The notes under the pieces are model-generated. The model was given only the letters and a program-made list of their open reading frames with translations. It ran no database searches and was not told the origin of the DNA. From Candidatus Brevefilum sp. (GTDB lineage: Bacteria > Chloroflexota > Anaerolineae > Anaerolineales > Anaerolineaceae): a stretch of DNA of 64,000 bases. The first letter of the stretch is position 1. Each line of letters opens with the position of its first letter. The translations under genes were made by a program, and so were the position numbers. The stretch lies in contig JAHYJN010000001.1 in the NCBI GenBank assembly GCA_019428905.1, positions 1 through 64,000 of the forward strand, written 5' to 3'. This document shows, in pieces, positions 1 through 64,000 of this stretch.

Positions 1-890
1 CCACCCAGGATCGTCATAATCAGCGCGTTTATCGTCATCACAGCCGAGACCATGGTTGGTGTTGCGCTGGTATTCCAGATCGAATAGAGGGCACCTGCCA
101 AGCCCGCAAATATTGATGAAGACACAAAAGCGATGGTACGGTAAGTCACCGGGTTATACCCGATCATGCGCATCCGGTCCTCGTTTTCACGGTTAGCGAT
201 AATCACACGCCCTGTTGGCGAATTAACCATGCGCTTCATCAGTAGGTAACAAATAATCAGAAAAGCTAGTGAGATGAAATAGACGGTCAATCGATTTTGT
301 GTGGGATTCAACCATAACGGCACTGGGACACCATGCAGACCCTCATCTGCACCGGTCCATTGGTGAAAATCTGTGGCTTTCACCAATATATGCATGGCGG
401 ATCCCAACGCCAGGGTCAGCATAGCAAAGTATGCGCCCTTAAGGCGAATTGAACTGGCCGCAAACAACAAGCCGATTAAAATCGAGACCAAGATCACAAC
501 CAGGAACACGACCAACAAGACAATGGCATCGGTGATATTCACACTTCCTATTACCACACGGTAATTACGGATAATTGGTGGAACCACATGTTTCATCAAG
601 AGGCCAAAGGCATAAGCTCCCCCACCGAAACTGGCTGCGTGACCAAATGAGAGAATACCACTAAATCCCATCAACAAATCATAACTCATGGCGAAAACTG
701 CCATAATGAAAAAGATAATCAGTTGACCTTGCCAGAATTTGGTCACACCTTCATTCAATCCGGTTCCGGTGATGAGGTTCATCACAAAAGGAAAGAGTAT
801 TAACACAACCAAAAAGCCCAGCAGGACTCCTTCCCCTTTGATTTTTGTCATAACGTGACTGTTCTTGAACCCAAAAGGTTTATTAGCCAT
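1..890 (-). CDS. livM: Branched-chain amino acid-type ABC transporter permease LivM (3' end cut by window edge)
   Basis: This is the second membrane subunit of a Liv-type (HAAT family) importer. The frame is open from an ATG at 890 to the window edge, about 296 residues, so the C-terminus is missing. The translation starts MANKPFGFKNSHVM and has a run of hydrophobic helices. It contains the LivM hallmarks LLMGFSGILSFGHAASFGGG and, later, GRVIIANRENEDRMRMIGYN, the cytoplasmic loop that contacts the ATPase. It lies 7 bp after the livH stop and is the last visible gene of the operon binding lipoprotein-livG-livF-livH-livM. The substrate could be branched-chain amino acids, amides or aromatic/carboxylic acids. 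The sequence does not decide, but the neighbouring acyl-CoA genes favour an organic acid (inference). Confidence 0.93.
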   Translation of the reverse strand, partial: MANKPFGFKNSHVMTKIKGEGVLLGFLVVLILFPFVMNLITGTGLNEGVTKFWQGQLIIFFIMAVFAMSYDLLMGFSGILSFGHAASFGGGAYAFGLLMKHVVPPIIRNYRVVIGSVNITDAIVLLVVFLVVILVSILIGLLFAASSIRLKGAYFAMLTLALGSAMHILVKATDFHQWTGADEGLHGVPVPLWLNPTQNRLTVYFISLAFLIICYLLMKRMVNSPTGRVIIANRENEDRMRMIGYNPVTYRTIAFVSSSIFAGLAGALYSIWNTSATPTMVSAVMTINALIMTILG

Positions 891-897
891 TAATTTC

Positions 898-2391
898 TTA
901 CTCCTTTTTCCCAAACAGTCCTTGCGGTTTGATGAGTAGGACAATGACCATGATGATCACCGTTGAAGCTTCAGCAATTGCTGGGGAAAGTGAAAGTTTC
1001 AGTGCAAAATAATCGCCAAAGGCGCGCCCCATACCAAGGATGATCGCACCGATAAAAGCGCCAACATAGCTGCCCATACCGCCGATAACCACGGTAATAA
1101 AACCCAACATTTGGAATTGGTCCCCCATCAACGGTTGGATCGGTAGAAATGGCCCCGCTCCAATGCCGCCCAGTGCAGCCATAGCGATGCCAAAAGCAAA
1201 CACAAACGTAAATACACGCCTGACATTGATGCCTAAGGCCTCGACCATCTGTGGGTCCTGGACACCGGCTCGAATAATCATCCCTAATCGAGATTTGGTC
1301 ATGATAATCGTTACGATGGCGAACATCAGAATGCCCAAGAAAATGACGAAAAGCCGATAGGTTGGAAAGGTCACCCCAGATATATCAATGGTCGCATTCC
1401 CATTCTGTAACCATTGCAGCAGGTTCGCTGCTCTGCCTGATTGTGCAAATAACGGAGGCCGCACCATTTGATATGCCAATGGATCCCAAAGCAACTGCAC
1501 CAATTCACGAATCACAAAACTAAGGCCCAGGGTCATCAACACAATAAAAAACGGGCGGACATACAAAGGTCGGATCAAGGTAATCTCAACAACTGCGCCA
1601 AACATCAATCCGAAAATAACAGCAACGACAATTGCAATGATAAAACGCCAGTTGCCATTCATCAATAAAATCGCGATAGGCGCCGATTCTCGGATCAAAG
1701 TGGCAACAACCGTCAGCACCAACAGAATGATAGGTGCAATCGCCTTTTTTAACAAATCTTCTTTTGGCGCAAACTCACTCTTTACACCCGGTTTTGCTGA
1801 TGCAAAGGCCACCAGCAACCCGGAAAGGATCAATAAAACCGGGCGAAACCAGAATTGAGAAAGAGGCTCCTGCGGGCTGATTTCCGCCAGTGGATTGCCC
1901 GCTGTCGTTGTCGTTGCTGCAACCATGGCTGTGCTGGCTAATTCCATAATGTTAAAATTGAGAAATGCCAAAACAAGGACAACCAACGCCAAGACATAGG
2001 CAATTTTTGGCAACGCTTTTTGCCATTTTTCAGAAATTTCCCAGCGAATAAGAAATGGTTTAATCACCGAGGCCATCATCACACCGCAGGTGAATGCAAT
2101 AATGGCGGGTAACATGCCAAAAATAAAGGTGGGATTGGTATACAACTGCCAACCCATGTATGCCCCGAGCATGAACATCGCTCCGTGGGCAAAATTCAGC
2201 ACATCCATCAAACCAAAAATCAGGGACAACCCAGCAGCTACCATAAAAAATAACGATCCCAAGGTCAGCCCTGATAAGGTTGTGCGGATAAACGACTCTT
2301 TTCCGGCATACAAGTAAAGACCTACGATCACCGCAAACACAACTGCGCCAACCAGTAAAATGGTTGTGATTTTTTTATGCTTGGGCTTCAT
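898..2391 (-). CDS. livH: Branched-chain amino acid-type ABC transporter permease LivH, with large internal insertion
   Basis: First membrane subunit of the Liv-type importer, 497 residues; the family norm is about 290-310. The N-terminal part shows the LivH motif GLSLIFGLMDVLNFAHGAMF. The C-terminal half is canonical (VVEITLIRPLYVRPFFIVLM, RAGVQDPQMVEALGINVRRV, GGMGSYVGAFIGAIILGMGR). Between them, roughly residues 85-255, is additional sequence with about four extra hydrophobic segments and a polar stretch containing TTTTAGN; normal LivH has no counterpart. There is no frameshift, so the insertion appears to be genuine protein. The ATG at 2391 overlaps the end of livF by 17 bp, consistent with translational coupling. 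Function as permease is well supported; the role of the insert is unknown. Confidence 0.92.
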   Translation of the reverse strand: MKPKHKKITTILLVGAVVFAVIVGLYLYAGKESFIRTTLSGLTLGSLFFMVAAGLSLIFGLMDVLNFAHGAMFMLGAYMGWQLYTNPTFIFGMLPAIIAFTCGVMMASVIKPFLIRWEISEKWQKALPKIAYVLALVVLVLAFLNFNIMELASTAMVAATTTTAGNPLAEISPQEPLSQFWFRPVLLILSGLLVAFASAKPGVKSEFAPKEDLLKKAIAPIILLVLTVVATLIRESAPIAILLMNGNWRFIIAIVVAVIFGLMFGAVVEITLIRPLYVRPFFIVLMTLGLSFVIRELVQLLWDPLAYQMVRPPLFAQSGRAANLLQWLQNGNATIDISGVTFPTYRLFVIFLGILMFAIVTIIMTKSRLGMIIRAGVQDPQMVEALGINVRRVFTFVFAFGIAMAALGGIGAGPFLPIQPLMGDQFQMLGFITVVIGGMGSYVGAFIGAIILGMGRAFGDYFALKLSLSPAIAEASTVIIMVIVLLIKPQGLFGKKE

Positions 2392-3142
2392 GTTCCATCT
2401 CCAATTCTTTGCGTGTTTTTATGCTGGCCCCTAAGTACTGATGAATCAGATCTGTATCATTGACCAAATCAGCCATCATCCCATTATGAACACTTTGTCC
2501 ATCATCGATGATCGTGAACCGTTGCGCAAGTTGACTGGCCATGATGAAATTCTGTTCCACCAGTAAGATGGTTGTCTTTTCACTCAGCGTGCGAATGGCT
2601 TCCATCATTTGTTGAATGAGGATAGGCGCCAACCCTTCACTGGGTTCATCAATTAAGAGCAATTTGTTGTCAGGTACCAATGCTCGAGCAACAGCCAGCA
2701 TTTGTTGCTGACCACCTGAAAGATGATTGCCTGGTAATTTGTAAAGTCGTTTTAAGTCTGGGAAGAGATCAAAGATGAAATCTGCACTGCGGTCAAAGTC
2801 GCCTTTTTTCCGCTCTGCGATCTTCAAGTTTTCCATCACCGATAGCGCTCGGAAAATAGCACGATGTTCTGGGACATAACCAATTCCAAGGTTGGCAACA
2901 TTGAAGGCTCGTTTGCCCTGAATCTCCATCCCATCAAAGATCACCTTCCCATCTTGCGGCGGAGTGAGCCCTAAAATAGATTTAAGTGTGGTTGTTTTGC
3001 CAGCGCCATTTCGCCCCAATAATACCGTGATCGAGCCCTTTGGCACCCTTACAGATACACCTTCCAAAATGTGGAATTGGCCAATATACGTGTGAATATT
3101 GTCTACAATGAGAATGTCTTCTTGTGAATTTGTTATGCTCAT
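2375..3142 (-). CDS. livF: Liv-type ABC transporter ATP-binding protein LivF
   Basis: Cytoplasmic ATPase subunit, 255 residues, typical of LivF. Visible motifs are Walker A GRNGAGKTT (about 43-51), the signature LSGGQQQ (about 141-147) and Walker B LLLIDEP (about 161-167), followed by SEGLAP, which is typical of LivF rather than LivG. The start overlaps the stop of livG by 4 bp (ATGA), and the end overlaps livH. It would pair with LivG to energise the LivH/LivM pore. No odd residues were noticed. Confidence 0.96.
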   Translation of the reverse strand: MSITNSQEDILIVDNIHTYIGQFHILEGVSVRVPKGSITVLLGRNGAGKTTTLKSILGLTPPQDGKVIFDGMEIQGKRAFNVANLGIGYVPEHRAIFRALSVMENLKIAERKKGDFDRSADFIFDLFPDLKRLYKLPGNHLSGGQQQMLAVARALVPDNKLLLIDEPSEGLAPILIQQMMEAIRTLSEKTTILLVEQNFIMASQLAQRFTIIDDGQSVHNGMMADLVNDTDLIHQYLGASIKTRKELEMEHEAQA

Positions 3143-3909
3143 GCCAGTTCTCCATACAGATCACCCAAGTAGGCAATTTGGACTTGTTTATTATTCGCAA
3201 TTTCACCCGGCGATCCTTCTGCAAGGATGCGGCCTTGATTCATAACCGTCACCACATCAGAGATGGACATCACCATATCCATCCGGTGCTCAACCAAAAT
3301 AGCAGTACGCTCATGCCGCTGAACAATGCGATTAATAATGTCGATCAATTCTGGAACCTGTTCCGATGACATACCTGCTGTCGGTTCATCAAAGAGCAGC
3401 AATTCAGGATCACAAGCCAGCATAATCCCCAGCTCAAGTTTACGTTTTTCTCCATGGGTAAGATCACGGGCTAGAAAATAAGCCCTACCCGCTAAATCAA
3501 CTGTCTCCATCACTTCCTGTGCTTGGTCAATATACTGCTGAAATTCATCTGCCCGGCGAAAGAGTTTAAAATTATCTCTTCCTTTAGCCTGGGCTGCCAG
3601 CCGAATGTTTTCTAATACCGTCAAATTTGGAAAGATATTCGTGATCTGGTATGATCGCCCGATGCCTAAATGAGCCCTTTTGTAGGGCGGCAGAGAGGTG
3701 ATGTTTTCACCTTTATAGAACACCTCCCCTTGTGTGGGCGGCATGACACCGCTCAGTAAATTAAACAAGGTTGTCTTCCCAGCACCGTTCGGACCGATAA
3801 TGGCATGCATGGTTTTAGCTTGGATGTTGATACTCACATCATCGACAGCCACCAATCCGCCAAAGGCTTTCGTTAGGTTTTTCGCTTCGAGAATGAAATC
3901 CGTTGTCAT
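3139..3909 (-). CDS. livG: Liv-type ABC transporter ATP-binding protein LivG
   Basis: Cytoplasmic ATPase subunit, 256 residues. Walker A GPNGAGKTT lies at about 39-47 and Walker B LLLFDEPTAGM at about 170-180. The signature reads LTHGEKRKLELG instead of the more usual LSYGQQRRLE, a modest divergence still seen in LivG proteins. The C-terminal LivG extension (EGSPGEIANN..IAYLGDLYGELA) is present. It is the first of four tightly overlapping genes. A 181-bp gap with a strong hairpin separates it from the binding-protein gene upstream, so it is probably expressed at a lower level than the lipoprotein. Confidence 0.96.
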   Translation of the reverse strand: MTTDFILEAKNLTKAFGGLVAVDDVSINIQAKTMHAIIGPNGAGKTTLFNLLSGVMPPTQGEVFYKGENITSLPPYKRAHLGIGRSYQITNIFPNLTVLENIRLAAQAKGRDNFKLFRRADEFQQYIDQAQEVMETVDLAGRAYFLARDLTHGEKRKLELGIMLACDPELLLFDEPTAGMSSEQVPELIDIINRIVQRHERTAILVEHRMDMVMSISDVVTVMNQGRILAEGSPGEIANNKQVQIAYLGDLYGELA

Positions 3910-4039
3910 ACAATTTGTCCTTGCAAGTAAGTAGATCTATTAAAATATAATTATTCCTGATTTATAAAATAAAAACGAATAATTGTTTGCTATAACGTTT
4001 CAGGTGTTCCAGTCGTGAGGAAGCCGAAATGTGATAGTT

Positions 4040-4070
4040 ATTTGGGGAGAGGATCATCCTCTCCCCAAAT
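4040..4070 (-). terminator. Perfect 14-bp hairpin after the binding-protein gene
   Basis: Arms 4040-4053 and 4057-4070 are perfectly complementary with a 3-nt loop; the core is GGGGAGAGGA. It lies about 20 nt after the minus-strand stop at 4091. There is no clear U-tract on the minus strand, so it may act as an mRNA 3'-end stabiliser or partial terminator between the lipoprotein gene and livG rather than as a full terminator. Confidence 0.6.
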
Positions 4071-4090
4071 GATTTTTGTTGACGACGACC

Positions 4091-5467
4091 TTACTCGGTT
4101 GGAATAGTAGGCAAATCACCACAGCGAGCTGCGTAATCACCAGCCAATGTACACGGCACGCCCAGTTCGTTGTACTCAGAAACATAAATGGTCTCAAAGA
4201 AACGATACTCGTTAATGCCGTCATCATCCAGATCAGGGTTCAGATTCACGAGCTGGAGGATATTCATCGGTTGCTCGCAGACATGATCTTCTGGACGAAT
4301 ATAATAGGTGCCCTTCGGTCCTTCAAATTTGAGCCCTTCTAAAGCAGCGATCATAGCATCAGCTGAGGCATCACCCTCGGTGATCTCTAACGCAGTTGCT
4401 AATGCAATGGCTGAAGCCATGCCACCGGCTGTGAAGAGATCTGGATAGGCGTTAATCGCGCCATCAGCTTCACCTGAATAGCGTTCAAAGTGATTCTCAA
4501 CCAGCCAATCATTGACTGGATTGTCAGGAACAGTGTAGTGGTAGACATTCAGACCAATTGATCCGAGTGTGTCCTCACCAAACACAGCAGCAAACGAAGC
4601 GTTATCACCGAAACCGGTACCCACTGTCATAGTGTCAAGCGTACCCATATCAGCTAAGTTCTGGAATAAGGTGACATACCCCGTGCCTGCCCAAGTCAGG
4701 AAGAGGTTTTCAGCACCAGAATCCATAACTTGTTGAATATAGGGTGTAAAATCGGTGGTTTCAAAAGGTGCGTAGATATCGGCAATCAACTCACCGCCGA
4801 ATTGCTCAACAGAGTATTTGAGTGCCGCACCGGAACCCTGCCCAAAAGCATTATCCACACCAATATGGGCGAAATTCGGACCAACATTCTCCACCAGGTA
4901 CTTGGCGATGATCAAAGTATCATCAAAGCTAGTGCGAGAGGTTCGGAACACATAGGGGTTGAAATATAAACCGGTCATAAAATAGGAAGCCGCGGGATCG
5001 ATCATCAGGATGATCTCATTTTCTAGGGCAACGTTGGTGAGTGCAATCGCACTGGCTGAGGATACAGGACCCTGGATCAGCTCAACACCATCTCTCTCGA
5101 TCAGCTCAAGTGCCAGCGCAACGGCTTTTTCTGGGTCGCCTTCGTCATCTTTGACAATGACCTCAACTGGTCGGTTGGCAATGATATAACGACCCTGGTC
5201 GTCGGTTTCTCCACCTGACATATACTCAAGGCCCATCAGGAAACCACGCTGCTGCTGCAGACCATATAAGGCCATCACACCAGACATCTGACCAATTTGG
5301 CCAATCTTTAATACTGGGCCTAATTCAGGTTCTTCCACAGGCTCTTCAACGACCACTGGTTCTTCCACAACTGGTTCTGGCACTTCTTCGACCTGTTGGA
5401 CACATGAGGTCACCAGCAGCGGGATGATAATCAGGATGGTCAATATGGTTAAACGTAACTTTTTCAT
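4091..5467 (-). CDS. Liv-type ABC transporter substrate-binding lipoprotein
   Basis: Extracytoplasmic receptor of the importer, 458 residues. A lipoprotein signal peptide is visible: basic MKKLR, a hydrophobic core, then lipobox LVTSC with Cys22. An acidic, proline-rich tether of EEPV-type repeats (about 27-48) follows. The periplasmic-binding-protein type 1 fold begins at LKIGQIGQMSG, with family features such as DDEGDPEKAVALALELIERDGVELIQGPVSS spread over residues 110-140. The gene starts with ATG and a preceding GAAGGAG ribosome site. It is the first gene of the transporter set; the hairpin after it could keep its mRNA more abundant than that of livGFHM. The ligand cannot be predicted. Confidence 0.93.
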   Translation of the reverse strand: MKKLRLTILTILIIIPLLVTSCVQQVEEVPEPVVEEPVVVEEPVEEPELGPVLKIGQIGQMSGVMALYGLQQQRGFLMGLEYMSGGETDDQGRYIIANRPVEVIVKDDEGDPEKAVALALELIERDGVELIQGPVSSASAIALTNVALENEIILMIDPAASYFMTGLYFNPYVFRTSRTSFDDTLIIAKYLVENVGPNFAHIGVDNAFGQGSGAALKYSVEQFGGELIADIYAPFETTDFTPYIQQVMDSGAENLFLTWAGTGYVTLFQNLADMGTLDTMTVGTGFGDNASFAAVFGEDTLGSIGLNVYHYTVPDNPVNDWLVENHFERYSGEADGAINAYPDLFTAGGMASAIALATALEITEGDASADAMIAALEGLKFEGPKGTYYIRPEDHVCEQPMNILQLVNLNPDLDDDGINEYRFFETIYVSEYNELGVPCTLAGDYAARCGDLPTIPTE

Positions 5468-5557
5468 CTTTTACTCCTTCAATAGTTTAAAATAGTCATT
5501 ACATCTTGTAAAACTTTTGTGTTTTTTGTATGAACCACCTCCTTATTTTCAAATTAA

Positions 5558-6352
5558 TTAATCATTCTTGGTTACAAAACCGAGTAATAGCGTATTTAAA
5601 ATAGCCGGCTTTTCTATACACAGGGCATGACCTGAGCCAGGCACCACAACCAATTCACTGGAGGAGATTTGATCAGCAATAATTTTAGCATACTCGCGCC
5701 CTTTGATCAGGTCTTCTTCTCCAGCTATGACCAGCGTCGGTGCGGATATATTTGAAAGCTGTCCGGTGATATCCAATTCATAAAAGGCCTTCATCAACCA
5801 GGTCAGAGCTTTCATGTCCAATTGTGCATACCTATCCACAGAAGTATCGATAAATGCCTGGTTAGCCTTAATCCAGCCCTCAGCAAAATTCATGTGATAA
5901 GACGTTTTCAACAACAGTTCCGGGTCCTCCCTTTCAGCCGCCATCAACCAGGGGTAGGTTTGTGCGCGGAGGAGCGGATGAATTTCGCTGACGCCGTCGA
6001 TGACAATCAGGGATTTAGCCCACTGAGGATAGGATAGAGCAAAGACCATGCTGATCTCTGCGCCATAGGAAATCCCCGCAATGTGGGCCTGTTCAATGCC
6101 GAGCCCATCCAGCAACCCGGCCAGGTCATCAGCGTGCATTTGCATCGAATATGGCCCCTCAGGATGGTCAGATTGCCACATCCCGCGGCAGTCGTAGAGT
6201 AAAACTTGCAAATGCCGCTCCAACACAGCTTTCTGATAAGCCCAGCTGGCTGTACCCATCATGATCCCATTGGACAGCACCAAAACCGGTGCGTCTTTTG
6301 GACCTGAAAGCTCGTAATATAAATCAATGTTGTTTACGGTAATGCGCGGCAC
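5558..6352 (-). CDS. Alpha/beta hydrolase, 3-oxoadipate enol-lactonase-like
   Basis: Soluble hydrolase of 264 residues. A nucleophile elbow GISYG (Ser about 95), an acid in GEEDLI and a histidine in GSGHALCIEKP form a complete catalytic triad. The overall layout resembles PcaD/BioH-like esterases and lactonases. An upstream GTG at 6367 is in frame. The GTG at 6352 is preferred because AGAGGAAG sits 4-10 nt before it and the domain begins directly after (PRITVNNIDLYYELSG). It follows the DUF35 gene almost without gap. It may hydrolyse a thioester, ester or lactone made by this operon (inference). The true substrate is unknown. Confidence 0.88.
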   Translation of the reverse strand: MPRITVNNIDLYYELSGPKDAPVLVLSNGIMMGTASWAYQKAVLERHLQVLLYDCRGMWQSDHPEGPYSMQMHADDLAGLLDGLGIEQAHIAGISYGAEISMVFALSYPQWAKSLIVIDGVSEIHPLLRAQTYPWLMAAEREDPELLLKTSYHMNFAEGWIKANQAFIDTSVDRYAQLDMKALTWLMKAFYELDITGQLSNISAPTLVIAGEEDLIKGREYAKIIADQISSSELVVVPGSGHALCIEKPAILNTLLLGFVTKND

Positions 6353-6367
6353 AGAACTTCCTCTCAC

Positions 6368-6784
6368 CTACACCGGTCTGAATCCCAGGTATGTTTTTTC
6401 GTTTTCTTCACCACCACGTTTGATGGTCGTCATGATTAATTTCGTCCCAATTTGAATGCTTTCGGGCTGGCTGACATCCACATCCAGAATTTGGCCAGAG
6501 ATCTTTGGCCCTTCATCCAACTTGACTACACCGACACAGTAAGGATTCTTGGCATCATAACCAGCCTGCGCCATCATTAAAGAAGGGACATAAATCACAG
6601 TGAAAGCCAGCAGGGTACCTTTTCCTGAGAGGCTGACGATCTCCGTATTCGAGCCAAGACATCTCGGGCAAATCCCTCGCTGCGGGACCACCATGGCACC
6701 ACAATCCAAGCAGTGAGAACCAATCAATTGATCTGTCTCAAGTGCGGTAAAAAAATCTTTGCTATTCATTGAAAATTCAGCCAT
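6368..6784 (-). CDS. DUF35-family zinc-ribbon/OB-fold protein, thiolase partner
   Basis: Small 138-residue protein. The N-terminal rubredoxin-like zinc ribbon has Cys25, Cys28, Cys39 and Cys42 (CLDCG...CPRC), followed by an OB-fold (GTLLAFTVIYVPS, PYCVGVVKLDEG, ISGQILDVD). In known systems DUF35 proteins bind thiolase-superfamily enzymes, as in the archaeal thiolase/HMG-CoA synthase complex and the actinobacterial ChsH2/Ltp2 pair. They help pass the CoA intermediate. Its start overlaps the thiolase stop by 8 bp, which fits a stoichiometric complex here. The ATG is preceded by GGAGAG. A role as the bridge between the thiolase and the KAS III-like protein is inferred. Confidence 0.9.
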   Translation of the reverse strand: MAEFSMNSKDFFTALETDQLIGSHCLDCGAMVVPQRGICPRCLGSNTEIVSLSGKGTLLAFTVIYVPSLMMAQAGYDAKNPYCVGVVKLDEGPKISGQILDVDVSQPESIQIGTKLIMTTIKRGGEENEKTYLGFRPV

Positions 6785-8048
6785 TTAAATCTCTCCGCTC
6801 AAAAATATTTACAACACAGGTTTGGCCGGTGCCGCCCACATTATGGGTCAACCCAATTTTTGGGTCGCCTGGTACCTGGCGTTCACCAGCGATGCCATTT
6901 AATTGCTTCCAAATTTCTGCTACCTGGCCCACCCCTGTGGCACCTACAGGATGGCCTTTCGATTTCAATCCACCGGATGTATTTACCGGATGATCACCCT
7001 TTCGGGCTGTTTTACCTTCGATGGCCGCCTGCCACCCTGCCCCACGCTCAAAGAAGCCCAGGTCTTCTGTTGCAATGATCTCTGCAATCGTGAAACAATC
7101 ATGAACTTCTGCCAGGTCAATGTCCTTCGGAGAAAGATTTGCCATATGATAGGCTTGCCGACCCGCTTCTTCTGCCGCTGGAATGCTGGAGAGGGTCTCC
7201 CTTTCTGGCAATGCGCCATCGCTGGCCTGTCCGCTGCCAACCAGGTAAATGGGCGTATCTGTAAACGTGCTGGCCAGATCTTCCGAAACCAACAATGCCA
7301 CCGCCGCCCCATCCGATACAGGTGAGCAGTCAAAAAGCGTCATCGGCCAGGCAATCATCGGATTGCCTTTGGGATCGCTTAGGAAATCAATTTCATCCTC
7401 CCACTCCGGAACCGGCCGCCCTTTTTGGGCAGCACGCGCTTTTTTGGATTCCATGATGGATCGAATGGTCTGACCAAATTGTGCCTTATCGTTTAAAGCA
7501 CCGTTGCTATGGTTCTTAATACTCACATGATAAAACGCGTCACGCTGCGCATTGTATTCATGCATGTAAGCAGATGCCATCGCAGCGTAAAAACCGGGGA
7601 AGGTAAAACCCGCAGGCACTTCAAACTGGGTATCTGCTGCTGTCGCCAGGGCTTCAGTGACTGCCGCGATCTCCAGGTCGGTCATCTTTTCAACGCCACC
7701 GACCAAAACAACATCATATTGACCTGACGCAATCGCCAGGGCAGCTTGCCGGATAGCTACCCCGCCAGAAGCGCATGCATCTTCAATGCGCACAGTGGGT
7801 ATTGGAGAAAGCCCAACCCAGCTCGCCAAAATAGGTGCGAGGTGCGCTTGTTTTTCAAATTGATCACTGCTGAAGTTACCTAAGTAAAAGGCCTCCACCT
7901 TTTTGGGATCATACCTGTGCATGGAATTTATCAAATCCAGGTATGCTTCAACAAATAGATCACGCGAATTCTTTTCTTTGAATGCACCAAATTTACTGAG
8001 CCCAACGCCAACAACGGCTACCCCTCTATTCCATTTTGATTCTGACAT
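6777..8048 (-). CDS. SCP2/SCP-x type thiolase
   Basis: Cytoplasmic thiolase of 423 residues, making or cleaving beta-ketoacyl-CoA. Nucleophilic cysteine in DACASGG (about Cys92), HDCFTIAE, and the C-terminal GGLKSKGHPVGATG histidine motif are all present, so the catalytic set looks complete. The HDCF motif places it in the SCP-x branch that typically works with DUF35 partners, as in archaea. A GTG at 8057 is in frame, but the ATG at 8048 is preferred because AGGTGG lies 5 nt upstream. The neighbours (KAS III-like, DUF35, CoA-transferase, SDR) point to one acyl-CoA pathway. Direction, synthesis or cleavage, cannot be told. Confidence 0.92.
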   Translation of the reverse strand: MSESKWNRGVAVVGVGLSKFGAFKEKNSRDLFVEAYLDLINSMHRYDPKKVEAFYLGNFSSDQFEKQAHLAPILASWVGLSPIPTVRIEDACASGGVAIRQAALAIASGQYDVVLVGGVEKMTDLEIAAVTEALATAADTQFEVPAGFTFPGFYAAMASAYMHEYNAQRDAFYHVSIKNHSNGALNDKAQFGQTIRSIMESKKARAAQKGRPVPEWEDEIDFLSDPKGNPMIAWPMTLFDCSPVSDGAAVALLVSEDLASTFTDTPIYLVGSGQASDGALPERETLSSIPAAEEAGRQAYHMANLSPKDIDLAEVHDCFTIAEIIATEDLGFFERGAGWQAAIEGKTARKGDHPVNTSGGLKSKGHPVGATGVGQVAEIWKQLNGIAGERQVPGDPKIGLTHNVGGTGQTCVVNIFERRDLNG

Positions 8049-8064
8049 CCAAACCACCTGTTCC

Positions 8065-8376
8065 TTATTGTTCTTTAATGTATATGCGTGCTTCGGATAG
8101 ATCCGCTGGGCGCGCGCCGCTTGGACCTGCTGCCAAAGCCATCTTTAATTGATCAGCATCAATGGTGAACCGGCCTTTAAATTCACCGGTAAATCCCAGT
8201 GTATGCTCGGTCTGCTGCATCGTGATCATTTCACTATCAACGACATAGGTGCCACCAGAGACAATGCCCATGGGTTCATATTCAGCTGTAAATGTTCCCT
8301 CTTGTTTGAATTCAAACCAAAGGCCTTGATAAGGCTGACCTTGTGCCTGAACCCATTTTCCGACGATTTCTGACAT
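8065..8376 (-). CDS. Small conserved-looking protein of unknown function inside the acyl-CoA operon
   Basis: 103 residues, no signal peptide or membrane helix, no cysteines. The sequence alternates short beta-strand-like pieces with aromatic residues (GLWFEFKQEGTFTAEYEPMG, GGTYVVD, MQQTEHTLGF, GRFTIDADQLKM), suggesting a small beta-barrel or lipocalin-like fold. The start has a strong GAGGAGG ribosome site. The family was not recognised. It sits between the CoA-transferase and thiolase genes with short gaps (18 and 16 bp), so it is almost certainly cotranscribed and may bind a pathway intermediate or stabilise a partner (inference). Confidence 0.8.
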   Translation of the reverse strand: MSEIVGKWVQAQGQPYQGLWFEFKQEGTFTAEYEPMGIVSGGTYVVDSEMITMQQTEHTLGFTGEFKGRFTIDADQLKMALAAGPSGARPADLSEARIYIKEQ

Positions 8377-8394
8377 TGAACAAGCCTCCTCTAA

Positions 8395-9708
8395 CTAGAA
8401 AGTTGTTTTTGGGACAATACCCAACCGGTGGGCTTCGTCTCGAATCCAATCTCGGAAGTTTGGATGTGCAATCCGCACCAAAGCTTCCATTCGGTCCTTT
8501 ACACACCGTCCACGTAATTCTGCGACCCCATATTCAGTGATGATGGTATCTACATCCTGGCTGGGCACAGTTACGCCAGCACCTGGAGCGAGGGTTGGTA
8601 CGATGGTTGAAATGCTGCCATTTTTGGCTGTCGAACGCAGGGCAATGATGCCGCGCCCACCCGAAGACATTTGCGCGCCGCGATGGGTGTCTAATTGGCC
8701 GCCTGTCCCGCTGAATTGGCGCGTTCCAATGCTTTGCGAACACACCTGGCCGATAATATCAACCTGCAGCGCCGTGTTAACACTGATCATCTTATAATTC
8801 TTTGCGATCACGTATGGGTCGTTGGTATAGCGCCCGCGATACATTTCAACATCTTTGTTGTGGTCAATGTGGTTGTACAACTTGCTGCTCCCTAAAGCAA
8901 AAGCACCAATCGTTTTTCCCGGATGCAGCGTCTTTTTTCGATTGGTGACCACCCCAACTTCGATCAAGTCAACCATACCATCCACGAGCATTTCTGTGTG
9001 TATGCCTAAATCTTTACGCTCCATGATAAAAGCTGTAATGGCATTGGGAATGCCACCAATGCCAAGTTGGATGGTAGAGCCATCTTCAATCAAATCAGCG
9101 ATGTAACCGCCAATCTGTTGTTCAATCTCAGTAGGCGCCTCAGACTGTAATTCAACCAGTGGCACATGATTTTCAACCAGGTAATTGACTTCCGAAACAT
9201 GCACCAGGGTATCCCCATACACCCAGGGTAAGTTGGGATTGACTTCAAGGATCTTAAGATCAGCTGCTTCTAGCAAGTCTTTTTGGACAATTAATCCTAA
9301 AGACAGGGACATATAACCATCTTGATTGGGCGGGGTGGCAGTGCCCCAAAAAATGTCTAAGTGACCCTTGGTTGCACTTAATTTATCGGTAGCTGCACGA
9401 TGTAAATTATTGGGGATGTAAGACACCCGGCCTTCAGGATGAAACTGACGATCAGCATAGCTGTAAAACCAGTTTTCATTATAGATGTGTCCCGCCATTT
9501 CTGGTTTCGTAAAGATGTCGTAGGAACGCATTGGCAAACATGTCCAGCAATGGACATCCTGTACATCCTTTGCTTTTTCCGCCAGGGTGGATAACAATCC
9601 TACAGGTTCTGCACCGGCAATGCCCACACCAATAGTCTGGTGAGATTGGACCATTGAAACCGCATCGACCAGCGAAATGTATTTATCTTCAAATTGCTTT
9701 GATGGCAT
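8395..9708 (-). CDS. Acetyl-CoA hydrolase/CoA-transferase family protein (4-hydroxybutyrate CoA-transferase-like)
   Basis: 437 residues, a two-domain family I CoA-transferase fused as one chain. Visible motifs are IQLGIGGIPNAI and LGIHTEM; the glutamate in HTEM (about Glu239) corresponds to the residue that forms the glutamyl-CoA intermediate in 4-hydroxybutyrate CoA-transferase. The C-terminal domain has GTGGQLD, KNGSISTIVPTLAPGAGVT and TEYGVAELRG. It probably moves CoA between acetate or another short acid and the pathway acid, activating it without ATP. Hydrolase activity is the alternative. It is 17 bp downstream of the KAS III-like gene. Confidence 0.9.
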   Translation of the reverse strand: MPSKQFEDKYISLVDAVSMVQSHQTIGVGIAGAEPVGLLSTLAEKAKDVQDVHCWTCLPMRSYDIFTKPEMAGHIYNENWFYSYADRQFHPEGRVSYIPNNLHRAATDKLSATKGHLDIFWGTATPPNQDGYMSLSLGLIVQKDLLEAADLKILEVNPNLPWVYGDTLVHVSEVNYLVENHVPLVELQSEAPTEIEQQIGGYIADLIEDGSTIQLGIGGIPNAITAFIMERKDLGIHTEMLVDGMVDLIEVGVVTNRKKTLHPGKTIGAFALGSSKLYNHIDHNKDVEMYRGRYTNDPYVIAKNYKMISVNTALQVDIIGQVCSQSIGTRQFSGTGGQLDTHRGAQMSSGGRGIIALRSTAKNGSISTIVPTLAPGAGVTVPSQDVDTIITEYGVAELRGRCVKDRMEALVRIAHPNFRDWIRDEAHRLGIVPKTTF

Positions 9709-9725
9709 GATTTGGTCTCAATTCT

Positions 9726-10736
9726 CTATTTTGGCATGCGAAAAGCCACGGCTGCCTGGTTATAACCAACACCTGATCCTATAAACACCACCAGATCACC
9801 TGGTTTTATCTTTCCCAATTTGCGCGCATCATCAAAGGCCATGGGCAGACAAGCCGAGCCTGTATAGCCCCATTTGTCCATAATCCAGTGCGCTTTTTCG
9901 AGCGGCAACCCTACCTCTTCCATGACTAGTTTGATGGAATTCAGCCGCACTTGTGTAAATATCACAAAATCGATATCCTCGATGGCAAAATCGCCATTTT
10001 TAGCCACTTCTCGGATGCGCTTTGGCCAACCTTCATTGTTTACTTCAGGCGGAAAAGGTGTCACCAGTTTAACTTTGGTCTTGCCAGATTGGATATTTTC
10101 GACCGTTGCCGGTTCTGCCGTTCCGCCAGCATAAATTCCCCAGTTTGGATAGTAAGAGCCATCGGCAAAAAAGGCTGACGAAATAAAGCCTGGCTGATCC
10201 CCTGGCGCTAACACCGCTGCCCCCGCACCATCACCATAGAAAAAGCTGATCACATCTGACTTGTAATCAGCTAAGCGATGCATCATATACGCACCGATTA
10301 CCAAGATGTATTTAAGATGCGGATTGGTGCTGATCAAACCCGCCCCTAAAGCGAGACCGGTTGGAAAGCTGGCACAGGCGCAGCCTACATCAAAAGTGCC
10401 AGCATTTTTGGCGCCAAGTTTCTCCTGGACGACCACCGAGGTAGCCGGGGTGATGTAATCAGGTGAGTCTGTACCCAAAATGATCAAATCGACATCCTCA
10501 GGCGTGATGCCAGCATCTGCCAGGGCATCTTTGGCTGCTTCCACGGCAAGATCAGAAGTGGCCATGTCCTCATCTGCATAAAAGCGGGTTTTGATATTTG
10601 AACTGCTTTCGAACTTGCCCACAACATCAGCTAAAGCGGGGTTGATCTCAGCCATCCATTGGGCAAAAGTTTCATTGGTAATCTCGTTTTTTGGCAAATA
10701 TCGACCAGTGCCAATGATGTTTGCATGACGTTCCAT
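9726..10736 (-). CDS. KAS III (FabH)-like condensing enzyme lacking the catalytic His and Asn
   Basis: 336 residues with the full KAS III/HMG-CoA-synthase fold. The nucleophile cysteine is kept in DVGCACASF (about Cys121) and GDGAGA is present. By alignment to FabH, the HQAN motif reads FTQVR (His to Thr, about 261) and the GNTSAAS motif reads GYTGSAC (Asn to Tyr, about 291). Two of the three triad residues needed for decarboxylating condensation are therefore replaced. It may be a non-decarboxylating acyltransferase, an HMG-CoA-synthase-like enzyme or a distinct subfamily. The start at 10736 has GAGG 5 nt upstream; in-frame codons at 10760 and 10751 are less likely. It is cotranscribed with thiolase and DUF35. 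Confidence 0.85.
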   Translation of the reverse strand: MERHANIIGTGRYLPKNEITNETFAQWMAEINPALADVVGKFESSSNIKTRFYADEDMATSDLAVEAAKDALADAGITPEDVDLIILGTDSPDYITPATSVVVQEKLGAKNAGTFDVGCACASFPTGLALGAGLISTNPHLKYILVIGAYMMHRLADYKSDVISFFYGDGAGAAVLAPGDQPGFISSAFFADGSYYPNWGIYAGGTAEPATVENIQSGKTKVKLVTPFPPEVNNEGWPKRIREVAKNGDFAIEDIDFVIFTQVRLNSIKLVMEEVGLPLEKAHWIMDKWGYTGSACLPMAFDDARKLGKIKPGDLVVFIGSGVGYNQAAVAFRMPK

Positions 10737-10789
10737 TTCTTCCTCTTTCATAAGTAACACGGTCTAACTGGTAACAATGCTCGTTGGGC

Positions 10790-11554
10790 CTAAGTTCCTA
10801 ACACCATCCCGCCATCCACACTGATCGCAGCGCCATGGATAAATGTAGCTTCATCACTGGCTAACCATGCATACAGGTTAGCAACATCCTCGGGTTGCCC
10901 CATGCGACCAAGTGGTGTTTTTGCGGCCAGGCCTTCTAGAATCTTTTCTGGCATTTTCTTAACCATCTCGGTCAGAATAAAACCGGGGCAGACAGCGTTA
11001 ACACGAATGTTAAACCGTCCTAACTCACGGGACCAGGTTTTTGTCATACCAATCACGCCGAATTTCGTTGCTGCGTAATTCGTCTGCCCAAAATTGCCAT
11101 ATAAACCGACAATCGATGAGGCATTCAATATGACGCCGCCGCCTTGTTGGATCATTTGAGGTGTCACAGCCTGGGCACAATTGAAGGTGCCTTTGAGGTT
11201 GACATCCAGTACCAAGTCGAAATCAGACTCAGACATTTGACTGACCACTGCGCCATCTTTGTACTTAACAAACAGGCCATCGCGAGTGATACCAGCATTG
11301 TTGATCAGGACATCCACCCGACCAAATTTCTCAACAACATCATCCACCCAAGATTGGACCTCAGCACGATTAGCTACATTGACTTTGTAAAACAAGGCAC
11401 CATTCCCCAACTGATCCGCAACAGCTTGCCCCACTTCTGCATCAAGGTCACAAATAATTACTCTTGCCCCTTCTTTGACAAATTTCTCAGCCGTGGCTTT
11501 TCCAATCCCCGCTGCGCCACCAGTGATCAAACATACTTTATCCTTTAACCGCAT
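10790..11554 (-). CDS. Short-chain dehydrogenase/reductase, FabG/PhaB-like
   Basis: 254-residue NAD(P)-dependent oxidoreductase. Motifs are the nucleotide loop TGGAAGIG (11-18), NNAG (85-88), the catalytic Ser in ASS (146-147), and Tyr160/Lys164 in YAATK. FabG and acetoacetyl-CoA reductases share this layout, so reduction or oxidation of a 3-oxo/3-hydroxyacyl thioester is likely. The open frame extends to 11635, but the ATG at 11554 with AGAGGAG upstream is the real start; the extra residues would overlap the promoter leader. It is the first gene of the acyl-CoA operon, directly downstream of the SARP-repeat promoter. Confidence 0.9.
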   Translation of the reverse strand: MRLKDKVCLITGGAAGIGKATAEKFVKEGARVIICDLDAEVGQAVADQLGNGALFYKVNVANRAEVQSWVDDVVEKFGRVDVLINNAGITRDGLFVKYKDGAVVSQMSESDFDLVLDVNLKGTFNCAQAVTPQMIQQGGGVILNASSIVGLYGNFGQTNYAATKFGVIGMTKTWSRELGRFNIRVNAVCPGFILTEMVKKMPEKILEGLAAKTPLGRMGQPEDVANLYAWLASDEATFIHGAAISVDGGMVLGT

Positions 11555-11625
11555 CGTAACTCCTCTGATGAAATAAATTAAAAAATGCAATGCACACAAT
11601 GGTTCTGTAGACTTGAACCAAAAGC

Positions 11626-11668
11626 AGTATAGCAAACCTGGATTACAAATGGGTTACGAAGGGGTTAC
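11626..11668 (-). promoter_or_regulatory. SARP-type activated promoter: three heptamer direct repeats before a -10 box
   Basis: On the minus strand three heptamers, GTAACCC (11668-11662), GTAACCC (11657-11651) and GTAATCC (11646-11640), recur at exactly 11 bp with 4-bp spacers. Exactly 8 bp separate the last one from a TATACT -10 box (11631-11626). No good -35 box is present, because the repeats occupy that place. This is the classic geometry of SARP activator sites (11-bp repeat period, last repeat 8 bp from -10). It drives the SDR gene at 11554. The regulator gene ends only 24 bp upstream. Confidence 0.8.
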
Positions 11669-11691
11669 AAAAGATCCGATGATGGTAGGCG

Positions 11692-14600
11692 TCAAAATTC
11701 TGAGACAAGCTGTTGATATAAACTTTCTGTTTCACGAGAGATAGGTGCGTTTAATTGATTTGAGAGCAATTCTATACAGCGATGATAAACCTCATGCACC
11801 ATTGAGTGTTGCCCTAGTTTGTGAAAAATCAACATCTGGGCGCGATAAGCAGCCTCCCAGAATGGGTCCTGATTTAGGATTTGATAAGAGATATCCAACG
11901 CCTGAGAATATTCATCTGTGTCGATAAAGTTGGTGAGCAAGCGATCAGCAGCCAGCATGAACTGCTGATGATAATATTGCTCTTCAATGGTTAACCTCTC
12001 GCAAATTGGACTATCTGAAAAATAGCTCCCTCGATATAACGTAAGCGCGTTTTCAAGATCGCGCACCTGGGCATGATTGATCATTTCTACAAATAAATCC
12101 GCATCGACGATGATGCGTGCTTTCGGACTCAACCGATAACTTTCCTGGTGCCGCTCAATAAAAAACGGGGCATCGCCTCGGGGTCGATCAGGCTCTAACA
12201 CCTGGTTGGCGGCATTATAGATCACCTTAAAATAACTCGCACTTTGCCCCCCCAGGGAATCAGGCCATAGCCATTCGCTGATTTGATCTTTTTGCACCCA
12301 TTTTCCACGCTGTGCTACCAGAATCTGAAAGAATTGACGTGCTTTTTCTCGCTTCCAATCCTGTGTTCCGATTAATTGATCACCCCGCCAGACTCTGAAG
12401 GTGCCCAGAGTTTGGACCCACAAGGTGTATCCAGGATGGCAGCATTCATTTGTGATGTCTCGTTGTCTCAATAATTGACCCAACAATTCTGACTCAATAC
12501 CGTTGTCATATGCAGCCAACGCCAAAGGATAAATCATCTCCCGATCTCTTAGCCCTAACAAGGTTTCTCTTGACAAGAGAAATTCATATCCATGATTTTT
12601 AACAAGCGTCAGGCATTTTTCAAAATAACCAAACGCTGTATTTTGATACCCCTGTTTCCAAGCTTTCAGGGCTAACCACATCCTGGCAGCACACAAGGTA
12701 AAAGGATCCTTTACGCGTATCGCTGAGGTCTCTGCAGTGGTTAAGAACCGCTGTGCAGCTTCTTGGTTATTAGCAAAAACAGCCCCCGCGCCTAAGGATA
12801 GACAGATTAAGATGCTGATCCATTCATCACCTGCTGTTTCAGCAATGGATAGGGATTCTAAAGCCAATTCTTCAGCTCTTTTGTACTGACCGGCATAACC
12901 CAGGGCTCGGCACATACCCCACAATGGTTCAACATGGATGCGGATTACATCGATTTGTTCAATTGATTCTTGATAATATTGCAATGCCTGGTTGAAACCA
13001 TGATTGCTGAAAGGGTGCTGATCTCGAAGAAGCAGCGCATGCCCCAGGCGCATATAACCGACGGACTGGACAAATTTTGAACGCAACAGCTTGCCAATAT
13101 CAATCCCTTGGCGTGCAAATTTTTCTGCATGATCTTGCTCTCCAAATATGGCGTAATACAACGATAAAAGTAATGTGCTCTCCCGGTGAAACCGTTGTGG
13201 TCTAGATGTTGGTAATGATGGACTGTTGGCTTCACGATCCAGCAATAGCTCGATGCCGGCTTTCAACCGACCCGTGCGTAAATAAACACGTGCTTGGATA
13301 TAATCCGTCTCCAATTCCAGATCTGGCATCAACTCGCTGGCTTGTGACAGTAATTTTTCAGCATTATCTGGATAACCTAAATTAAGTTGATTCTCGGCGA
13401 TCAAAACTAAAAGATCCGCCACCTCCTGGCGCATTTCACTTGGATCAAGCAGTTTTAATGCATCCTGCAGTAATTGATCCGCGTTGTTCGGGCGAATTGT
13501 ATCTAAAAATACCTGGCCTTGACCACGTAATGACCGAGAAATTCCCAACGGGTTTTGATGTGCTCGATAGAGACGCTCTGCCTGGTGATAATAATCCAGT
13601 GCATCCTCAAAACTGCCTAAATATCGGTTGACTTCACCCAACAGGTAGATCAAATAAGGAAAGGACTTCCGGTGAGGCTCAGGAATCTCGTGGATCCAAT
13701 AGTTAATTGATTCATGGCGCCCATCTTGAATAAATTGCTTTCCAATATTCTCCATAATTTGGTTGACCTGGAAATAGTCGTGCGCAGAAAGCAAATGGTA
13801 GATCGCTTCTTCCCAATATTCGTGCGCCCGAAAATAGCTGGCAATTTTCAAGTGAAGATCAGAAACCTGGCTCGGATTTCGTTGAATTTGGCTTAGCAAA
13901 AACGTCCTGAACATCTGGTGATAGCGATAAACCCCAGGCCGAAGTTCCTCAACAAATAATCCAGAATCATTAAGCTCACTAAGGACAACATCACTATTTT
14001 CGATTGTCAGTAAAAAATCACAGGCCGTGTTTTCAAGTTTAGAGAGGATGGATGTTTGCAAGAGGAAGTTTTGGATATGTAGGGGTAAACCACCTAAAAC
14101 GTCTTCTGCCAAATATTCAAACAACGTAGATTTTGATTGGCGCTCGTCTTCCAACACCTGCTGGATTGTGAGATCCGGGTTATTTTGCAGTGTCTGCCAG
14201 ATCATTTGCAAGCCAATTGCCCAGCCCTCTGTCTTTTTAAGAAGTTGATCAACAGATAGCTCTGATAAGATGATTCCGTATTGTTGTTCAAACAGTAAAG
14301 CAACTTCCTCACCTGTAAATGCTAAATCTTCCTTGGCAATTTTCAACACCTCATCCTTTACTGACCATTTATTGAGTGACGGAAAGTTGAGTGTGTGGCG
14401 AGTTGAAATGATCACATGCATTTTTGAGGGAAGGTGTTCGATGATCCAATCCATAAAACCGATCACATCAGGGACATCGCAAACAAGATGAAAATCATCA
14501 AGAACAAGAAAAGAATCCTGCGTGATATACATTGTCACCGCGTTAATAAAACCAATCAGCGCTTCTTCAAGCGTTGTGTCAGGGATATCCAATATCTTGA

Positions 14601-14898
14601 GCGGTTCCTCGCCAATCGGATGTTTGCGCTGATTAAAAGCTGTAAAGAGCTTTGCTAAGAATAATTTGGGATCACGTTCAGTGCCTGCGATGGTAAACCA
14701 GTAGATCGGATTAACCTGGCTATTCACAAATGAGAGAATCGACGTGCTTTTACCATAACCTGTTCCTGCCTCTAGTATGGTCAATGGGTAATTGATCGAA
14801 TGTTGCAGCTTTTGATTAACCCGTTTTCGCGCCAGCACACGGCTGCGTTGCGCGGGCGGATTGAGCTGGCTGAGAATGATTAAGTTGCGAATTGACAT
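11692..14898 (-). CDS. Large STAND/TPR transcriptional regulator with SARP-type C-terminus (OmpR-like wHTH + BTAD)
   Basis: 1068 residues. The N-terminus is a MalT-like STAND NTPase with Walker A AGTGYGKST (44-52) and a Walker B-like FLVLDDFHL. The middle is helical TPR-like repeat (about 380-790). The C-terminal quarter begins with an OmpR-like winged helix (WVQTLGTFRVWRG...KARQFFQILV, about 815-930) and ends in a BTAD domain (ENALTLYRGSYFSD onwards). This is the DNA-binding architecture of SARP activators joined to a signalling ATPase. Its gene ends 24 bp before SARP-like repeats in the next promoter, which it probably binds (inference). The ligand sensed is unknown. Confidence 0.92.
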   Translation of the reverse strand: MSIRNLIILSQLNPPAQRSRVLARKRVNQKLQHSINYPLTILEAGTGYGKSTSILSFVNSQVNPIYWFTIAGTERDPKLFLAKLFTAFNQRKHPIGEEPLKILDIPDTTLEEALIGFINAVTMYITQDSFLVLDDFHLVCDVPDVIGFMDWIIEHLPSKMHVIISTRHTLNFPSLNKWSVKDEVLKIAKEDLAFTGEEVALLFEQQYGIILSELSVDQLLKKTEGWAIGLQMIWQTLQNNPDLTIQQVLEDERQSKSTLFEYLAEDVLGGLPLHIQNFLLQTSILSKLENTACDFLLTIENSDVVLSELNDSGLFVEELRPGVYRYHQMFRTFLLSQIQRNPSQVSDLHLKIASYFRAHEYWEEAIYHLLSAHDYFQVNQIMENIGKQFIQDGRHESINYWIHEIPEPHRKSFPYLIYLLGEVNRYLGSFEDALDYYHQAERLYRAHQNPLGISRSLRGQGQVFLDTIRPNNADQLLQDALKLLDPSEMRQEVADLLVLIAENQLNLGYPDNAEKLLSQASELMPDLELETDYIQARVYLRTGRLKAGIELLLDREANSPSLPTSRPQRFHRESTLLLSLYYAIFGEQDHAEKFARQGIDIGKLLRSKFVQSVGYMRLGHALLLRDQHPFSNHGFNQALQYYQESIEQIDVIRIHVEPLWGMCRALGYAGQYKRAEELALESLSIAETAGDEWISILICLSLGAGAVFANNQEAAQRFLTTAETSAIRVKDPFTLCAARMWLALKAWKQGYQNTAFGYFEKCLTLVKNHGYEFLLSRETLLGLRDREMIYPLALAAYDNGIESELLGQLLRQRDITNECCHPGYTLWVQTLGTFRVWRGDQLIGTQDWKREKARQFFQILVAQRGKWVQKDQISEWLWPDSLGGQSASYFKVIYNAANQVLEPDRPRGDAPFFIERHQESYRLSPKARIIVDADLFVEMINHAQVRDLENALTLYRGSYFSDSPICERLTIEEQYYHQQFMLAADRLLTNFIDTDEYSQALDISYQILNQDPFWEAAYRAQMLIFHKLGQHSMVHEVYHRCIELLSNQLNAPISRETESLYQQLVSEF

Positions 14899-14942
14899 AT
14901 GGTTATTTCGTTTATCGTAGAACGATGCATTTACAACCTTGA

Positions 14943-14971
14943 ATTATAACGGTGAAAAGATTAGGGGACAA
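14943..14971 (-). promoter_or_regulatory. Promoter candidate for the SARP-like regulator gene
   Basis: Minus-strand TTGTCC (14971-14966), 17-bp spacer and a perfect TATAAT (14948-14943), about 45 bp before the regulator ATG at 14898. No heptamer repeats like those at 11640-11668 are seen here, so there is no sign of autoregulation by the same site type. Confidence 0.55.
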
Positions 14972-14991
14972 ATTATGTCCGTCCTGAGCGA

Positions 14992-15477
14992 TCAAACCAA
15001 CTTCAATACAACCTCTGGTTCATCACCATAATAGTCTCCCGTTGGAACAAACCCCAATTTCCGATAAAATTCACCCGGACCGCCCTCATCTGCGTCATAA
15101 CTTGTGTATAGTTCGGATATTCCAAAAGCCCGTAAATGATCTATCAACTTTGCGATGGCATTTTTGCCGTATCCCAAGCCTTGAAAGGGACGTGCAATCA
15201 TAAAACGCCATAAAAACACACCTGGGCAATCGATGCCATCTGCCCAATCAGAACCCAAATGCAGCATGATAAACCCAACCGCCGTTTGGTCAGCATAAAT
15301 CGCCCGCATCCACGCATTGTCAGAAACACAGCCCTGCGCAATCGAAACTGCATTATCAGCCACCGACCGGCGCTGTTCTTTCGTTAATGTTTCGCTCAAT
15401 TCGCAAATTTCAAGTACATTTTGCGCGTTGATGCGTTCAAAATGAATAACAGGTGATTTTTTTGAGGCATCTGACAT
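14992..15477 (-). CDS. GNAT-family N-acetyltransferase
   Basis: 161 residues from the ATG at 15477, which has GGAG 6 nt upstream. An in-frame ATG at 15489 overlaps the recD2 stop and has no ribosome site. The acetyl-CoA motif A is recognisable as FMIARPFQGLGYGKNAIAK, with the later motif GELGEFYRKLGF-like segment PGEFYRKLGFVPTGDY. The family transfers acyl groups from acyl-CoA to amines. It resembles spermidine acetyltransferases (BltD/SpeG-like) in length and C-terminal layout, but the substrate cannot be assigned. It follows recD2 with coupled stop/start. Confidence 0.82.
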   Translation of the reverse strand: MSDASKKSPVIHFERINAQNVLEICELSETLTKEQRRSVADNAVSIAQGCVSDNAWMRAIYADQTAVGFIMLHLGSDWADGIDCPGVFLWRFMIARPFQGLGYGKNAIAKLIDHLRAFGISELYTSYDADEGGPGEFYRKLGFVPTGDYYGDEPEVVLKLV

Positions 15478-15488
15478 GGTGCTCTCCA

Positions 15489-17738
15489 TCAGTACGACAG
15501 CAAGGACTTTTGCTGAGCAAGTTGAGGATTCTTTAAACGTTCAGCCAAGTTTGAGAAGCGCTTTGCAACCTTGTTGTTGCTAATAGCTATACGAAGCGCC
15601 TTTGAATTGCCTACCAAGACGCACCGTTGCGCAGCTCGGGTAATCGCTGTATATAGCAGGTTGCGCTGAAGCATTACATAATGCTGCGTGAGCACTGGCA
15701 TCACGATGGCTGGGAACTCTGAGCCCTGGGATTTATGCACTGAAACCGCGTAAGCAAGGACGAGTTCATCCGTTTCATTGAAATCGTAAACCACTTGTCG
15801 TGATCCATCCATCAGGACAGACAGGTTTTGCTCAATTGGGTCAATATTAACGATAAACCCAATGTCTCCATTAAACACATCTTTGTCGTAATTGTTCCGG
15901 ATTTGCATCACCTTATCCCCTACTCGAAAGAGTGTGCCAAACAGCCTGTGCTCGGATTTTTTGGGATCAGGTGGATTAAGATTGGCTTGTAAGCAGACAT
16001 TAAGGGCATCAACACCGGCAGCACCTCGGTACAGGGGTGCTAAGACCTGGATATCTCGCACGGGGTCCAAACCAAAGTTCTCTGGAATGCGCGTGGTGAC
16101 CAGGTCAACGATCCACTTAGCCGCGCTTTCAGCATCTTCAGCTGGAAATAAAAAGAAATCGCCATCAGGAGCTTTTGAGAAGCGGGGCATCTGACCGTGA
16201 TTGATCATATGTGCGTTCGTTACGATTTGAGAATCATATGATTGCCGAAAAATGGTTTTTAACCGAGCAACCGGTACAATGTCACTTTCGATGATGTCCC
16301 GCAGGACATCCCCTGCGCCAACCGATGGCAGTTGATCGACATCACCGACAAATAACACCTGTGTTCCTGGACGTAGTGCGCGTAAGAGATGATAAGTAAG
16401 CAGCAGGTCAAGCATGGAGGCTTCGTCGACGATAAGGAAATCAACCTTCAAAGGGTGGTTTTCGTGGTATTGAAAACCCCCATCTGGTGAAAATCCCAGC
16501 AAGCGGTGGATGGTGCTGGCTGGACGTCCGGTGGCTTCTGAGAGGCGTTTGGCTGCCCTCCCGGTGGGCGAAGCCAAGGCATAAGCTAAGCTTTTTACTT
16601 CTAGAATTTCAATCAACGCCTTCAGACAGGTTGTTTTGCCCGTACCCGGTCCGCCGGTTAAGATGCTGACAGGATGGGTGACTGCAATTCTGAGCGCTGC
16701 TTTCTGCTCTTCTGATAAGTCACTTGATTCAAATCCCAAAGATTGTTGCCATGCTCGAACTGGGTGCGACAGCAATCCCTGCAACCTGGCAGCCACCCCT
16801 TTTTCGCTGTGATAAAAAGGCGTCAGGTAAACCATAGGCTCGCCATACCCGGGTGTGTTTTCTGCGATTTGATAAGCAGCACCGTCAGCTTGGGTTGAAG
16901 AAGAGGTAAACGCCTCTGTGCGGATGCGATCTATGGCAGCCAACCGAACAAAACTATTACGGACCAGATCCGCATCAACTTCTAATAGCGCCTCTGCGCG
17001 CTCAGCGAGCTGGTTCTGAGGAGAATAAACATGTCCCTCATTGACCATCTCGTTGATGGCAAAAACGACACCAGCTTCGATGCGCGCTGGGTGATCTTGG
17101 GGCAAACCCAGGTTTTGGGCGATGCGATCAGCCGTTTTAAACCCCACCCCATAAATATCCTGTTCGAGCTGGTAAGGATTTTCTTTTACGACGGTTAACG
17201 CGTTATCACCATAGGCTTTATAGATTTTAACGGCCAGGTTTGTGCTGACGTGATGGTCGTGCAGAAAAAGCATGATCTCTTTGACCGATTTCTGCTCCTC
17301 CCAAGCGGTGATGATTTTGTCTGTGCGATCTACGCCAATCCCTGGAACCTCCCTCAAGCGTTGAGGATCGTGTTCGATGATTTCCATGGTCGCGCTTTTA
17401 AAATGTCTGACAATTCGCTTTGCCAATTGCGGGCCGATACCTTTGATCAACCCGGACCCTAAGTAACGCTCAATGCCGCCTTCGGTGACAGGCAGCAGCT
17501 TCTCACACACATTAGCTTTAAATTGCAGACCATGCTTTGGATGCGTTGCATAATCCCCCCCAAGTTGAAGGTGTTCTCCAGGTGATAGCTCAGGAAAGTT
17601 TCCAATGACGGTTAACAAACCTTCAAGATTCAAACCAACGACGTTTTGACCCCTATCCGGCCGCAAACGGAGGACAGTGTAACCATTTTCCTGGTTGTAG
17701 TAAGTTATGCGTTCAACAGACCCAGAGATCATCGTCAT
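15489..17738 (-). CDS. recD2: RecD2-type DNA helicase (RecD/TraA family)
   Basis: 749 residues from the ATG at 17738, matching the usual RecD2 length of about 720-750. The N-terminal OB-like region (MISGSVERITYYNQENGYTVLRL) and helix-hairpin-helix motifs (LIKGIGPQLAKRI, VPGIGVDRTDKI, IYGVGFKTADRI) precede the helicase core, which has Walker A GGPGTGKTT, Walker B VDEASM and a C-terminal UvrD-like YAVSVHKSQGSEF motif. RecD2 is a 5'-3' helicase working without RecBC in repair. The open frame continues to 17924, but that extension would cross the glnA promoter and lacks family similarity. Confidence 0.93.
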   Translation of the reverse strand: MTMISGSVERITYYNQENGYTVLRLRPDRGQNVVGLNLEGLLTVIGNFPELSPGEHLQLGGDYATHPKHGLQFKANVCEKLLPVTEGGIERYLGSGLIKGIGPQLAKRIVRHFKSATMEIIEHDPQRLREVPGIGVDRTDKIITAWEEQKSVKEIMLFLHDHHVSTNLAVKIYKAYGDNALTVVKENPYQLEQDIYGVGFKTADRIAQNLGLPQDHPARIEAGVVFAINEMVNEGHVYSPQNQLAERAEALLEVDADLVRNSFVRLAAIDRIRTEAFTSSSTQADGAAYQIAENTPGYGEPMVYLTPFYHSEKGVAARLQGLLSHPVRAWQQSLGFESSDLSEEQKAALRIAVTHPVSILTGGPGTGKTTCLKALIEILEVKSLAYALASPTGRAAKRLSEATGRPASTIHRLLGFSPDGGFQYHENHPLKVDFLIVDEASMLDLLLTYHLLRALRPGTQVLFVGDVDQLPSVGAGDVLRDIIESDIVPVARLKTIFRQSYDSQIVTNAHMINHGQMPRFSKAPDGDFFLFPAEDAESAAKWIVDLVTTRIPENFGLDPVRDIQVLAPLYRGAAGVDALNVCLQANLNPPDPKKSEHRLFGTLFRVGDKVMQIRNNYDKDVFNGDIGFIVNIDPIEQNLSVLMDGSRQVVYDFNETDELVLAYAVSVHKSQGSEFPAIVMPVLTQHYVMLQRNLLYTAITRAAQRCVLVGNSKALRIAISNNKVAKRFSNLAERLKNPQLAQQKSLLSY

Positions 17739-17914
17739 GTCCAAAGTATACTGGAATTTCCGGAAAAAATTTTCGCAACGCCAAATAAACACTTTAATGA
17801 AACAAGCGAATAAATCAGATGTAAACCTATGCGAAATGGCTTCTGTTTCCTGTCTTCCTCGGTAAATTCCTGGGTGATTGCAGTCTCTTTTAAGGATTGT
17901 GGGAGAGTTCATAG

Positions 17915-17920
17915 TATAAT
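17915..17920 (+). promoter_or_regulatory. -10 box candidate for glutamine synthetase
   Basis: A perfect TATAAT lies 56 bp before the glnA ATG in the divergent recD2-glnA gap. No convincing -35 hexamer sits 16-18 bp upstream, which suggests an activator-assisted promoter or chance. An AGGGAAGGG ribosome-site region follows close to the start codon. Confidence 0.45.
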
Positions 17921-17976
17921 CCACTTAGTGATCAAACCCATATCTAATCAGGATCTCAGGGAAGGGATAACCAGGA

Positions 17977-19395
17977 ATGTTCAAGCAGTTTTCTCAGGTC
18001 CAAGACTTTCTCAACGATAAGCACATTCAGGATGTAGATTTAAAATTTTGCGACCTGTGGGGGCGCTGGCATCATGTCACCATCCCAAACCAGGCATTCA
18101 CCGAGGAAATTCTCAGCGAGGGCGTCGGATTTGACGGCTCGAGCGTCGGCTTTAAAAGCGTTCACTCTGGTGATATGGTATTAATTCCTGATTTGGGGAC
18201 AGGGTTTGTCGATCCGTTTTGGGCAAAACCTACCTTAAGCTTTATCTGCAACACCTACGAAGCAGATACGAAAGAACGCTTTTCCGGTGATCCACGCCAG
18301 ATCCTCCACAATGCGGAAGGCTATTTGGCTAAAAGCGGTATTGCCGATCAAAGCATTTGGGGACCAGAATTCGAATTTTATGTCTTTGATCACCTGAGTT
18401 TTACCAACGACATCAATACGGCAGCATACCGGGTTGATTCGTCTGAAGCAAGCTGGCGCGGTGGTGACCATGAACTCCGCTACACCATCCCACTGCATGG
18501 CGGCTACCATGCGATTCCCCCTAATGACCAGCTTTACAACCTGCGCAGCGAGATATCACAGGGGGTAAACGACGCCGGAATCCCAGTCAAATATCATCAT
18601 CACGAAGTCGGTGGCCCCGGGCAGTGCGAGATCGAGACCCCATTGCTGCCCATTCAACAAGCTGGCGATGCGGTAATGATCATCAAATATTTCACCAAAA
18701 TGACTGCGATCAAACATGGTCAAATTGCAACTTTTCTACCCAAACCCCTGTATGGTGAAGCAGGAAATGGGATGCACTTTCATCAACAGCTGCTCTCAAA
18801 CGGTAAAAACGCATTCTATGACCCACAAGGGGCACACAGCTTATCCCAAATTGCACTTCAGTACATCGGCGGCTTATTGCGCCATGCACCAGCCTTATTA
18901 GCCTTTACCAATCCAAGCACCAATTCCTACCGCCGGTTAGTTCCAGGCTTTGAAGCGCCAATTAATGCCTTCTTTTCTGTCGGGAACCGCAGTGCTGCCA
19001 TTCGCATTCCCAAATACGCTACCCACCCACGCGAAGTGCGCTTCGAGTTCCGCCCTCCAGATGCGACCTGCAATCCATACCTGGCGATGGCAGCCATGCT
19101 GCTAGCGGGGATTGATGGCATCGAACAGGGCATTGACCCCACCGCGGCCGGGTTTGGGCCAATCAATGAAGACATCTTTTCATGGAGTCCGAAGAAAAGA
19201 GAGAAAATAAAGAGCTTGCCCACATCCTTAGGTGATGCTTTGCGATCTTTGGAAAAGGATCACGAGTTCCTGACCAAAAATGGGGTCGTGCCTGAAAGTT
19301 TGATCGAGCAGTGGTTAGCTGTTAAGTCACAAGAGGAGCGAGCCGTACGGTCACGCCCGCACCCATACGAAATTCAACTTTATTTTGATCTTTAG
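17977..19395 (+). CDS. glnA: Glutamine synthetase, type I
   Basis: 472 residues, the normal length of GS-I. It joins ammonia to glutamate with ATP in the cytoplasm as a dodecamer. Motifs are VGFDGSS near the N-terminus, the glutamate-binding/metal region GPEFEFYVFD, the ATP site FLPKPLYGEAGNGMHFHQ, NRSAAIRIP, and a C-terminal RPHPYEIQLYFDL. At the position of the adenylylation tyrosine (KNLYDLP in E. coli) the sequence reads EDIFSWSP, so the modifiable Tyr is replaced by Phe and control by adenylylation is not expected. It is monocistronic, with a hairpin terminator 25 bp after the stop. Confidence 0.96.
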   Translation: MFKQFSQVQDFLNDKHIQDVDLKFCDLWGRWHHVTIPNQAFTEEILSEGVGFDGSSVGFKSVHSGDMVLIPDLGTGFVDPFWAKPTLSFICNTYEADTKERFSGDPRQILHNAEGYLAKSGIADQSIWGPEFEFYVFDHLSFTNDINTAAYRVDSSEASWRGGDHELRYTIPLHGGYHAIPPNDQLYNLRSEISQGVNDAGIPVKYHHHEVGGPGQCEIETPLLPIQQAGDAVMIIKYFTKMTAIKHGQIATFLPKPLYGEAGNGMHFHQQLLSNGKNAFYDPQGAHSLSQIALQYIGGLLRHAPALLAFTNPSTNSYRRLVPGFEAPINAFFSVGNRSAAIRIPKYATHPREVRFEFRPPDATCNPYLAMAAMLLAGIDGIEQGIDPTAAGFGPINEDIFSWSPKKREKIKSLPTSLGDALRSLEKDHEFLTKNGVVPESLIEQWLAVKSQEERAVRSRPHPYEIQLYFDL

Positions 19396-19419
19396 TTACT
19401 ACTCAGAGTTTGAGGGCAT

Positions 19420-19469
19420 AGTGGGGAGTGATGTGCTAGTTTTGCTGGCGCACCACTCCCCTCACTTTT
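19420..19469 (+). terminator. Terminator after glnA
   Basis: AGTGGGGAGTGATGTGC pairs with the later GCGCACCACTCCCCTCACT arm with one bulge, followed by TTTTC. It lies 25 bp after the glnA stop. Confidence 0.75.
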
Positions 19470-19557
19470 CATTAGCATGTCTAACCGAGCAGTTACGATC
19501 TTCAATAAATAAATCAATAATCTTATGGTTTTTTTCGAATTTTCTTTTTGATTTTGC

Positions 19558-19605
19558 TTGACATTTTACAGTTACGCAACTATCATATTGATTGTTATCT
19601 ATATG
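19558..19605 (+). promoter_or_regulatory. arsR promoter with possible ArsR operator
   Basis: TTGACA (19558-19563), a 17-bp spacer and TATCAT (19581-19586) give a near-consensus promoter 44 bp before arsR. An AT-rich imperfect dyad overlaps the -10 and start region, CATAT (19584-19588) facing ATATG (19601-19605), where an ArsR-family repressor would be expected to bind. The promoter is clear; the operator is tentative. Confidence 0.7.
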
Positions 19606-19630
19606 AATGGGTAAGATTTAGGAAATCACA

Positions 19631-19948
19631 ATGCCTGAGAGTCAGACAATCAGTTCCATTGAATTTGCAAAGGCAATAGCAGACGAAACCCGTCAAAAGA
19701 TCATGACACTATGCTGCTGCAAAAAGGTTAGTGTCAATGATATTGCGGGACAGTTAGATGTCTCCCAGCCCACGGTATCCCACCACCTAAAGATACTCAG
19801 GGAAGCGGGACTGGTTAAATCAGAGCGACATGGAAAACAGGTGTTTTACAGCCTCAATCAAGACCGACTTGCAAAAGCATGCTGTAAAGTTTCTCAGGAT
19901 TTCGCACCAAATTTACCAATCAGACTCGTGATTGATGAATCTGGTTAA
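19631..19948 (+). CDS. arsR: ArsR/SmtB-family metalloregulator (probably arsenite-responsive)
   Basis: 105-residue winged-helix repressor. The recognition region VSVNDIAGQLDVSQPTVSHHLKILREAGLV is typical of the family. The alpha-3 metal motif position, ELCVCDL in classic ArsR, reads TLCCCKK with Cys28, Cys29 and Cys30, and a second pair CC (84-85) sits near the C-terminus. A thiol-rich As(III) site is therefore plausible. It is followed 51 bp later by arsM, so it probably represses both genes until arsenite binds. The cysteine pattern is unusual and could favour another thiophilic metal. Confidence 0.92.
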   Translation: MPESQTISSIEFAKAIADETRQKIMTLCCCKKVSVNDIAGQLDVSQPTVSHHLKILREAGLVKSERHGKQVFYSLNQDRLAKACCKVSQDFAPNLPIRLVIDESG

Positions 19949-19964
19949 TTTTTTTGAATCATCG

Positions 19965-19982
19965 TATAGAAGTTTGTCTATA
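19965..19982 (+). promoter_or_regulatory. Inverted repeat between arsR and arsM
   Basis: A perfect TATAGA (19965-19970), six-base spacer, TCTATA (19977-19982) lies 17 bp before arsM. A related TATCTATA-like element occurs just downstream of the arsR promoter. It is a candidate second ArsR operator or a small mRNA hairpin. Confidence 0.5.
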
Positions 19983-19999
19983 TAAAGAAATGAGGAAAA

Positions 20000-20857
20000 A
20001 TGCAAAATACACAAGACCCCAAAATTATCCGTGAATCTGTTAAGGAATATTATGGTGGAATTGCATTCACAGCAAATCCTTCATCTTCATCTGGATGTAA
20101 TTGTTCCACAAACAACAATTCATGCTGCCAATCAGACGCTGCGCTAACGATAACAATAGGAGCTAACAATTACGAATCTAAGGATAGTAAACAACTCCAT
20201 CCTGAAGTTACAGGCTTGTCCCTGGGATGCGGTGACCCGGTGACCCTGGCATCTCTGAAACCTGGTCAAACCGTGCTGGATCTTGGTTCCGGTGGTGGCA
20301 TGGACTGTTTCTTAGCTGCAGCGAGAGTCGGAATTACGGGTAAAGTGATTGGCATAGATATGACAACAGAAATGATCACCAAAGCACGGTTAAATAAATC
20401 GCGTTTGGATATTGTTAATGTTGAGTTTTGCCAGGGTGAAATCGAGCACCTTCCCCTTGTTAATAACAGCATTGATGTGATCATTTCAAACTGTGTCATT
20501 AATCTAAGTTCCAACAAACCCACCGTTTTTCACGAAGCTTTTCGCGTTCTAAGCCCCGGAGGACTGTTAGCTGTGAGTGACATCGTTATCACAGGCATCC
20601 TTCCAGAAAACATCAAGCGTGACATTGACGCGTGGTCAAGTTGTTTAGCAGGAGCTCTTGAAGTTAGTGAACTTCACATGCTCCTAAAAACAGAAGGATT
20701 TGTTGAGATTGCGATCACACGAATTGGCGCTAATATAAATCCAGAAGGCTCATTGATTGATCACAAAGGCTTTGAAACGATTCCATTTCCTGAGATTTCA
20801 AGTTCCTATCAGATTTTTAGTGCCAAAATTACCGCTTTGAAACCTTATACTGCATAG
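20000..20857 (+). CDS. arsM: Arsenite S-adenosylmethionine methyltransferase ArsM
   Basis: 285 residues. ArsM methylates As(III) to volatile or less bound methylarsenicals using SAM. The N-terminal cysteine cluster GCNCS...SCC (33-43) is followed by LSLGCGDP, SAM motif LDLGSGGGMD (94-102) and GID, then SNCVINLS with Cys165 and SSCLAGAL with Cys215. These last two align with the As-binding cysteines of characterised ArsM. The start has a GAGG ribosome site. It is cotranscribed with arsR or expressed from the gap between them. No arsenite efflux gene is nearby, so methylation seems to be the local arsenic response. Confidence 0.94.
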   Translation: MQNTQDPKIIRESVKEYYGGIAFTANPSSSSGCNCSTNNNSCCQSDAALTITIGANNYESKDSKQLHPEVTGLSLGCGDPVTLASLKPGQTVLDLGSGGGMDCFLAAARVGITGKVIGIDMTTEMITKARLNKSRLDIVNVEFCQGEIEHLPLVNNSIDVIISNCVINLSSNKPTVFHEAFRVLSPGGLLAVSDIVITGILPENIKRDIDAWSSCLAGALEVSELHMLLKTEGFVEIAITRIGANINPEGSLIDHKGFETIPFPEISSSYQIFSAKITALKPYTA

Positions 20858-20892
20858 CAGGCTTTTTTTATAAATTGAACAAAAAACTATAT

Positions 20893-20930
20893 AAAAAGGG
20901 CCATTCCCGAAGTGAATAGCCCTTTTTAGG
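20893..20930. terminator. Bidirectional terminator between arsM and the heliorhodopsin gene
   Basis: Arms AAAAAGGGCCATTC and GAATAGCCCTTTTT form a stem with one mismatch and end in T-runs on both strands, placed between convergent genes. Confidence 0.88.
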
Positions 20931-20950
20931 ATTCAATTTTTTCTTGAAGA

Positions 20951-21739
20951 TTATACTGGCGCTAATGTACCCGCGAAAATCATCCAGGCTAATGCAGTTT
21001 TTGCCAGCAAACTGAGGACAATGTAAAATTTTTCGCCAAAGAGGTAATCTTTCCAGGCGCCAACCTTTTTGTACTGCAATACCATGTTTACGGCAAAAAT
21101 ATTGAAGAACACAAAGATGGTGGGGATGATGGCATAGACAAATCCTGGAGGATTGGCATCCGTAGAATTGACTGCACTCAGGAAGTAGATCATGATCACG
21201 ACCCAGGGGACAATCCCAGCGATGCTGCCAAAGATGAATGAAAGCCAGTTGGTCTTTTCTGTGTACTGATTGTGGTATTCCATCATGATGCCGAACAAGT
21301 TCATGGTGGCATTCACTGAAAAGATGAGGATAATGGCGCCCAGATCCCAGATTCCAACCAGCATTCCGATCAACACAATCATCAAAGATGAGCTGAGCGC
21401 ATACTCATAAAAACGGCCAGGGTTCATGCCCTGCTTGAGGTTACGCACATACCATTTATAACCAAAACTCGCTAAACTGAAATGGGCAACTGCAGAAATC
21501 AATAAGAATACGGCCACAGCCGGGCCGAAGGGTAACTCGTACAGTAATTTTGGATCCGGTTTTAATGAAAAGGTGTTGATGTCGAAGGTCAAGAAATTGG
21601 TGAAGATTGGGTAAGTGGTGGCATTACTGACGAGGATCATCACCACACCTTGAATCAGGTGCAAAAAGCCCATCACCAGGTTGAAGACCCTTAAGCCCTT
21701 GAGCTTCTTTTCTTGAATTTGTTCAGGTTTTTTAGCCAT
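20951..21739 (-). CDS. Heliorhodopsin (retinal-binding seven-helix photoreceptor)
   Basis: 262 residues, seven hydrophobic helices, no transport-rhodopsin motif. It matches recalled heliorhodopsin 48C12 closely: helix 1 GFLHLIQG (His27), helix 2 AVAHFSL (His86), helix 3 RFYEYALSSSLMIVLI with counterion Glu112, NATMNLFG, SIAGIVPWVV, PGFVYAII, and helix 7 YIVLSLLAKTALAWMIFAGTL with the Schiff-base Lys247. Heliorhodopsins sit N-inside in the membrane and sense light rather than pump. The ATG is preceded by AAGGAG. It is a single gene flanked by a terminator and a 259-bp gap; no retinal-forming gene occurs in this window. Confidence 0.96.
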   Translation of the reverse strand: MAKKPEQIQEKKLKGLRVFNLVMGFLHLIQGVVMILVSNATTYPIFTNFLTFDINTFSLKPDPKLLYELPFGPAVAVFLLISAVAHFSLASFGYKWYVRNLKQGMNPGRFYEYALSSSLMIVLIGMLVGIWDLGAIILIFSVNATMNLFGIMMEYHNQYTEKTNWLSFIFGSIAGIVPWVVIMIYFLSAVNSTDANPPGFVYAIIPTIFVFFNIFAVNMVLQYKKVGAWKDYLFGEKFYIVLSLLAKTALAWMIFAGTLAPV

Positions 21740-21798
21740 AATATCTCCTTAATTAGAATGATTTGATTTATTTACAATCCATAGTTTACCTCGATTAG

Positions 21799-21816
21799 AA
21801 TGGATTTTCATCCATT
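21799..21816 (-). promoter_or_regulatory. Inverted repeat upstream of heliorhodopsin
   Basis: AATGGAT (21799-21805) and ATCCATT (21810-21816) form a perfect 7-bp inverted repeat with a 4-base gap, about 60 bp before the heliorhodopsin start. The element ATTAGAATG also appears twice in this gap (about 21752 and 21794). It could be an operator or a leader hairpin. No consensus promoter is evident in 21740-21998. Confidence 0.4.
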
Positions 21817-21998
21817 GTATAACCTTCCATCATTTTAGATCTGAACCGTTAATTAAATTGGGCTTTTTTCCGGTTCTTTATCAGATTAGAAACAAATATT
21901 TTTAGGTACAATTGCGAATGAGGAAATAAACGGAGCAAAACGCGTCAAATCAATAAAAACCAGCTCGAAAGCAAAAATAGTCGAAACCCAAATCACTT

Positions 21999-23147
21999 AT
22001 GCCTGCACCTCAACTTAATTCCTATCAATTGATCTTGTTCGACATGGACGGGGTGTTGTTACAGCCCCGAGGCTATCACACGGCCTTGCAGACATCGGTC
22101 AAACGCATCGGACAAGCCTTAGGGGTACCGCAAACTGAGCTTACGGACAACCAAATTGCCCGGTTTGAGGCGCTAAACATCACCAACGAATGGGATTCGG
22201 TCGCCATTTGTGCCGCATTAATCCTGATCCACGTTTGGCAGGTTGACCCAAGTCCGCGTTTGGATGGGATGTCGCCCTGTCCACGCGTAATTTCCGATAA
22301 GAAGCCAAATTTTGACAATTTTCTGATGCATTTACCAGACGGTGGCGATATTCCCGGTGTGACGACGTACACTTTTTTATTGGAACAAAATCCCTGGCTG
22401 AATAACGATCAACGGGCTCATTTATGGAGGATTTTGAGCCACTGCCGTGATATTTATCAATCCCTAACCCTACCCGCCCATCAGGAAACCGTGTTGGGGA
22501 GTGAAAATTTTACTGAGCATTATCATTTACCACCCCGATTTGATACACACAGCTATTTGTCACAGTATGACCGTGCGATTATGACGGATCAGCAGCTTCT
22601 ATTATTGCGAGAGTGGCTTGAGCATCCAAATCACAAAGCCGGGATCATGACCAACCGACCGAGCCGCTCACCTGACGGCTATCTGAGCTCACCAGAAGCC
22701 GAGTTGGGGACAGCGTTAATCGGTTTAGATGACCTACCCTATGTTGGATCCGGTGTATTAGCCTGGTTTGCAGTTAACCATTGTCAATTACCGGACCACT
22801 CACTACTCAAACCCAACCCAGTCCATGCGCTGGCGCTCTTACAACGTTGTCTCGGCCAGCCCCTCACAACTTCAATAGAATGTGCAGTTTCATTGTGGCA
22901 GGGCCAGACTGATGTGCACAATTGGCAATGGTTAAATAACGCAAAAATCGTCGCTTTTGAAGACTCTGTTAAAGGCTTGCAATCTGTAAAAGGGGCTTGT
23001 AGGTTGCTTGAAGCGTTAGGTATTGTTGTTAGCTGTAAGCTGGTTGGCGTCGGTAAAAACCCAATCAAGCTGGCAGCCCTTGACACCATTTCCCATAACA
23101 CCATCGAATCCGTCAACCAAGTCAACTGGATTGAACTATTTTCATGA
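21999..23147 (+). CDS. HAD-superfamily hydrolase-like protein, unusual length
   Basis: 382 residues. HAD motif I is LFDMDGVLL (about 12-20) and the late motif is KIVAFEDSVKGLQSVKGA (about 323), similar to phosphoglycolate-phosphatase-like proteins. Between them is a cap or insert of about 180 residues without clear family features; MTNRPSR may correspond to motif II. Ordinary HAD phosphatases have 210-260 residues. The substrate is unknown. It is transcribed ahead of the S10 peptidase gene with a 52-bp gap. No strong ribosome site is visible before the ATG at 21999. Confidence 0.78.
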   Translation: MPAPQLNSYQLILFDMDGVLLQPRGYHTALQTSVKRIGQALGVPQTELTDNQIARFEALNITNEWDSVAICAALILIHVWQVDPSPRLDGMSPCPRVISDKKPNFDNFLMHLPDGGDIPGVTTYTFLLEQNPWLNNDQRAHLWRILSHCRDIYQSLTLPAHQETVLGSENFTEHYHLPPRFDTHSYLSQYDRAIMTDQQLLLLREWLEHPNHKAGIMTNRPSRSPDGYLSSPEAELGTALIGLDDLPYVGSGVLAWFAVNHCQLPDHSLLKPNPVHALALLQRCLGQPLTTSIECAVSLWQGQTDVHNWQWLNNAKIVAFEDSVKGLQSVKGACRLLEALGIVVSCKLVGVGKNPIKLAALDTISHNTIESVNQVNWIELFS

Positions 23148-23199
23148 TATGATGATTGCGTAAGGATACACATCAAAATTTTACTAAAAGAGGTAACCC

Positions 23200-24672
23200 T
23201 TGACCGACGAAAATCATAAAACTGATAACAGCCAAAAGCCTGAAGATTCTAAGCTCTCCCCTATTGAGGAGACATCTTCCGTCACGCATCATTCAATTGT
23301 TTTCAAAGGTGAAGAAATCCAATACACCGTCACCACCGGCACAATTGTGTTAAAAGAAGAGGATGTGGATGAGGGTGAAAAGCAAAAGGCGAGTATTTTC
23401 TATATAGCCTATACGAAAGACGCCGATTCTCCTGATAGACCAGTGACTTTTTCCTTCAATGGTGGGCCTGGTTCATCTTCTGTGTGGCTGCACTTAGGCT
23501 TGCTGGGTCCCAAACGGGTGCTGATGGATGATGAAGGCCTACCCATTGGGCCGCCACACCAACTGACTAATAACGAATACACATTGTTAGACCAAACCGA
23601 CCTGGTATTCATTGATCCTGTCAGCACAGGATACAGCCGCACCGTCCCAAAAGAGAAACCCGAGCAATTTCATACCGTTAAAAGAGATATTGAATCCGTC
23701 GGCGACTTTATCCGTATCTGGACAACCCGTAATAAGCGTTGGAACTGTCCGAAGTTTTTAATCGGTGAAAGTTATGGTACAACACGCGCAGCAGGTCTTG
23801 CGGGCTATCTTCAGCGCCGCCACGGCATGTACTTGAATGGAATCATGTTTGTTTCTTCGATATTAAATTTCATCACCGCCCAATTTGACGAAGGCAATGA
23901 TCTGCCGCATATCCTCTTCCTCCCTACTTATACCGCATCAGCCTGGTATCATAATAAACTTTCGGATGATCTACAAGAAGATTTAGAGACAGCTGTTCAA
24001 GAAGCTCGAGAATTTGCATTAGGCGATTACACGCATGCCTTAATGAAAGGTAATAGCCTTGAAAAAGAAGAAAAAGACAGAATAATCACACAGCTGGCAC
24101 GCCTGACTGGTCTATCAGAAAGGTATATCGAGGGCACCAACCTGCGCATTAACATTCATCGCTTCTGCAAAGAATTGCTGCGAGAAGAGGGCTTTACCGT
24201 TGGTCGGTTTGACAGCCGTTTTAAGGGAATTGACAAAGATACGGTCGGGGAAGCCCATGAATTGGACCCAAGCTATGCTGTTATCCTTGGCCCGTATACA
24301 GCTTGCATGTATGATTACCTCAGACGAGACTTGGAATACGAAACCGATTTACCCTACGAAATTCTCAAATCACTTTATAAGACCTGGACCTTCGAGGACT
24401 ATCAGAACCATTATGTCAATACCGCCAAAGATTTGCGGCAAGGCTTCCAATTGCATCCAGGGCTAAAGGTGATTGTGTGCAATGGTTATTATGACCTGGC
24501 AACACCTTTTTTGGCCACAGAATACACATTTAATCATATCCCCCTACCCCAAGCGCAACAAGGAAACATCAAAATGACCTATTATCGAGCTGGTCATATG
24601 ATGTACCTCCACAAACCTTCGCTTGAAAAATTGTCCGAGGATTTGCATGCGTTTATTCAAGAAGCCATTTAG
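23200..24672 (+). CDS. Serine carboxypeptidase, peptidase family S10
   Basis: 490 residues. The S10 oxyanion motif is FSFNGGPGSSSVW (85-95) and the catalytic serine lies in LIGESYGTTR (Ser191). Asp is in CNGYYDLATPF and His in YRAGHMMYLHKP near the C-terminus, so the triad is complete. It removes C-terminal residues from peptides. It starts with TTG at 23200 with GAGGT 5 nt upstream. The N-terminus is charged (DENHKTDNSQKPEDSK) with no signal peptide, which implies cytoplasmic peptide turnover, unlike the secreted or vacuolar eukaryotic enzymes. A terminator pair follows. Confidence 0.92.
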   Translation: MTDENHKTDNSQKPEDSKLSPIEETSSVTHHSIVFKGEEIQYTVTTGTIVLKEEDVDEGEKQKASIFYIAYTKDADSPDRPVTFSFNGGPGSSSVWLHLGLLGPKRVLMDDEGLPIGPPHQLTNNEYTLLDQTDLVFIDPVSTGYSRTVPKEKPEQFHTVKRDIESVGDFIRIWTTRNKRWNCPKFLIGESYGTTRAAGLAGYLQRRHGMYLNGIMFVSSILNFITAQFDEGNDLPHILFLPTYTASAWYHNKLSDDLQEDLETAVQEAREFALGDYTHALMKGNSLEKEEKDRIITQLARLTGLSERYIEGTNLRINIHRFCKELLREEGFTVGRFDSRFKGIDKDTVGEAHELDPSYAVILGPYTACMYDYLRRDLEYETDLPYEILKSLYKTWTFEDYQNHYVNTAKDLRQGFQLHPGLKVIVCNGYYDLATPFLATEYTFNHIPLPQAQQGNIKMTYYRAGHMMYLHKPSLEKLSEDLHAFIQEAI

Positions 24673-24761
24673 ACCAATTGAAAACTTGCACTGAATAAAA
24701 CTAATTTTAAGATAGCGACAATGGACAAATAAGCACACGAAAGATTAAAACGAACACAAAA

Positions 24762-24781
24762 AACCCTACTCTGGTAGGGTT
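24762..24781 (-). terminator. Hairpin with T-run on the minus strand
   Basis: AACCCTAC and GTAGGGTT form a perfect 8-bp stem with loop TCTG. A run of six T follows on the minus strand only. No minus-strand gene needs it, so it may block antisense transcription into the S10 peptidase gene. Confidence 0.6.
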
Positions 24782-24789
24782 CGGGTAAA

Positions 24790-24827
24790 GACTCTGCATG
24801 TTACACTGAGATATGCAGAGTCATTTT
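24790..24827 (+). terminator. Terminator after the S10 peptidase gene
   Basis: GACTCTGCAT (24790-24799) and ATGCAGAGTC (24813-24822) form a perfect 10-bp stem with a 13-base loop, followed by ATTTTT on the plus strand. Confidence 0.82.
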
Positions 24828-24988
24828 TCCCAAACTTTGAGTACCCAAAATGCCACACCTGCTAAATCTAGTGCATTGATTTATCCGCTTGCATTTATTT
24901 TCCCAGTTCCATTAACACATCAATCTCACGAAGGTACATCTTTAGAGCCTGATAAAGTGACTGTCAACCTAATCGAGGTCAGGTTTAT

Positions 24989-26629
24989 ATGACCGAGCAT
25001 TACATTCTTGATCATCGAGCCTTAATCGAATCTCAGCCAACAGAGCAATTCCTCATTGGAAAAGCCAAAGCCTTATTGTTAGCCGGTAAATTTCATACCT
25101 GTCTCCAGTTTTTAGAAGCACAACCAATAGATATCATTGAAACATCAGCTCCCCTGCTCATCTGCCAGGCAGCGGCGATGTTATTTTGTGAATATCCCCA
25201 ACAAACAATCGAAAAAACCTTAATTCTGGCAGAAAAATTCAGTGACAACAATAACGATGTTGGAGAGATTGCAGCCCTGCGGGCAATCATCCAAAGTTAC
25301 ACGAGCGATCCAAGAACAGGTATCAAACTTTCTCAAATTGCCTTGGAGAACATTGATGAGGATAACACTTACTTTCAAAACCTCATTGAACGCAACCTGG
25401 GAATCGCCTATACGATTCAGAACGATCTGAAAAATGCGAGTATTTGGTTCGAAAAGCTTTTGATGTCCAGCTACAGGTTGGAGGATTGGGGTGGCGTATT
25501 AGCTGCTTATAACTACCTCACATACTTACGAAAAGTGCAAGGCCGCTTGCGCGATGCCGATGTAATCTATCGGAAAGCGCTGGCCTTTGTTAATAAACAC
25601 GACCTGGAACATATGCCGCATGCAATCAAGATCATCGCTGGCTACGGTCAACTTCTTTTATACTGGAACCGTGTGGATGATGCACAAGGACACTTCAAAA
25701 AAGCCATCGAGCTTGCTGCCGAATCGGATATCCTTTACGGCTATACCGCATATCAATTCATGTGCGAAGCCTATCTGAGGGAGAACGATCTCCCCACTGC
25801 ATTAGATGTGCTTGACGAATTACGACAACACGTTGAAGGAAGGCAGGATTTTTACGAAAAAATCCACATCCAGCACACCCAAGCGCTTGAAACACGAATT
25901 CATATCGCAGCGGGGCACATCGAAAAAGGTTTGGAATGGTTGGCATCCAGCGGTTTTGAAGAAATCCAGCCAGATGCGTTGTTCAAACAATACGGCTTCG
26001 GACTCGGCCAGATTTTACCAACAGCAGCACGCATCTACATACTCAACGGGAGGCCCGATCGGGCAATCCAAATTCTGCAAGCAGTCATTCCAAAATTTAT
26101 CCACCAAGGTGCCAATTCGTACTTGATCAGGTCTTTAGCTGCCTTGGCGATTGCCTACAACCAAAATGGCCAAGTGCAAAAGGCTGAAAAAACCATTTTA
26201 AAGGCCATTTCCTTGGGTGCGCCAGAGAATAACATTGGCGATTTCCTGTTTTTCGGCCGGTCCCTGGTCCCAATCATTAACCTGGCAGCCTGTCATCCCG
26301 CCACAAGGGATTTTGCTGCCGCTCTATTACGCCACCTGGATGAGTTCAACCCATGCACTCATGGTTCTTTTGCTAAAAATGATCGAACCCCTGTACTCAG
26401 TCCCAGGGAAATTGACGTTCTTCATCTGATTGCGTCCGGGTTGACCAACCAACAAATCGCAACCGCTTTATTCCTTTCAAACAACACCATCAAAAGTCAC
26501 AGCGTCAAAATTTATCGCAAGCTGAAAGTCGACAACCGAAACCAGGCTGTCTCCAAAGCCCGATCAATGGGCATACTCCCTGTAAACAAAAAGGATCCAA
26601 ATATTGGGTACCTTCAGATGACCAACTAA
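24989..26629 (+). CDS. LuxR-family transcriptional regulator with TPR-like repeats, lacking the NTPase domain
   Basis: 546 residues. Residues about 20-460 are alpha-helical TPR-like repeats, for example NLGIAYTIQNDLKNASIWFE and QPDALFKQYGFGLGQILPTA. The C-terminus is a GerE/LuxR helix-turn-helix: LSPREIDVLHLIASGLTNQQ, IATALFLSNNTIKSHSVKIY, RKLKVDNRNQAV. This looks like the back half of a MalT-type (LAL) regulator without the STAND ATPase. The frame begins with its own ATG at 24989, and no NTPase fragment was found upstream, so it is either a genuine short form or an old truncation. The target is unknown; the gene ends in a strong hairpin. Confidence 0.88.
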   Translation: MTEHYILDHRALIESQPTEQFLIGKAKALLLAGKFHTCLQFLEAQPIDIIETSAPLLICQAAAMLFCEYPQQTIEKTLILAEKFSDNNNDVGEIAALRAIIQSYTSDPRTGIKLSQIALENIDEDNTYFQNLIERNLGIAYTIQNDLKNASIWFEKLLMSSYRLEDWGGVLAAYNYLTYLRKVQGRLRDADVIYRKALAFVNKHDLEHMPHAIKIIAGYGQLLLYWNRVDDAQGHFKKAIELAAESDILYGYTAYQFMCEAYLRENDLPTALDVLDELRQHVEGRQDFYEKIHIQHTQALETRIHIAAGHIEKGLEWLASSGFEEIQPDALFKQYGFGLGQILPTAARIYILNGRPDRAIQILQAVIPKFIHQGANSYLIRSLAALAIAYNQNGQVQKAEKTILKAISLGAPENNIGDFLFFGRSLVPIINLAACHPATRDFAAALLRHLDEFNPCTHGSFAKNDRTPVLSPREIDVLHLIASGLTNQQIATALFLSNNTIKSHSVKIYRKLKVDNRNQAVSKARSMGILPVNKKDPNIGYLQMTN

Positions 26630-26653
26630 AGGCTTCATTTCTACCTCCTTTGC

Positions 26654-26685
26654 AATGAACTCCGGCACAGTCGCCGGAGTTCATT
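26654..26685 (+). terminator. Hairpin after the LuxR-type gene
   Basis: A 13-bp perfect stem (core ATGAACTCCGGC / GCCGGAGTTCAT) with a 6-base loop, followed by AATTAA. The U-tract is weak. Confidence 0.68.
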
Positions 26686-26711
26686 AATTAACGAGAAGAC
26701 ACCCTCACCTA

Positions 26712-26780
26712 TTGACAGCCACCCACTCCACTTGTTATGATATTGATATCGGTAACGATACCGGTAACGAGACCGGTATC
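26712..26780 (+). promoter_or_regulatory. Promoter and three tandem 12-bp operators of the LacI-type regulator gene
   Basis: TTGACA (26712-26717), 18-bp spacer, TATGAT (26736-26741). Immediately downstream, over the expected transcription start, three 12-bp near-palindromes abut: GATATCGGTAAC (26745-26756), GATACCGGTAAC (26757-26768) and GAGACCGGTATC (26769-26780). All centre on a CGG/CCGG core, as LacI-family operators do. The position predicts repression, probably autoregulation of the lacI-galK unit. Confidence 0.82.
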
Positions 26781-26810
26781 AGCAACCAAATTGCACGTGT
26801 AGGAGGATTT

Positions 26811-27845
26811 ATGGCTGGCAATAAGCGCATTACAATTGCGGATATCGCTCGAATGGCTGGCGTTTCAAAACAGACCGTGTCCCGTGTTATTAACGATAAA
26901 CCAGACGTTGCCCCGCAGACCCGCGAGCGCATCAAGGCAATCATTAAATCATTGGGGTACTCTCCGGATCCAATTGCGCGCTCAATGAAAGGCAGCACCC
27001 ATACCCTTGGCTGCATCACACCCAACCTCTCAGATTTCAACTTTTCATCAATCGTTCAAGCTGCCCAAACAGAAGCTCGCCGCAATGGTTTTTTAATATT
27101 CACGGGCAGCGCCCCATCAGAGATTGATGTGCTGCCCCTGGTGAATGAAATGATGGCGCGCCGGGTGGACGGTTTCATGGTGATCAACCCGCATGATGAT
27201 CTCCGCTATCGCCATTTCTTACCATTAATTGAAGCAAAGGTCCCTGTTGTTTATATTAAAAATAGCCCGCATGATGAGCCAGTATCAGCGGTATGTATGG
27301 ATGACTTCTCGGGCGGTCTGATTGCAACACGGTACCTCGCTTCTTTAGGTCATACCTCGATTGTCACTCTTCTGGGTCCTGAAAACGAAGAATGCACCCG
27401 AGATCGTTTATCCGGCTACCTGAAGGGACTGGGTGAAGCAGGTCTTCAAGAAGACCAACGCTTGATAATTCAGGGTGACTGGACTGCTGAGTCAGGTAAA
27501 ATGGCAGTTAAAAAACTGCTTGACTACCAGGTGGATTTTACAGCGATTTTTGCACAAAATGACCGTATGGCCTTAGGTGCTATGCAGATTTTACGCGAGA
27601 AAGGTTTGCGTATCCCAGAGGATATCTCCGTGATCGGCTACGATGATCTACCCCTCACAGCCTATTTTACTCCCCCACTGACCACAATCCGGCAACCCAT
27701 CAAAAAATTTGGTCAAATCGGAGCGCAGCTCCTGATCGAGACAATCAACAAACCAGGCTTCAAACCCAAAGTGGTCAGGTTGGATCCCCAGCTCGTGATC
27801 AGGCAAACCTGCGCCCCTTTTCAACAAAAACCACACCCAAAATAG
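26811..27845 (+). CDS. LacI-family transcriptional regulator, probable regulator of galactose genes
   Basis: 344 residues from ATG 26811, with AGGAGG 4 nt upstream. An open frame back to 26712 would run through the operators and the -35 box and is rejected. The N-terminal helix-turn-helix reads ITIADIARMAGVSKQTVSRV, followed by the hinge YSPDPIARSMKG. A periplasmic-binding-like effector domain (about 60-340) includes DFTAIFAQNDRMALGAM and the usual SVIGYDDLPLTAYF. It precedes galK by 26 bp, so galactose or a related sugar is a likely effector (inference). Confidence 0.94.
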   Translation: MAGNKRITIADIARMAGVSKQTVSRVINDKPDVAPQTRERIKAIIKSLGYSPDPIARSMKGSTHTLGCITPNLSDFNFSSIVQAAQTEARRNGFLIFTGSAPSEIDVLPLVNEMMARRVDGFMVINPHDDLRYRHFLPLIEAKVPVVYIKNSPHDEPVSAVCMDDFSGGLIATRYLASLGHTSIVTLLGPENEECTRDRLSGYLKGLGEAGLQEDQRLIIQGDWTAESGKMAVKKLLDYQVDFTAIFAQNDRMALGAMQILREKGLRIPEDISVIGYDDLPLTAYFTPPLTTIRQPIKKFGQIGAQLLIETINKPGFKPKVVRLDPQLVIRQTCAPFQQKPHPK

Positions 27846-27871
27846 AACGCTGTTATCGCAGGAGGAGCAAT

Positions 27872-29032
27872 ATGTCCCAAGAACAAATAGGCAAAATTTT
27901 AGAGACATATCGGGAACGTTTTAGTGAAAACCCGTCTTCGATCGTCACCGCACCCGGAAGGATCAACTTAATTGGTGAGCACACCGATTACTCGGAGGGT
28001 TTCGTGCTGCCTGTTGCCATCGATCGTAATGTAACGCTTGCCTTCACACCCCGAGATGATAAGGTCATCCAGGTTTATTCAATTGATTTTGAGCAAGAAT
28101 TAGTCGTAAATCTCGATAATATGCAGCGTGGTGATGGTGGTTGGAAGGAATACGTGATGGGTACGGCCTGGGCATTAATGGATGCAGGCTATGCCCTAAA
28201 TGGATGGCAAGCTGTCGTGGCTGGTAACATCCCAATTGGGGCGGGATTATCATCATCTGCGGCCTTGGAAGTTGCCATTGGCAAAACCTTTTGTCTGGCA
28301 TCTAACATCGATCTGCCACCTGCTTCGTTGGCCTTGCTCAGCCGCAAAGCAGAGGCTGAGTGGGTTGGCGTAAATGTGGGCATTATGGACCAGTTGATTT
28401 CTGCAGCAGGCAAAGAAGGTCATGCCCTGCTGCTGGATTGTAAAACCCTGGATTACGAATATGTCCCCATTCCAAAGGAAATCACCCTGGTGGTTTTGGA
28501 CACCATGACCCGCCGTGAGCTCACAAAATCCGATTATAACGCCCGTCACGAGGAAGTAAAACAAGCCTCAAAATTATTAGGAGTTCAATTTTTGCGTGAG
28601 GCCACACCCCAATTGGTTGAAGAAACCCGAACGCATATGGCGTCAACGATCTACCGACGAGCCAGGCATGTGGTGACTGAAAATCAACGGGTGCATGCCT
28701 TCAGTACAGCGATGCGAAACAACGATTTATTAACGATGGGGCAATTGATCAACGCCAGCCATGTTAGTTTGAGAGATGATTATGAAGTCTCAAGCTCTGA
28801 GTTGAACCTGATTGTCGAACTTGCGCAAAAGCAACCAGCGTGTTTGGGTGCCAGGATGATGGGCGCAGGCTTTGGCGGTTGTGCCCTCGCATTATTAGCC
28901 ACAGATCAGGTGGAACCATTCACTGAGAATGTGTTCAGTCTCTATCGGTCACAAACTGGAATCGAACCGAACATTTTCATTGTAACCAGTGCTGATGGTG
29001 TTGGTGAATGCTCTGTACCACTTGACCTGTAG
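27872..29032 (+). CDS. galK: Galactokinase
   Basis: 386 residues, typical GalK length. It phosphorylates galactose to galactose-1-phosphate with ATP. The GHMP family motifs are present: the galactokinase signature GRINLIGEHTDYSEGF (29-44), the ATP loop PIGAGLSSSAALE (about 115-127) and the C-terminal GARMMGAGFGGCALALL. The ATG follows AGGAGGAG. It is cotranscribed with the LacI-type regulator; no galT, galE or transporter gene is adjacent, so the rest of the Leloir pathway must be elsewhere. A terminator follows. Confidence 0.96.
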   Translation: MSQEQIGKILETYRERFSENPSSIVTAPGRINLIGEHTDYSEGFVLPVAIDRNVTLAFTPRDDKVIQVYSIDFEQELVVNLDNMQRGDGGWKEYVMGTAWALMDAGYALNGWQAVVAGNIPIGAGLSSSAALEVAIGKTFCLASNIDLPPASLALLSRKAEAEWVGVNVGIMDQLISAAGKEGHALLLDCKTLDYEYVPIPKEITLVVLDTMTRRELTKSDYNARHEEVKQASKLLGVQFLREATPQLVEETRTHMASTIYRRARHVVTENQRVHAFSTAMRNNDLLTMGQLINASHVSLRDDYEVSSSELNLIVELAQKQPACLGARMMGAGFGGCALALLATDQVEPFTENVFSLYRSQTGIEPNIFIVTSADGVGECSVPLDL

Positions 29033-29110
29033 AAAATTAGACAACCCTGATCGTTCTGTTCCGGGTCAGATACACCCTCAAGTCAGCACCCATGCTGGGC
29101 GCACAAAAAC

Positions 29111-29145
29111 ACAATGCAGGCAAAAAACCTGCATTGTATTTATTA
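29111..29145. terminator. Terminator between galK and the convergent cation exchanger gene
   Basis: ACAATGCAGG (29111-29120) and CCTGCATTGT (29128-29137) form a perfect 10-bp stem with an A-rich loop, followed by ATTTATT. Confidence 0.78.
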
Positions 29146-29166
29146 ACCAAGCGAAATTTCTCTCAA

Positions 29167-30201
29167 TTAATCGACAGAAAAGAAGACCATTCGCAATCCG
29201 ATATAAATGAAATACAAAGCAATCAAATAGTAAGCACCCCAACGGCCCATTTTTCCTTTATTGACCCACAAGATGATCCATAAAAGTGCGCCTGTGATCG
29301 TCTCCCAGGGTAAGTCCCAATAGACCAATGGGCGGGGAACCCAATAAGTGCTGATTATAGCCCCGCCCCCTATCGCCACCAAGGGATTGGTGATATTGCT
29401 GCCAACCAGTGTGCCCAAAGGAATGCCGCTGTCACCATGTCTGACACCAGAGACTGCCGTAATTAATTCGGGAAGGGCTGAAGCAATCCCCAATGTGAGT
29501 ACACCAATCAGAGATCCGCCAATCCCGGTCTCTGCCACGACCACTTCCGTCACCTGCAACGCTACCATTGCGCTTCCGACAGTGATCAACAAGGCCAACA
29601 AAGAAATGATACCATCACGCGTTGCTTCTTTTGCATTTTGCGGGATGCCTTCAGGGGTCTCACCAGTCTCATCAAATCCGTGATCTTCCTCTTTATAATG
29701 CTTTCGCTCATCAACGTATAAATAATACATATATCCAATGAATGAGCCAAACAGGATCAAACCATCAACACGAGAAAATTGGCCGTCGATGCCAAGTACA
29801 ATGCACATCAGGGTTGTGATGATCATCGGCAGCATCGTCTTCCATAAAAAATACCGCTTGAAATGCAATTTTCCTGCGATCAAGATCACAATGGCCATGA
29901 TTAAGGTCTGCTGGACAACATCTGACCCAATGTTCGCACCTAAGACGACTGCTGAACTGACCTCATAATCCAAGGCGCCACTCAGGATCCCAAATGATGC
30001 TGTAAAATGAGCGGAAATTTCGGGGATGCTGGTCGCTAAGGATACAACCGTTACACCCATAAAAGTTGTCGATAAGCGGAAATATCCTGCCAAGCCAGTC
30101 AACTTCCCCACAGCGACATTTGAAGCAACAACCAAAACAATGATCGATACTGTCCCAAACACAATCAGGGACCATAGACTTTGCGAAACAAAACTCAGCA
30201 T
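29167..30201 (-). CDS. CaCA-family Na+/Ca2+ (cation) exchanger, YrbG-like
   Basis: 344 residues with about ten membrane helices. The two inverted alpha-repeats that define the family are visible: VTVVSLATSIPEISAHF with GANIGSDVVQQ (about 50-98), and LTLGIASALPELITAVSG with GTLVGSNITNPLVAIGG (about 232-278). Both have the conserved acidic residue in P-E. A hydrophilic loop rich in Glu, Asp and His (DERKHYKEEDHGFDETGE, about 158-175) separates the halves. It exchanges Ca2+ or a similar cation for Na+ or H+. The gene has a consensus promoter and a roughly 224-nt leader with mutually exclusive hairpins, so expression is probably controlled by RNA structure. Confidence 0.93.
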   Translation of the reverse strand: MLSFVSQSLWSLIVFGTVSIIVLVVASNVAVGKLTGLAGYFRLSTTFMGVTVVSLATSIPEISAHFTASFGILSGALDYEVSSAVVLGANIGSDVVQQTLIMAIVILIAGKLHFKRYFLWKTMLPMIITTLMCIVLGIDGQFSRVDGLILFGSFIGYMYYLYVDERKHYKEEDHGFDETGETPEGIPQNAKEATRDGIISLLALLITVGSAMVALQVTEVVVAETGIGGSLIGVLTLGIASALPELITAVSGVRHGDSGIPLGTLVGSNITNPLVAIGGGAIISTYWVPRPLVYWDLPWETITGALLWIILWVNKGKMGRWGAYYLIALYFIYIGLRMVFFSVD

Positions 30202-30425
30202 AATAACGTGACCTTACCTTTCACTCGCATCTCAATTTCTTACAACAAGCAACAGGGTCACAGAACTGTGACCCTGATGTTGTTTTTCAAGCAAATTTCA
30301 AGGAACGTTCTGCGCGCCTAATTAATCCTGAGTTTTCCTCTCAGGGTCATCTTGCACAGGCGCTTGATATTCTTGAAATTTATCCATTTTTTTTATATTG
30401 TTAACTTTTGTTATTTTTTATATGC
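30202..30425 (-). promoter_or_regulatory. Structured 5' leader of the cation exchanger mRNA, candidate translational riboswitch
   Basis: Read on the minus strand. A two-part stem has outer arms GCGCCT/AGGCGC (30363-30358 and 30319-30314) and inner arms CCTGAG/CTCAGG (30345-30340 and 30332-30327). Then comes an 11-bp hairpin, CAGGGTCACAG (called 2 in this reading of its complement, 30276-30266) with CTGTGACCCTG (3, 30263-30253). Segment 1, TGACCCTG (30349-30342), overlaps the inner stem and can pair with segment 2. Segment 3 can pair with GGTCAC (30213-30208), which overlaps the ribosome site AAGG. The alternatives 1:2 plus 3:4 versus inner stem plus 2:3 would close or open translation. Confidence 0.62.
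30322..30387 (-). CDS. Possible 21-residue leader peptide in the cation exchanger leader
   Basis: ATG at 30387 to TAA at 30324-30322. The peptide is hydrophilic and starts MDKFQEYQAPVQDD. It spans the outer 5' arm and the inner stem of the leader structure, so translating ribosomes would disturb the fold. No clear ribosome site precedes it, only an A-rich run. It may be a regulatory uORF or chance. Confidence 0.3.
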   Translation of the reverse strand: MDKFQEYQAPVQDDPERKTQD

Positions 30426-30431
30426 TCAAAT

Positions 30432-30460
30432 ATTATAATCCACACATTACCCCCTGTCAA
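30432..30460 (-). promoter_or_regulatory. Perfect consensus sigma-70 promoter of the cation exchanger gene
   Basis: Minus-strand TTGACA (30460-30455), 17-bp spacer, TATAAT (30437-30432); both hexamers match consensus fully. It lies about 230 bp before the start codon, which leaves a long leader. Confidence 0.88.
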
Positions 30461-30732
30461 TTACTATAAGGCTAACAATAGGTTAATGATTTTCACACAG
30501 TAAATTGTGTCGATAATACGGGGGAGTGGTAATATTTGGGTGACTTATTCGATTTAAAGCAGTTATCGTTCAACATTATGCAACACCTGTTCTTCGATTA
30601 AATAGAAAATGTTAAGCTGAACGTTTAATTGATCAAAGCATCCAAAGGTGAAAGTTTATCAAGGAAAGATAGCAAATTGTTCTTGTATAATGTCACATAA
30701 GCTAATTCTATACCAGACAAGATAGGTGAGAG
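30461..30732. other. Intergenic stretch upstream of the alpha/beta hydrolase gene
   Basis: AT-rich sequence without a coding frame. A TATAAT at 30686-30691 lies 42 bp before the plus-strand hydrolase ATG and is a -10 candidate, but no matching -35 box was found. A GGTGAGAG ribosome site precedes the ATG. Confidence 0.5.
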
Positions 30733-31656
30733 ATGAAACCCAAACAAACACAATTCACTCGACCAATGCAGCCTTGGCCTGCCCAAGCCAAATTCGGCAA
30801 ACAAATTCAACCAAAGAAACAGGACTTTACCCTGTTCTATTTTGAATCAGGTGAGGAATCCCAGCTGCCTTTGTTGATGCTGCACGGCCTGGGTGATGAA
30901 GCCGACACTTGGCGGCATATCTTTCAACCTCTTGCTGACGATTTTCACACACTTGCGATCGATTTACCGGGTTTTGGTCGCTCGGATAAGCCCGATGTCG
31001 ATTATTCACCACAATTCTTGATGGCATCGATTATCGGTTTTCTGGATGCGTTAAATATCAACCGCACAATCCTCATGGGCAGCTCCCTGGGTGGTATGCT
31101 TGCCCATGGTTTGGCTGTCGCCTTTCCAGAGCGTGTCTCAGGGTTAATTCTGGTTGGTGGTGCGCTGTACCAGGCTGATAAAATTCAAGACCGCAGCATC
31201 CAGCTGATGCAAATCCCGCTCGTCGGCGAATGGCTTTACACCAGGCTGCGCAAAAATCCAGATGCAGCATTTAATACCCTAAACTCCGTGTATCACCATC
31301 TAGAAAAGCTACCCAAAGCAGATCGAGACTTTCTTTACACCAGGGTCAATCAACGGGTTTGGAGCGATGGACAGCGGCGTGCTTATTTCTCAACACTAAG
31401 AAACCTTATACCCTGGATGAAATCCATCCAAAAGGATTTGCCTTCAAAACTTAGACGGCTTGAAATCCCAACACTGGTAATAAGAGGCGAACATGATGGT
31501 CTTTTTTCGGAGACCCAGGCAGACCAGCTGCTCAATCTCCAGCCTAAGGTAACGAAATTTACGATCCAAGATGCCGGTCACCTCCCCCACCAGGAAGCGC
31601 CTGAAGCTTTCCTACAAATTACCACAGCGTGGCTGAAGGACAATGGATTGAGATGA
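30733..31656 (+). CDS. Alpha/beta hydrolase
   Basis: 307 residues. After an N-terminal extension of about 45 residues, the fold begins at LPLLMLHGLGDEADTW (oxyanion HGLG). The nucleophile is in MGSSLGGML (Ser118), the acid in RGEHDGLF and the histidine in DAGHLPHQEAPEAF, a full triad. IDLPGFGRSDKP is typical of hydrolases in the epoxide hydrolase/esterase branch. The substrate cannot be predicted. The N-terminus (MKPKQTQFTRPMQPWPAQAK) is basic but has no hydrophobic core, so the protein is probably cytoplasmic. A bidirectional terminator follows. Confidence 0.88.
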   Translation: MKPKQTQFTRPMQPWPAQAKFGKQIQPKKQDFTLFYFESGEESQLPLLMLHGLGDEADTWRHIFQPLADDFHTLAIDLPGFGRSDKPDVDYSPQFLMASIIGFLDALNINRTILMGSSLGGMLAHGLAVAFPERVSGLILVGGALYQADKIQDRSIQLMQIPLVGEWLYTRLRKNPDAAFNTLNSVYHHLEKLPKADRDFLYTRVNQRVWSDGQRRAYFSTLRNLIPWMKSIQKDLPSKLRRLEIPTLVIRGEHDGLFSETQADQLLNLQPKVTKFTIQDAGHLPHQEAPEAFLQITTAWLKDNGLR

Positions 31657-31666
31657 TGAGTTAACC

Positions 31667-31697
31667 AAAAAGAGCGGTTCAGCACCGCTCCTTTTTG
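31667..31697. terminator. Terminator between the hydrolase and bacterioferritin genes
   Basis: GAGCGGT (31672-31678) and ACCGCTC (31684-31690), flanked by A-run and CTTTTTG, between convergent genes. Confidence 0.82.
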
Positions 31698-31712
31698 TTT
31701 AAGTTCGCTGTA

Positions 31713-32177
31713 TTAGGCTTGTTTGTTGAGATAGCGCTCGTAACCCATCTGTTCGATTTGGTCAAGCTGCTCTTCAATCCAATCAATGTGATCTTCTTCG
31801 TCTTTCAGGATCGACTCAACCAGCATCTTGGAGCCATTGTCGCCAAGCTGTGCGGTCTGACCTACAGCTGCGTTGTACGCTTCCACAGCTCCTTTTTCTG
31901 CGGCATGGTCATTTTCAAGCTGTTTAAGGACATTTTCGCCAATGCTGATCTTGTTCAGCTCGGAAACAACGGGCATCCCCTCGAGGAAAAGGATCCGTTC
32001 AATTAATTCCTCAGCGTGCTTCATTTCCTGGATTGCTCGTTTTTCAATCGCTTCGTGCAACTTGTCATAGCCCCAATCACCACACATCTCAGCATGTACA
32101 ACATATTGATTGATGGCTGTCAGCTCGTCAGCTAATAGTGAATTCAGGGTGTCAATTACTTCGGGATGACCTTTCAT
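31713..32177 (-). CDS. bfr: Bacterioferritin
   Basis: 154 residues, a four-helix ferritin subunit that stores iron in a 24-mer shell. The dinuclear ferroxidase ligands are all present at the E. coli Bfr positions: Glu18, Glu51, His54, Glu94, Glu127 and His130. The haem-binding Met52 is also present (QEMKHAE). It is cytoplasmic and protects against Fenton chemistry. The start has a strong AAGGAGG ribosome site. It is monocistronic and convergent with the hydrolase gene. Confidence 0.97.
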   Translation of the reverse strand: MKGHPEVIDTLNSLLADELTAINQYVVHAEMCGDWGYDKLHEAIEKRAIQEMKHAEELIERILFLEGMPVVSELNKISIGENVLKQLENDHAAEKGAVEAYNAAVGQTAQLGDNGSKMLVESILKDEEDHIDWIEEQLDQIEQMGYERYLNKQA

Positions 32178-32449
32178 GTGCCTTATTCCTCCTTCAGGAA
32201 ATTCGTAAATATTGAATGATAGGTATATTTTACTTGATTAGGTCTAAAAATTCAAAATTGCGCAAAAGTCGTCAACAGCGTACTCGGGAGCAAACGGGCT
32301 AACATGGAGCACCCAATATGGGTCCACGAGTTGGCAAGACCGCTGATGGGCATAAATAAAGGGAGCGGCCGTAAAACCTGTGACTTCTCTCCTTTGCATA
32401 GCCATCCAAAACACTGGCTGATCTCAATTGTCAAAATTGAACCTGATAA
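32178..32449. other. Intergenic stretch, 272 bp, between bfr and the LCP gene
   Basis: No convincing gene. The only frame of note is 60 codons on the minus strand (32252-32434) with TTG start and no family features. The bfr promoter should lie near its left end, where an AT-rich segment (32212-32240) is present. Confidence 0.45.
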
Positions 32450-33433
32450 TTAGTCGGAATCAAATGTCAGTGCTTCTTGCAAAACAGCCTGGATGGCAGG
32501 AATGTTCGGTAACAAAACACTCGCGCCATCTGACGTTGTCCAAGGCGTTGTTTCATTCGGTCCAATTGTAAACCGCCTGATATCTGCATCGCTGTTTATT
32601 CGCCTTGCAAACTGGGCCATGGGCATTAGTTGATCTGGGCTGATATTGCTTTCCACATCAGTGTTGTAAATCCGCATCAATTCGGGCAATCTGAGCACCC
32701 CTGTTGGGCTGATGGCTTTATCAAAGATCGCTTTTGTGACTTCCTGGGTCCGACGCATACGGTCAAAATCACTGGAATTGTAGCGCGCCCGCACATACCA
32801 CAGGGCCCAATCGCTGTCCATCGAGACCGGCCCCGGATAAACTTCGCACCACTTATTGGGGTTCAGATAAGTCTCACAAGCATCACCCGTGTATTGATCC
32901 GTTGTAAACTCAATCCCACCTAATACATCAATCACCTGCATAAACCCCGGCATGTCAATCATCGCGTATTGTGTGGGGTAGACGCCAAAGTTGGTTTGTA
33001 AGGTATTCGCCATCAGTTGGAATCCACCGGTTTGCATGACGGTGTTGATCCGCTGCTCCCCATAACCCGGGATAGAAACCCACAAATCGCGGGGGAAAGA
33101 AACCAAACTTGTTTTACCAGTGGCCCCATCAACGGCTACCAGCATAATCGTATCTGTGCGGAAACCTGAACCTGGTCGGTAGTCAGTACCGAGCATCATA
33201 TATAAACGAATGCCAGGAAAAGTTTCCAGTTCAACCACACCCGGGTTGACTGGTGGTCTGGGCGCCAATAAGCTTGAGCCATCCTGGTAGCCATCAAGTA
33301 ATTGGAAAAACGGCAGTTGGGATCGAAAGAGGGTCCCACCGAGGTAGATCATGATGCAGGATACAAGGCAAACCATGGAAAGCATTGCGATTAAGAAAAC
33401 CTGCCGACGCAGGCGATTTTTATTCGTCTTCAT
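32450..33433 (-). CDS. LytR-CpsA-Psr (LCP) family cell-wall glycopolymer ligase
   Basis: 327 residues. One membrane anchor (about 10-33: FLIAMLSMVCLVSCIMIYLG) is followed by an extracytoplasmic LCP domain with hallmarks MLGTDYRPGSGFRTDTIMLV, SFPRDLWVSIPGYG and WYVRARYNSSDFDRMRRTQEV. The conserved Arg and Asp residues bind the pyrophosphate of the polyprenyl carrier. LCP enzymes attach glycopolymers to peptidoglycan, as expected in a monoderm-type envelope. Spacing to the glycerate kinase gene upstream is 134 bp, so cotranscription is uncertain. Confidence 0.92.
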   Translation of the reverse strand: MKTNKNRLRRQVFLIAMLSMVCLVSCIMIYLGGTLFRSQLPFFQLLDGYQDGSSLLAPRPPVNPGVVELETFPGIRLYMMLGTDYRPGSGFRTDTIMLVAVDGATGKTSLVSFPRDLWVSIPGYGEQRINTVMQTGGFQLMANTLQTNFGVYPTQYAMIDMPGFMQVIDVLGGIEFTTDQYTGDACETYLNPNKWCEVYPGPVSMDSDWALWYVRARYNSSDFDRMRRTQEVTKAIFDKAISPTGVLRLPELMRIYNTDVESNISPDQLMPMAQFARRINSDADIRRFTIGPNETTPWTTSDGASVLLPNIPAIQAVLQEALTFDSD

Positions 33434-33567
33434 TAGTAAATCGTCTCCAAATTGCCAATATTTTGGGTAATGTGGTTTTGTAAGCCGTATTTATACCTTA
33501 ATTTCAATTTTTTGCTAGGTGATGCTCAAAGGTTCTTAAGTTCTGTTAATTCGATAATTTTTCCGAC

Positions 33568-34971
33568 TTACTGTTTATTGATTAGGAAGAACATCAGGTC
33601 ATTGACGTTCGTTCCGGTTGCCCCGGATTTGATCAAGCCACCTACCTTCTCAAAGTAATGATACGAATCGCTGTTTTTTATAAAAGCCTGGATATCTAAC
33701 CCAAACACCTCTTTACCTTCATCATACAGTAAACCATCAGCTGCTGCACCTGCCGCATCAGTGGGACCGTCTTCACCATCCGTTGCAAAAGAAATAAAAA
33801 GGACGCCGGAAATGCCTGCCAATTTTGAGACCATCCTCAAGGTTAAATCCATATTCCTGCCGCCCAAACCATCCCCCATAACCTTGACCGTTGGTTCACC
33901 ACCAAAAATTAAACAGACCGGCTGACCAGAAAGGTGGCGGTTTGCTCGTTTATTTTGTAGAACACAATCCAAATAATTTGCTATTTCCTCTGTGCTTTCT
34001 GTCAATGTCGTGGTAACAATTTCAGCACGGTATCCTAATTTTTTCGCTTGGCGGCGAGCTGCATCTGCGGCTGAATAGTTGGTACCCACTAAATGGTGGC
34101 CAACCCGCCCTGCTGGGCAATTGCCCGGTTTAAGAATCTCTGGCTCTCCTCCCTTTTTACCATCCTCAAGATAACGAAGAATAGTACTGGGAACAGCTGA
34201 TTTGATATCATATCGGTCAAGAATTTCAAGGGCATCCTGAAATGTGGTTGGATCGGGTACGGTTGGACCGGAAGCAATCATATCCAGGTGGTCACCGATG
34301 ACATCCGAAAGGATTAAGGCTTGCACTGAGGCAGGTTGGAGTCTTTTTGCGAGACGCCCGCCCTTGACCTGGTCAAGGTGTTTCCTTAAGGTGTTTATTT
34401 CTTTAATCTCTGCACCACAATTTAACAATGTTTGGGTCAAGATTCGCAAGTCGGTAAGGCTGACACCGCTGACGGGTTCAGTAAACAGCGCTGATCCCCC
34501 ACCAGAAATCAGCACGAAAACCAGGTCCTTTTCTGTAAGTTTCGGTAGCCTTTGCAGGATTATTTGCGTTGACTTAATCGACGCCTCCGTGGGGACGGGA
34601 TGCCCACCCAAATACACTGACAACTTGTTTCGATAGCCATTTTCGGTTAGAAATTTTGGATCTTTTGTGACCACACAAGCTTGGTGGATTTTACCGTCAA
34701 GTTTATCCAGCAATGCTTTTGCCATGGGAACCGAAGCTTTACCAAATCCGATTAAGAAGATGCGATTAATAACCGTCAGATCAATCAACTGATTATTAAT
34801 TTGGATTAGATTGTTCTTTATTTTGATACTTCCGAATACACAATCATAAGAATCAACAGCCTGGACGGCAGAAGCGAGAATCTCACAGGCATTCAAACCT
34901 AATTTTGCGTTGCGTTCTAAAATCCTGTTCGAGAACAAATTAGCTGATATCCGGGCTTTCGTCTGTGCCAT
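33568..34971 (-). CDS. Glycerate 2-kinase, MOFRL/GckA family
   Basis: 467 residues. It phosphorylates glycerate to 2-phosphoglycerate, feeding lower glycolysis. The N-terminal DUF4147 domain has GFGKASVPMAKALLDKL and VFVLISGGGSALF. The C-terminal MOFRL domain has LIFGGEPTVKVMGDGLGGRN and FISFATDGEDGPTDAAGA. The frame extends to a TTG at 34989, but ATG 34971 is preferred, with GAGG 9 nt upstream. It is divergent from the ADP-forming acyl-CoA synthetase, sharing a short control region. A possible minus-strand -10 box TATAAT lies at 35033-35028. Confidence 0.93.
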   Translation of the reverse strand: MAQTKARISANLFSNRILERNAKLGLNACEILASAVQAVDSYDCVFGSIKIKNNLIQINNQLIDLTVINRIFLIGFGKASVPMAKALLDKLDGKIHQACVVTKDPKFLTENGYRNKLSVYLGGHPVPTEASIKSTQIILQRLPKLTEKDLVFVLISGGGSALFTEPVSGVSLTDLRILTQTLLNCGAEIKEINTLRKHLDQVKGGRLAKRLQPASVQALILSDVIGDHLDMIASGPTVPDPTTFQDALEILDRYDIKSAVPSTILRYLEDGKKGGEPEILKPGNCPAGRVGHHLVGTNYSAADAARRQAKKLGYRAEIVTTTLTESTEEIANYLDCVLQNKRANRHLSGQPVCLIFGGEPTVKVMGDGLGGRNMDLTLRMVSKLAGISGVLFISFATDGEDGPTDAAGAAADGLLYDEGKEVFGLDIQAFIKNSDSYHYFEKVGGLIKSGATGTNVNDLMFFLINKQ

Positions 34972-35066
34972 TGGGAAAAACCTCAACAATTAAGAAGATA
35001 ATTGTCATAATTTATGTGATTAACAAAATTATAAGGTACAATTGCCGATGGTAAATTTGAGGTTGT

Positions 35067-35095
35067 TTGAACAATAATTGTTGCAACAATAATAT
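35067..35095 (+). promoter_or_regulatory. Promoter candidate with palindromic operator before the acyl-CoA synthetase gene
   Basis: TTGAAC (35067-35072), 17-bp spacer, TAATAT (35090-35095). A perfect 14-bp palindrome ATTGTTGCAACAAT (35077-35090) fills the spacer, ideally placed for a TetR- or MarR-type repressor. The hexamers are only 4/6 matches. The palindrome also lies about 45 bp from the divergent -10 candidate of the glycerate kinase gene. Confidence 0.6.
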
Positions 35096-35116
35096 TAACA
35101 TTCTGAGGAGGAAGAC

Positions 35117-37225
35117 GTGGATGAAGTATTAACCGGTCTACTGAGGCCAAAAAGCATTGCCATTATTGGAGCCTCGGCCACACCGGGGAAAATTGGACAT
35201 ACTGTCGTAAAAAATCTTGTCGAAAGCGGTTATCAGGGCGGCATTTACCCTGTCAATCCTACAGCAGATGAAATTCTTGGATTGAAGGTTTACAAATCTG
35301 TACTGGACATTCCTGAACCCGTGGATGCTGCGGCCATCACTGTTCCCGCAAAATTCGTCATCGATGTCACAAAAGAATGTGGCGAAAAAGGTGTAAAAGG
35401 ACTGATCGTTATTAGCTCTGGATTTGCAGAAGTTGGCGATACAGAACTTGAAGAAGAACTCGTCAGGATTGCAAATTCCTATGGTATGCGAGTCTTGGGT
35501 CCAAACGTGGTGGGGACGCTCTCGAACTCCGATAACATGAACGCATCCTTTGCGCCCTTTTTACCCCTAGACGGTTCAGCCTCACTGGTCTCACAAAGCG
35601 GCGCGTTATTGATCGCTATCGATGCCATCACCTTTACTCGCAGGATTGGCTTTGACAAGTTGATCTCCATTGGGAACATGTCCGATGTCGATTTTGCTGA
35701 CACAGTTGCATGGCTCAATGAAGACGAGAATACCAAGTGCATCACCTTATATATCGAAGGCATCACAGATGGACGTCGTTTCATTAAAGAAAGTGCCAAC
35801 ACCCACAAACCGATTGTGGTCCTCAAGGCCGGCGTCTCAGAACATGGCGCAGCAGCCGCTGCTTCACACACCGGTTCCTTAGCCGGCGCGCAGAAGATTT
35901 ACAGTGCAGCATTCGAACAAGCAGGAGCGATCCAGGCAACAGATCTCAGCGATTTGTTCAATTGCACCTTAGCCCTTTCACTGCAGCCGCCGATGCAAGG
36001 CGATAACCTATTGGTCCTCACCAACGGCGGTGGGGTCGGGGTTTTGGCAACCGACTCTGCAGAAGAAGCCGGTCTCCCAATGAAGTTTGCGCCTGAAGCT
36101 GTACAGGAAGAACTTAAAAAGCACATGCCGTCCTTTGGCTCTGCAAAGAATCCGGTTGACCTGACTGGAATGGCAGGCAATGAATGGTACTTTGATTCAA
36201 CCAAGTACGCTTTCGCACATGAATGGGTGGATGGGCTGGTCGTTTTGTACTGTGAAACAGCCATGACCAATCCAATGGAAATAGCCAAATCACTGCACAG
36301 GGCTATTACAGAAACTGGCATCAAAGACAAACCCGTAACGATTTCTTTTGTGGGTGGTGAACGGTCCGATGAAGCCATGCAATGGTTGGTTGAAAACGGT
36401 ATCCCTGCTTATAACGACCCCCACCTAGCAGTAAAAGCCATGGGCACCTTGCGCGATTACGCCCGTCTGCAAGAATTGAAGAACGAACCCATTAACAACA
36501 ATCACAAAGTAGATAAGCAAGCTGCAATGGACATCATTGAAGCCGTCCGTGCAAATGGCAGAACCGGTATGACCGAAATCGAATCCAAGGGGATCTTCAA
36601 AGCCTATGGATTGCCCGTTGTACAGACCTCTGTCGTCACCAGCGAAGAAGAAGCCGTTGAAACAGCTGAGTCGTTTGGATACCCGGTCGTGATGAAGATC
36701 GTCTCGCCAGATATTCTGCATAAATCGGATGCTGGCGGTGTGAAAGTCAATATTGAAGATGAAGTCGGGGTCCGCGAAGCCTATAAAACCATCCTGGAGA
36801 ATGCCAAAGCTTACAAAGCCGATGCAGAAATTCATGGTATTTTGATCCAGGAGATGGCGCCATGGGGTACTGAAACGATTGTTGGATCTGTAAATGATCA
36901 CACGTTTGGCCCAACCGTGATGTTTGGCCTTGGCGGCATTTTTGTGGAAGTGCTGAAAGATGTCACTTTCCGGGTGGCGCCGATCTCAGAAAAAGAAGCT
37001 CAAATCATGTTGGACGGCATCCGCGGTGCACCAATTTTGGATGGTGTACGTGGAGAAGCACCGCGAGATAGGAAAGCCCTCGCAGAAGTCTTGTCCCGTT
37101 ACGCATTCATGATCACAGATCTGAGTGAAGAAATCCTCGAATCAGACGCCAATCCCATCCTGGTTTATGAGGAAGGCAAAGGGGTCAAGGTGGTTGATGC
37201 CAGGATCATCCTGACAGAAAAATAA
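35117..37225 (+). CDS. ADP-forming acyl-CoA (acetyl-CoA) synthetase, fused alpha-beta
   Basis: 702 residues, both subunits in one chain. It converts acyl-CoA + ADP + Pi to acid + CoA + ATP, a fermentative ATP-forming step. The CoA-binding domain has IAIIGASATPGKIGHTV (14-30). The phosphohistidine is in AAAASHTGSLAG (His251), and the ATP-grasp domain begins near 505 (GIFKAYGLPVVQT, PVVMKIVSPDILHKSDAGGV). The start is GTG with GAGGAGG upstream. A terminator follows. With KorAB and CoA-transferase in the window, it fits fermentation of amino or organic acids. Confidence 0.95.
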   Translation: MDEVLTGLLRPKSIAIIGASATPGKIGHTVVKNLVESGYQGGIYPVNPTADEILGLKVYKSVLDIPEPVDAAAITVPAKFVIDVTKECGEKGVKGLIVISSGFAEVGDTELEEELVRIANSYGMRVLGPNVVGTLSNSDNMNASFAPFLPLDGSASLVSQSGALLIAIDAITFTRRIGFDKLISIGNMSDVDFADTVAWLNEDENTKCITLYIEGITDGRRFIKESANTHKPIVVLKAGVSEHGAAAAASHTGSLAGAQKIYSAAFEQAGAIQATDLSDLFNCTLALSLQPPMQGDNLLVLTNGGGVGVLATDSAEEAGLPMKFAPEAVQEELKKHMPSFGSAKNPVDLTGMAGNEWYFDSTKYAFAHEWVDGLVVLYCETAMTNPMEIAKSLHRAITETGIKDKPVTISFVGGERSDEAMQWLVENGIPAYNDPHLAVKAMGTLRDYARLQELKNEPINNNHKVDKQAAMDIIEAVRANGRTGMTEIESKGIFKAYGLPVVQTSVVTSEEEAVETAESFGYPVVMKIVSPDILHKSDAGGVKVNIEDEVGVREAYKTILENAKAYKADAEIHGILIQEMAPWGTETIVGSVNDHTFGPTVMFGLGGIFVEVLKDVTFRVAPISEKEAQIMLDGIRGAPILDGVRGEAPRDRKALAEVLSRYAFMITDLSEEILESDANPILVYEEGKGVKVVDARIILTEK

Positions 37226-37250
37226 ACCGCGACTATCCCAATAAGAACTT

Positions 37251-37285
37251 AAGCCACTATGAAGGTCTTCGTAGTGGCTTTTCTC
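37251..37285 (+). terminator. Terminator after the ADP-forming acyl-CoA synthetase gene
   Basis: AAGCCACTATGAAG and CTTCGTAGTGGCTT pair with one wobble, followed by TTCTCTTTG. Confidence 0.78.
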
Positions 37286-37385
37286 TTTGTTATGAATTCG
37301 TAGAGAGATCTATGTGCTTATTATAAAGTGCCCAAAACCAATGGATTCTCTCAAAATGGATATCAAGACTAGGAACTTTGACTGA

Positions 37386-39254
37386 CTAGAAAGAGATCAG
37401 AGATTTATAATCATCAACGCTGCCTCGATCAAAACAGCATTGCAGAATTTGCCTTCCCAAATCAGTTAACCCATTCCAATCATATTCAGATAGAACCTTG
37501 TGGAAAAAATGATATAAGATTTCAGAGCCGTGATCATAAGCATCTTCCCCGACTTCGGGTTGGCTTTCCACTGCAAAAAACCAGCGAGAAAACGATCGTC
37601 CTTCAATGTTAATTTGGTGAGGATACTCACCTAGTAAAGCACAGCGCGAAGGTCGAAGCTGTTCGGGTGTGAATCTGGCATTTCCACGACGTGCTAAATA
37701 TTCGCGCATCAACCACTGCGGCATAAAGCCAACCTTCCAGGCACCCACATGTTGGTTTGGGGTCAACACATAACACGTATTCGGACAATTAATGAATTGC
37801 TCCAACAGGTAATTGGCATGCGTTGTCCGCTTTCCGGTGGCAAAAGCCCAATAAGACCCAACACCTTCAGACGTTAAACCGGTGGTTTCCACAATGCTGG
37901 GATTATCAAACCCACGGGGTGAAGCAAGGCGCCACAGCCAGGCTAATGCCGGGGGTAAGATGTGAAAGAATCCAACAATACCGTAGGTTGGTTTCTCGGT
38001 TGTGCACGGCGGGGTCCGAAAGCCAAAGGAGCGTATATCCACTTCAACTGGTCCTTCAACGACGTTTTGCATGATCCGCCGGGGAACAATCACACGTGGA
38101 TTGGGACAGCGTTTGTTAGGTGCATCCATCACATGATCCCAGATCAACGCAATCCCATCGGGGGCGGCATTAATATTTATGAAAAGAATGGGTTCAGGTG
38201 GTTCAGCTGTCAGCCGCTCTAAATTGAGGTCCGTCCCGTAATGGGTAATGTGATTGGTCCGGACAAACCATGCGTCCTCAGCATCGGTAACAACCAGTTT
38301 TCCATTTGTTTGAATGCTGGGATGGCATAAACCCATATCATCTGTTACAGGATGAAGGATGCATGTGCGCGGCTGTTCATGCAAACGTTTTTCACCCGTT
38401 ACCAGGTTTTCACCATAAAGTAACCGCCCATCATCCTCACGATGGGGATACTCCAACATTTCACTTTTTCCTGCCCCACTTGAACCCTCATGCATAATTG
38501 TGACGGAATTATCATAAGGAGTCACCACGCGAACTGTCGAACAATGAGCGGTCACCCATCCTTCCTGCTCACCTTGATTCAACAAAATGCTGTAGGCGGC
38601 TTTTTTTGCACTTGGACCCGGATATAAACTATACGAAAAAACCTCGTGCATACCAGGCCTGCGATGATGCACAACAACTTGCTTACCCTTTAAGTCGGTA
38701 TAACGAAATGTCGGGGCAACATAAATGACCGATGCTGGATTGAAGTCATCGGATAGGTCTTCGTAAGCGATGATCCCCTGTAAAAGAGCTAACCCAAAGC
38801 CAAAAAAGCCCGCATTGGCCGGAGCGACGACCAAAGCATCCCTACCAATGCCCGCTTTTCCAGTGACATAACCATAACAAATCAAAGGGTTTTCTGCCAA
38901 CCAGTCAAATGTCCGTTGACGCAGTTCGGAAAATGGATACCCATAAACGGATGCAAAAGTGAGGTGATCCGTTGGTTCTTCGTCACCAATGAGCATCGCA
39001 TCAGGATCTCTCCGGCGCATATAAGGGGATGGATAATTTGCTGATATACCATTACGGACACGAATGACGGTTGCATCAACAACTTTACTAATTCCAGGCA
39101 CATTGTATGAAACTTCAAATGTTCTGCTTTTAGCATCACCACACGCTAAATCAAAAAGCTCCTGTGTGGTACTGATGACTTGCACATCGGGGTTCTTTGA
39201 AAACACCTCTGCGAGTTCTTGTGGTGGATGATATCGTTTCCAGTCTCTTTTCAT
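37386..39254 (-). CDS. PEPCK-like P-loop protein of unknown function (DUF4914-like)
   Basis: 622 residues. A kinase-type P-loop HEGSSGAGKSEML (about 255-267) resembles the loop of PEP carboxykinase and HPr kinase. Other notable segments are CYGYVTGKAGIGRD, VVVHHRRPGMHEVFSYSLYP, NINAAPDGIALIWDHV and NTCYVLTPNQHVGAWKVGF. The length and order recall the uncharacterised DUF4914 family (from memory, not searched). A nucleotide-dependent kinase or decarboxylase is possible, but no substrate can be named. It has an AAAGGAAAAG ribosome site and stands alone, convergent with the acyl-CoA synthetase gene. Confidence 0.72.
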   Translation of the reverse strand: MKRDWKRYHPPQELAEVFSKNPDVQVISTTQELFDLACGDAKSRTFEVSYNVPGISKVVDATVIRVRNGISANYPSPYMRRRDPDAMLIGDEEPTDHLTFASVYGYPFSELRQRTFDWLAENPLICYGYVTGKAGIGRDALVVAPANAGFFGFGLALLQGIIAYEDLSDDFNPASVIYVAPTFRYTDLKGKQVVVHHRRPGMHEVFSYSLYPGPSAKKAAYSILLNQGEQEGWVTAHCSTVRVVTPYDNSVTIMHEGSSGAGKSEMLEYPHREDDGRLLYGENLVTGEKRLHEQPRTCILHPVTDDMGLCHPSIQTNGKLVVTDAEDAWFVRTNHITHYGTDLNLERLTAEPPEPILFININAAPDGIALIWDHVMDAPNKRCPNPRVIVPRRIMQNVVEGPVEVDIRSFGFRTPPCTTEKPTYGIVGFFHILPPALAWLWRLASPRGFDNPSIVETTGLTSEGVGSYWAFATGKRTTHANYLLEQFINCPNTCYVLTPNQHVGAWKVGFMPQWLMREYLARRGNARFTPEQLRPSRCALLGEYPHQINIEGRSFSRWFFAVESQPEVGEDAYDHGSEILYHFFHKVLSEYDWNGLTDLGRQILQCCFDRGSVDDYKSLISF

Positions 39255-39920
39255 CTTTTCCTTTTCTTGTTAATTCTTATTTCAAGCGCTGTGATGTGAA
39301 AGATTTATTCGATAGAAGCAATCAAAGAATTTTACTGTTAAATCAAACAAATGAATAAATTTCCTTAATAACCAGAATGGAATATCGTCGAGTTTACCGA
39401 ATGGATACAACATGCCAATCTGATTGGGAAGAACTTGGGCCATTGACATTTAAGCTGGGGATGAATATAAATTCGATCGGTTCCATCGGAGAAAGTGAAT
39501 AGATATATGGGACTTGATCAGCTCAGAATCGACGGTAAATGTCCGTTGTGTGTGTATACGGTCAGGATTGAACCTGCTTAACTTTCATAGCAATGATGCA
39601 TATTGAAACCAACAGCGAATTGAGCAGTTTATTGGCTGGAAATCAACTGAACGAAGCTTTAATTTCATCAGAAACGATCGAAAACTACGAATGAAGCGAA
39701 AAAGAGAAGTGACTCACAGAATACGATGCCATGAAATCGCTTCAGCTATTAGGTTTAGTGATAGACCGATTACTCAATACTCGTGTACGATAATCGGTTA
39801 TACTGATAACGAAAAAATAAATCAAAGACACTCAACATATAATACTTGTCCCTAAACAATTTCTTTAGTTTATTGTAAAATGATATAAAAATCAAATAGG
39901 AATTTTAGAAAGATAAAACA
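39255..39920. other. Intergenic stretch of 666 bp with no convincing gene
   Basis: Codon-like signal is weak. Short plus-strand frames exist at 39377 (about 41 codons), near 39597 (33 codons) and 39691-39855 (54 codons); the last two overlap by ATGA, but none resembles a known family. An imperfect dyad CGGTTAT/ATAACG lies near 39797-39815. This may be a decayed gene or a long regulatory region. Confidence 0.45.
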
Positions 39921-40694
39921 ATGAAGAATTTTCTGATCGATATGGATGGCGTTTTAGTAGAAGGCAAAACCATCATCCCCGGGGCGGATGTATTTATCAA
40001 TAAACTCCTAGAACAAAAACGCAAATTCTTGCTCCTCACAAACAACCCGGTCTATACACCCAGAGATCTTGCCCATCGTCTCCAGGAGACTGGCCTGCAA
40101 ATCAAAGAAAAACAAATTTTTACCTCCGCACTGGCAACTGCGGCATTTCTTCAACGTCAGCGGCCAAACGGAAAAGCTTATGTATTAGGCGAAAGCGGGC
40201 TTACCCAGGCCATTCATGATATTGGATACATCATCACAGACATCAACCCAGATTATGTGGTATTGGGTGAAACCCTTGCTTACAATTTTGAGATGATCAA
40301 AAAGGCTATCCGATTAATTCACAACGAAGGCGCACGATTTATCGCTACAAATCCAGACTCATCGGGGCCAAGTGAGGGTGGATTGGTTCCAGCGTGTGGT
40401 GCCATGGCTGCGCTAATCGAAAAAGCTAGCGGCGTCGCCCCTCTGTTTATTGGGAAACCCAATGCTTTGATGATGCGCACCGCCTTAAACTACCTCAATG
40501 TGCATTCTGAAAACACTATCATGGTAGGTGACCGAATGGATACTGACATCATTGCCGGGGTCACCAGCGGTATGGAAACCATCTTGGTCCTCAGTGGCGT
40601 CACGAAAGAAGAGGATATTGGAAAATTCCCCTATTTACCAACCCACATAAAAAAATCCGTTGCCGAAATTGAACCTAAGGACTTCGATTATTGA
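39921..40694 (+). CDS. HAD-superfamily class IIA phosphatase, NagD/UmpH-like
   Basis: 257 residues, the usual length. Motif I is [12 protein letters not shown] (4-15), followed by [19 protein letters not shown] (motif II Thr-Asn) and the late acid motif [32 protein letters not shown], with KPNALMM as the lysine motif. The cap type and spacing identify the NagD/4-nitrophenylphosphatase group, which act on nucleotides or small sugar phosphates. It has only a weak AGAAAG before the ATG. It lies 32 bp before the transpeptidase gene in the same direction. Confidence 0.9.
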
Positions 40695-40726
40695 CAAAGT
40701 GCATCATCAGGGTATAATCCCAAATT

Positions 40727-41761
40727 ATGACAAATAAGACCGTTTCTCGCAGAAATTTTATCAAGTTAGCCGCGCTGAGTTTGGGTACACTTGCATTAAA
40801 TCCCATGCGGGAATCAGCACGCATGTCACTCCCACCAAAGTTGGTCAGGGTGAGCGGTACCGGGAACATCCGATCAGTGAGCATCCACCGGATGCCTAAC
40901 GAAGAGAGTGTCATTCTTTACCAACGCAACAAAGACGACATCATCAACGTCTACGAAGAGGTTGAATCGGAGTATGGACCGGAATACAACCCAATTTGGT
41001 ACCGTGTTTGGGGAGGATACGTCCACTGTAAATGGCTGGCAGAGGTCAAACATGTCTTAAATCCGCTGACTGATACCATTCACGAAGATGGCCAATTAGG
41101 TGAAGTCACCGTTCCGTTCACACGGGCTATGATGTACTCATCCCACAATGGCTGGGAACAAGTTTACCGCTTGTACTACCAAACCATTCATTGGATACGA
41201 GACATCATCACCGGACCGGATGGGAAACCCTGGTACAACCTGCAAGACCAATTGTTGAAGATTAAATATGCTATCCCTGCAGACCACATGCGGATTGTCG
41301 ATGATTCCGAACTTGACCCGATATCACCAGATGTCCCAGATCGCGAAAAGCGTGTTGAGATTTCTATTGCCAGGCAAACCTTAACAGCCTATGAGGGAGA
41401 TACCATCGTTTTTCAGACCCGGGTCTCAACAGGTACGCCGAATCGCGTTTCTAGAACGCCAACTGGCAATTTTAGGATCGACCCCAAACACCCATCCAAG
41501 CACATGGGGAATGGACAGGTTACCTCAAATATATATGCTTATGAATTGGTTGGCGTTCCCTGGAACTGTTTCTTTGATTGGGAAGGCGGAATCGCAACCC
41601 ACGGCACCTACTGGCATAATAATTTTGGCACACCGATGAGCAGCGGCTGTGTCAACATGCGCAATCATGAGGCAAAATGGCTTTTCCGCTGGACAACGCC
41701 CTTTGGCGGTCCCCAGGATTGGGTCGTTAATGGTCACGGCACCAGGGTTTCGGTTACCTGA
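40727..41761 (+). CDS. L,D-transpeptidase (YkuD) with twin-arginine signal
   Basis: 344 residues. The N-terminus MTNKTVSRRNFIKLAALSLG carries a Tat motif (SRRNFIK) and hydrophobic core, so the protein is probably exported folded. A middle region of about 160 residues, perhaps SH3-like, precedes the YkuD catalytic domain (about 210-340: RVEISIARQTLTAYEG, then GGIATHGTYWHNNFG and MSSGCVNM with the nucleophile Cys). It would make 3-3 crosslinks in peptidoglycan or attach proteins to it. Its TGA directly abuts the stop of the convergent hemW gene with no spacer. Confidence 0.92.
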   Translation: MTNKTVSRRNFIKLAALSLGTLALNPMRESARMSLPPKLVRVSGTGNIRSVSIHRMPNEESVILYQRNKDDIINVYEEVESEYGPEYNPIWYRVWGGYVHCKWLAEVKHVLNPLTDTIHEDGQLGEVTVPFTRAMMYSSHNGWEQVYRLYYQTIHWIRDIITGPDGKPWYNLQDQLLKIKYAIPADHMRIVDDSELDPISPDVPDREKRVEISIARQTLTAYEGDTIVFQTRVSTGTPNRVSRTPTGNFRIDPKHPSKHMGNGQVTSNIYAYELVGVPWNCFFDWEGGIATHGTYWHNNFGTPMSSGCVNMRNHEAKWLFRWTTPFGGPQDWVVNGHGTRVSVT

Positions 41762-42943
41762 TCAAATAAATGCCATAAAAACCTGGTTGGCAAGCATCAC
41801 CCCCCGTTTTGAAAGTAGTAGAGTACCACCCCCTTCTTCGGACCATCTCACCAAACCCAAATCAAGCAATCCTGAAATTTCTGAATCAAATAATTCGCGC
41901 ATAGAACAACCATAGGTTTTGTGAAAACGGTCCTCGGAAACACCTTCGTTGACCAGACGCAGGCCAAGCCACATAAAATCCTTCATTTGGGTTGCTAAAT
42001 CAATTTCGGAAGTGAGCAGTGTGGCAGGTGTTTGTGGAAAGGACAACGAATCCAAATTTTTGCACCGAATACGAGAAATGTATTCCTCGATTTGAGATTC
42101 ATTTTCGGTTCGAACACCGCCAAGATAGCCATGCGCTCCAGCGCCAACCCCGACATAGTGAAGGTTATACCAATACTGCAGGTTGTGCTGGCAGCGATAA
42201 TCTCGATCTGTGCTTAATTTTGCCCAATTCGAAATTTCGTAATGAACATAGCCTGCCCTATCCAACATCGCCATCGTCGTTTCAAACATTTCAGCTTCAA
42301 GATCTTGATCCTGTTGGGCAATCAATCCCCTGGAATACCAGTCAAACAAGGGTGTCCCCGGTTCAATAATCAATGCATACACGGATAAATGCTCAGGCGC
42401 TAAATCAATTGCACGCGACAAGGATCGTTCCCAACTTGAAAGATCCTGCCATGGGAGATTGAAAATCAGGTCAAGATTGATGTTGGTAAAACCTACTTGT
42501 CTGGCAAATCGAACGCCTTCGAGGATATCATTGATATTATGAATCCGGTCCAACCTCGTTAAGTCAAATGAATTGGTTGACTGAACACCGACGCTGATCC
42601 TGTTGAAACCCAATTTATGCAGTCTGTCCAGGTAGGATCTTGTCAAGGTTCCGGGATTGACCTCAATACTGATTTCAATCTCATCTGTCAGCGTGAAAGA
42701 TTGATCGATGGCTTTAAATATTTCTTCATATTGCTCAATCGCCAACAGTGATGGCGTACCGCCACCAAAGTAAATTGAATGAACCTGTTCATCGGTGAGG
42801 AAAAAGCTGGCTATGCGAAGCTCCTGAATTAATGCGTCAACATAACCCTGGATCAATGACTCTTTCCCTGCATATGTGTTAAAATCACAATAATGACAGC
42901 GATGTTTGCAAAAAGGAATGTGAACATATAAACTGTGGTTCAT
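41762..42943 (-). CDS. hemW: HemW-like radical SAM protein (HemN-related)
   Basis: 393 residues, typical of HemW rather than the longer HemN. The radical-SAM cluster motif is YVHIPFCKHRCHYCDFNTY with Cys12, Cys16 and Cys19, followed by SIYFGGGTPS and ISVGVQS. The C-terminal HemN domain is present (MWLGLRLVNEGVSEDRF). HemW is a haem chaperone delivering haem to respiratory enzymes and is often misnamed coproporphyrinogen oxidase. The start is ATG 42943 with a weak ribosome site. It is convergent with, and touching, the transpeptidase gene. Confidence 0.9.
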   Translation of the reverse strand: MNHSLYVHIPFCKHRCHYCDFNTYAGKESLIQGYVDALIQELRIASFFLTDEQVHSIYFGGGTPSLLAIEQYEEIFKAIDQSFTLTDEIEISIEVNPGTLTRSYLDRLHKLGFNRISVGVQSTNSFDLTRLDRIHNINDILEGVRFARQVGFTNINLDLIFNLPWQDLSSWERSLSRAIDLAPEHLSVYALIIEPGTPLFDWYSRGLIAQQDQDLEAEMFETTMAMLDRAGYVHYEISNWAKLSTDRDYRCQHNLQYWYNLHYVGVGAGAHGYLGGVRTENESQIEEYISRIRCKNLDSLSFPQTPATLLTSEIDLATQMKDFMWLGLRLVNEGVSEDRFHKTYGCSMRELFDSEISGLLDLGLVRWSEEGGGTLLLSKRGVMLANQVFMAFI

Positions 42944-43038
42944 CAGCCTATTTATACCACCCCCTCAGCCAACGATCACCCAATTTAAACCATATTGCCC
43001 ATATTGGAATGCATGAGGTATACTAGTCCAGAATTATC

Positions 43039-44181
43039 ATGAGCCAAGAAAAGAACACTTCACCCACAAAATTGTGTCCCGTTTGCGGTACTCGATTGAA
43101 TGAATCCGCAACCAGGTGTCTTGTATGTGGCACAGAACTTGATCAAAAAGCCGAAACAAAAAAATCTCCTGAAGTTCGTGCTAAAAGATTACCTGAGATA
43201 ACCCTCAGTTTGCCTGCTGCTTTGGGTATATTAGCCTTGTTCCTGACCTTAGGCGCGGTTGTCATCTTCCTGGTAATTAATTCAGGCAATGGCCCTGAAA
43301 TTGCCGAGATCGTGCCTGAAGTCGGCACACCCACCGCCAGCCCAACCGAAACCGCCACGGCAACGATCACCCTGACCCCAACACAGGCACCGACCTGGAC
43401 CCCCTTACCCCCCATTGATTATCTCGTCAGACCTGGCGACTCGTGCGCAGGGATCGCGGCTGTGTTCAATGTGTCGGTGCAAAGCATCATTTTGGAAAAT
43501 AACCTTTCTGCCAACTGTGATCTTTATGAAGACCAACCACTCCTAATCCCACAACCCACACCTACCGCTTCACCTCAGCCAACTGCTACTTTAAGTGATG
43601 CTGAAAAAACAGAAGTCGCGTGTGAGACAATCAATTACACCGTTCAAGCCAACGACACCCTCAGCTCTATCGCAAATACGTATAATGTCTTAATGGTGAC
43701 GATTAGGGAATACAATGGCTTGCCAAGTGATACCGTATATGAAGGTCAGAATTTGGTAATCCCACTGTGTTTACGCAGACCTACAGCCGGTCCAACGCCC
43801 ACACCAACCCAGCTCCCACCCTATCCGGGACCTAACTTGCTCTTGCCGGCGGACGGTGCCTCATTTATCTCAGCGACAGATGTCATCACCCTGCAGTGGG
43901 CTGCAGTAGGCGCATTGGAAACCAACGAAGCCTATGCCGTCACGATTACAGACCTTACCAGCGAAGATAAATGGACAGTGACCGAGTATGTGAGAGATAC
44001 GTCTTTTATTATCCCTCAATCGTTTATGCCAACCGACGGCAGGCCGCATATCTTCCGCTGGTCCGTTTATATTGTCCGCCAAATTGGTGGAGATGAAAAT
44101 AACGGTGAAAACTGGGAAATTGCTGGCAACCGCAGTGACGATCGGGTATTTGCCTGGTTTGGCACAACAACGAACCCCTAA
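43039..44181 (+). CDS. Membrane protein with N-terminal zinc ribbon, Thr/Pro linker and two LysM domains
   Basis: 380 residues. The N-terminal zinc ribbon CPVCGTRLNESATRCLVCG (about 14-32) would be cytoplasmic. One membrane helix follows (about 57-81: ALGILALFLTLGAVVIFLVI). Outside come a TPTASPTETATATITLTPTQ linker, LysM 1 (YLVRPGDSCAGIAAVFNVS), a second linker, LysM 2 (YTVQANDTLSSIANTYNVL), a third Pro/Thr linker and a C-terminal beta-rich domain (PGPNLLLPADGASF...ITLQWAAVG). LysM domains bind peptidoglycan glycans. It may anchor the wall to the membrane or sense it (inference). A strong terminator follows. Confidence 0.88.
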   Translation: MSQEKNTSPTKLCPVCGTRLNESATRCLVCGTELDQKAETKKSPEVRAKRLPEITLSLPAALGILALFLTLGAVVIFLVINSGNGPEIAEIVPEVGTPTASPTETATATITLTPTQAPTWTPLPPIDYLVRPGDSCAGIAAVFNVSVQSIILENNLSANCDLYEDQPLLIPQPTPTASPQPTATLSDAEKTEVACETINYTVQANDTLSSIANTYNVLMVTIREYNGLPSDTVYEGQNLVIPLCLRRPTAGPTPTPTQLPPYPGPNLLLPADGASFISATDVITLQWAAVGALETNEAYAVTITDLTSEDKWTVTEYVRDTSFIIPQSFMPTDGRPHIFRWSVYIVRQIGGDENNGENWEIAGNRSDDRVFAWFGTTTNP

Positions 44182-44200
44182 GCTACCACTTAAATGACTA

Positions 44201-44230
44201 AAAAACCGGAGGAATACCCTCCGGTTTTTT
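44201..44230. terminator. Bidirectional terminator between the LysM gene and trxB
   Basis: AAAAACCGGAGG and CCTCCGGTTTTT form a perfect stem with a 5-base loop and T-runs on both strands, between convergent genes. Confidence 0.92.
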
Positions 44231-44252
44231 GTTCACGCACAGATTACTGACA

Positions 44253-45206
44253 TTACTCGGTGTCTTCTAAGTTCTCCAAATAACGGGTAGCTTCGATGGC
44301 TGCAGCAGCACCCATGCCTGCTGAAGTGATCACCTGCCGATAGTGAGGATCAGCGATCTCACCGCCTGCAAATACGCCAGGTATGTTTGTATGCATATAT
44401 TTATCTACTTTAATATAACCCAACTCATCCAGTTCTAGTTGGTCAACAAACAGCTCAGAATTTGGTCGATGTCCAATTGTAACAAAAACAGCGCTGGTTT
44501 CTTGGATTGATTCCTGATTTGTTTTAAGATTTTTTATCCGGACAGCTTTGACAGCATCATCGCCGATAATCTCTGTCACAACAGAATCCCAGATGAACTT
44601 GATTTTAGGATTGGCAAATGCTCGTTTTTGCAAAAGCGCACCAGCCCTGAGAGAATCTCGGCGGTGAATGATCGTAACGGATCTCGCAAAACGGGTTAGA
44701 AATAGCCCCTCTTCCAGCGCGCTGTCGCCGCCACCAACCAAGACAATATCTTTATCTTTGAAAAACCAGCCATCACAGGTGCCGCAATAAGATACACCCC
44801 GACCGGTTAACGCTTTTTCCCCGGGAACATCGAGTTTCTTTGGAGAAGCACCTGTTGAGATAATCAAGCTTTTCGCACGATATTCTTTGCTGTAAGTTTT
44901 TATCACAAAAGGTCGTTGACGCAAATCGACGCTGGTAGCCATATCCATGACGATTTCAGCGCCAAATCGCTCTGCCTGCGTTTGGAACAATTGTCCCAAT
45001 TCACTGCCGCCAACGCCTTCAGGAAATCCCGGGTAATTTTCGATGGTATCGGTGGTTGACGCCTGACCATGGAGTATCATTCCGGTCAGCAGCAAGGGCA
45101 TTAACTCTGCCCTGGCAGCGTAAAGTGCCGCAGAGAGACCCGCAGGTCCTGACCCAAGGATCAATAAATCTCTTTCTTCAATAGTGTTCGAATTATTTTC
45201 CGCCAT
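44253..45206 (-). CDS. trxB: Thioredoxin reductase
   Basis: 317 residues, standard low-molecular-weight TrxB. The FAD site is LLILGSGPAGLSAALYAARA (about 14-33), the redox-active pair is Cys141/Cys144 in SYCGTCDG, the NADPH loop is IVLVGGGDSALEEGLFL, and the C-terminal FAD motif is GVFAGGEIADPHYRQ. The usual ATCD reads GTCD, a mild variation. It reduces thioredoxin in the cytoplasm. It has no obvious operon partner and ends at a shared terminator. Confidence 0.95.
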   Translation of the reverse strand: MAENNSNTIEERDLLILGSGPAGLSAALYAARAELMPLLLTGMILHGQASTTDTIENYPGFPEGVGGSELGQLFQTQAERFGAEIVMDMATSVDLRQRPFVIKTYSKEYRAKSLIISTGASPKKLDVPGEKALTGRGVSYCGTCDGWFFKDKDIVLVGGGDSALEEGLFLTRFARSVTIIHRRDSLRAGALLQKRAFANPKIKFIWDSVVTEIIGDDAVKAVRIKNLKTNQESIQETSAVFVTIGHRPNSELFVDQLELDELGYIKVDKYMHTNIPGVFAGGEIADPHYRQVITSAGMGAAAAIEATRYLENLEDTE

Positions 45207-45424
45207 TAATATCTCAACTTTCTGTTATGTAATCTTTTGATGCACATAAATCGATTAAGTTACATCGCTTATTGATTATGATTGAGTTTGTTGGCAGCGT
45301 CAACCAAAATCAGTAATAAAATCAATTTTAATGCACTTCAAGGGTAGTATAAGATTGAACCATCGTAACAAAAAAAGCGAACTTGTCATATAATCAGTAC
45401 GATCAAATCATCAAAAGGACCATA

Positions 45425-46795
45425 ATGACAAACCAAATCGAAAAACACCTTCAAGACTATCAAACGCATGCACATGACCTGTTCGAAGAATTCCTCGAGT
45501 TTTTACGGATCCCATCGGTGTCAACGGATGAAGCACATCAGGCAGATATCCTTCGTGCAGCAAATTTCTTGGCAAGCAAATTAGCTGTGATTGGTCTTGA
45601 AAAGGTTGAGGTGTTTCCGACTGCCAGGCACCCCATCGTTTATGGTGAAAAAATCGTAGATCTCAAGCAACCGACCATCTTGATTTATGGCCACTATGAT
45701 GTTCAGCCGCCAGACCCCATCGATTCGTGGGAGTCACCGCCCTTTAAGCCAGAAGTCAGAGGTGATTACCTGTATGCCCGCGGCGCTTCTGACATGAAAG
45801 GCCAAATATGGGCAGCCATCTCAGCATTACAATCAATTTATCACACCGCAGAGATCCCAATCAACATAAAATTTTTAATTGAGGGTGAAGAGGAGATCGG
45901 ATCACCCAGTTTGGAGGGATTTTTAGATTCACATCGAAACATGCTGGCCTGTGACATTGTATTAAATCCTGATGCAGGTATGCTTGCACCAGACAAACCC
46001 ACCATCATCTACGCATTACGTGGATTAGCCTATTTTGAGCTGCGAGTATATGGGCCAAAAGCAGACCTCCATTCAGGCGTTTTTGGCGGTGTCGTAGCCA
46101 ATCCGGCGAATGTACTCAGTAAAGTCATCGCAAAAATGCATGATGATCAAGGAAAAGTGACCTTACCTGGATTTTATGATCAGGTGAGGGAAATTACCGA
46201 AAAAGAGCATGCTGATTTGTCTAAGATTGGCATGGATGATAACTTCTTTAAGGCTGTAACCGGCGTTCCAGCGTTGGGCGGCGATACCGAGTTTTCCCCG
46301 ATTGAACGGGTCGGAGCCAGGCCAACGTTGGATGTAAATGGTTTGTATGCTGGTTTTATTGATAAGGGTGCCAAGACGGTCATCCCCGCCTATGCGATGG
46401 CAAAGGTTTCAACCCGTTTAGTACCCGATCAGGACCCTGAAAAGATCCATGAATGCTTACGGGCTTTCCTTCAAGAAAATGTCCCTGACACCGTTAGATG
46501 GGAACTTGATTACCTGTCTGGTGCACCCGCTTACATTGCCGAAGGACAAGCGCCAGGTATCAGCTTATTTATTGATGCCCTTCAACAAACATGGGGGGTG
46601 AAACCTTTGAGGAAACGTGAGGGCGGGTCAATCCCAGTTGCAACTTCGATGAAAAATGCCCTGGGGGTCGATTCCATCATCACTGGATTTGGTCTTCCTG
46701 ACGATCAAATCCATTCACCCAACGAAAGGTTGCATTTGCCCACCCATCGAAAAGGCGTTGAAGCATTAATTCGCTTCTTCTTGAGTTTTGAATAG
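45425..46795 (+). CDS. M20-family dipeptidase/metallopeptidase
   Basis: 456 residues. The M20 zinc motifs are present: ILIYGHYDVQPPDP (His and Asp near 85), RGASDMKGQ (bridging Asp), LIEGEEEIGSP (Glu-Glu) and the late IHSPNERLHLPTHRKG. It is related to carnosinase-like dipeptidases and cleaves short peptides in the cytoplasm. The open frame goes back to a TTG at 45383, but ATG 45425, preceded by AAAGGACC, is chosen. The longer start falls just before a TATAAT (45389-45394) that probably is the -10 box. It heads a long plus-strand run. Confidence 0.92.
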   Translation: MTNQIEKHLQDYQTHAHDLFEEFLEFLRIPSVSTDEAHQADILRAANFLASKLAVIGLEKVEVFPTARHPIVYGEKIVDLKQPTILIYGHYDVQPPDPIDSWESPPFKPEVRGDYLYARGASDMKGQIWAAISALQSIYHTAEIPINIKFLIEGEEEIGSPSLEGFLDSHRNMLACDIVLNPDAGMLAPDKPTIIYALRGLAYFELRVYGPKADLHSGVFGGVVANPANVLSKVIAKMHDDQGKVTLPGFYDQVREITEKEHADLSKIGMDDNFFKAVTGVPALGGDTEFSPIERVGARPTLDVNGLYAGFIDKGAKTVIPAYAMAKVSTRLVPDQDPEKIHECLRAFLQENVPDTVRWELDYLSGAPAYIAEGQAPGISLFIDALQQTWGVKPLRKREGGSIPVATSMKNALGVDSIITGFGLPDDQIHSPNERLHLPTHRKGVEALIRFFLSFE

Positions 46796-46810
46796 AAAGA
46801 GGATTATTAC

Positions 46811-47710
46811 ATGAAAGAAAGAATGCCCGCTTATGGCGGCCAAGCAGTCATCGAGGGCGTGTTGATGCGAGGGAAATATGCTGTTGCCATGGCTAATCGA
46901 GCGCCAAATAACGAGATTATTGTCCACCAAGAAAATCTAGCCGGTGTTTATACCAGCAAACTGACAAAGATTCCCTTCCTGAGGGGTTTGATCGGTCTTT
47001 GGGATGCCTTGGGACTAGGTATGCGCTATTTAACCATTTCAGCCAATGTCCAAACTGGGGATGACGAAAAAATTGAAGGTCCCATGCTTTACTTAACCTT
47101 GGCGATTTCTTTACTCTTTGGAATCGGCTTGTTCTTCTTGGCACCAGCACTCGTTTCAGGGCTGTTGGCGAGATTAATCGAGATGAGTGCCTGGGTCAGT
47201 AATTTATTTGAAGGTCTTTTTCGGTTGGTTTTATTGATCCTGTATTTATGGGTGATCGGCAAGATGTCGGATATCCAACGTGTTTTCATGTATCATGGCG
47301 CAGAGCATAAAACCATCAATGCATATGAGGACGGCGCAGAACTCACCGTGGAGAATGTAGCTGCTTACTCTCTTCAACACCCCAGGTGCGGTACCTCGTT
47401 TATTCTCACCCTGGTACTGCTTTCAATTCTCTTATTTTCATTGTTTGGACCGCTCCCGTTACACTGGCGCTTACTTTCGCGTTTATTGATGATCCCTGTG
47501 CTGGCAGGTTTGGCTTACGAATATATCCATCTTCTCTCCAAACATCTTGATCATCCTTTCGTAAGGTTTATTATCAAGCCAAATTTAGCCTTACAAAACA
47601 TGACAACCCGGGAACCCACTGCCGATATGCTTGAAGTATCCATCCAGGCTTTTAACCTGATGACAGCATTAGAGAACGAAAACAAGGTGAAACAAATCAT
47701 CAGTCCTTAA
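46811..47710 (+). CDS. DUF1385 family membrane protein (YqhQ-like)
   Basis: 299 residues. The family signature at the N-terminus is YGGQAVIEGVLMRGK (8-22). Several membrane helices follow (about 93-117, 139-155, 198-218, 225-245), with the conserved MYHGAEHKTINAYEDG and HPRCGTSFIL motifs between them. The His/Glu/Cys motif HGAEHK suggests metal or substrate binding. The biochemical role of DUF1385 is not known. The start has GAGG 8 nt upstream and lies 15 bp after the peptidase stop, so these genes are likely cotranscribed. Confidence 0.9.
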   Translation: MKERMPAYGGQAVIEGVLMRGKYAVAMANRAPNNEIIVHQENLAGVYTSKLTKIPFLRGLIGLWDALGLGMRYLTISANVQTGDDEKIEGPMLYLTLAISLLFGIGLFFLAPALVSGLLARLIEMSAWVSNLFEGLFRLVLLILYLWVIGKMSDIQRVFMYHGAEHKTINAYEDGAELTVENVAAYSLQHPRCGTSFILTLVLLSILLFSLFGPLPLHWRLLSRLLMIPVLAGLAYEYIHLLSKHLDHPFVRFIIKPNLALQNMTTREPTADMLEVSIQAFNLMTALENENKVKQIISP

Positions 47711-47727
47711 CCAGGAGTGAATTACCC

Positions 47728-48339
47728 TTGAAACCATGGCTTTTACTCTTAACAGGGGTTTTAATCGGGCTCTTGGCTGCCGGTGCTATCCTGTTGATAG
47801 CACAACCAGAACGTGGCGTACCCATTGCGCTCTTGCCAGCCCCCACCCTCACACCGACGCATTTGCCAAAGCCTACAGCGACTTTAGCACCAATTCAAGT
47901 CCTGATCAAAGGTCAGGTTAACATGCCCGGAATCTACTCGTTGGAAAAAGAAGCACGTTTGTATGACCTGATTGAACTAGCAGGCGGGTTGACTGAAGCA
48001 GCCGATATTGACAGGGTCAATAATGTCTTCATCTTACGCGATGGGGACTACTTTTATATCCCATCAATCGGAGAAAAGATCCCAGATACCGCACGAAATG
48101 CACCGGGAAACAACCCGTTCGATGATGCTTCATATTTCGACTACCCGCTGAACTTAAATACAGCAACTCAAGCTGAGCTTGAATCGCTACCAGGCATTGG
48201 CCCAACAAAAGCGCTGGATATCATCACATATCGAGATCAGGTGGGCGCGTTCAAGACGGTAGATGATCTACTGAATATCGCAGGCATCGGCCCGTCAACA
48301 TTAGAAGCCATCCGAGAATACTTGGTCGTCGAACCTTAA
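47728..48339 (+). CDS. ComEA-like membrane-anchored SLBB/helix-hairpin-helix protein
   Basis: 203 residues. An N-terminal membrane helix (about 3-26) is followed by a Pro/Thr linker and an SLBB-like domain (IQVLIKGQVNMPGIYSLEKE...DLIELAGGLTEAAD). The C-terminal helix-hairpin-helix pair is LNLNTATQAELESLPGIGPT and LLNIAGIGPSTLEAIREY. This is the order of ComEA, the DNA receptor of natural transformation. The start is TTG at 47728, with AGGAG about 10 nt upstream. No comEC or pilus gene lies in the window, so a role in DNA uptake is likely but unproven. Confidence 0.9.
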   Translation: MKPWLLLLTGVLIGLLAAGAILLIAQPERGVPIALLPAPTLTPTHLPKPTATLAPIQVLIKGQVNMPGIYSLEKEARLYDLIELAGGLTEAADIDRVNNVFILRDGDYFYIPSIGEKIPDTARNAPGNNPFDDASYFDYPLNLNTATQAELESLPGIGPTKALDIITYRDQVGAFKTVDDLLNIAGIGPSTLEAIREYLVVEP

Positions 48340-48340
48340 G

Positions 48341-48973
48341 ATGAATACCAAATACCATATTGAGATCACCCGAAAAGCACTCGAAAGCCACTTTTCAAGC
48401 AAAGCACTGGAGAGGATCATCAAGGCCAATGTTCGCCAGGACCGAGTGGCATACATGTTAGGGCATGATCATATTCATTTTGATGGAAGTGAATTTAGTG
48501 CCGGTTTTCGCTACATCGCAGATCAGGAAAGGATGCTGATCCAATACCTTGAGCAGATAAAATTCCAACAAGCCCAGCAAGCTTTCGGTCGCATAATTCA
48601 TTCATGGCAGGATCTTTACAGCCATTCCAATTATGTCCAATTGTGGCGGCAAACCCATGCACACCACGCCCCAGATACGATTGTAGCCAACAACCCCGAC
48701 ATCATCAGCCATCCAAATTTTGCCTCAGGAAAAAATTATGGCATGATCGAGTTCTTGGCCTTGATCCCCGTCCTTTCACCACTGATTACCCCCCGGATGC
48801 CTTCCGACTCTCATGCAAAAATGAACCTCGACAGCCCAGCATCTGGTCCTGATTTTCATTTCGCATACTGGGCAGCTTATAAAGCCACCCAGGCAGCTTA
48901 TGAGAATCTGATTGAGAAACTAATCCAGATAGACCCAAGTCAAAAAATTACTATTCATTTCAAAGAAAAATAA
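48341..48973 (+). CDS. Het-C-like protein (zinc-dependent phospholipase C-like fold)
   Basis: 210 residues. Histidine-rich motifs match what is remembered of fungal/bacterial Het-C and phospholipase C-type proteins: KYHIEITRKALE (His6), MLGHDHIHFDG, IIHSWQDLYSHSNYVQLW and MPSDSHAKMNLDSPASG. The His/Asp set could bind two or three zinc ions. There is no signal peptide. It starts one base after the ComEA-like stop, so translation is probably coupled. The function is unknown; fungal Het-C acts in heterokaryon incompatibility, which cannot be carried over here. Confidence 0.78.
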   Translation: MNTKYHIEITRKALESHFSSKALERIIKANVRQDRVAYMLGHDHIHFDGSEFSAGFRYIADQERMLIQYLEQIKFQQAQQAFGRIIHSWQDLYSHSNYVQLWRQTHAHHAPDTIVANNPDIISHPNFASGKNYGMIEFLALIPVLSPLITPRMPSDSHAKMNLDSPASGPDFHFAYWAAYKATQAAYENLIEKLIQIDPSQKITIHFKEK

Positions 48974-48998
48974 AGCAAGAAAAGGTATAATCATCACT

Positions 48999-49445
48999 AT
49001 GAACTTGAAACAAACCATCCAGAACGCACTGACCGCAGCCATGAAAGCAAAGGATGAGGACACCAAAAGGACGCTGCGATTAGTGATGACGGCGATTAAG
49101 TTCGCTGATATCGAAAAAGGCGGCGAAATCGATGATCAGCGGATATTAAGCATTCTTCAGAAGGAAGTCAAAACACGCCAGGATGCCATCCAGGAAGCTA
49201 AGCGAGCACATCGCACTGATCTGATCGAGACAGCGGAAAAGGAAATGGTCATCCTCAACCGCTTTCTGCCCCAAAGGATGGATGAAGAAGAACTGGTTGA
49301 GCTGGCAAAGAGCGTCATTATAGAAACTGGCGCGTCCACACTGCGGGATATGGGCGAAGTCATGAAAATCCTAATACCAAAATTGGCAGGACGCGCGTCT
49401 GGGCAAGACGCAAGCAAGATTGTCAGGGAACTATTACAAAATTAA
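48999..49445 (+). CDS. yqeY: GatB/YqeY domain protein
   Basis: 148 residues, the standard length of free-standing YqeY. It resembles the C-terminal tail domain of GatB, the tRNA-dependent amidotransferase subunit. Typical segments are LRLVMTAIKFADIEKG, LQKEVKTRQDAI, ERFLPQRM-like NRFLPQRMDEEEL and GEVMKILIPKLAGRASG. A tRNA-related role is assumed from the family. It precedes the PgpH-like gene by 6 bp. Confidence 0.93.
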   Translation: MNLKQTIQNALTAAMKAKDEDTKRTLRLVMTAIKFADIEKGGEIDDQRILSILQKEVKTRQDAIQEAKRAHRTDLIETAEKEMVILNRFLPQRMDEEELVELAKSVIIETGASTLRDMGEVMKILIPKLAGRASGQDASKIVRELLQN

Positions 49446-49451
49446 GGGTTG

Positions 49452-51581
49452 ATGAATAATCGATTTAAAGGCCAAAGGCATCGCTTCCGACCAGGAATCT
49501 TGAAGACTCTGATCCTGGTTCTGGCCGGGATCATTGCTTTCTTCATGCTCATCTTGCCTGATTCATTCAGGCAATCTTCATTTCCAATGCAAATCGGCGA
49601 TGTCGCATCGCAGGATATCCTAGCACCCTATTCTCTCAGCTATGAGAGCGAGATATTGACCGAGAGAGCCCGACAGGATGCAGCCAATGCGGTTGAACCG
49701 ATCTACCTCCCCACAGATCCCAGTATAGGCAGACGCCAGGTAGAAAAACTGCGGACAGTTTTATATTTCATCACAACAGTCCGACAGGACAGTTTTGCCA
49801 GTATGGATCAGAAAATCACGGATATCCAGGCAATTGAAGATGTCGACCTTTTAGAAGAAACCATCATCCGTATCCTTCAGTTGAATGACTCACGATGGAC
49901 TGCTATTGAATCAGAGGCGACCTCTGTCCTTGAACAAATCATGCGCAATACGCTGCGCGAAGGTGACATTTTCGCGGCGAAAAGAAATATCCCCTCTCTG
50001 ATAGATTTTGCGTTTCCAGAAGATCAAGCCAACATCGTCGTTGAACTTATTGAGCCGTTTATCGTTCCAAACAGCCTGCTTAGCGAAGAGCTAACCACAA
50101 ATGCGATCGAAGAGGCCCGTCAATCGGTTGAACCTGTCACCCGATCCTTTATGTCAGGTGAAACATTGGTAAGATTAGGACAAATCATCCGTGATGTTGA
50201 GTGGGAAGCATTACAGCGGTATGGCTTGATCCAACCCAGTGACCAATTCCAGGATGCCATCGGTGCAGCTGTGTTGACGGTATTAATCTGTATTGTTATC
50301 CTCTTATATTTCAATTTTCGTAAAGAGGATGAGAAATTTACGGTCAAGGCAGTCCTACTAATTACAGTCACTTTCCTGATGTTCTTAGGGGTTGCCCGTT
50401 TTTTCCTGGTCGACCGGACGATATTGCCTTATATTTACCCACTGGCGGCCTTCGGGTTGACACTGTCTATCATATTCAATTTTGAGTTTGCCGTTTTCTT
50501 GTCCCTGATCTTGGGCACAATCACAGCCTATGGGCTGCCTAATGGATTTGACCTGACCATCTACTATATCTTTCCCGCGATCTTGGGCATGCTCACCTTG
50601 GGTAAAGCCAGGCGCATCGGTTCTTTCTTTGCAACCGGCCTGGTGATCGGTTTGGCAGGCATCGGCATCATTCTGGGATATCGTCTGCCGGATTCGGTTA
50701 CCGATTGGATTGGGATTGCCACACTATCGGGTGTTTCGATGATCAATGGCATTGCAGCAGCCAGCTTGACCTTATTACTGCAGTATGTTTTTTCGCAATT
50801 CTTAGGCATCACAACCTCCCTTCAGCTTTTAGATACATCCCGTCCGGACCATCCCCTACTTCAGCTGATGCTGAGAAACGCGCCAGGAAGTTATCAACAC
50901 TCCCTCCAGGTAGCCAACCTGGCAGAACAGGCTGCTGAAGCTATTGGCGCGGATGGGCTGTTAGTCAGAGTAGGCGCAATCTATCATGATTGCGGGAAAT
51001 CCAGCAACCCGCACTTCTTTATAGAAAACCAAATACAAAATGAAATCAATCCCCACGATGAAATTGACCCATACCTCAGTGCTAAGACAATCATCAGTCA
51101 TGTTACCGATGGGGTAAATATCGCCAAGAAATACCGGTTACCAAACCGGATGATTGACTTCATCCGGGAACATCATGGAACAATGCACACCCATTATCAA
51201 TATACCAATGCAAGAAATGAAGCTGAAAACCCGGATGAGGTTGATAAATCGTTATTCACCTACCCTGGACCCAGACCACAATCCAAGGAAACTGCGCTGT
51301 TAATGTTGGCTGACGGTACCGAAGCCCGCGCCCGTGCAGAAAGGCCGAAAGATGATGATGAGATGAGATCATTAATCGATACCGTGGTTACATTTTATGC
51401 GCAAAACCATCAGTTGGACGATACCAACCTTACCCTGCGAGACCTGCAAATGGTTAAAGAATCCTTCTTCCATACGCTGAAAGGTTCATATCACCCCCGA
51501 GTCAAGTATCCTGCATTAAACCAGGATGAAAAGAATGCTGAAAAATCTCCTGAAAACGAACCAGTAAAAGACACCAAATGA
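49452..51581 (+). CDS. 7TM-HD family phosphohydrolase (PgpH-like, c-di-AMP phosphodiesterase family)
   Basis: 709 residues. An N-terminal helix (about 16-37) leads to an extracellular 7TMR-HDED-type domain (about 50-265), then seven membrane helices (about 275-460) and a cytoplasmic HD domain. The HD region shows HSLQVANLAEQAAEAIGADG, AIYHDCGKSSNPHFF, HVTDG and REHHGTMHTHY. Usual members have HDIGK; here it is HDCGK. In Firmicutes and related groups PgpH hydrolyses c-di-AMP. A TTG at 49449 is in frame, but ATG 49452 is preferred. The stop overlaps ybeY by 4 bp, the usual pgpH-ybeY arrangement. Confidence 0.92.
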   Translation: MNNRFKGQRHRFRPGILKTLILVLAGIIAFFMLILPDSFRQSSFPMQIGDVASQDILAPYSLSYESEILTERARQDAANAVEPIYLPTDPSIGRRQVEKLRTVLYFITTVRQDSFASMDQKITDIQAIEDVDLLEETIIRILQLNDSRWTAIESEATSVLEQIMRNTLREGDIFAAKRNIPSLIDFAFPEDQANIVVELIEPFIVPNSLLSEELTTNAIEEARQSVEPVTRSFMSGETLVRLGQIIRDVEWEALQRYGLIQPSDQFQDAIGAAVLTVLICIVILLYFNFRKEDEKFTVKAVLLITVTFLMFLGVARFFLVDRTILPYIYPLAAFGLTLSIIFNFEFAVFLSLILGTITAYGLPNGFDLTIYYIFPAILGMLTLGKARRIGSFFATGLVIGLAGIGIILGYRLPDSVTDWIGIATLSGVSMINGIAAASLTLLLQYVFSQFLGITTSLQLLDTSRPDHPLLQLMLRNAPGSYQHSLQVANLAEQAAEAIGADGLLVRVGAIYHDCGKSSNPHFFIENQIQNEINPHDEIDPYLSAKTIISHVTDGVNIAKKYRLPNRMIDFIREHHGTMHTHYQYTNARNEAENPDEVDKSLFTYPGPRPQSKETALLMLADGTEARARAERPKDDDEMRSLIDTVVTFYAQNHQLDDTNLTLRDLQMVKESFFHTLKGSYHPRVKYPALNQDEKNAEKSPENEPVKDTK

Positions 51582-52033
51582 CGATCCTTATCCAATTTGA
51601 AGAATCACTTCCACCCAATGTAGATTGCAATCTGCTGAAAAGGGCAATCAGAACAACATTGGAACGCCACAATCGAACTGATGTTGACATAACACTGCAG
51701 CTCACCAGTGATGCAAACATGCAGCAATTGAACCACACTTATCGCGGTGTTGACGCCACAACTGATGTGCTGGCATTCAACCAGGACTACATCGATCCTG
51801 AAACTGATCGGTTGTACTTAGGTGACATTATCATTTCAGTTGAAACAGCTCAATCTCAAGCACTGGAAATTAAACATCCACTGGATCATGAGTGTGCTTT
51901 ATTAGCTGTCCATGGCACGCTACACCTCTTGGGCTATGATCATTATGACCCCGAGGAACAAACGATAATGTGGACCATCCAGGACCAAATCTTAAAAGAC
52001 CTTATAATAAACTCTCAGGAGGATGTGGAATGA
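51578..52033 (+). CDS. ybeY: Endoribonuclease YbeY (rRNA maturation factor)
   Basis: 151 residues. The zinc motif VHGTLHLLGYDH gives His112, His116 and His122. The conserved arginine region TYRGVDATTDVLAF is also present. YbeY acts in 16S rRNA 3'-end maturation and ribosome quality control. It overlaps the PgpH-like gene by 4 bp (ATGA), and its stop overlaps the next start in the same way, so three genes are translationally coupled. Confidence 0.95.
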   Translation: MTILIQFEESLPPNVDCNLLKRAIRTTLERHNRTDVDITLQLTSDANMQQLNHTYRGVDATTDVLAFNQDYIDPETDRLYLGDIIISVETAQSQALEIKHPLDHECALLAVHGTLHLLGYDHYDPEEQTIMWTIQDQILKDLIINSQEDVE

Positions 52034-52869
52034 AACAAAAACCAGGCAAAAACGGATTGGGAGCTCTTTTAACCCTGATTGCCATCATTGGGATATTATT
52101 TTCGTTGTTTGGGATCGCCATAACATGGTATATGAAGCCAAAAATTCAAAGCACAGTTTATCTGCTGATCGATTCGATCGATCAAATCATGATCAATACG
52201 GAAGCAGGCATCGTGGTTTTAGACGGTGCACTTGAAGGCGCTGCAGAAAACTTGGACATCATATCCGCGACTTTAGAAAATCTGAATTCCACCATCGATA
52301 GTATCTCGGTTTCCTTAGGCTCATCAGCCGACCTGATTGGCGGTGATTTAAGGTTAACCATTATCGACACTCAAACAGCCCTATCGTCAGCTGCATCAAG
52401 TGCCGTGTTGATTGACAACACGCTCAGAATCATTGCTGCGCTTCCCCTGATGCCCGATTACCGACCCGATGTCCCCCTCAGCATCAGCCTTGAGCAGGTA
52501 TCTGAAAGCTTGGACGATGTACCCCAGTCCTTCTTGAACATTGAGCAATACATTCGCGAAACCGATGACGGTATGCTCCAGTTGCAGACAGACGTTACAC
52601 AACTATCCAGCGATATCCGCACCTATGAAAACGATTTAGTTGATACCCGTGCAATTCTCACCGAATACGATTTGATCCTTGATGATCTACGCGAACAATT
52701 ATCAAATTTCCGGTCGTATACTGCAACTTTTCTTCTGGTCGTTAGCATCTTATCTACAGGTAGTTTCTTCCTATTGGGGATTGCCCAAGTCACTACCTTA
52801 CAGCAAGCTGCCGACTACCGTAAAGGTGAAACCGTTACCGTAAACCTCTCAGAAATTCAGCAAGAGTAA
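52030..52869 (+). CDS. Membrane protein with central coiled-coil-like region, unknown function
   Basis: 279 residues from ATG 52030, preceded by AGGAGG and overlapping the ybeY stop (ATGA). An in-frame ATG at 51970 lies inside ybeY and is rejected. There is a hydrophobic helix near the N-terminus (about 9-33: GALLTLIAIIGILFSLFGIA) and another near the C-terminus (about 233-255: TATFLLVVSILSTGSFFLLG). The segment between has repeated heptad-like Leu/Ile/Asp patterns (ENLDIISATLENLNSTIDSI and similar). The architecture suggests an extracytoplasmic coiled coil clamped at both ends. Family not recognised. Confidence 0.82.
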   Translation: MKQKPGKNGLGALLTLIAIIGILFSLFGIAITWYMKPKIQSTVYLLIDSIDQIMINTEAGIVVLDGALEGAAENLDIISATLENLNSTIDSISVSLGSSADLIGGDLRLTIIDTQTALSSAASSAVLIDNTLRIIAALPLMPDYRPDVPLSISLEQVSESLDDVPQSFLNIEQYIRETDDGMLQLQTDVTQLSSDIRTYENDLVDTRAILTEYDLILDDLREQLSNFRSYTATFLLVVSILSTGSFFLLGIAQVTTLQQAADYRKGETVTVNLSEIQQE

Positions 52870-52908
52870 TTTTTCTACAATGTTTTAGTCAAGATGAAAG
52901 GAGAAAAT

Positions 52909-53847
52909 ATGAAACATTTTATTGATATTGCGGATTTTTCCGCAGGCGATATTCTACGTATGCTTGAATTGGGGTTGAAACTCAAAATCGAGCAAAAGAA
53001 AGGTGAATTCAGACCATTATTAAAGAATCAGGTGCTGGCGATGGTCTTTCAAAAACCAAGCTTACGCACCCGGGTGAGTTTTGATATGGCCATGCGCACC
53101 CTTGGCGGGGATGCCCTGTACCTTTCACCCCAAGAAATAGGCTTGGGCAAGCGAGAATCAATTGCAGACGTGTCGCGTGTGCTCTCTGGTTATGTGCAAG
53201 CTGTTATGGCCAGGGTTTTTGAGCATGAACATATCCTCGAGCTGGCAAAATGGTCCTCTGTCCCAGTGATTAATGGGTTGAGCGACTATAATCACCCGTG
53301 CCAGGCGATGGCGGACGCCCTCACAATTTTTGAAGAGTTTGGACCGCTGAATGGACGCACTGTTTCCTACATCGGCGATGGTAACAATGTTGCTGTATCC
53401 CTGATGAAGGTTGTCACAAAGCTGGGTGCCGATTTCCGGATTGCCAACCCCGAGGGATACGACATGCCAGAGAAATCTGTTGAGCAGTGCCGCGAACTGG
53501 CGAAACTTTCAGGTGGCTCCGTCACATTGATGCGTGAGCCTGAAGCGGCTGCTGAGGGGGCAGATGTGATCTATACGGATACCTGGACCAGTATGGGCCA
53601 GGAAGAAGAAGCAAAAAATCGTGAGAAGGTCTTTCCTCCCTACCAGGTCAACCAGAGGATCGTCAAATTGGCAAAACCTACCGTGATCATCTTACACTGC
53701 CTGCCTGCCCACCGCGGTCAAGAGATTACGGATGAAGTCGCGGATGGCCCGCATTCGCGTCTATTCCCACAAGCTGAAAATCGGATGCATGCCCAAAAAG
53801 CCATACTCGTCGAATTACTTCTCGGAGGAGACCCAGATGGAAAATAG
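52909..53847 (+). CDS. argF: Ornithine carbamoyltransferase
   Basis: 312 residues from ATG 52909, with AAAGGAG just upstream; an in-frame ATG at 52894 is less likely. It joins carbamoyl phosphate and ornithine to give citrulline. Motifs are the carbamoyl-phosphate loop KPSLRTRVSF, HPCQAMADAL, and the ornithine loop HCLPAHRG. The enzyme can work in arginine synthesis or, in the reverse direction, in arginine fermentation. The ornithine aminotransferase gene overlaps its end by 11 bp, putting two ornithine-consuming enzymes in one transcript. Confidence 0.95.
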   Translation: MKHFIDIADFSAGDILRMLELGLKLKIEQKKGEFRPLLKNQVLAMVFQKPSLRTRVSFDMAMRTLGGDALYLSPQEIGLGKRESIADVSRVLSGYVQAVMARVFEHEHILELAKWSSVPVINGLSDYNHPCQAMADALTIFEEFGPLNGRTVSYIGDGNNVAVSLMKVVTKLGADFRIANPEGYDMPEKSVEQCRELAKLSGGSVTLMREPEAAAEGADVIYTDTWTSMGQEEEAKNREKVFPPYQVNQRIVKLAKPTVIILHCLPAHRGQEITDEVADGPHSRLFPQAENRMHAQKAILVELLLGGDPDGK

Positions 53848-55042
53848 CGCATATTTTATCAACCTTGAAGATCAATACGGTGCCCATAATTACCATGCTT
53901 TAGACGTGGTCCTCGTCAAAGGTGATGGTGTATGGGTTTACGATATCGAAGGCAATAAATACCTTGACTGCCTTAGTGCATATTCCGCAGTGAACCAGGG
54001 CCACAATCATCCCAAGATCAAACAGGCGATGATTGATCAACTGGACCGTATCACCCTCACATCGCGTGCGTTTCGCACGGATAAGCTCGGATTGTTCTAT
54101 AAAAAACTGGCTGAGATGACCGGCTACGAAAGATCCTTACCGATGAACAGTGGGGCAGAAGCCGTTGAGACAGCCATCAAGGTCGCTCGAAAATGGGGTT
54201 ACGTCAGCAAAGGAATTCCGCGACATAAAGCAGAAGTGATCGTCGCTGACGGGAACTTTCATGGCAGAACAATCACTGTCATTTCATTTACTTCAACGCA
54301 TCAATACAAACATGATTTTGGCCCCTTCACACCCGGTTTCCCAATGGTTGAATATGGGAACATTGAAGCGATCAAGGAAGCCATCAATGAAAACACAGCG
54401 GCCATCATGTTAGAGCCGCTGCAGGGTGAGAGTGGGATTATTATCCCACCGAAAGGTTATCTTAAGGCTGTTGAAGAACTTTGCCACGAAAATAACATCT
54501 TGCTGATTGCAGATGAGATTCAAACTGGGCTTGGACGCACAGGCGCATTATTTGCTTGTGAGCATGACAATGTCCGGCCGGATATCATGGTGATCGGAAA
54601 AGCACTTTCGGGTGGTTTTTACCCTGTTTCAGCTGTACTGGCCGATGATCCTGTTCTGGGGCTGATTGTCCCCGGTGATCATGGTTCAACCTTCGGCGGC
54701 AATCCCCTAGGTGCTGCGGTAGCAATTGCAGCCCTAGAGGTGATCGAAGAGGAGAATCTGATCCAAAATGCCCGGGACATGGGCGAATACATCATGGATT
54801 ACCTACAGGAGCTGCCCCAAAAGAACATTCTCGAAGTTCGCGGAAAAGGTCTCTTGATCGGCATTGAACTCAAACACGAATTGGGCGGTGCCAGGCAATA
54901 CGCTGAAATCCTGAAAGAGAAGGGGATCTTGATTAAAGAAACCAGCGAACATGTTATCCGAATCGCCCCGCCTTTGATCTTGGATAAAGAAACAGCAGAC
55001 TGGATGTTATCTGTTTTGCGAGAAGTACTCGTTACGGAATGA
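53837..55042 (+). CDS. rocD: Ornithine aminotransferase (class III, PLP-dependent)
   Basis: 401 residues from ATG 53837, with GGAGGAG 6 nt upstream; the longer frame back to 53732 lies inside argF and is rejected. It converts ornithine and 2-oxoglutarate to glutamate semialdehyde and glutamate. Motifs are MNSGAEAVETAIKVARKWGY, LLIADEIQTGLGRTG and the PLP lysine in VIGKALSGGFYPVSAVL. The sequence LKAVEELCHENNILLIADEI is typical of RocD. Coupled to argF, it points to ornithine/arginine catabolism to glutamate, or to proline synthesis (inference). Confidence 0.93.
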   Translation: MENSAYFINLEDQYGAHNYHALDVVLVKGDGVWVYDIEGNKYLDCLSAYSAVNQGHNHPKIKQAMIDQLDRITLTSRAFRTDKLGLFYKKLAEMTGYERSLPMNSGAEAVETAIKVARKWGYVSKGIPRHKAEVIVADGNFHGRTITVISFTSTHQYKHDFGPFTPGFPMVEYGNIEAIKEAINENTAAIMLEPLQGESGIIIPPKGYLKAVEELCHENNILLIADEIQTGLGRTGALFACEHDNVRPDIMVIGKALSGGFYPVSAVLADDPVLGLIVPGDHGSTFGGNPLGAAVAIAALEVIEEENLIQNARDMGEYIMDYLQELPQKNILEVRGKGLLIGIELKHELGGARQYAEILKEKGILIKETSEHVIRIAPPLILDKETADWMLSVLREVLVTE

Positions 55043-55064
55043 GATAAATCCACAGGAGACGCCC

Positions 55065-56513
55065 ATGACCCGTTATGCTAAGATCGTTTGTACATTAGGT
55101 CCCAGCAGCGACACCAAAGAAATGATCACAGCCCTGATTGCAGCTGGCATGAATGTCGCCAGGCTCAACTTCTCACATGGTACGCATGAAGCCCATGGTG
55201 AAAAGATCGACCTGATTCGGGAGATATCTGAAGAGATGGGCGTCCCTGTGACCATCCTCCAAGACTTGCAGGGACCAAAGCTCAGGATCGGTAAACTACC
55301 TGAGGGAGGTTTGGCATTAAAGGCGGGTGATTTTGTCACCCTGAGCTCCTCGGAAGCTTTCGTCCCGGACAAAGCCGATATTTTCATTCCCTTCGAAATC
55401 CCTGACCTGCATAAAGCATTGCAGCCGGGAAACCATATCCTGTTGGATGATGGCCACCTAGAAATGGAGGTGAAAGCGGTCAATGGCGAGCGGATCGATG
55501 CTGTTGTTGTGTTAGGTGGCGTGCTTAAATCGAACAAAGGCGTAAACTTGCCTGGCGCAAATTTATCCACACCGATCTTCACGGAAAAAGATCGGGCTGA
55601 CCTTGAATTTGGATTACAAAAAGGTGTGGACATGGTCGCCATCTCTTTTGTGCGCTGTGCACAGGATATACTGACCATCCGTGAAGCCATTGAAGCCTTT
55701 GCGAAAAATACAAAAGCGGCAAAAACACCCATCATCGCCAAGCTTGAACGGCCTGAAGCCCTGGACGACCTGGAAGGCATTATGCAAGTCACAGAGGGTG
55801 TGATGGTCGCCAGGGGTGACCTGGGTGTGGAAATGAGCCCAGCAGCGGTACCCATTGCTCAAAAAGAGATTATTGCCTGCGCCAATGCTCACGGCAAACT
55901 GGTCATCACCGCTACACAAATGTTGGATTCAATGATCAACAATCCCCGTCCGACACGAGCTGAGGCAACAGATGTGGCTAACGCCATTTTTGATGGCACC
56001 GACGCTGTGATGCTGTCAGGGGAGACAGCAGCTGGAAAGTTCCCACTGGAAAGCGTTCAGATGATGTCTGCCATCATACAGCAAGCTGAAATGCATCTGG
56101 ATAAATGGGGAAATTTCGATTATGCAGCTTCACTGGCCAAACAACAGGATTCCTTATCGATCACCCGGGCTGCAAAAGAGTTAGCCCAAGACCGGAATGT
56201 GGCCGCGATCGTTGTTTTTACCCAATCAGGCAGAACGGCCAGGCTGATGTCAAAAGCACGACCAGATGTCCCCATATTCGCCTTCACCCCCGAGATAGAA
56301 ACCTATCACCAGATGGGCATGTTTTGGGGCGTGACCCCCTTGCTCGTCCCCTACGCAGACACGCTTGAAACCATGATCAAACATGTGGAAACAGCAATCG
56401 CAACCGCAACCGACCTCAAAGCAGGTCAAAAAGTGATCCTAATCTCAGGGTTCCCTGTAGGCGCGTTAAGACAGCCAAACCTTGCCCTATTGTATACGCT
56501 CGGTGACATGTAG
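55065..56513 (+). CDS. pyk: Pyruvate kinase
   Basis: 482 residues. It transfers phosphate from PEP to ADP in the last glycolytic step. Motifs are IVCTLGPSS near the N-terminus, MNVARLNFSHGTHE, the active-site signature PIIAKLERPEALDDL, VMVARGDLGVEM and TRAEATDVANAIFDGTDAVMLSGETA. The C-terminal allosteric-type domain (about 355-482) is present, without the extra PEP-utiliser domain seen in Bacillus. It is 22 bp after rocD and shares a strong bidirectional terminator with korB. Confidence 0.96.
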   Translation: MTRYAKIVCTLGPSSDTKEMITALIAAGMNVARLNFSHGTHEAHGEKIDLIREISEEMGVPVTILQDLQGPKLRIGKLPEGGLALKAGDFVTLSSSEAFVPDKADIFIPFEIPDLHKALQPGNHILLDDGHLEMEVKAVNGERIDAVVVLGGVLKSNKGVNLPGANLSTPIFTEKDRADLEFGLQKGVDMVAISFVRCAQDILTIREAIEAFAKNTKAAKTPIIAKLERPEALDDLEGIMQVTEGVMVARGDLGVEMSPAAVPIAQKEIIACANAHGKLVITATQMLDSMINNPRPTRAEATDVANAIFDGTDAVMLSGETAAGKFPLESVQMMSAIIQQAEMHLDKWGNFDYAASLAKQQDSLSITRAAKELAQDRNVAAIVVFTQSGRTARLMSKARPDVPIFAFTPEIETYHQMGMFWGVTPLLVPYADTLETMIKHVETAIATATDLKAGQKVILISGFPVGALRQPNLALLYTLGDM

Positions 56514-56520
56514 AGACACC

Positions 56521-56553
56521 AAAAAACCGGCACCAATGGGTACCGGTTTTTTA
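56521..56553. terminator. Bidirectional terminator between pyk and korB
   Basis: AAAAAACCGG...CCGGTTTTTT with inner ACC/GGT pairs, one mismatch, loop AATG, T-runs on both strands. Confidence 0.9.
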
Positions 56554-56568
56554 TTTGGGTTAATTTGG

Positions 56569-57603
56569 TTAGGCCATATCCTGATTAATTTTCTCGAGGG
56601 TTTCCCGTTGGGGACGCAAATCCTTGACTGGAATGCGGTTCATCGGTTCTTCGACCAAATTCATGTAGTCGTACAATGAAGGCTGATTTGGATCAACATA
56701 GATCAATCCCGTCACCAGCCAATTATTCTTCTCAGCTTCTTCCAGGATTTGTAACGCTTGCCATTTATCTGTTGGGTCGTATGCTTGCTCTAGTTTTTTT
56801 AAGATGACCATCGAGCCGTCATGTAAAATAACCTCTTTAATCTCTCCCTCTTTAAATTCATCGAGGATGATCGATTTTCGCGTGGGGACATAAGCAATAT
56901 CATGCAGCGGCGCCTGGTGCTGGCGGCCCCATTTATAAGAATGCAAGGTGTCTTCACGGTCATTGAAGCTGACACACGGGCTGATGATATCCAAAACAGC
57001 AGTTCCACGATGGCTAAGCGCGGCTTTGAGTAATTCTCGGACTTGCTTGGGATCACCAGCAAAGGAACGGGCAACAAAACTGGCATTCCCGACCAAAGCT
57101 TCTTTAGCGATATCAATCGGCAAGAAAGGATTAACACCTTGATGTTTCAGCTCCAATCCTTTTTCAGCCGTGGCTGAGAATTGGCCCTTTGTCAGCCCAT
57201 ATACGCCATTGTTTTCAATGATGTACACCATTGGTAAGTTTCGCCGGATAAGATGTTTAAATTGACCCAGCCCGATACTGGCTGTATCACCATCGCCAGA
57301 GACACCAATAATTTTCATGGAAGTGTCTGCAAAAGCTGCCCCAAGCGCTAATGATGGCATGCGGCCATGAAGGCCGTTAAAACCAAAGGATTGACCCAGG
57401 AAATAAGTTGGGCTCTTACTTGAACAGCCGATCCCGCTAAACTTGGCGATTTTTTCGGGTGGTATTCCCATCTCGTAACAGGCCATGATGATTTGGGCTG
57501 AAATGGTATTGTGACCGCATCCCGGGCACAAAGTGGACCTTTCACCCCGGTAATCGGATCGGGTCAGCCCGATGGCATTGGTTTCGTCTTTTTTATCAGA
57601 CAT
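56569..57603 (-). CDS. korB: 2-oxoacid:ferredoxin oxidoreductase beta subunit (KorB-type)
   Basis: 344 residues from ATG 57603 with GAGGAGAA upstream; the in-frame codon at 57624 lies inside korA. It carries the thiamine diphosphate site: CPGCGHNTI (cluster/TPP region), GIGCSSKSP, and GVSGDGDTASIGLGQFKHLI with GDG for metal binding. It oxidatively decarboxylates a 2-oxoacid to acyl-CoA, passing electrons to ferredoxin. The motifs fit the 2-oxoglutarate (Kor) group; pyruvate cannot be excluded. It overlaps korA by 8 bp. Confidence 0.93.
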   Translation of the reverse strand: MSDKKDETNAIGLTRSDYRGERSTLCPGCGHNTISAQIIMACYEMGIPPEKIAKFSGIGCSSKSPTYFLGQSFGFNGLHGRMPSLALGAAFADTSMKIIGVSGDGDTASIGLGQFKHLIRRNLPMVYIIENNGVYGLTKGQFSATAEKGLELKHQGVNPFLPIDIAKEALVGNASFVARSFAGDPKQVRELLKAALSHRGTAVLDIISPCVSFNDREDTLHSYKWGRQHQAPLHDIAYVPTRKSIILDEFKEGEIKEVILHDGSMVILKKLEQAYDPTDKWQALQILEEAEKNNWLVTGLIYVDPNQPSLYDYMNLVEEPMNRIPVKDLRPQRETLEKINQDMA

Positions 57604-59437
57604 TTGAATTCTCCTCTTTCGCAAAAACCGCCTTAATGATCCACTCAGCCGTCATGGGCAATCCGTCGATATAAGACAAAGAAGTTAGTCGGTCCGTCAT
57701 ATCACAATAATGCAAAACCAGGAGTTGGTGTAATTGTCCATCCCGGTTCAATTCCAGCACATAATTTTGCTGGTGAGCCTCGATGAATTTCTGCACCTCA
57801 CTTGAGAAAGGCAATGCACGCACCCGCATGAAATCTGTGGTGATTCCCACCGCGTTGAGCTTATCTTGGGCTTCAATCAGCGCATGTTCGGTTGATCCCA
57901 TAGCAATCAACCCAATATTTGCACCTGGCAACGCTCGAACCACAGGTTTGGGCAATGTTTCTTTTGATGACTCGATCTTCATTTTGATCCGATCAAGCAT
58001 CCGCTGCCAAATATCAGGATCCTCACTGTAATTCCCAAACTCATCATGCCCAGTCCCCCTGGTAAAGTATGGCGCCTTTTTATGTGTGTTCCCCATCAGG
58101 GTGCGATATGGGATTCCATCACCATCAACATCAAGGTACCGTCCCCACTCGACGGGAAATTCTTCAAGGTCTTTTTCCCAAAGCACTTTACCTCGTTGAA
58201 TGGGTTGATCAGGATAATCAAATTTCTTGGTCATCCACAGGTTCATCCCCAAATCTAGATCGCTCAATATAATAATCGGCGTTTGGAATTTCTCAGCAAG
58301 ATCAAAGGCCTTCCAGCCAAATTCAAAACACTCGTTGACAGAAGATGGGATCAGGATAATGTGCTGCGTATCCCCATGACCTAGAAAGTAATTCAAGGTC
58401 AAATCACCCTGGGCAGTCCGGGTTGGTAAGCCCGTACTTGGACCAACGCGTTGCACATCCCACAACACTAGGGGAACTTCTGCATAATAAGCCATACTCA
58501 TATATTCAGCCATTAAACTAATGCCTGGACCAGAAGTTGAAGACATCGCCCTGAGACCAGCCCAACCGGCACCAACAGCCATGCCGATCGCGGCCAGCTC
58601 ATCTTCTGCTTGTACAATAGCGAAATTGTTCTTTTTAGTATCCGGGTTTTTCCGCAAGCGTGGTGCAAATGTAACCATTGACTCCGCCAAACTCGACGCA
58701 GGGGTGATCGGATACCATGCGCAGAATTGGAAACCGCCATAAATTGCGCCTAACGCTCCGGCAGTATTGCCATCAGTCATGATGTAATCTTCCAGAGGCG
58801 GCATAGGTTCAACCCAATAGCGATCTTTCTTTTCTAAGTTATTTTGCGCCCATTCTGCTGCTAACTGAACAATCGCAAAATTCGACTCTGCCACCGACGT
58901 CTTTTTTCGAAATTGAGAACACAGGGCATCTTCAATATAACCTAACCCTATCCCCAACATCTGAGCCACTACACCCACATAAACCATATTTTCCATGTAA
59001 TCCTGCAGGTTGCGTGGGACACCAGCTTGTTTGACCAGGTCTTTGACCGGCATCGGATAAGCGATGATATCGTCACGATCAATCGGGAGTTTGATATGAT
59101 CCCCGTAAAACACCACACCTCCCTGAACATCATAAGTAAGATCTTTCACGAAAGTGCCAGGGTTCATTTGCACAATGATGTCATCATGGGCTACCCGACC
59201 CAGATACCCGTCTTTTGAAGCACGAATTGAAAACCAGGTTGGCAATCCTTTGATGTTGGATGGGAAGATATTCTTCCCAGAGACAGGAATTCCCATATGG
59301 AACAGTGCTCTCAGCAAGGTGTTGTTGGCTGTAGCGCTGCCTGATCCATTAACGGTGCACACTGTCATACAAAAATCGTTGACCTGCACCTCCTGTCTCC
59401 TTTCTAAGAGGTCCTCTTTATCCATTTCCTTTATCAT
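57596..59437 (-). CDS. korA: 2-oxoacid:ferredoxin oxidoreductase alpha subunit with fused gamma domain (KorA-type)
   Basis: 613 residues. The N-terminal gamma-type domain (about 20-195) has CTVNGSGSATANNTLLRALF and is fused to the alpha domain (about 220-600), with MTDGNTAGALGAIYGG, ITPASSLAESM, QAEDELAAIGMAVGAGWAG, TSGPGISLMAEY and VQRVGPSTGLPTRTAQGD. The last motif is typical of KorA proteins that use 2-oxoglutarate. The ATG at 59437 follows GGAAGGAG. It lies 19 bp after the GntR-type gene in one operon, so that regulator probably controls it. Confidence 0.94.
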   Translation of the reverse strand: MIKEMDKEDLLERRQEVQVNDFCMTVCTVNGSGSATANNTLLRALFHMGIPVSGKNIFPSNIKGLPTWFSIRASKDGYLGRVAHDDIIVQMNPGTFVKDLTYDVQGGVVFYGDHIKLPIDRDDIIAYPMPVKDLVKQAGVPRNLQDYMENMVYVGVVAQMLGIGLGYIEDALCSQFRKKTSVAESNFAIVQLAAEWAQNNLEKKDRYWVEPMPPLEDYIMTDGNTAGALGAIYGGFQFCAWYPITPASSLAESMVTFAPRLRKNPDTKKNNFAIVQAEDELAAIGMAVGAGWAGLRAMSSTSGPGISLMAEYMSMAYYAEVPLVLWDVQRVGPSTGLPTRTAQGDLTLNYFLGHGDTQHIILIPSSVNECFEFGWKAFDLAEKFQTPIIILSDLDLGMNLWMTKKFDYPDQPIQRGKVLWEKDLEEFPVEWGRYLDVDGDGIPYRTLMGNTHKKAPYFTRGTGHDEFGNYSEDPDIWQRMLDRIKMKIESSKETLPKPVVRALPGANIGLIAMGSTEHALIEAQDKLNAVGITTDFMRVRALPFSSEVQKFIEAHQQNYVLELNRDGQLHQLLVLHYCDMTDRLTSLSYIDGLPMTAEWIIKAVFAKEENSNV

Positions 59438-59456
59438 TTAGGCTCCTTCCAAAAGT

Positions 59457-60155
59457 CTATTCAAAAGGGAACTTTGCATTTTTTTGTTCACGTTGAAATA
59501 ATAAATCCATATGCGCAATCAATGCCTGGTAACCCGATAAGTAGTCCCCCTGTGCAATCGATTCAACCATCTGCTGGTGATATGACCAGACACGATCCAA
59601 GTACTTCTGATCTTCATATACACTCAATCCCACAGCTTCATAGATATCCCAGTAAGCTTCCAAGATTCCCTGAACAAAGGGATTGTCCAGTCGCCTGTAA
59701 ATGGTGAGGTGTAATTGACGATGCTCACCATGGGGAATTTGAATGGGATCAGCCCCTAATTTTTGTAAAGAAGTCCGAATTATTGCTTGTAGCGCTTCAA
59801 TATCACTGGCTGTCAAGCTGCTGACAGCCTGGTACCAATAAGAGGCTTCAATGTGATTTCGAATATCGGAAAATGATTTGAATAATTCTTTATCTACACT
59901 AATTGCATAAGCAAGACTGTTGGTCACTGCTGGCGTGAATGAGTAGGGCAAGGTTTTTATTCCAACCCGCGGTTTGACTTCTACCAAACCCAAAGCTTTA
60001 GCAACTTCAAGCTCCTCCCTGAGTGATGATACACTGATACCTAAAGCCTTGCTGATCTCATTTAAACTCGGCAAAGCTTCGCTACCCGCAGATGCGTTCT
60101 TTGAAATGTACTGGATGAAAGGGGAAAGCTGATCGATAATCTTTTGAGGGCTCAT
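59457..60155 (-). CDS. GntR-family regulator with FadR-like C-terminal (FCD) domain
   Basis: 232 residues from ATG 60155, with TGAGG 5 nt upstream; the longer frame to 60218 crosses the operator. The N-terminal winged helix is slightly atypical: LPSLNEISKALGISVSSLRE then ELEVAKALGLVEVKPRVG. The C-terminal helical domain (about 80-230) contains conserved His/Asp/Arg positions of FCD proteins (HGEHRQLHLTIYRRLDNPFV, YHQQMVESIAQGD). FCD domains bind carboxylic acids and metal, so a 2-oxoacid or related acid may be the signal (inference). It heads the korA-korB operon and has an operator before it. Confidence 0.9.
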   Translation of the reverse strand: MSPQKIIDQLSPFIQYISKNASAGSEALPSLNEISKALGISVSSLREELEVAKALGLVEVKPRVGIKTLPYSFTPAVTNSLAYAISVDKELFKSFSDIRNHIEASYWYQAVSSLTASDIEALQAIIRTSLQKLGADPIQIPHGEHRQLHLTIYRRLDNPFVQGILEAYWDIYEAVGLSVYEDQKYLDRVWSYHQQMVESIAQGDYLSGYQALIAHMDLLFQREQKNAKFPFE

Positions 60156-60170
60156 TTTTACCTCATTTAT

Positions 60171-60228
60171 CATATTAATCGGATTAATATGTTTTCTATA
60201 GTATAACATGCCGATCATTAAATTTCAA
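60171..60228 (-). promoter_or_regulatory. Promoter and perfect palindromic operator of the gntR-korA-korB operon
   Basis: Minus-strand TTGAAA (60228-60223), 17-bp spacer, TATACT (60205-60200). Just downstream, over the expected transcription start, CATATTAAT (60171-60179) and ATTAATATG (60183-60191) form a perfect 9-bp inverted repeat with a 3-bp centre. It lies 16-36 bp before the regulator start codon, as expected for autoregulation by a GntR-family repressor. Confidence 0.85.
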
Positions 60229-60341
60229 TATAGAAAATTCGAGTTTCAAGATTCGATGACATTCGCCCCCACAATTGATGTTACAATACTCCCTTCTGGT
60301 AAACATAAGAAACTTTTGAGATATTGTGAAGAGGATTTTGC

Positions 60342-62495
60342 ATGGATTTGTTGAGAACAATCGCCGAGAACCTTTTACTACCTGAGGAGAAAGTTCGCAA
60401 CACCATCGAATTGTTAAATTCCGACAATACAGTACCTTTCATCGCAAGATACCGCAAAGAAGTCACGGGAAACCTCGATGAAGAACAAATTCAAAAGATA
60501 AAAAATGAACTGCAGCGAGTTGAGAATTTAGAAGACCGGCGCAAGACCGTTTTGGAATCCATCACTGGACAGAGAAAACTAACAGAAAGCCTAAAGCAGC
60601 AGATCCTAACAGCCAATACACTCACCATTTTAGAGGATCTTTACCTGCCCTACCGCCCAAAGAGGCGCACCCGCGGCATGATTGCACGCGAAAAAGGGTT
60701 AGAGCCACTTGCGCAGATGATCCTGCAACAAAAGGTAAGCTCGAATTCCCTCCAATCTCTGGTGAGTTCGTTCATCAATGAACAGGTTCTCGACGATTCT
60801 TCAGCCATTGCAGGTGCAAGCGATATTGTCGCCGAGATGATTAACGACAATGCAGCCATTCGTCAATCTGTGCGCGAAAAAGGATTAGCCTTTGGAAAAA
60901 TCGTATGTGAAAAGACTCGAGGAGCTGAAGACAACCGTAAAGTCTACGCATTATATTATCAATTCGAACTGCCCATTAAACACCTTAAACCACACCAAAT
61001 TCTAGCGATTAACCGCGGTGAGCAAGAAAAAGTCCTTAAAGTAGCCATCGCCATCCCTGATCGAGACTGGTTGAGAGCAATCCACAGTCAATATTTGCCA
61101 GACCGAAAATCCTTATTCTACGATATTTTACAAGCAGCGATTGAAGATGGTGCAAAACGGCTGCTGTTGCCTTCGATTGAGCGTGATATCCGACGGACAT
61201 TGACTGAAAGCGCAGAATCCCATGCGATTGAAGTCTTTAGCCGAAACCTGCGTGGCCTGTTAACGCAACCGCCTCTTTCGGGTTTGGTAATCTTGGCCAT
61301 CGATCCCGGCTTTCGTACAGGCTCAAAAATCGCCGTCATTGATCAGACTGGCAAATTACTCGAAACAGTCACAATTTACCCCCATCCGCCCCAAAACAGA
61401 AAAGCTGAGGCCTATCAGGCGATTGATCAATTGATCAACCAGCATAGCGTCAGATTGATCGTGATCGGAAACGGCACAGCCTCTCGTGAGACTGAGTCAT
61501 TTATCGCGGAAATCACGAAAAAAGATCCAAAACTCAACTACTTGATTACCAGTGAGGCGGGAGCAAGTGTTTACAGTGCCAGCAAACTGGCCAGGAAGGA
61601 ATTCCCTGAGCTTGATGTCAGCATGCGTGGGGCTGTCTCAATTGGCCGTCGGGTTCAGGACCCGTTAGCTGAATTGGTCAAAATCGATCCGAAATCGATC
61701 GGCGTCGGTATGTACCAGCATGATGTAAACCAAACACAATTATCACAAGCTTTGGATCAGACCATAGAATCTGTGGTGAATGCTGTTGGAGCAGATGTAA
61801 ATACTGCTTCCGCCCAACTTCTGACTTATATTGCGGGCATTGGTCCTGCTTTGGCAGAAAAGATCGTTGATTACCGTGATAAATACGGTCCTTTTATTGA
61901 TCGTACAGCGATCAAAAACATTCCAGGAATGGGCGCCAAATCCTTTGAACAATCGGCTGGTTTCTTGCGGATCAGAGACGGCATCAACCCATTGGATGCC
62001 ACAGCCATTCACCCGGAGAGTTATTCGATTGCACAATGCATTCTTGACCAGGTCCACCAAAAGGGAATAGGCGATGCCTTGGGCAATCCAGCAGCCATCG
62101 AGAATTTTAGCGTTAATACGGATTTGGCAGCCTTGGCCAAATCTCTTCATACGGGTTTACCGACGCTCGAAGATATCCTCGATGAAATTGCCAGGCCTGG
62201 AAGAGATCCACGGCAGGATATCCCAAAGCCCATTCTCCGTAAAGACATCCTCAGCATGGATGATCTTACCCAGGGGATGGCATTAAAGGGTACAATTCGG
62301 AATGTCGTTGACTTTGGTGCCTTTGTCGATATTGGCGTCAAGGTTGATGGACTTCTCCACCGATCAAAAATCAAGAGTGGCACATCACTCAGGGTGGGAG
62401 ACATCATAGATGTCTTGGTGTTATCAATTGATCATGAGCGTGAACGGATCGCACTTGAAATGAAAGAGACTGTACATGACCGCATTGAGCAATGA
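60342..62495 (+). CDS. tex: Tex family RNA-binding transcription accessory protein
   Basis: 717 residues. N-terminal Tex region (FIARYRKEVTGNLDEEQIQK, YLPYRPKRRTRGMIAREKGL), the YqgF/RuvC-like nuclease fold (VILAIDPGFRTGSKIAVID), helix-hairpin-helix pairs (LTYIAGIGPALAEKIVDYRD, IKNIPGMGAKSFEQSAGFL) and a C-terminal S1 domain (GMALKGTIRNVVDFGAFVDI) appear in the expected order and length. Tex binds nucleic acid and influences transcription elongation or stability of transcripts. The ATG has GAGG 7 nt upstream. Its end overlaps the ABC exporter start by 20 bp. Confidence 0.96.
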   Translation: MDLLRTIAENLLLPEEKVRNTIELLNSDNTVPFIARYRKEVTGNLDEEQIQKIKNELQRVENLEDRRKTVLESITGQRKLTESLKQQILTANTLTILEDLYLPYRPKRRTRGMIAREKGLEPLAQMILQQKVSSNSLQSLVSSFINEQVLDDSSAIAGASDIVAEMINDNAAIRQSVREKGLAFGKIVCEKTRGAEDNRKVYALYYQFELPIKHLKPHQILAINRGEQEKVLKVAIAIPDRDWLRAIHSQYLPDRKSLFYDILQAAIEDGAKRLLLPSIERDIRRTLTESAESHAIEVFSRNLRGLLTQPPLSGLVILAIDPGFRTGSKIAVIDQTGKLLETVTIYPHPPQNRKAEAYQAIDQLINQHSVRLIVIGNGTASRETESFIAEITKKDPKLNYLITSEAGASVYSASKLARKEFPELDVSMRGAVSIGRRVQDPLAELVKIDPKSIGVGMYQHDVNQTQLSQALDQTIESVVNAVGADVNTASAQLLTYIAGIGPALAEKIVDYRDKYGPFIDRTAIKNIPGMGAKSFEQSAGFLRIRDGINPLDATAIHPESYSIAQCILDQVHQKGIGDALGNPAAIENFSVNTDLAALAKSLHTGLPTLEDILDEIARPGRDPRQDIPKPILRKDILSMDDLTQGMALKGTIRNVVDFGAFVDIGVKVDGLLHRSKIKSGTSLRVGDIIDVLVLSIDHERERIALEMKETVHDRIEQ

Positions 62496-64000
62496 GGGGA
62501 TTGCAGAATTTAGTTTCCAAAGCAAATATCAAACCAATCATAATAAACCTGGTATTTGGATACTTTCACATACCATCAGACAATGGCCCTGGATCTTATT
62601 AGCTATGTTTGGGGCGATCAGTAATGCTGCCCTGGCCAGCGTGGTTCCCATATATATCGGCAGGGCATTCAACGAAATCTTAACCCCTGCACCATCGATG
62701 GCGATTATTGGCAGGTTTGCCCTCATCCTTGGTCTATCACAAATTTTGCGCGGTTTTTTACAATTCAGCCGGAATTTTGGTTTTGAAATAATTGCACAGA
62801 ACATCGAACGGTTCGTCCGCCAGGAATTGTTTGTTAACTTGCTCGGAAAAAGCATGACCTTTCACAACCTGCAATCCGTGGGTGACCTGATGGCACGGGC
62901 GACAAATGACGTGCGTGAAGTTAATTACATGTTCAGCCCTGGCTTCAACCTTGTCATTGGATCGCTCAATTTCCTGGTCGTCCCTTTGGTTGTCGGCCCG
63001 ACTTATCACCCTGACCTGATTGCAGCACCAGCAGCTTTTATTATTTTATACGTCATCGCCCTTTGGCATTACCTCACCATACTTAATCCCATCACGAGGG
63101 AAGTCCGCCAAACCTTTGGCGAAATGAACAGCAGGCTGTCTGAAGCCATCGATGGGGTTGAGATCGTAAAAAGCTCTGCACAAGAAGATGCTGAAATCGA
63201 TCTCTTCAGTGAAAATGCGATCAGCTATCGAGATGCATCCATCGAACAGGGTGATATTGAAAGCCGGTTCCTCCCTTTGCTCTTATTAGGAATCACGATG
63301 GGATTAGGCCTGGCCCATGCCCTAATTTTGATGCAGCAAGGTTTGATCGATATTGGGGATGTGATCGGTTATTTTGGCATCCTGTCGTTATTAGGCTTTC
63401 CGACATTTGTTTCACTGTTCGCTTACTCTCAAATTTCACTTGGGATTGCCGGTGCAAGGCGGATTCTTGAGTTGCTCAATACGGAAAACAATTTAGATCA
63501 AAATCTCGAAGGTTATTCACAACCCATTAAAGGTGAAATTTCATTTGACAATGTCACATTCGGTTATCTCCAAAATGAACCCGTCCTGAACGACATCACG
63601 ATAAATATTCAACCCGGTCAGACGGTTGCCATTGTCGGTCAGACAGGTTCTGGTAAGACATCGCTTGCCAAATTGATCAACAGGACCTTCGACGTTCAGA
63701 GGGGTACGGTTTCAGTCGACGGGGTTGATGTGCGTGATTGGTACCTCGAATCTCTACGCAGCCAAATCTCCATTATCGAACAGGATGTGTTCCTGTTTTC
63801 AAAGTCAATTGCTGAGAATATTGCCTTTGGTAAACAGGATGCCACCCAGGAAGAAATCACCGAAGCGGCAAAAGAAGCCCAAGCGCACGATTTTATCATG
63901 ACCTTCGAAAAGGGCTACGACACCATCATCGGTGAAAGGGGGACCACCCTTTCTGGTGGTCAAAGACAGCGGCTGGCTCTGGCGCGAGCCTTCTTAACCT
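62476..64000 (+). CDS. ABC exporter, fused membrane and ATPase domains (3' end cut by window edge)
   Basis: At least 508 residues are visible; the C-terminus lies beyond the window. The ATG at 62476 is inside the last 20 bp of tex. The first 330 residues form a six-helix exporter membrane domain (PWILLAMFGAISNAALASVV, GDLMARATNDVREVNYMFSP). The ATPase domain shows Walker A VGQTGSGKTSLAKL, Q-loop IIEQDVFLF and signature LSGGQRQRLALARAF; Walker B is not yet reached. It would work as a homodimer or with a second half-transporter gene downstream. The substrate is unknown (lipid, peptide or drug). Confidence 0.93.
   Translation, partial: MTALSNEGIAEFSFQSKYQTNHNKPGIWILSHTIRQWPWILLAMFGAISNAALASVVPIYIGRAFNEILTPAPSMAIIGRFALILGLSQILRGFLQFSRNFGFEIIAQNIERFVRQELFVNLLGKSMTFHNLQSVGDLMARATNDVREVNYMFSPGFNLVIGSLNFLVVPLVVGPTYHPDLIAAPAAFIILYVIALWHYLTILNPITREVRQTFGEMNSRLSEAIDGVEIVKSSAQEDAEIDLFSENAISYRDASIEQGDIESRFLPLLLLGITMGLGLAHALILMQQGLIDIGDVIGYFGILSLLGFPTFVSLFAYSQISLGIAGARRILELLNTENNLDQNLEGYSQPIKGEISFDNVTFGYLQNEPVLNDITINIQPGQTVAIVGQTGSGKTSLAKLINRTFDVQRGTVSVDGVDVRDWYLESLRSQISIIEQDVFLFSKSIAENIAFGKQDATQEEITEAAKEAQAHDFIMTFEKGYDTIIGERGTTLSGGQRQRLALARAFLT

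Follow-up and report, generated by a model that had tools for sequence, protein, structure and literature searches.

A STAND regulator with a C-terminal SARP unit and a conserved candidate operator of SARP geometry before acyl-CoA and transport genes in Chloroflexota and Bacillota

MalT of Escherichia coli ends in a LuxR-type helix-turn-helix (HTH), and EmbR of Mycobacterium tuberculosis, which has a winged helix-turn-helix (wHTH) plus BTAD fold (2fez), carries an FHA domain. The Streptomyces antibiotic regulatory proteins (SARPs) are described in the accessible part of PMC10936776 as mainly found in actinomycetes and as using direct repeats at 11 or 22 bp, the last of which lies 8 bp from the -10 box. 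For AfsR of Streptomyces coelicolor, a large SARP that joins a SARP unit, a STAND ATPase and TPR repeats in one protein, the same part of that article places the protomers side by side on the repeats, with sigma region 4 sitting on the SARP and not on a -35 box, describes the NOD and TPR parts as inhibitory until ATP binds, and gives the afsS operator 11-bp direct repeats, the last 8 bp from the -10 box, with a poor -35 box. MalT is presented there as a STAND protein triggered by its inducer and then by ATP, and as an inducer-triggered STAND in the accessible parts of PMC4381067 and PMC6468293. PimR and other SARP-LAL regulators likewise combine a SARP with a large ATPase, the SARP being N-terminal (PMC3367932, accessible part), and the main PimR operator consists of three heptamers (CGGCAAG) with 4-bp spacers and does not overlap the -35 box (PMC5930380, accessible part). 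No earlier description of the regulator class presented here was found in the open-licence PMC literature, including the accessible part of PMC10663231, which is weak evidence of absence, and one public record names such a protein only “tetratricopeptide repeat protein”.

The locus lies in a 64-kb stretch of DNA from Candidatus Brevefilum sp., the whole of which is referred to as the window. Its features, in the direction of transcription, are as follows.

11692 to 14898, minus strand: regulator, 1068 aa, with MalT-like STAND (residues about 6-415), TPR region and C-terminal SARP unit made up of wHTH (about 829-943) and BTAD (944-1064) (profiles, fold model)
11662 to 11668, minus strand: heptamer 1 (upstream repeat), GTAACCC (sequence; register conserved in relatives)
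11651 to 11657, minus strand: heptamer 2, GTAACCC (sequence; register conserved in relatives)
11640 to 11646, minus strand: heptamer 3, GTAATCC, promoter-proximal, 8 bp before the -10 box (sequence; register conserved)
11632 to 11634, minus strand: extended -10 element TGn (TGC) (sequence; TGn in most non-redundant sites of relatives)
11626 to 11631, minus strand: -10 box TATACT (sequence; conserved in relatives)
10790 to 11554, minus strand: SDR (FabG-like), first operon gene, 254 aa (domain matches, orthologs)
9726 to 10760, minus strand: KAS III-like synthase, 344 aa (domain matches)
8395 to 9708, minus strand: acetyl-CoA hydrolase/CoA-transferase family protein, 437 aa (domain matches)
8065 to 8376, minus strand: 103-aa protein without Pfam match (17 of the 85 scanned loci encode a relative, at 45-69% identity)
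6777 to 8057, minus strand: thiolase-domain protein, 426 aa (domain matches)
6368 to 6784, minus strand: DUF35/ChsH2-type OB-fold zinc-ribbon protein, 138 aa (domain matches)
5558 to 6367, minus strand: alpha/beta hydrolase, 269 aa (domain matches)
4091 to 5467, minus strand: branched-chain-type substrate-binding protein (the first gene after the candidate operator of Bacillota encodes a relative)
898 to 3909, minus strand: two ABC ATPases and a permease of the same branched-chain-type transporter (domain matches)

Read along the minus strand from 11668 to 11626, the site is GTAACCC-cttc-GTAACCC-attt-GTAATCC-aggtttgc-TATACT, with a heptamer period of exactly 11 bp (11668-11640) and an 8-bp spacer, AGGTTTGC, between heptamer 3 and the -10 box. 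The original prediction had described these three heptamers and their distances correctly, and had recognised in them the SARP layout, an assignment strengthened by relatives in which the 11 and 8 bp given in the accessible part of PMC10936776 recur. It was also right that the regulator gene ends just upstream of the repeats and that a thiolase/KAS III/DUF35 operon follows, to which a CoA-transferase-like gene, an alpha/beta hydrolase gene and branched-chain-type ABC transporter genes can be added; the distance of 24 bp given for the gene end is corrected to 23 bp, measured from the stop codon (11694-11692) to heptamer 1. The extended -10 dinucleotide that adjoins the -10 box (TGC-TATACT) had gone unmentioned. 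The SDR starts at an ATG at 11554 with GAGGAG ahead of the start codon, and the leader would be about 65 nt long if transcription starts about 7 bp past the -10 box.

A scan of both strands of the window gave one GTAAY triple at 11 bp, the strict score defined below gave one site in the window, and the pattern GTAAYn6GTAAYn10TAnnnT has its only exact match in the 3.04-Mb assembly here. With one mismatch allowed the genome holds nine matches, which we regard as background because the reversed control pattern gives 23, and a wider regulon in this genome is therefore not claimed. As regards autoregulation, neither inspection by eye nor the window-wide scan showed repeats in the 152 bp that precede the regulator gene (14899-15050). 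A lone half-site TTTTGTAACC (GTAACC at 5575-5570, minus strand) stands before the substrate-binding protein gene, and the window scan showed it to have neither a partner at 11 bp nor a good -10 box.

The regulator had been predicted as a 1068-residue protein with a MalT-like ATPase and TPR repeats ahead of a C-terminal OmpR-like wHTH plus BTAD, and profile and fold comparisons agree on both parts. Residues 6-415 match MalT 8bob in a profile search (E 1.6e-64), an N-terminal homology of about 410 residues that makes this a MalT-type P-loop NOD, and P-loop residues G47, G49 and K50 are invariant across 25 aligned sequences. In the same kind of search the NOD of AfsR is not matched. At the other end of the protein, the BTAD scores 54.1 bits against a Pfam cut-off of 22.1, and the wHTH, which Pfam does not match, was aligned to AfsR by profile (829-1067 against chain residues 25-262); such a profile was needed, as phmmer, given only the C-terminal 232 residues, returned two weak non-SARP matches from PDB. 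For the last 235 residues, an AlphaFold2 model (pLDDT 90.7, pTM 0.79) has AfsR as its best PDB match (Foldseek E 4.8e-07; VIA Z 15.7, rmsd 3.6, 210 aligned, model residues 14-235), followed by EmbR 2fez (Z 14.1, rmsd 3.6, 216 aligned), from which the regulator differs in having STAND/TPR instead of FHA and with which, to our knowledge, it has no operator in common. Because a Z of 14.1 is also obtained for TPR proteins that cover just the BTAD part (97-235 of the model), the SARP assignment rests on coverage of wHTH plus BTAD. By sequence and predicted fold, then, the C-terminus is a SARP unit, an OmpR-type wHTH followed by a BTAD; the full-length model has a pLDDT of 87.7. Unlike in AfsR and the SARP-LAL regulators, where the SARP unit is N-terminal and the additional domains are C-terminal, the BTAD occupies 944-1064 of 1068 residues and the domain order is reversed, and unlike in MalT the SARP unit takes the place of the LuxR-type HTH, with no LuxR HTH among the regulator's Pfam and NCBIfam matches and with a site of SARP type. 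The genome has seven BTAD genes, and the other six carry the unit near the N-terminus.

Within the recognition helix region, K891, E902 and P903 are identical in 77/77 clade regulators (53 from Chloroflexota and 24 from Bacillota, some of them without a found site), V892 is present in 69/77, and position 895 is N or S in 76/77. Four outgroup paralogs of the same architecture have FHTALxRLR or FNNAIYRLR in this helix, and the recognition helices of other BTAD/STAND proteins differ from that of this regulator. AfsR contacts bases through T88 and R92 (PMC10936776, accessible part), and the residues aligned to them are V892 and A896; on this alignment we rejected carrying the AfsR base-contact map over. 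The regulator and the Streptomyces SARPs thus have geometry in common and probably not base reading, and the heptamers differ from those of AfsR and PimR as well.

In a first look at 60 relatives, 18 had full-length regulator orthologs (72-34% identity; L009-L026), and in most cases the same layout stands either downstream of the ortholog or ahead of the SDR. Loss of the repeats despite a retained regulator was looked for among genomes of the same genus and not found: all eight with a full-length ortholog have the site, which immediately follows the regulator gene in seven of them and in G010 lies 1.4 kb beyond that point, ahead of the SDR. A systematic count then covered 83 SDR places (81 genomes) and 68 regulators (68 genomes), with all counts inflated by kinship and many of the genomes being incomplete MAGs; the SDR place of G056, which has no more than 57 bp of sequence ahead of it, was excluded, and 82 remained. 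The strict score called for two GTAAY slots of at least 4/5 at 11 bp, an 8-bp spacer and a -10 box of at least 3/6, with a sum of at least 13, within 600 bp. The search for the same spaced heptamers before homologous operons, which the original prediction had recommended, was successful: the layout precedes the SDR within 600 bp at 52/63 places with a regulator in the genome versus 1/19 without (Fisher p 9e-10, uncorrected for kinship), 18 of these 52 sites having three repeats and 34 two. A strict site follows the regulator within 600 bp in 51 of the 65 genomes that have that stretch to look at, and when either position is accepted (600 bp after the regulator or 1500 bp before the SDR), 62/68 regulator genomes have a site versus 1/20 SDR genomes without the regulator.

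The register itself is specific. At an 8-bp spacer, repeat spacings of 9, 10, 12 and 13 gave 0, 0, 0 and 1 of 82 SDR places, the opposite strand gave 1/82, and Markov-1 simulations gave a mean of 0.3 of 82, while a 22-bp repeat spacing (17/63) is expected from three-repeat sites. With 11-bp repeats, spacers of 6, 7, 9 and 10 gave 24, 4, 12 and 12 of 63, which we read as slid -10 matches in the same promoters; the -10 box is the looser part of the register, and spacer tolerance is loose until the -10 box must start with TA. Under that requirement the best 79 named loci, partly the same contigs as the genomes of the systematic count, gave 61 forward and 2 reverse sites at a repeat spacing of 11 and a spacer of 8, compared with 2 at (11,7), 1 at (11,9) and at most 4 in each of the ten other registers tried, both strands together. 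Control loci had no sites, either around other BTAD/STAND genes (0 in 17, the four outgroup paralogs included) or around other SDR genes (0 in 17). A chance match as the origin of the site is rejected on the strength of the genome and window scans, the register controls and these control loci.

Across 301 genomes, 59 have both regulator and SDR, 20 the SDR only, 6 the regulator only and 216 neither. Four of the six regulator genomes without an SDR ortholog (G145, G155, G169, G219) have a site after the regulator, one (G071) has a weaker site with a score of 11, and in one (G203) no site was found after the regulator. Of 28 SDR places that lack a regulator gene immediately ahead of them, 18 keep the site; examples lie 16 kb (G028), 48 kb (G184) and 74 kb (G156) from the regulator, or have it on another contig (G023, G279, G083, G197, G206, G234).

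No strict site was found within 600 bp at 11/63 SDR places of regulator-bearing genomes, and seven of these are explained: three sites lie at 858-946 bp (G278, G259, G072), one is a point under the threshold (G311), one place is cut by a contig break (G055) and two are second SDR copies (G115, G309). The others are G041, G086, G202 and G244, the last of which has a site after its regulator. The six of 68 regulator genomes without a strict site in the stretches examined are G041, G071, G086, G202, G203 and G311, the stretch downstream of the regulator being outside the search in G086 and G202. For 22 of the best 79 named loci, the 1500 bp that follow the regulator contain no strict site; in 6 of the 22 this stretch is truncated by a contig end. 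A candidate operator is also present in a genome of 88% completeness (G024:C218, upstream of 11949) that yielded no regulator ortholog.

Positions that played no part in selection are conserved as well. The logo of 61 Chloroflexota sites below 70% identity reads TTTGTAACC-n3-TTGTAACC, followed by 8 bp with TGn directly before the -10 box; GTAAY and the -10 box were selection criteria, and the flanking T and C and the TGn were not. In these sites the T stands before the upstream repeat in 89% and before the downstream repeat in 70%, the C follows the two GTAAC blocks in 67% and 56%, and TGn is present in 46/61, an extended -10 that sets most Chloroflexota sites apart from AfsR's. As predicted, the promoter has no -35 box: at 17 bp spacing all 61 sites have 0-2 of 6 TTGACA matches, and 56/61 have at most one.

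The best 79 named loci are almost all from Chloroflexota MAGs, together with the cultured Bellilinea caldifistulae (L202), and one is from a Bacillota strain, Ornithinibacillus halophilus (L263; regulator at 33% identity), where the order is regulator, a terminator-like hairpin seen by eye, GTAACTTccgtGTAACTAtgaccaatTATGAT (about 9325-9356 of L263) and a substrate-binding protein gene. In B. caldifistulae GOMI-1 (contig NZ_LGHJ01000014.1) the regulator gene is closely followed by two repeats, an 8-bp spacer and TATCCT. Within the family of this species the regulator was found in 25/159 genomes (E <= 1e-100), and the site was tested in 24 of the 25, a fragment (G391) being left out. The layout lies 40-154 bp before the substrate-binding protein match in 24/24 genomes, or 24/25 places when a second copy without it (G431) is included. 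In the same 600-bp regions the reverse strand gave 0 at (11,8), and seven other registers gave 0 except (11,6), with 3 forward and 1 reverse of 24. The consensus is TTGTAACTnccTTGTAACT, 8 bp and TATGAT; TGn is absent (0/20), and the 24 sites have 0-1 TTGACA matches at 17 bp, with the best over 15-19 bp mostly 2-3. Because only 7/25 Bacillota loci have the site directly after the regulator (a loose match in L289 is uncounted), the site goes with the operon. One such operon (L324) holds genes for the substrate-binding protein, Urt/Liv-type ABC subunits, a KAS III (PRK06840, above cut-off), a hydrolase and an SDR, the kinds of genes seen in the window, and L325 and L326 have several of them. In the regulator tree the 24 Bacillota proteins form one clade (support 1.0), and a wider clade (support 0.82) unites them with regulators of Anaerolineae and other Chloroflexota; a single transfer or ancient descent would be compatible with this branching. 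The pairing of regulator and operator that had been proposed for the window is supported by this comparison, in which the presence of the site follows that of the regulator and the pairing recurs in Bacillota.

The target genes are of a transport and acyl-CoA kind in Chloroflexota and Bacillota, and not an antibiotic cluster in an actinomycete. The combination of KAS III, thiolase/DUF35, a hydrolase and a CoA-transferase or CoA ligase hints at a pathway that activates acids and works on C-C bonds. The window hydrolase is below the NCBIfam cut-off for intracellular PHA depolymerase, and the Bacillota hydrolases of L324 and L325 are above it.

Very probably, the repeats are the operator of the adjoining STAND-SARP hybrid, acting as an inducer-dependent activator of the acyl-CoA/transport operon, where we infer binding, activation, sigma contact and switching by ATP and inducer from AfsR and MalT. 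At rest, the C-terminal SARP unit would be kept inactive by the MalT-like ATPase and the TPR part; a metabolite together with ATP would lead the regulator to open and multimerise. Two or three SARP units could then occupy adjacent 11-bp repeats, immediately ahead of a promoter without a -35 box, and would give sigma region 4 and RNA polymerase the contact that a -35 box would provide. As transporter genes are common to the operons of both phyla, our guess is that the inducer is the transporter's import or its product, probably a carboxylic acid or its CoA ester.

The regulator might instead bind the repeats as a repressor, covering the -35 region of an extended -10 promoter until the inducer removes it. 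The repeats do sit where a repressor would block, and an extended -10 promoter of the kind found in most Chloroflexota sites might fire without an activator; we consider this improbable, given that no -35 hexamer accompanies the sites of either phylum, that the Bacillota sites, without TGn, look weak unaided, and that the layout equals that of activating SARPs (PMC10936776, accessible part). It is less probable still that the repeats belong to another regulator, whether one of the six N-terminal SARP-type proteins or an unseen factor, with adjacency due to descent only. The seven BTAD genes, the site in a genome where no regulator was found (G024) and the six regulator genomes lacking a strict site speak for such a factor; against it, the site tracks this regulator at the SDR places and again in Bacillota, and the 17 control loci of other BTAD/STAND genes have no site, the recognition helices of such proteins being different. 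The position of the window site, 23 bp past a stop codon, would also suit a conserved promoter or transcript feature, such as an ECF-type promoter, a terminator, a leader structure or a constraint from the 3' end of the regulator gene. That explanation is the least probable of all, as the site is retained before the operon in genomes whose regulator lies 1.3-74 kb off or on a different contig, conservation falls on the GTAAC blocks, the 11-bp period and a sigma-70-like -10 box and not on paired arms, and relatives differ in how far the -10 box lies from the SDR, between 35 and more than 900 bp.

Returning to the activator reading, we lean, with some reserve, towards a wider one in which inverted large SARPs form inducer-driven multimers on an 11-bp ladder and switch on uptake and acyl-CoA genes, the SARP grammar (11 bp, 8 bp to the -10 box) being a general bacterial device in which helix and heptamer are free and geometry is fixed. 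If so, this grammar would not be an actinomycete antibiotic speciality; the geometry is kept in two phyla beside a protein of reversed domain order, which makes it, and not the antibiotic setting, look like what is essential. The pairing of regulator and operator hints at a switch of uptake and acyl-CoA genes that has received little notice. It would make it possible to study how several SARP units are brought onto DNA by a STAND sensor, would supply a rule for reading the targets of large proteins annotated only for their tetratricopeptide repeats, and would open a way into an uncharacterised uptake and acyl-CoA pathway.

Several further observations concern the surroundings of these loci. 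Two sites per cluster occur in L222, L224, L265, L266 and L268. In one Bacillota genome (G366) a second site (L324:2477, minus strand), GTAACTgccatGTAACT followed by TATACT in register, lies about 67 bp before an acyl-CoA ligase-like gene, and at least two promoters may be under control there. A small ORF (SFxxRFV...YRGAIRHIQ) stands between the candidate operator and the SDR in some families of Anaerolineales (L023, L024, L056, L058, L059). Upstream of the regulator in the window, GNAT acetyltransferase and RecD2 helicase genes run in the same direction (14992-17924). Finally, in Chloroflexota strain ZRK35 (L298, CP069395.1) the regulator and operon are on a record called a 180-kb plasmid, with a transposase gene adjoining the regulator, an extra gene between regulator and operon, and a RecD-like helicase gene about 10 kb from the regulator.
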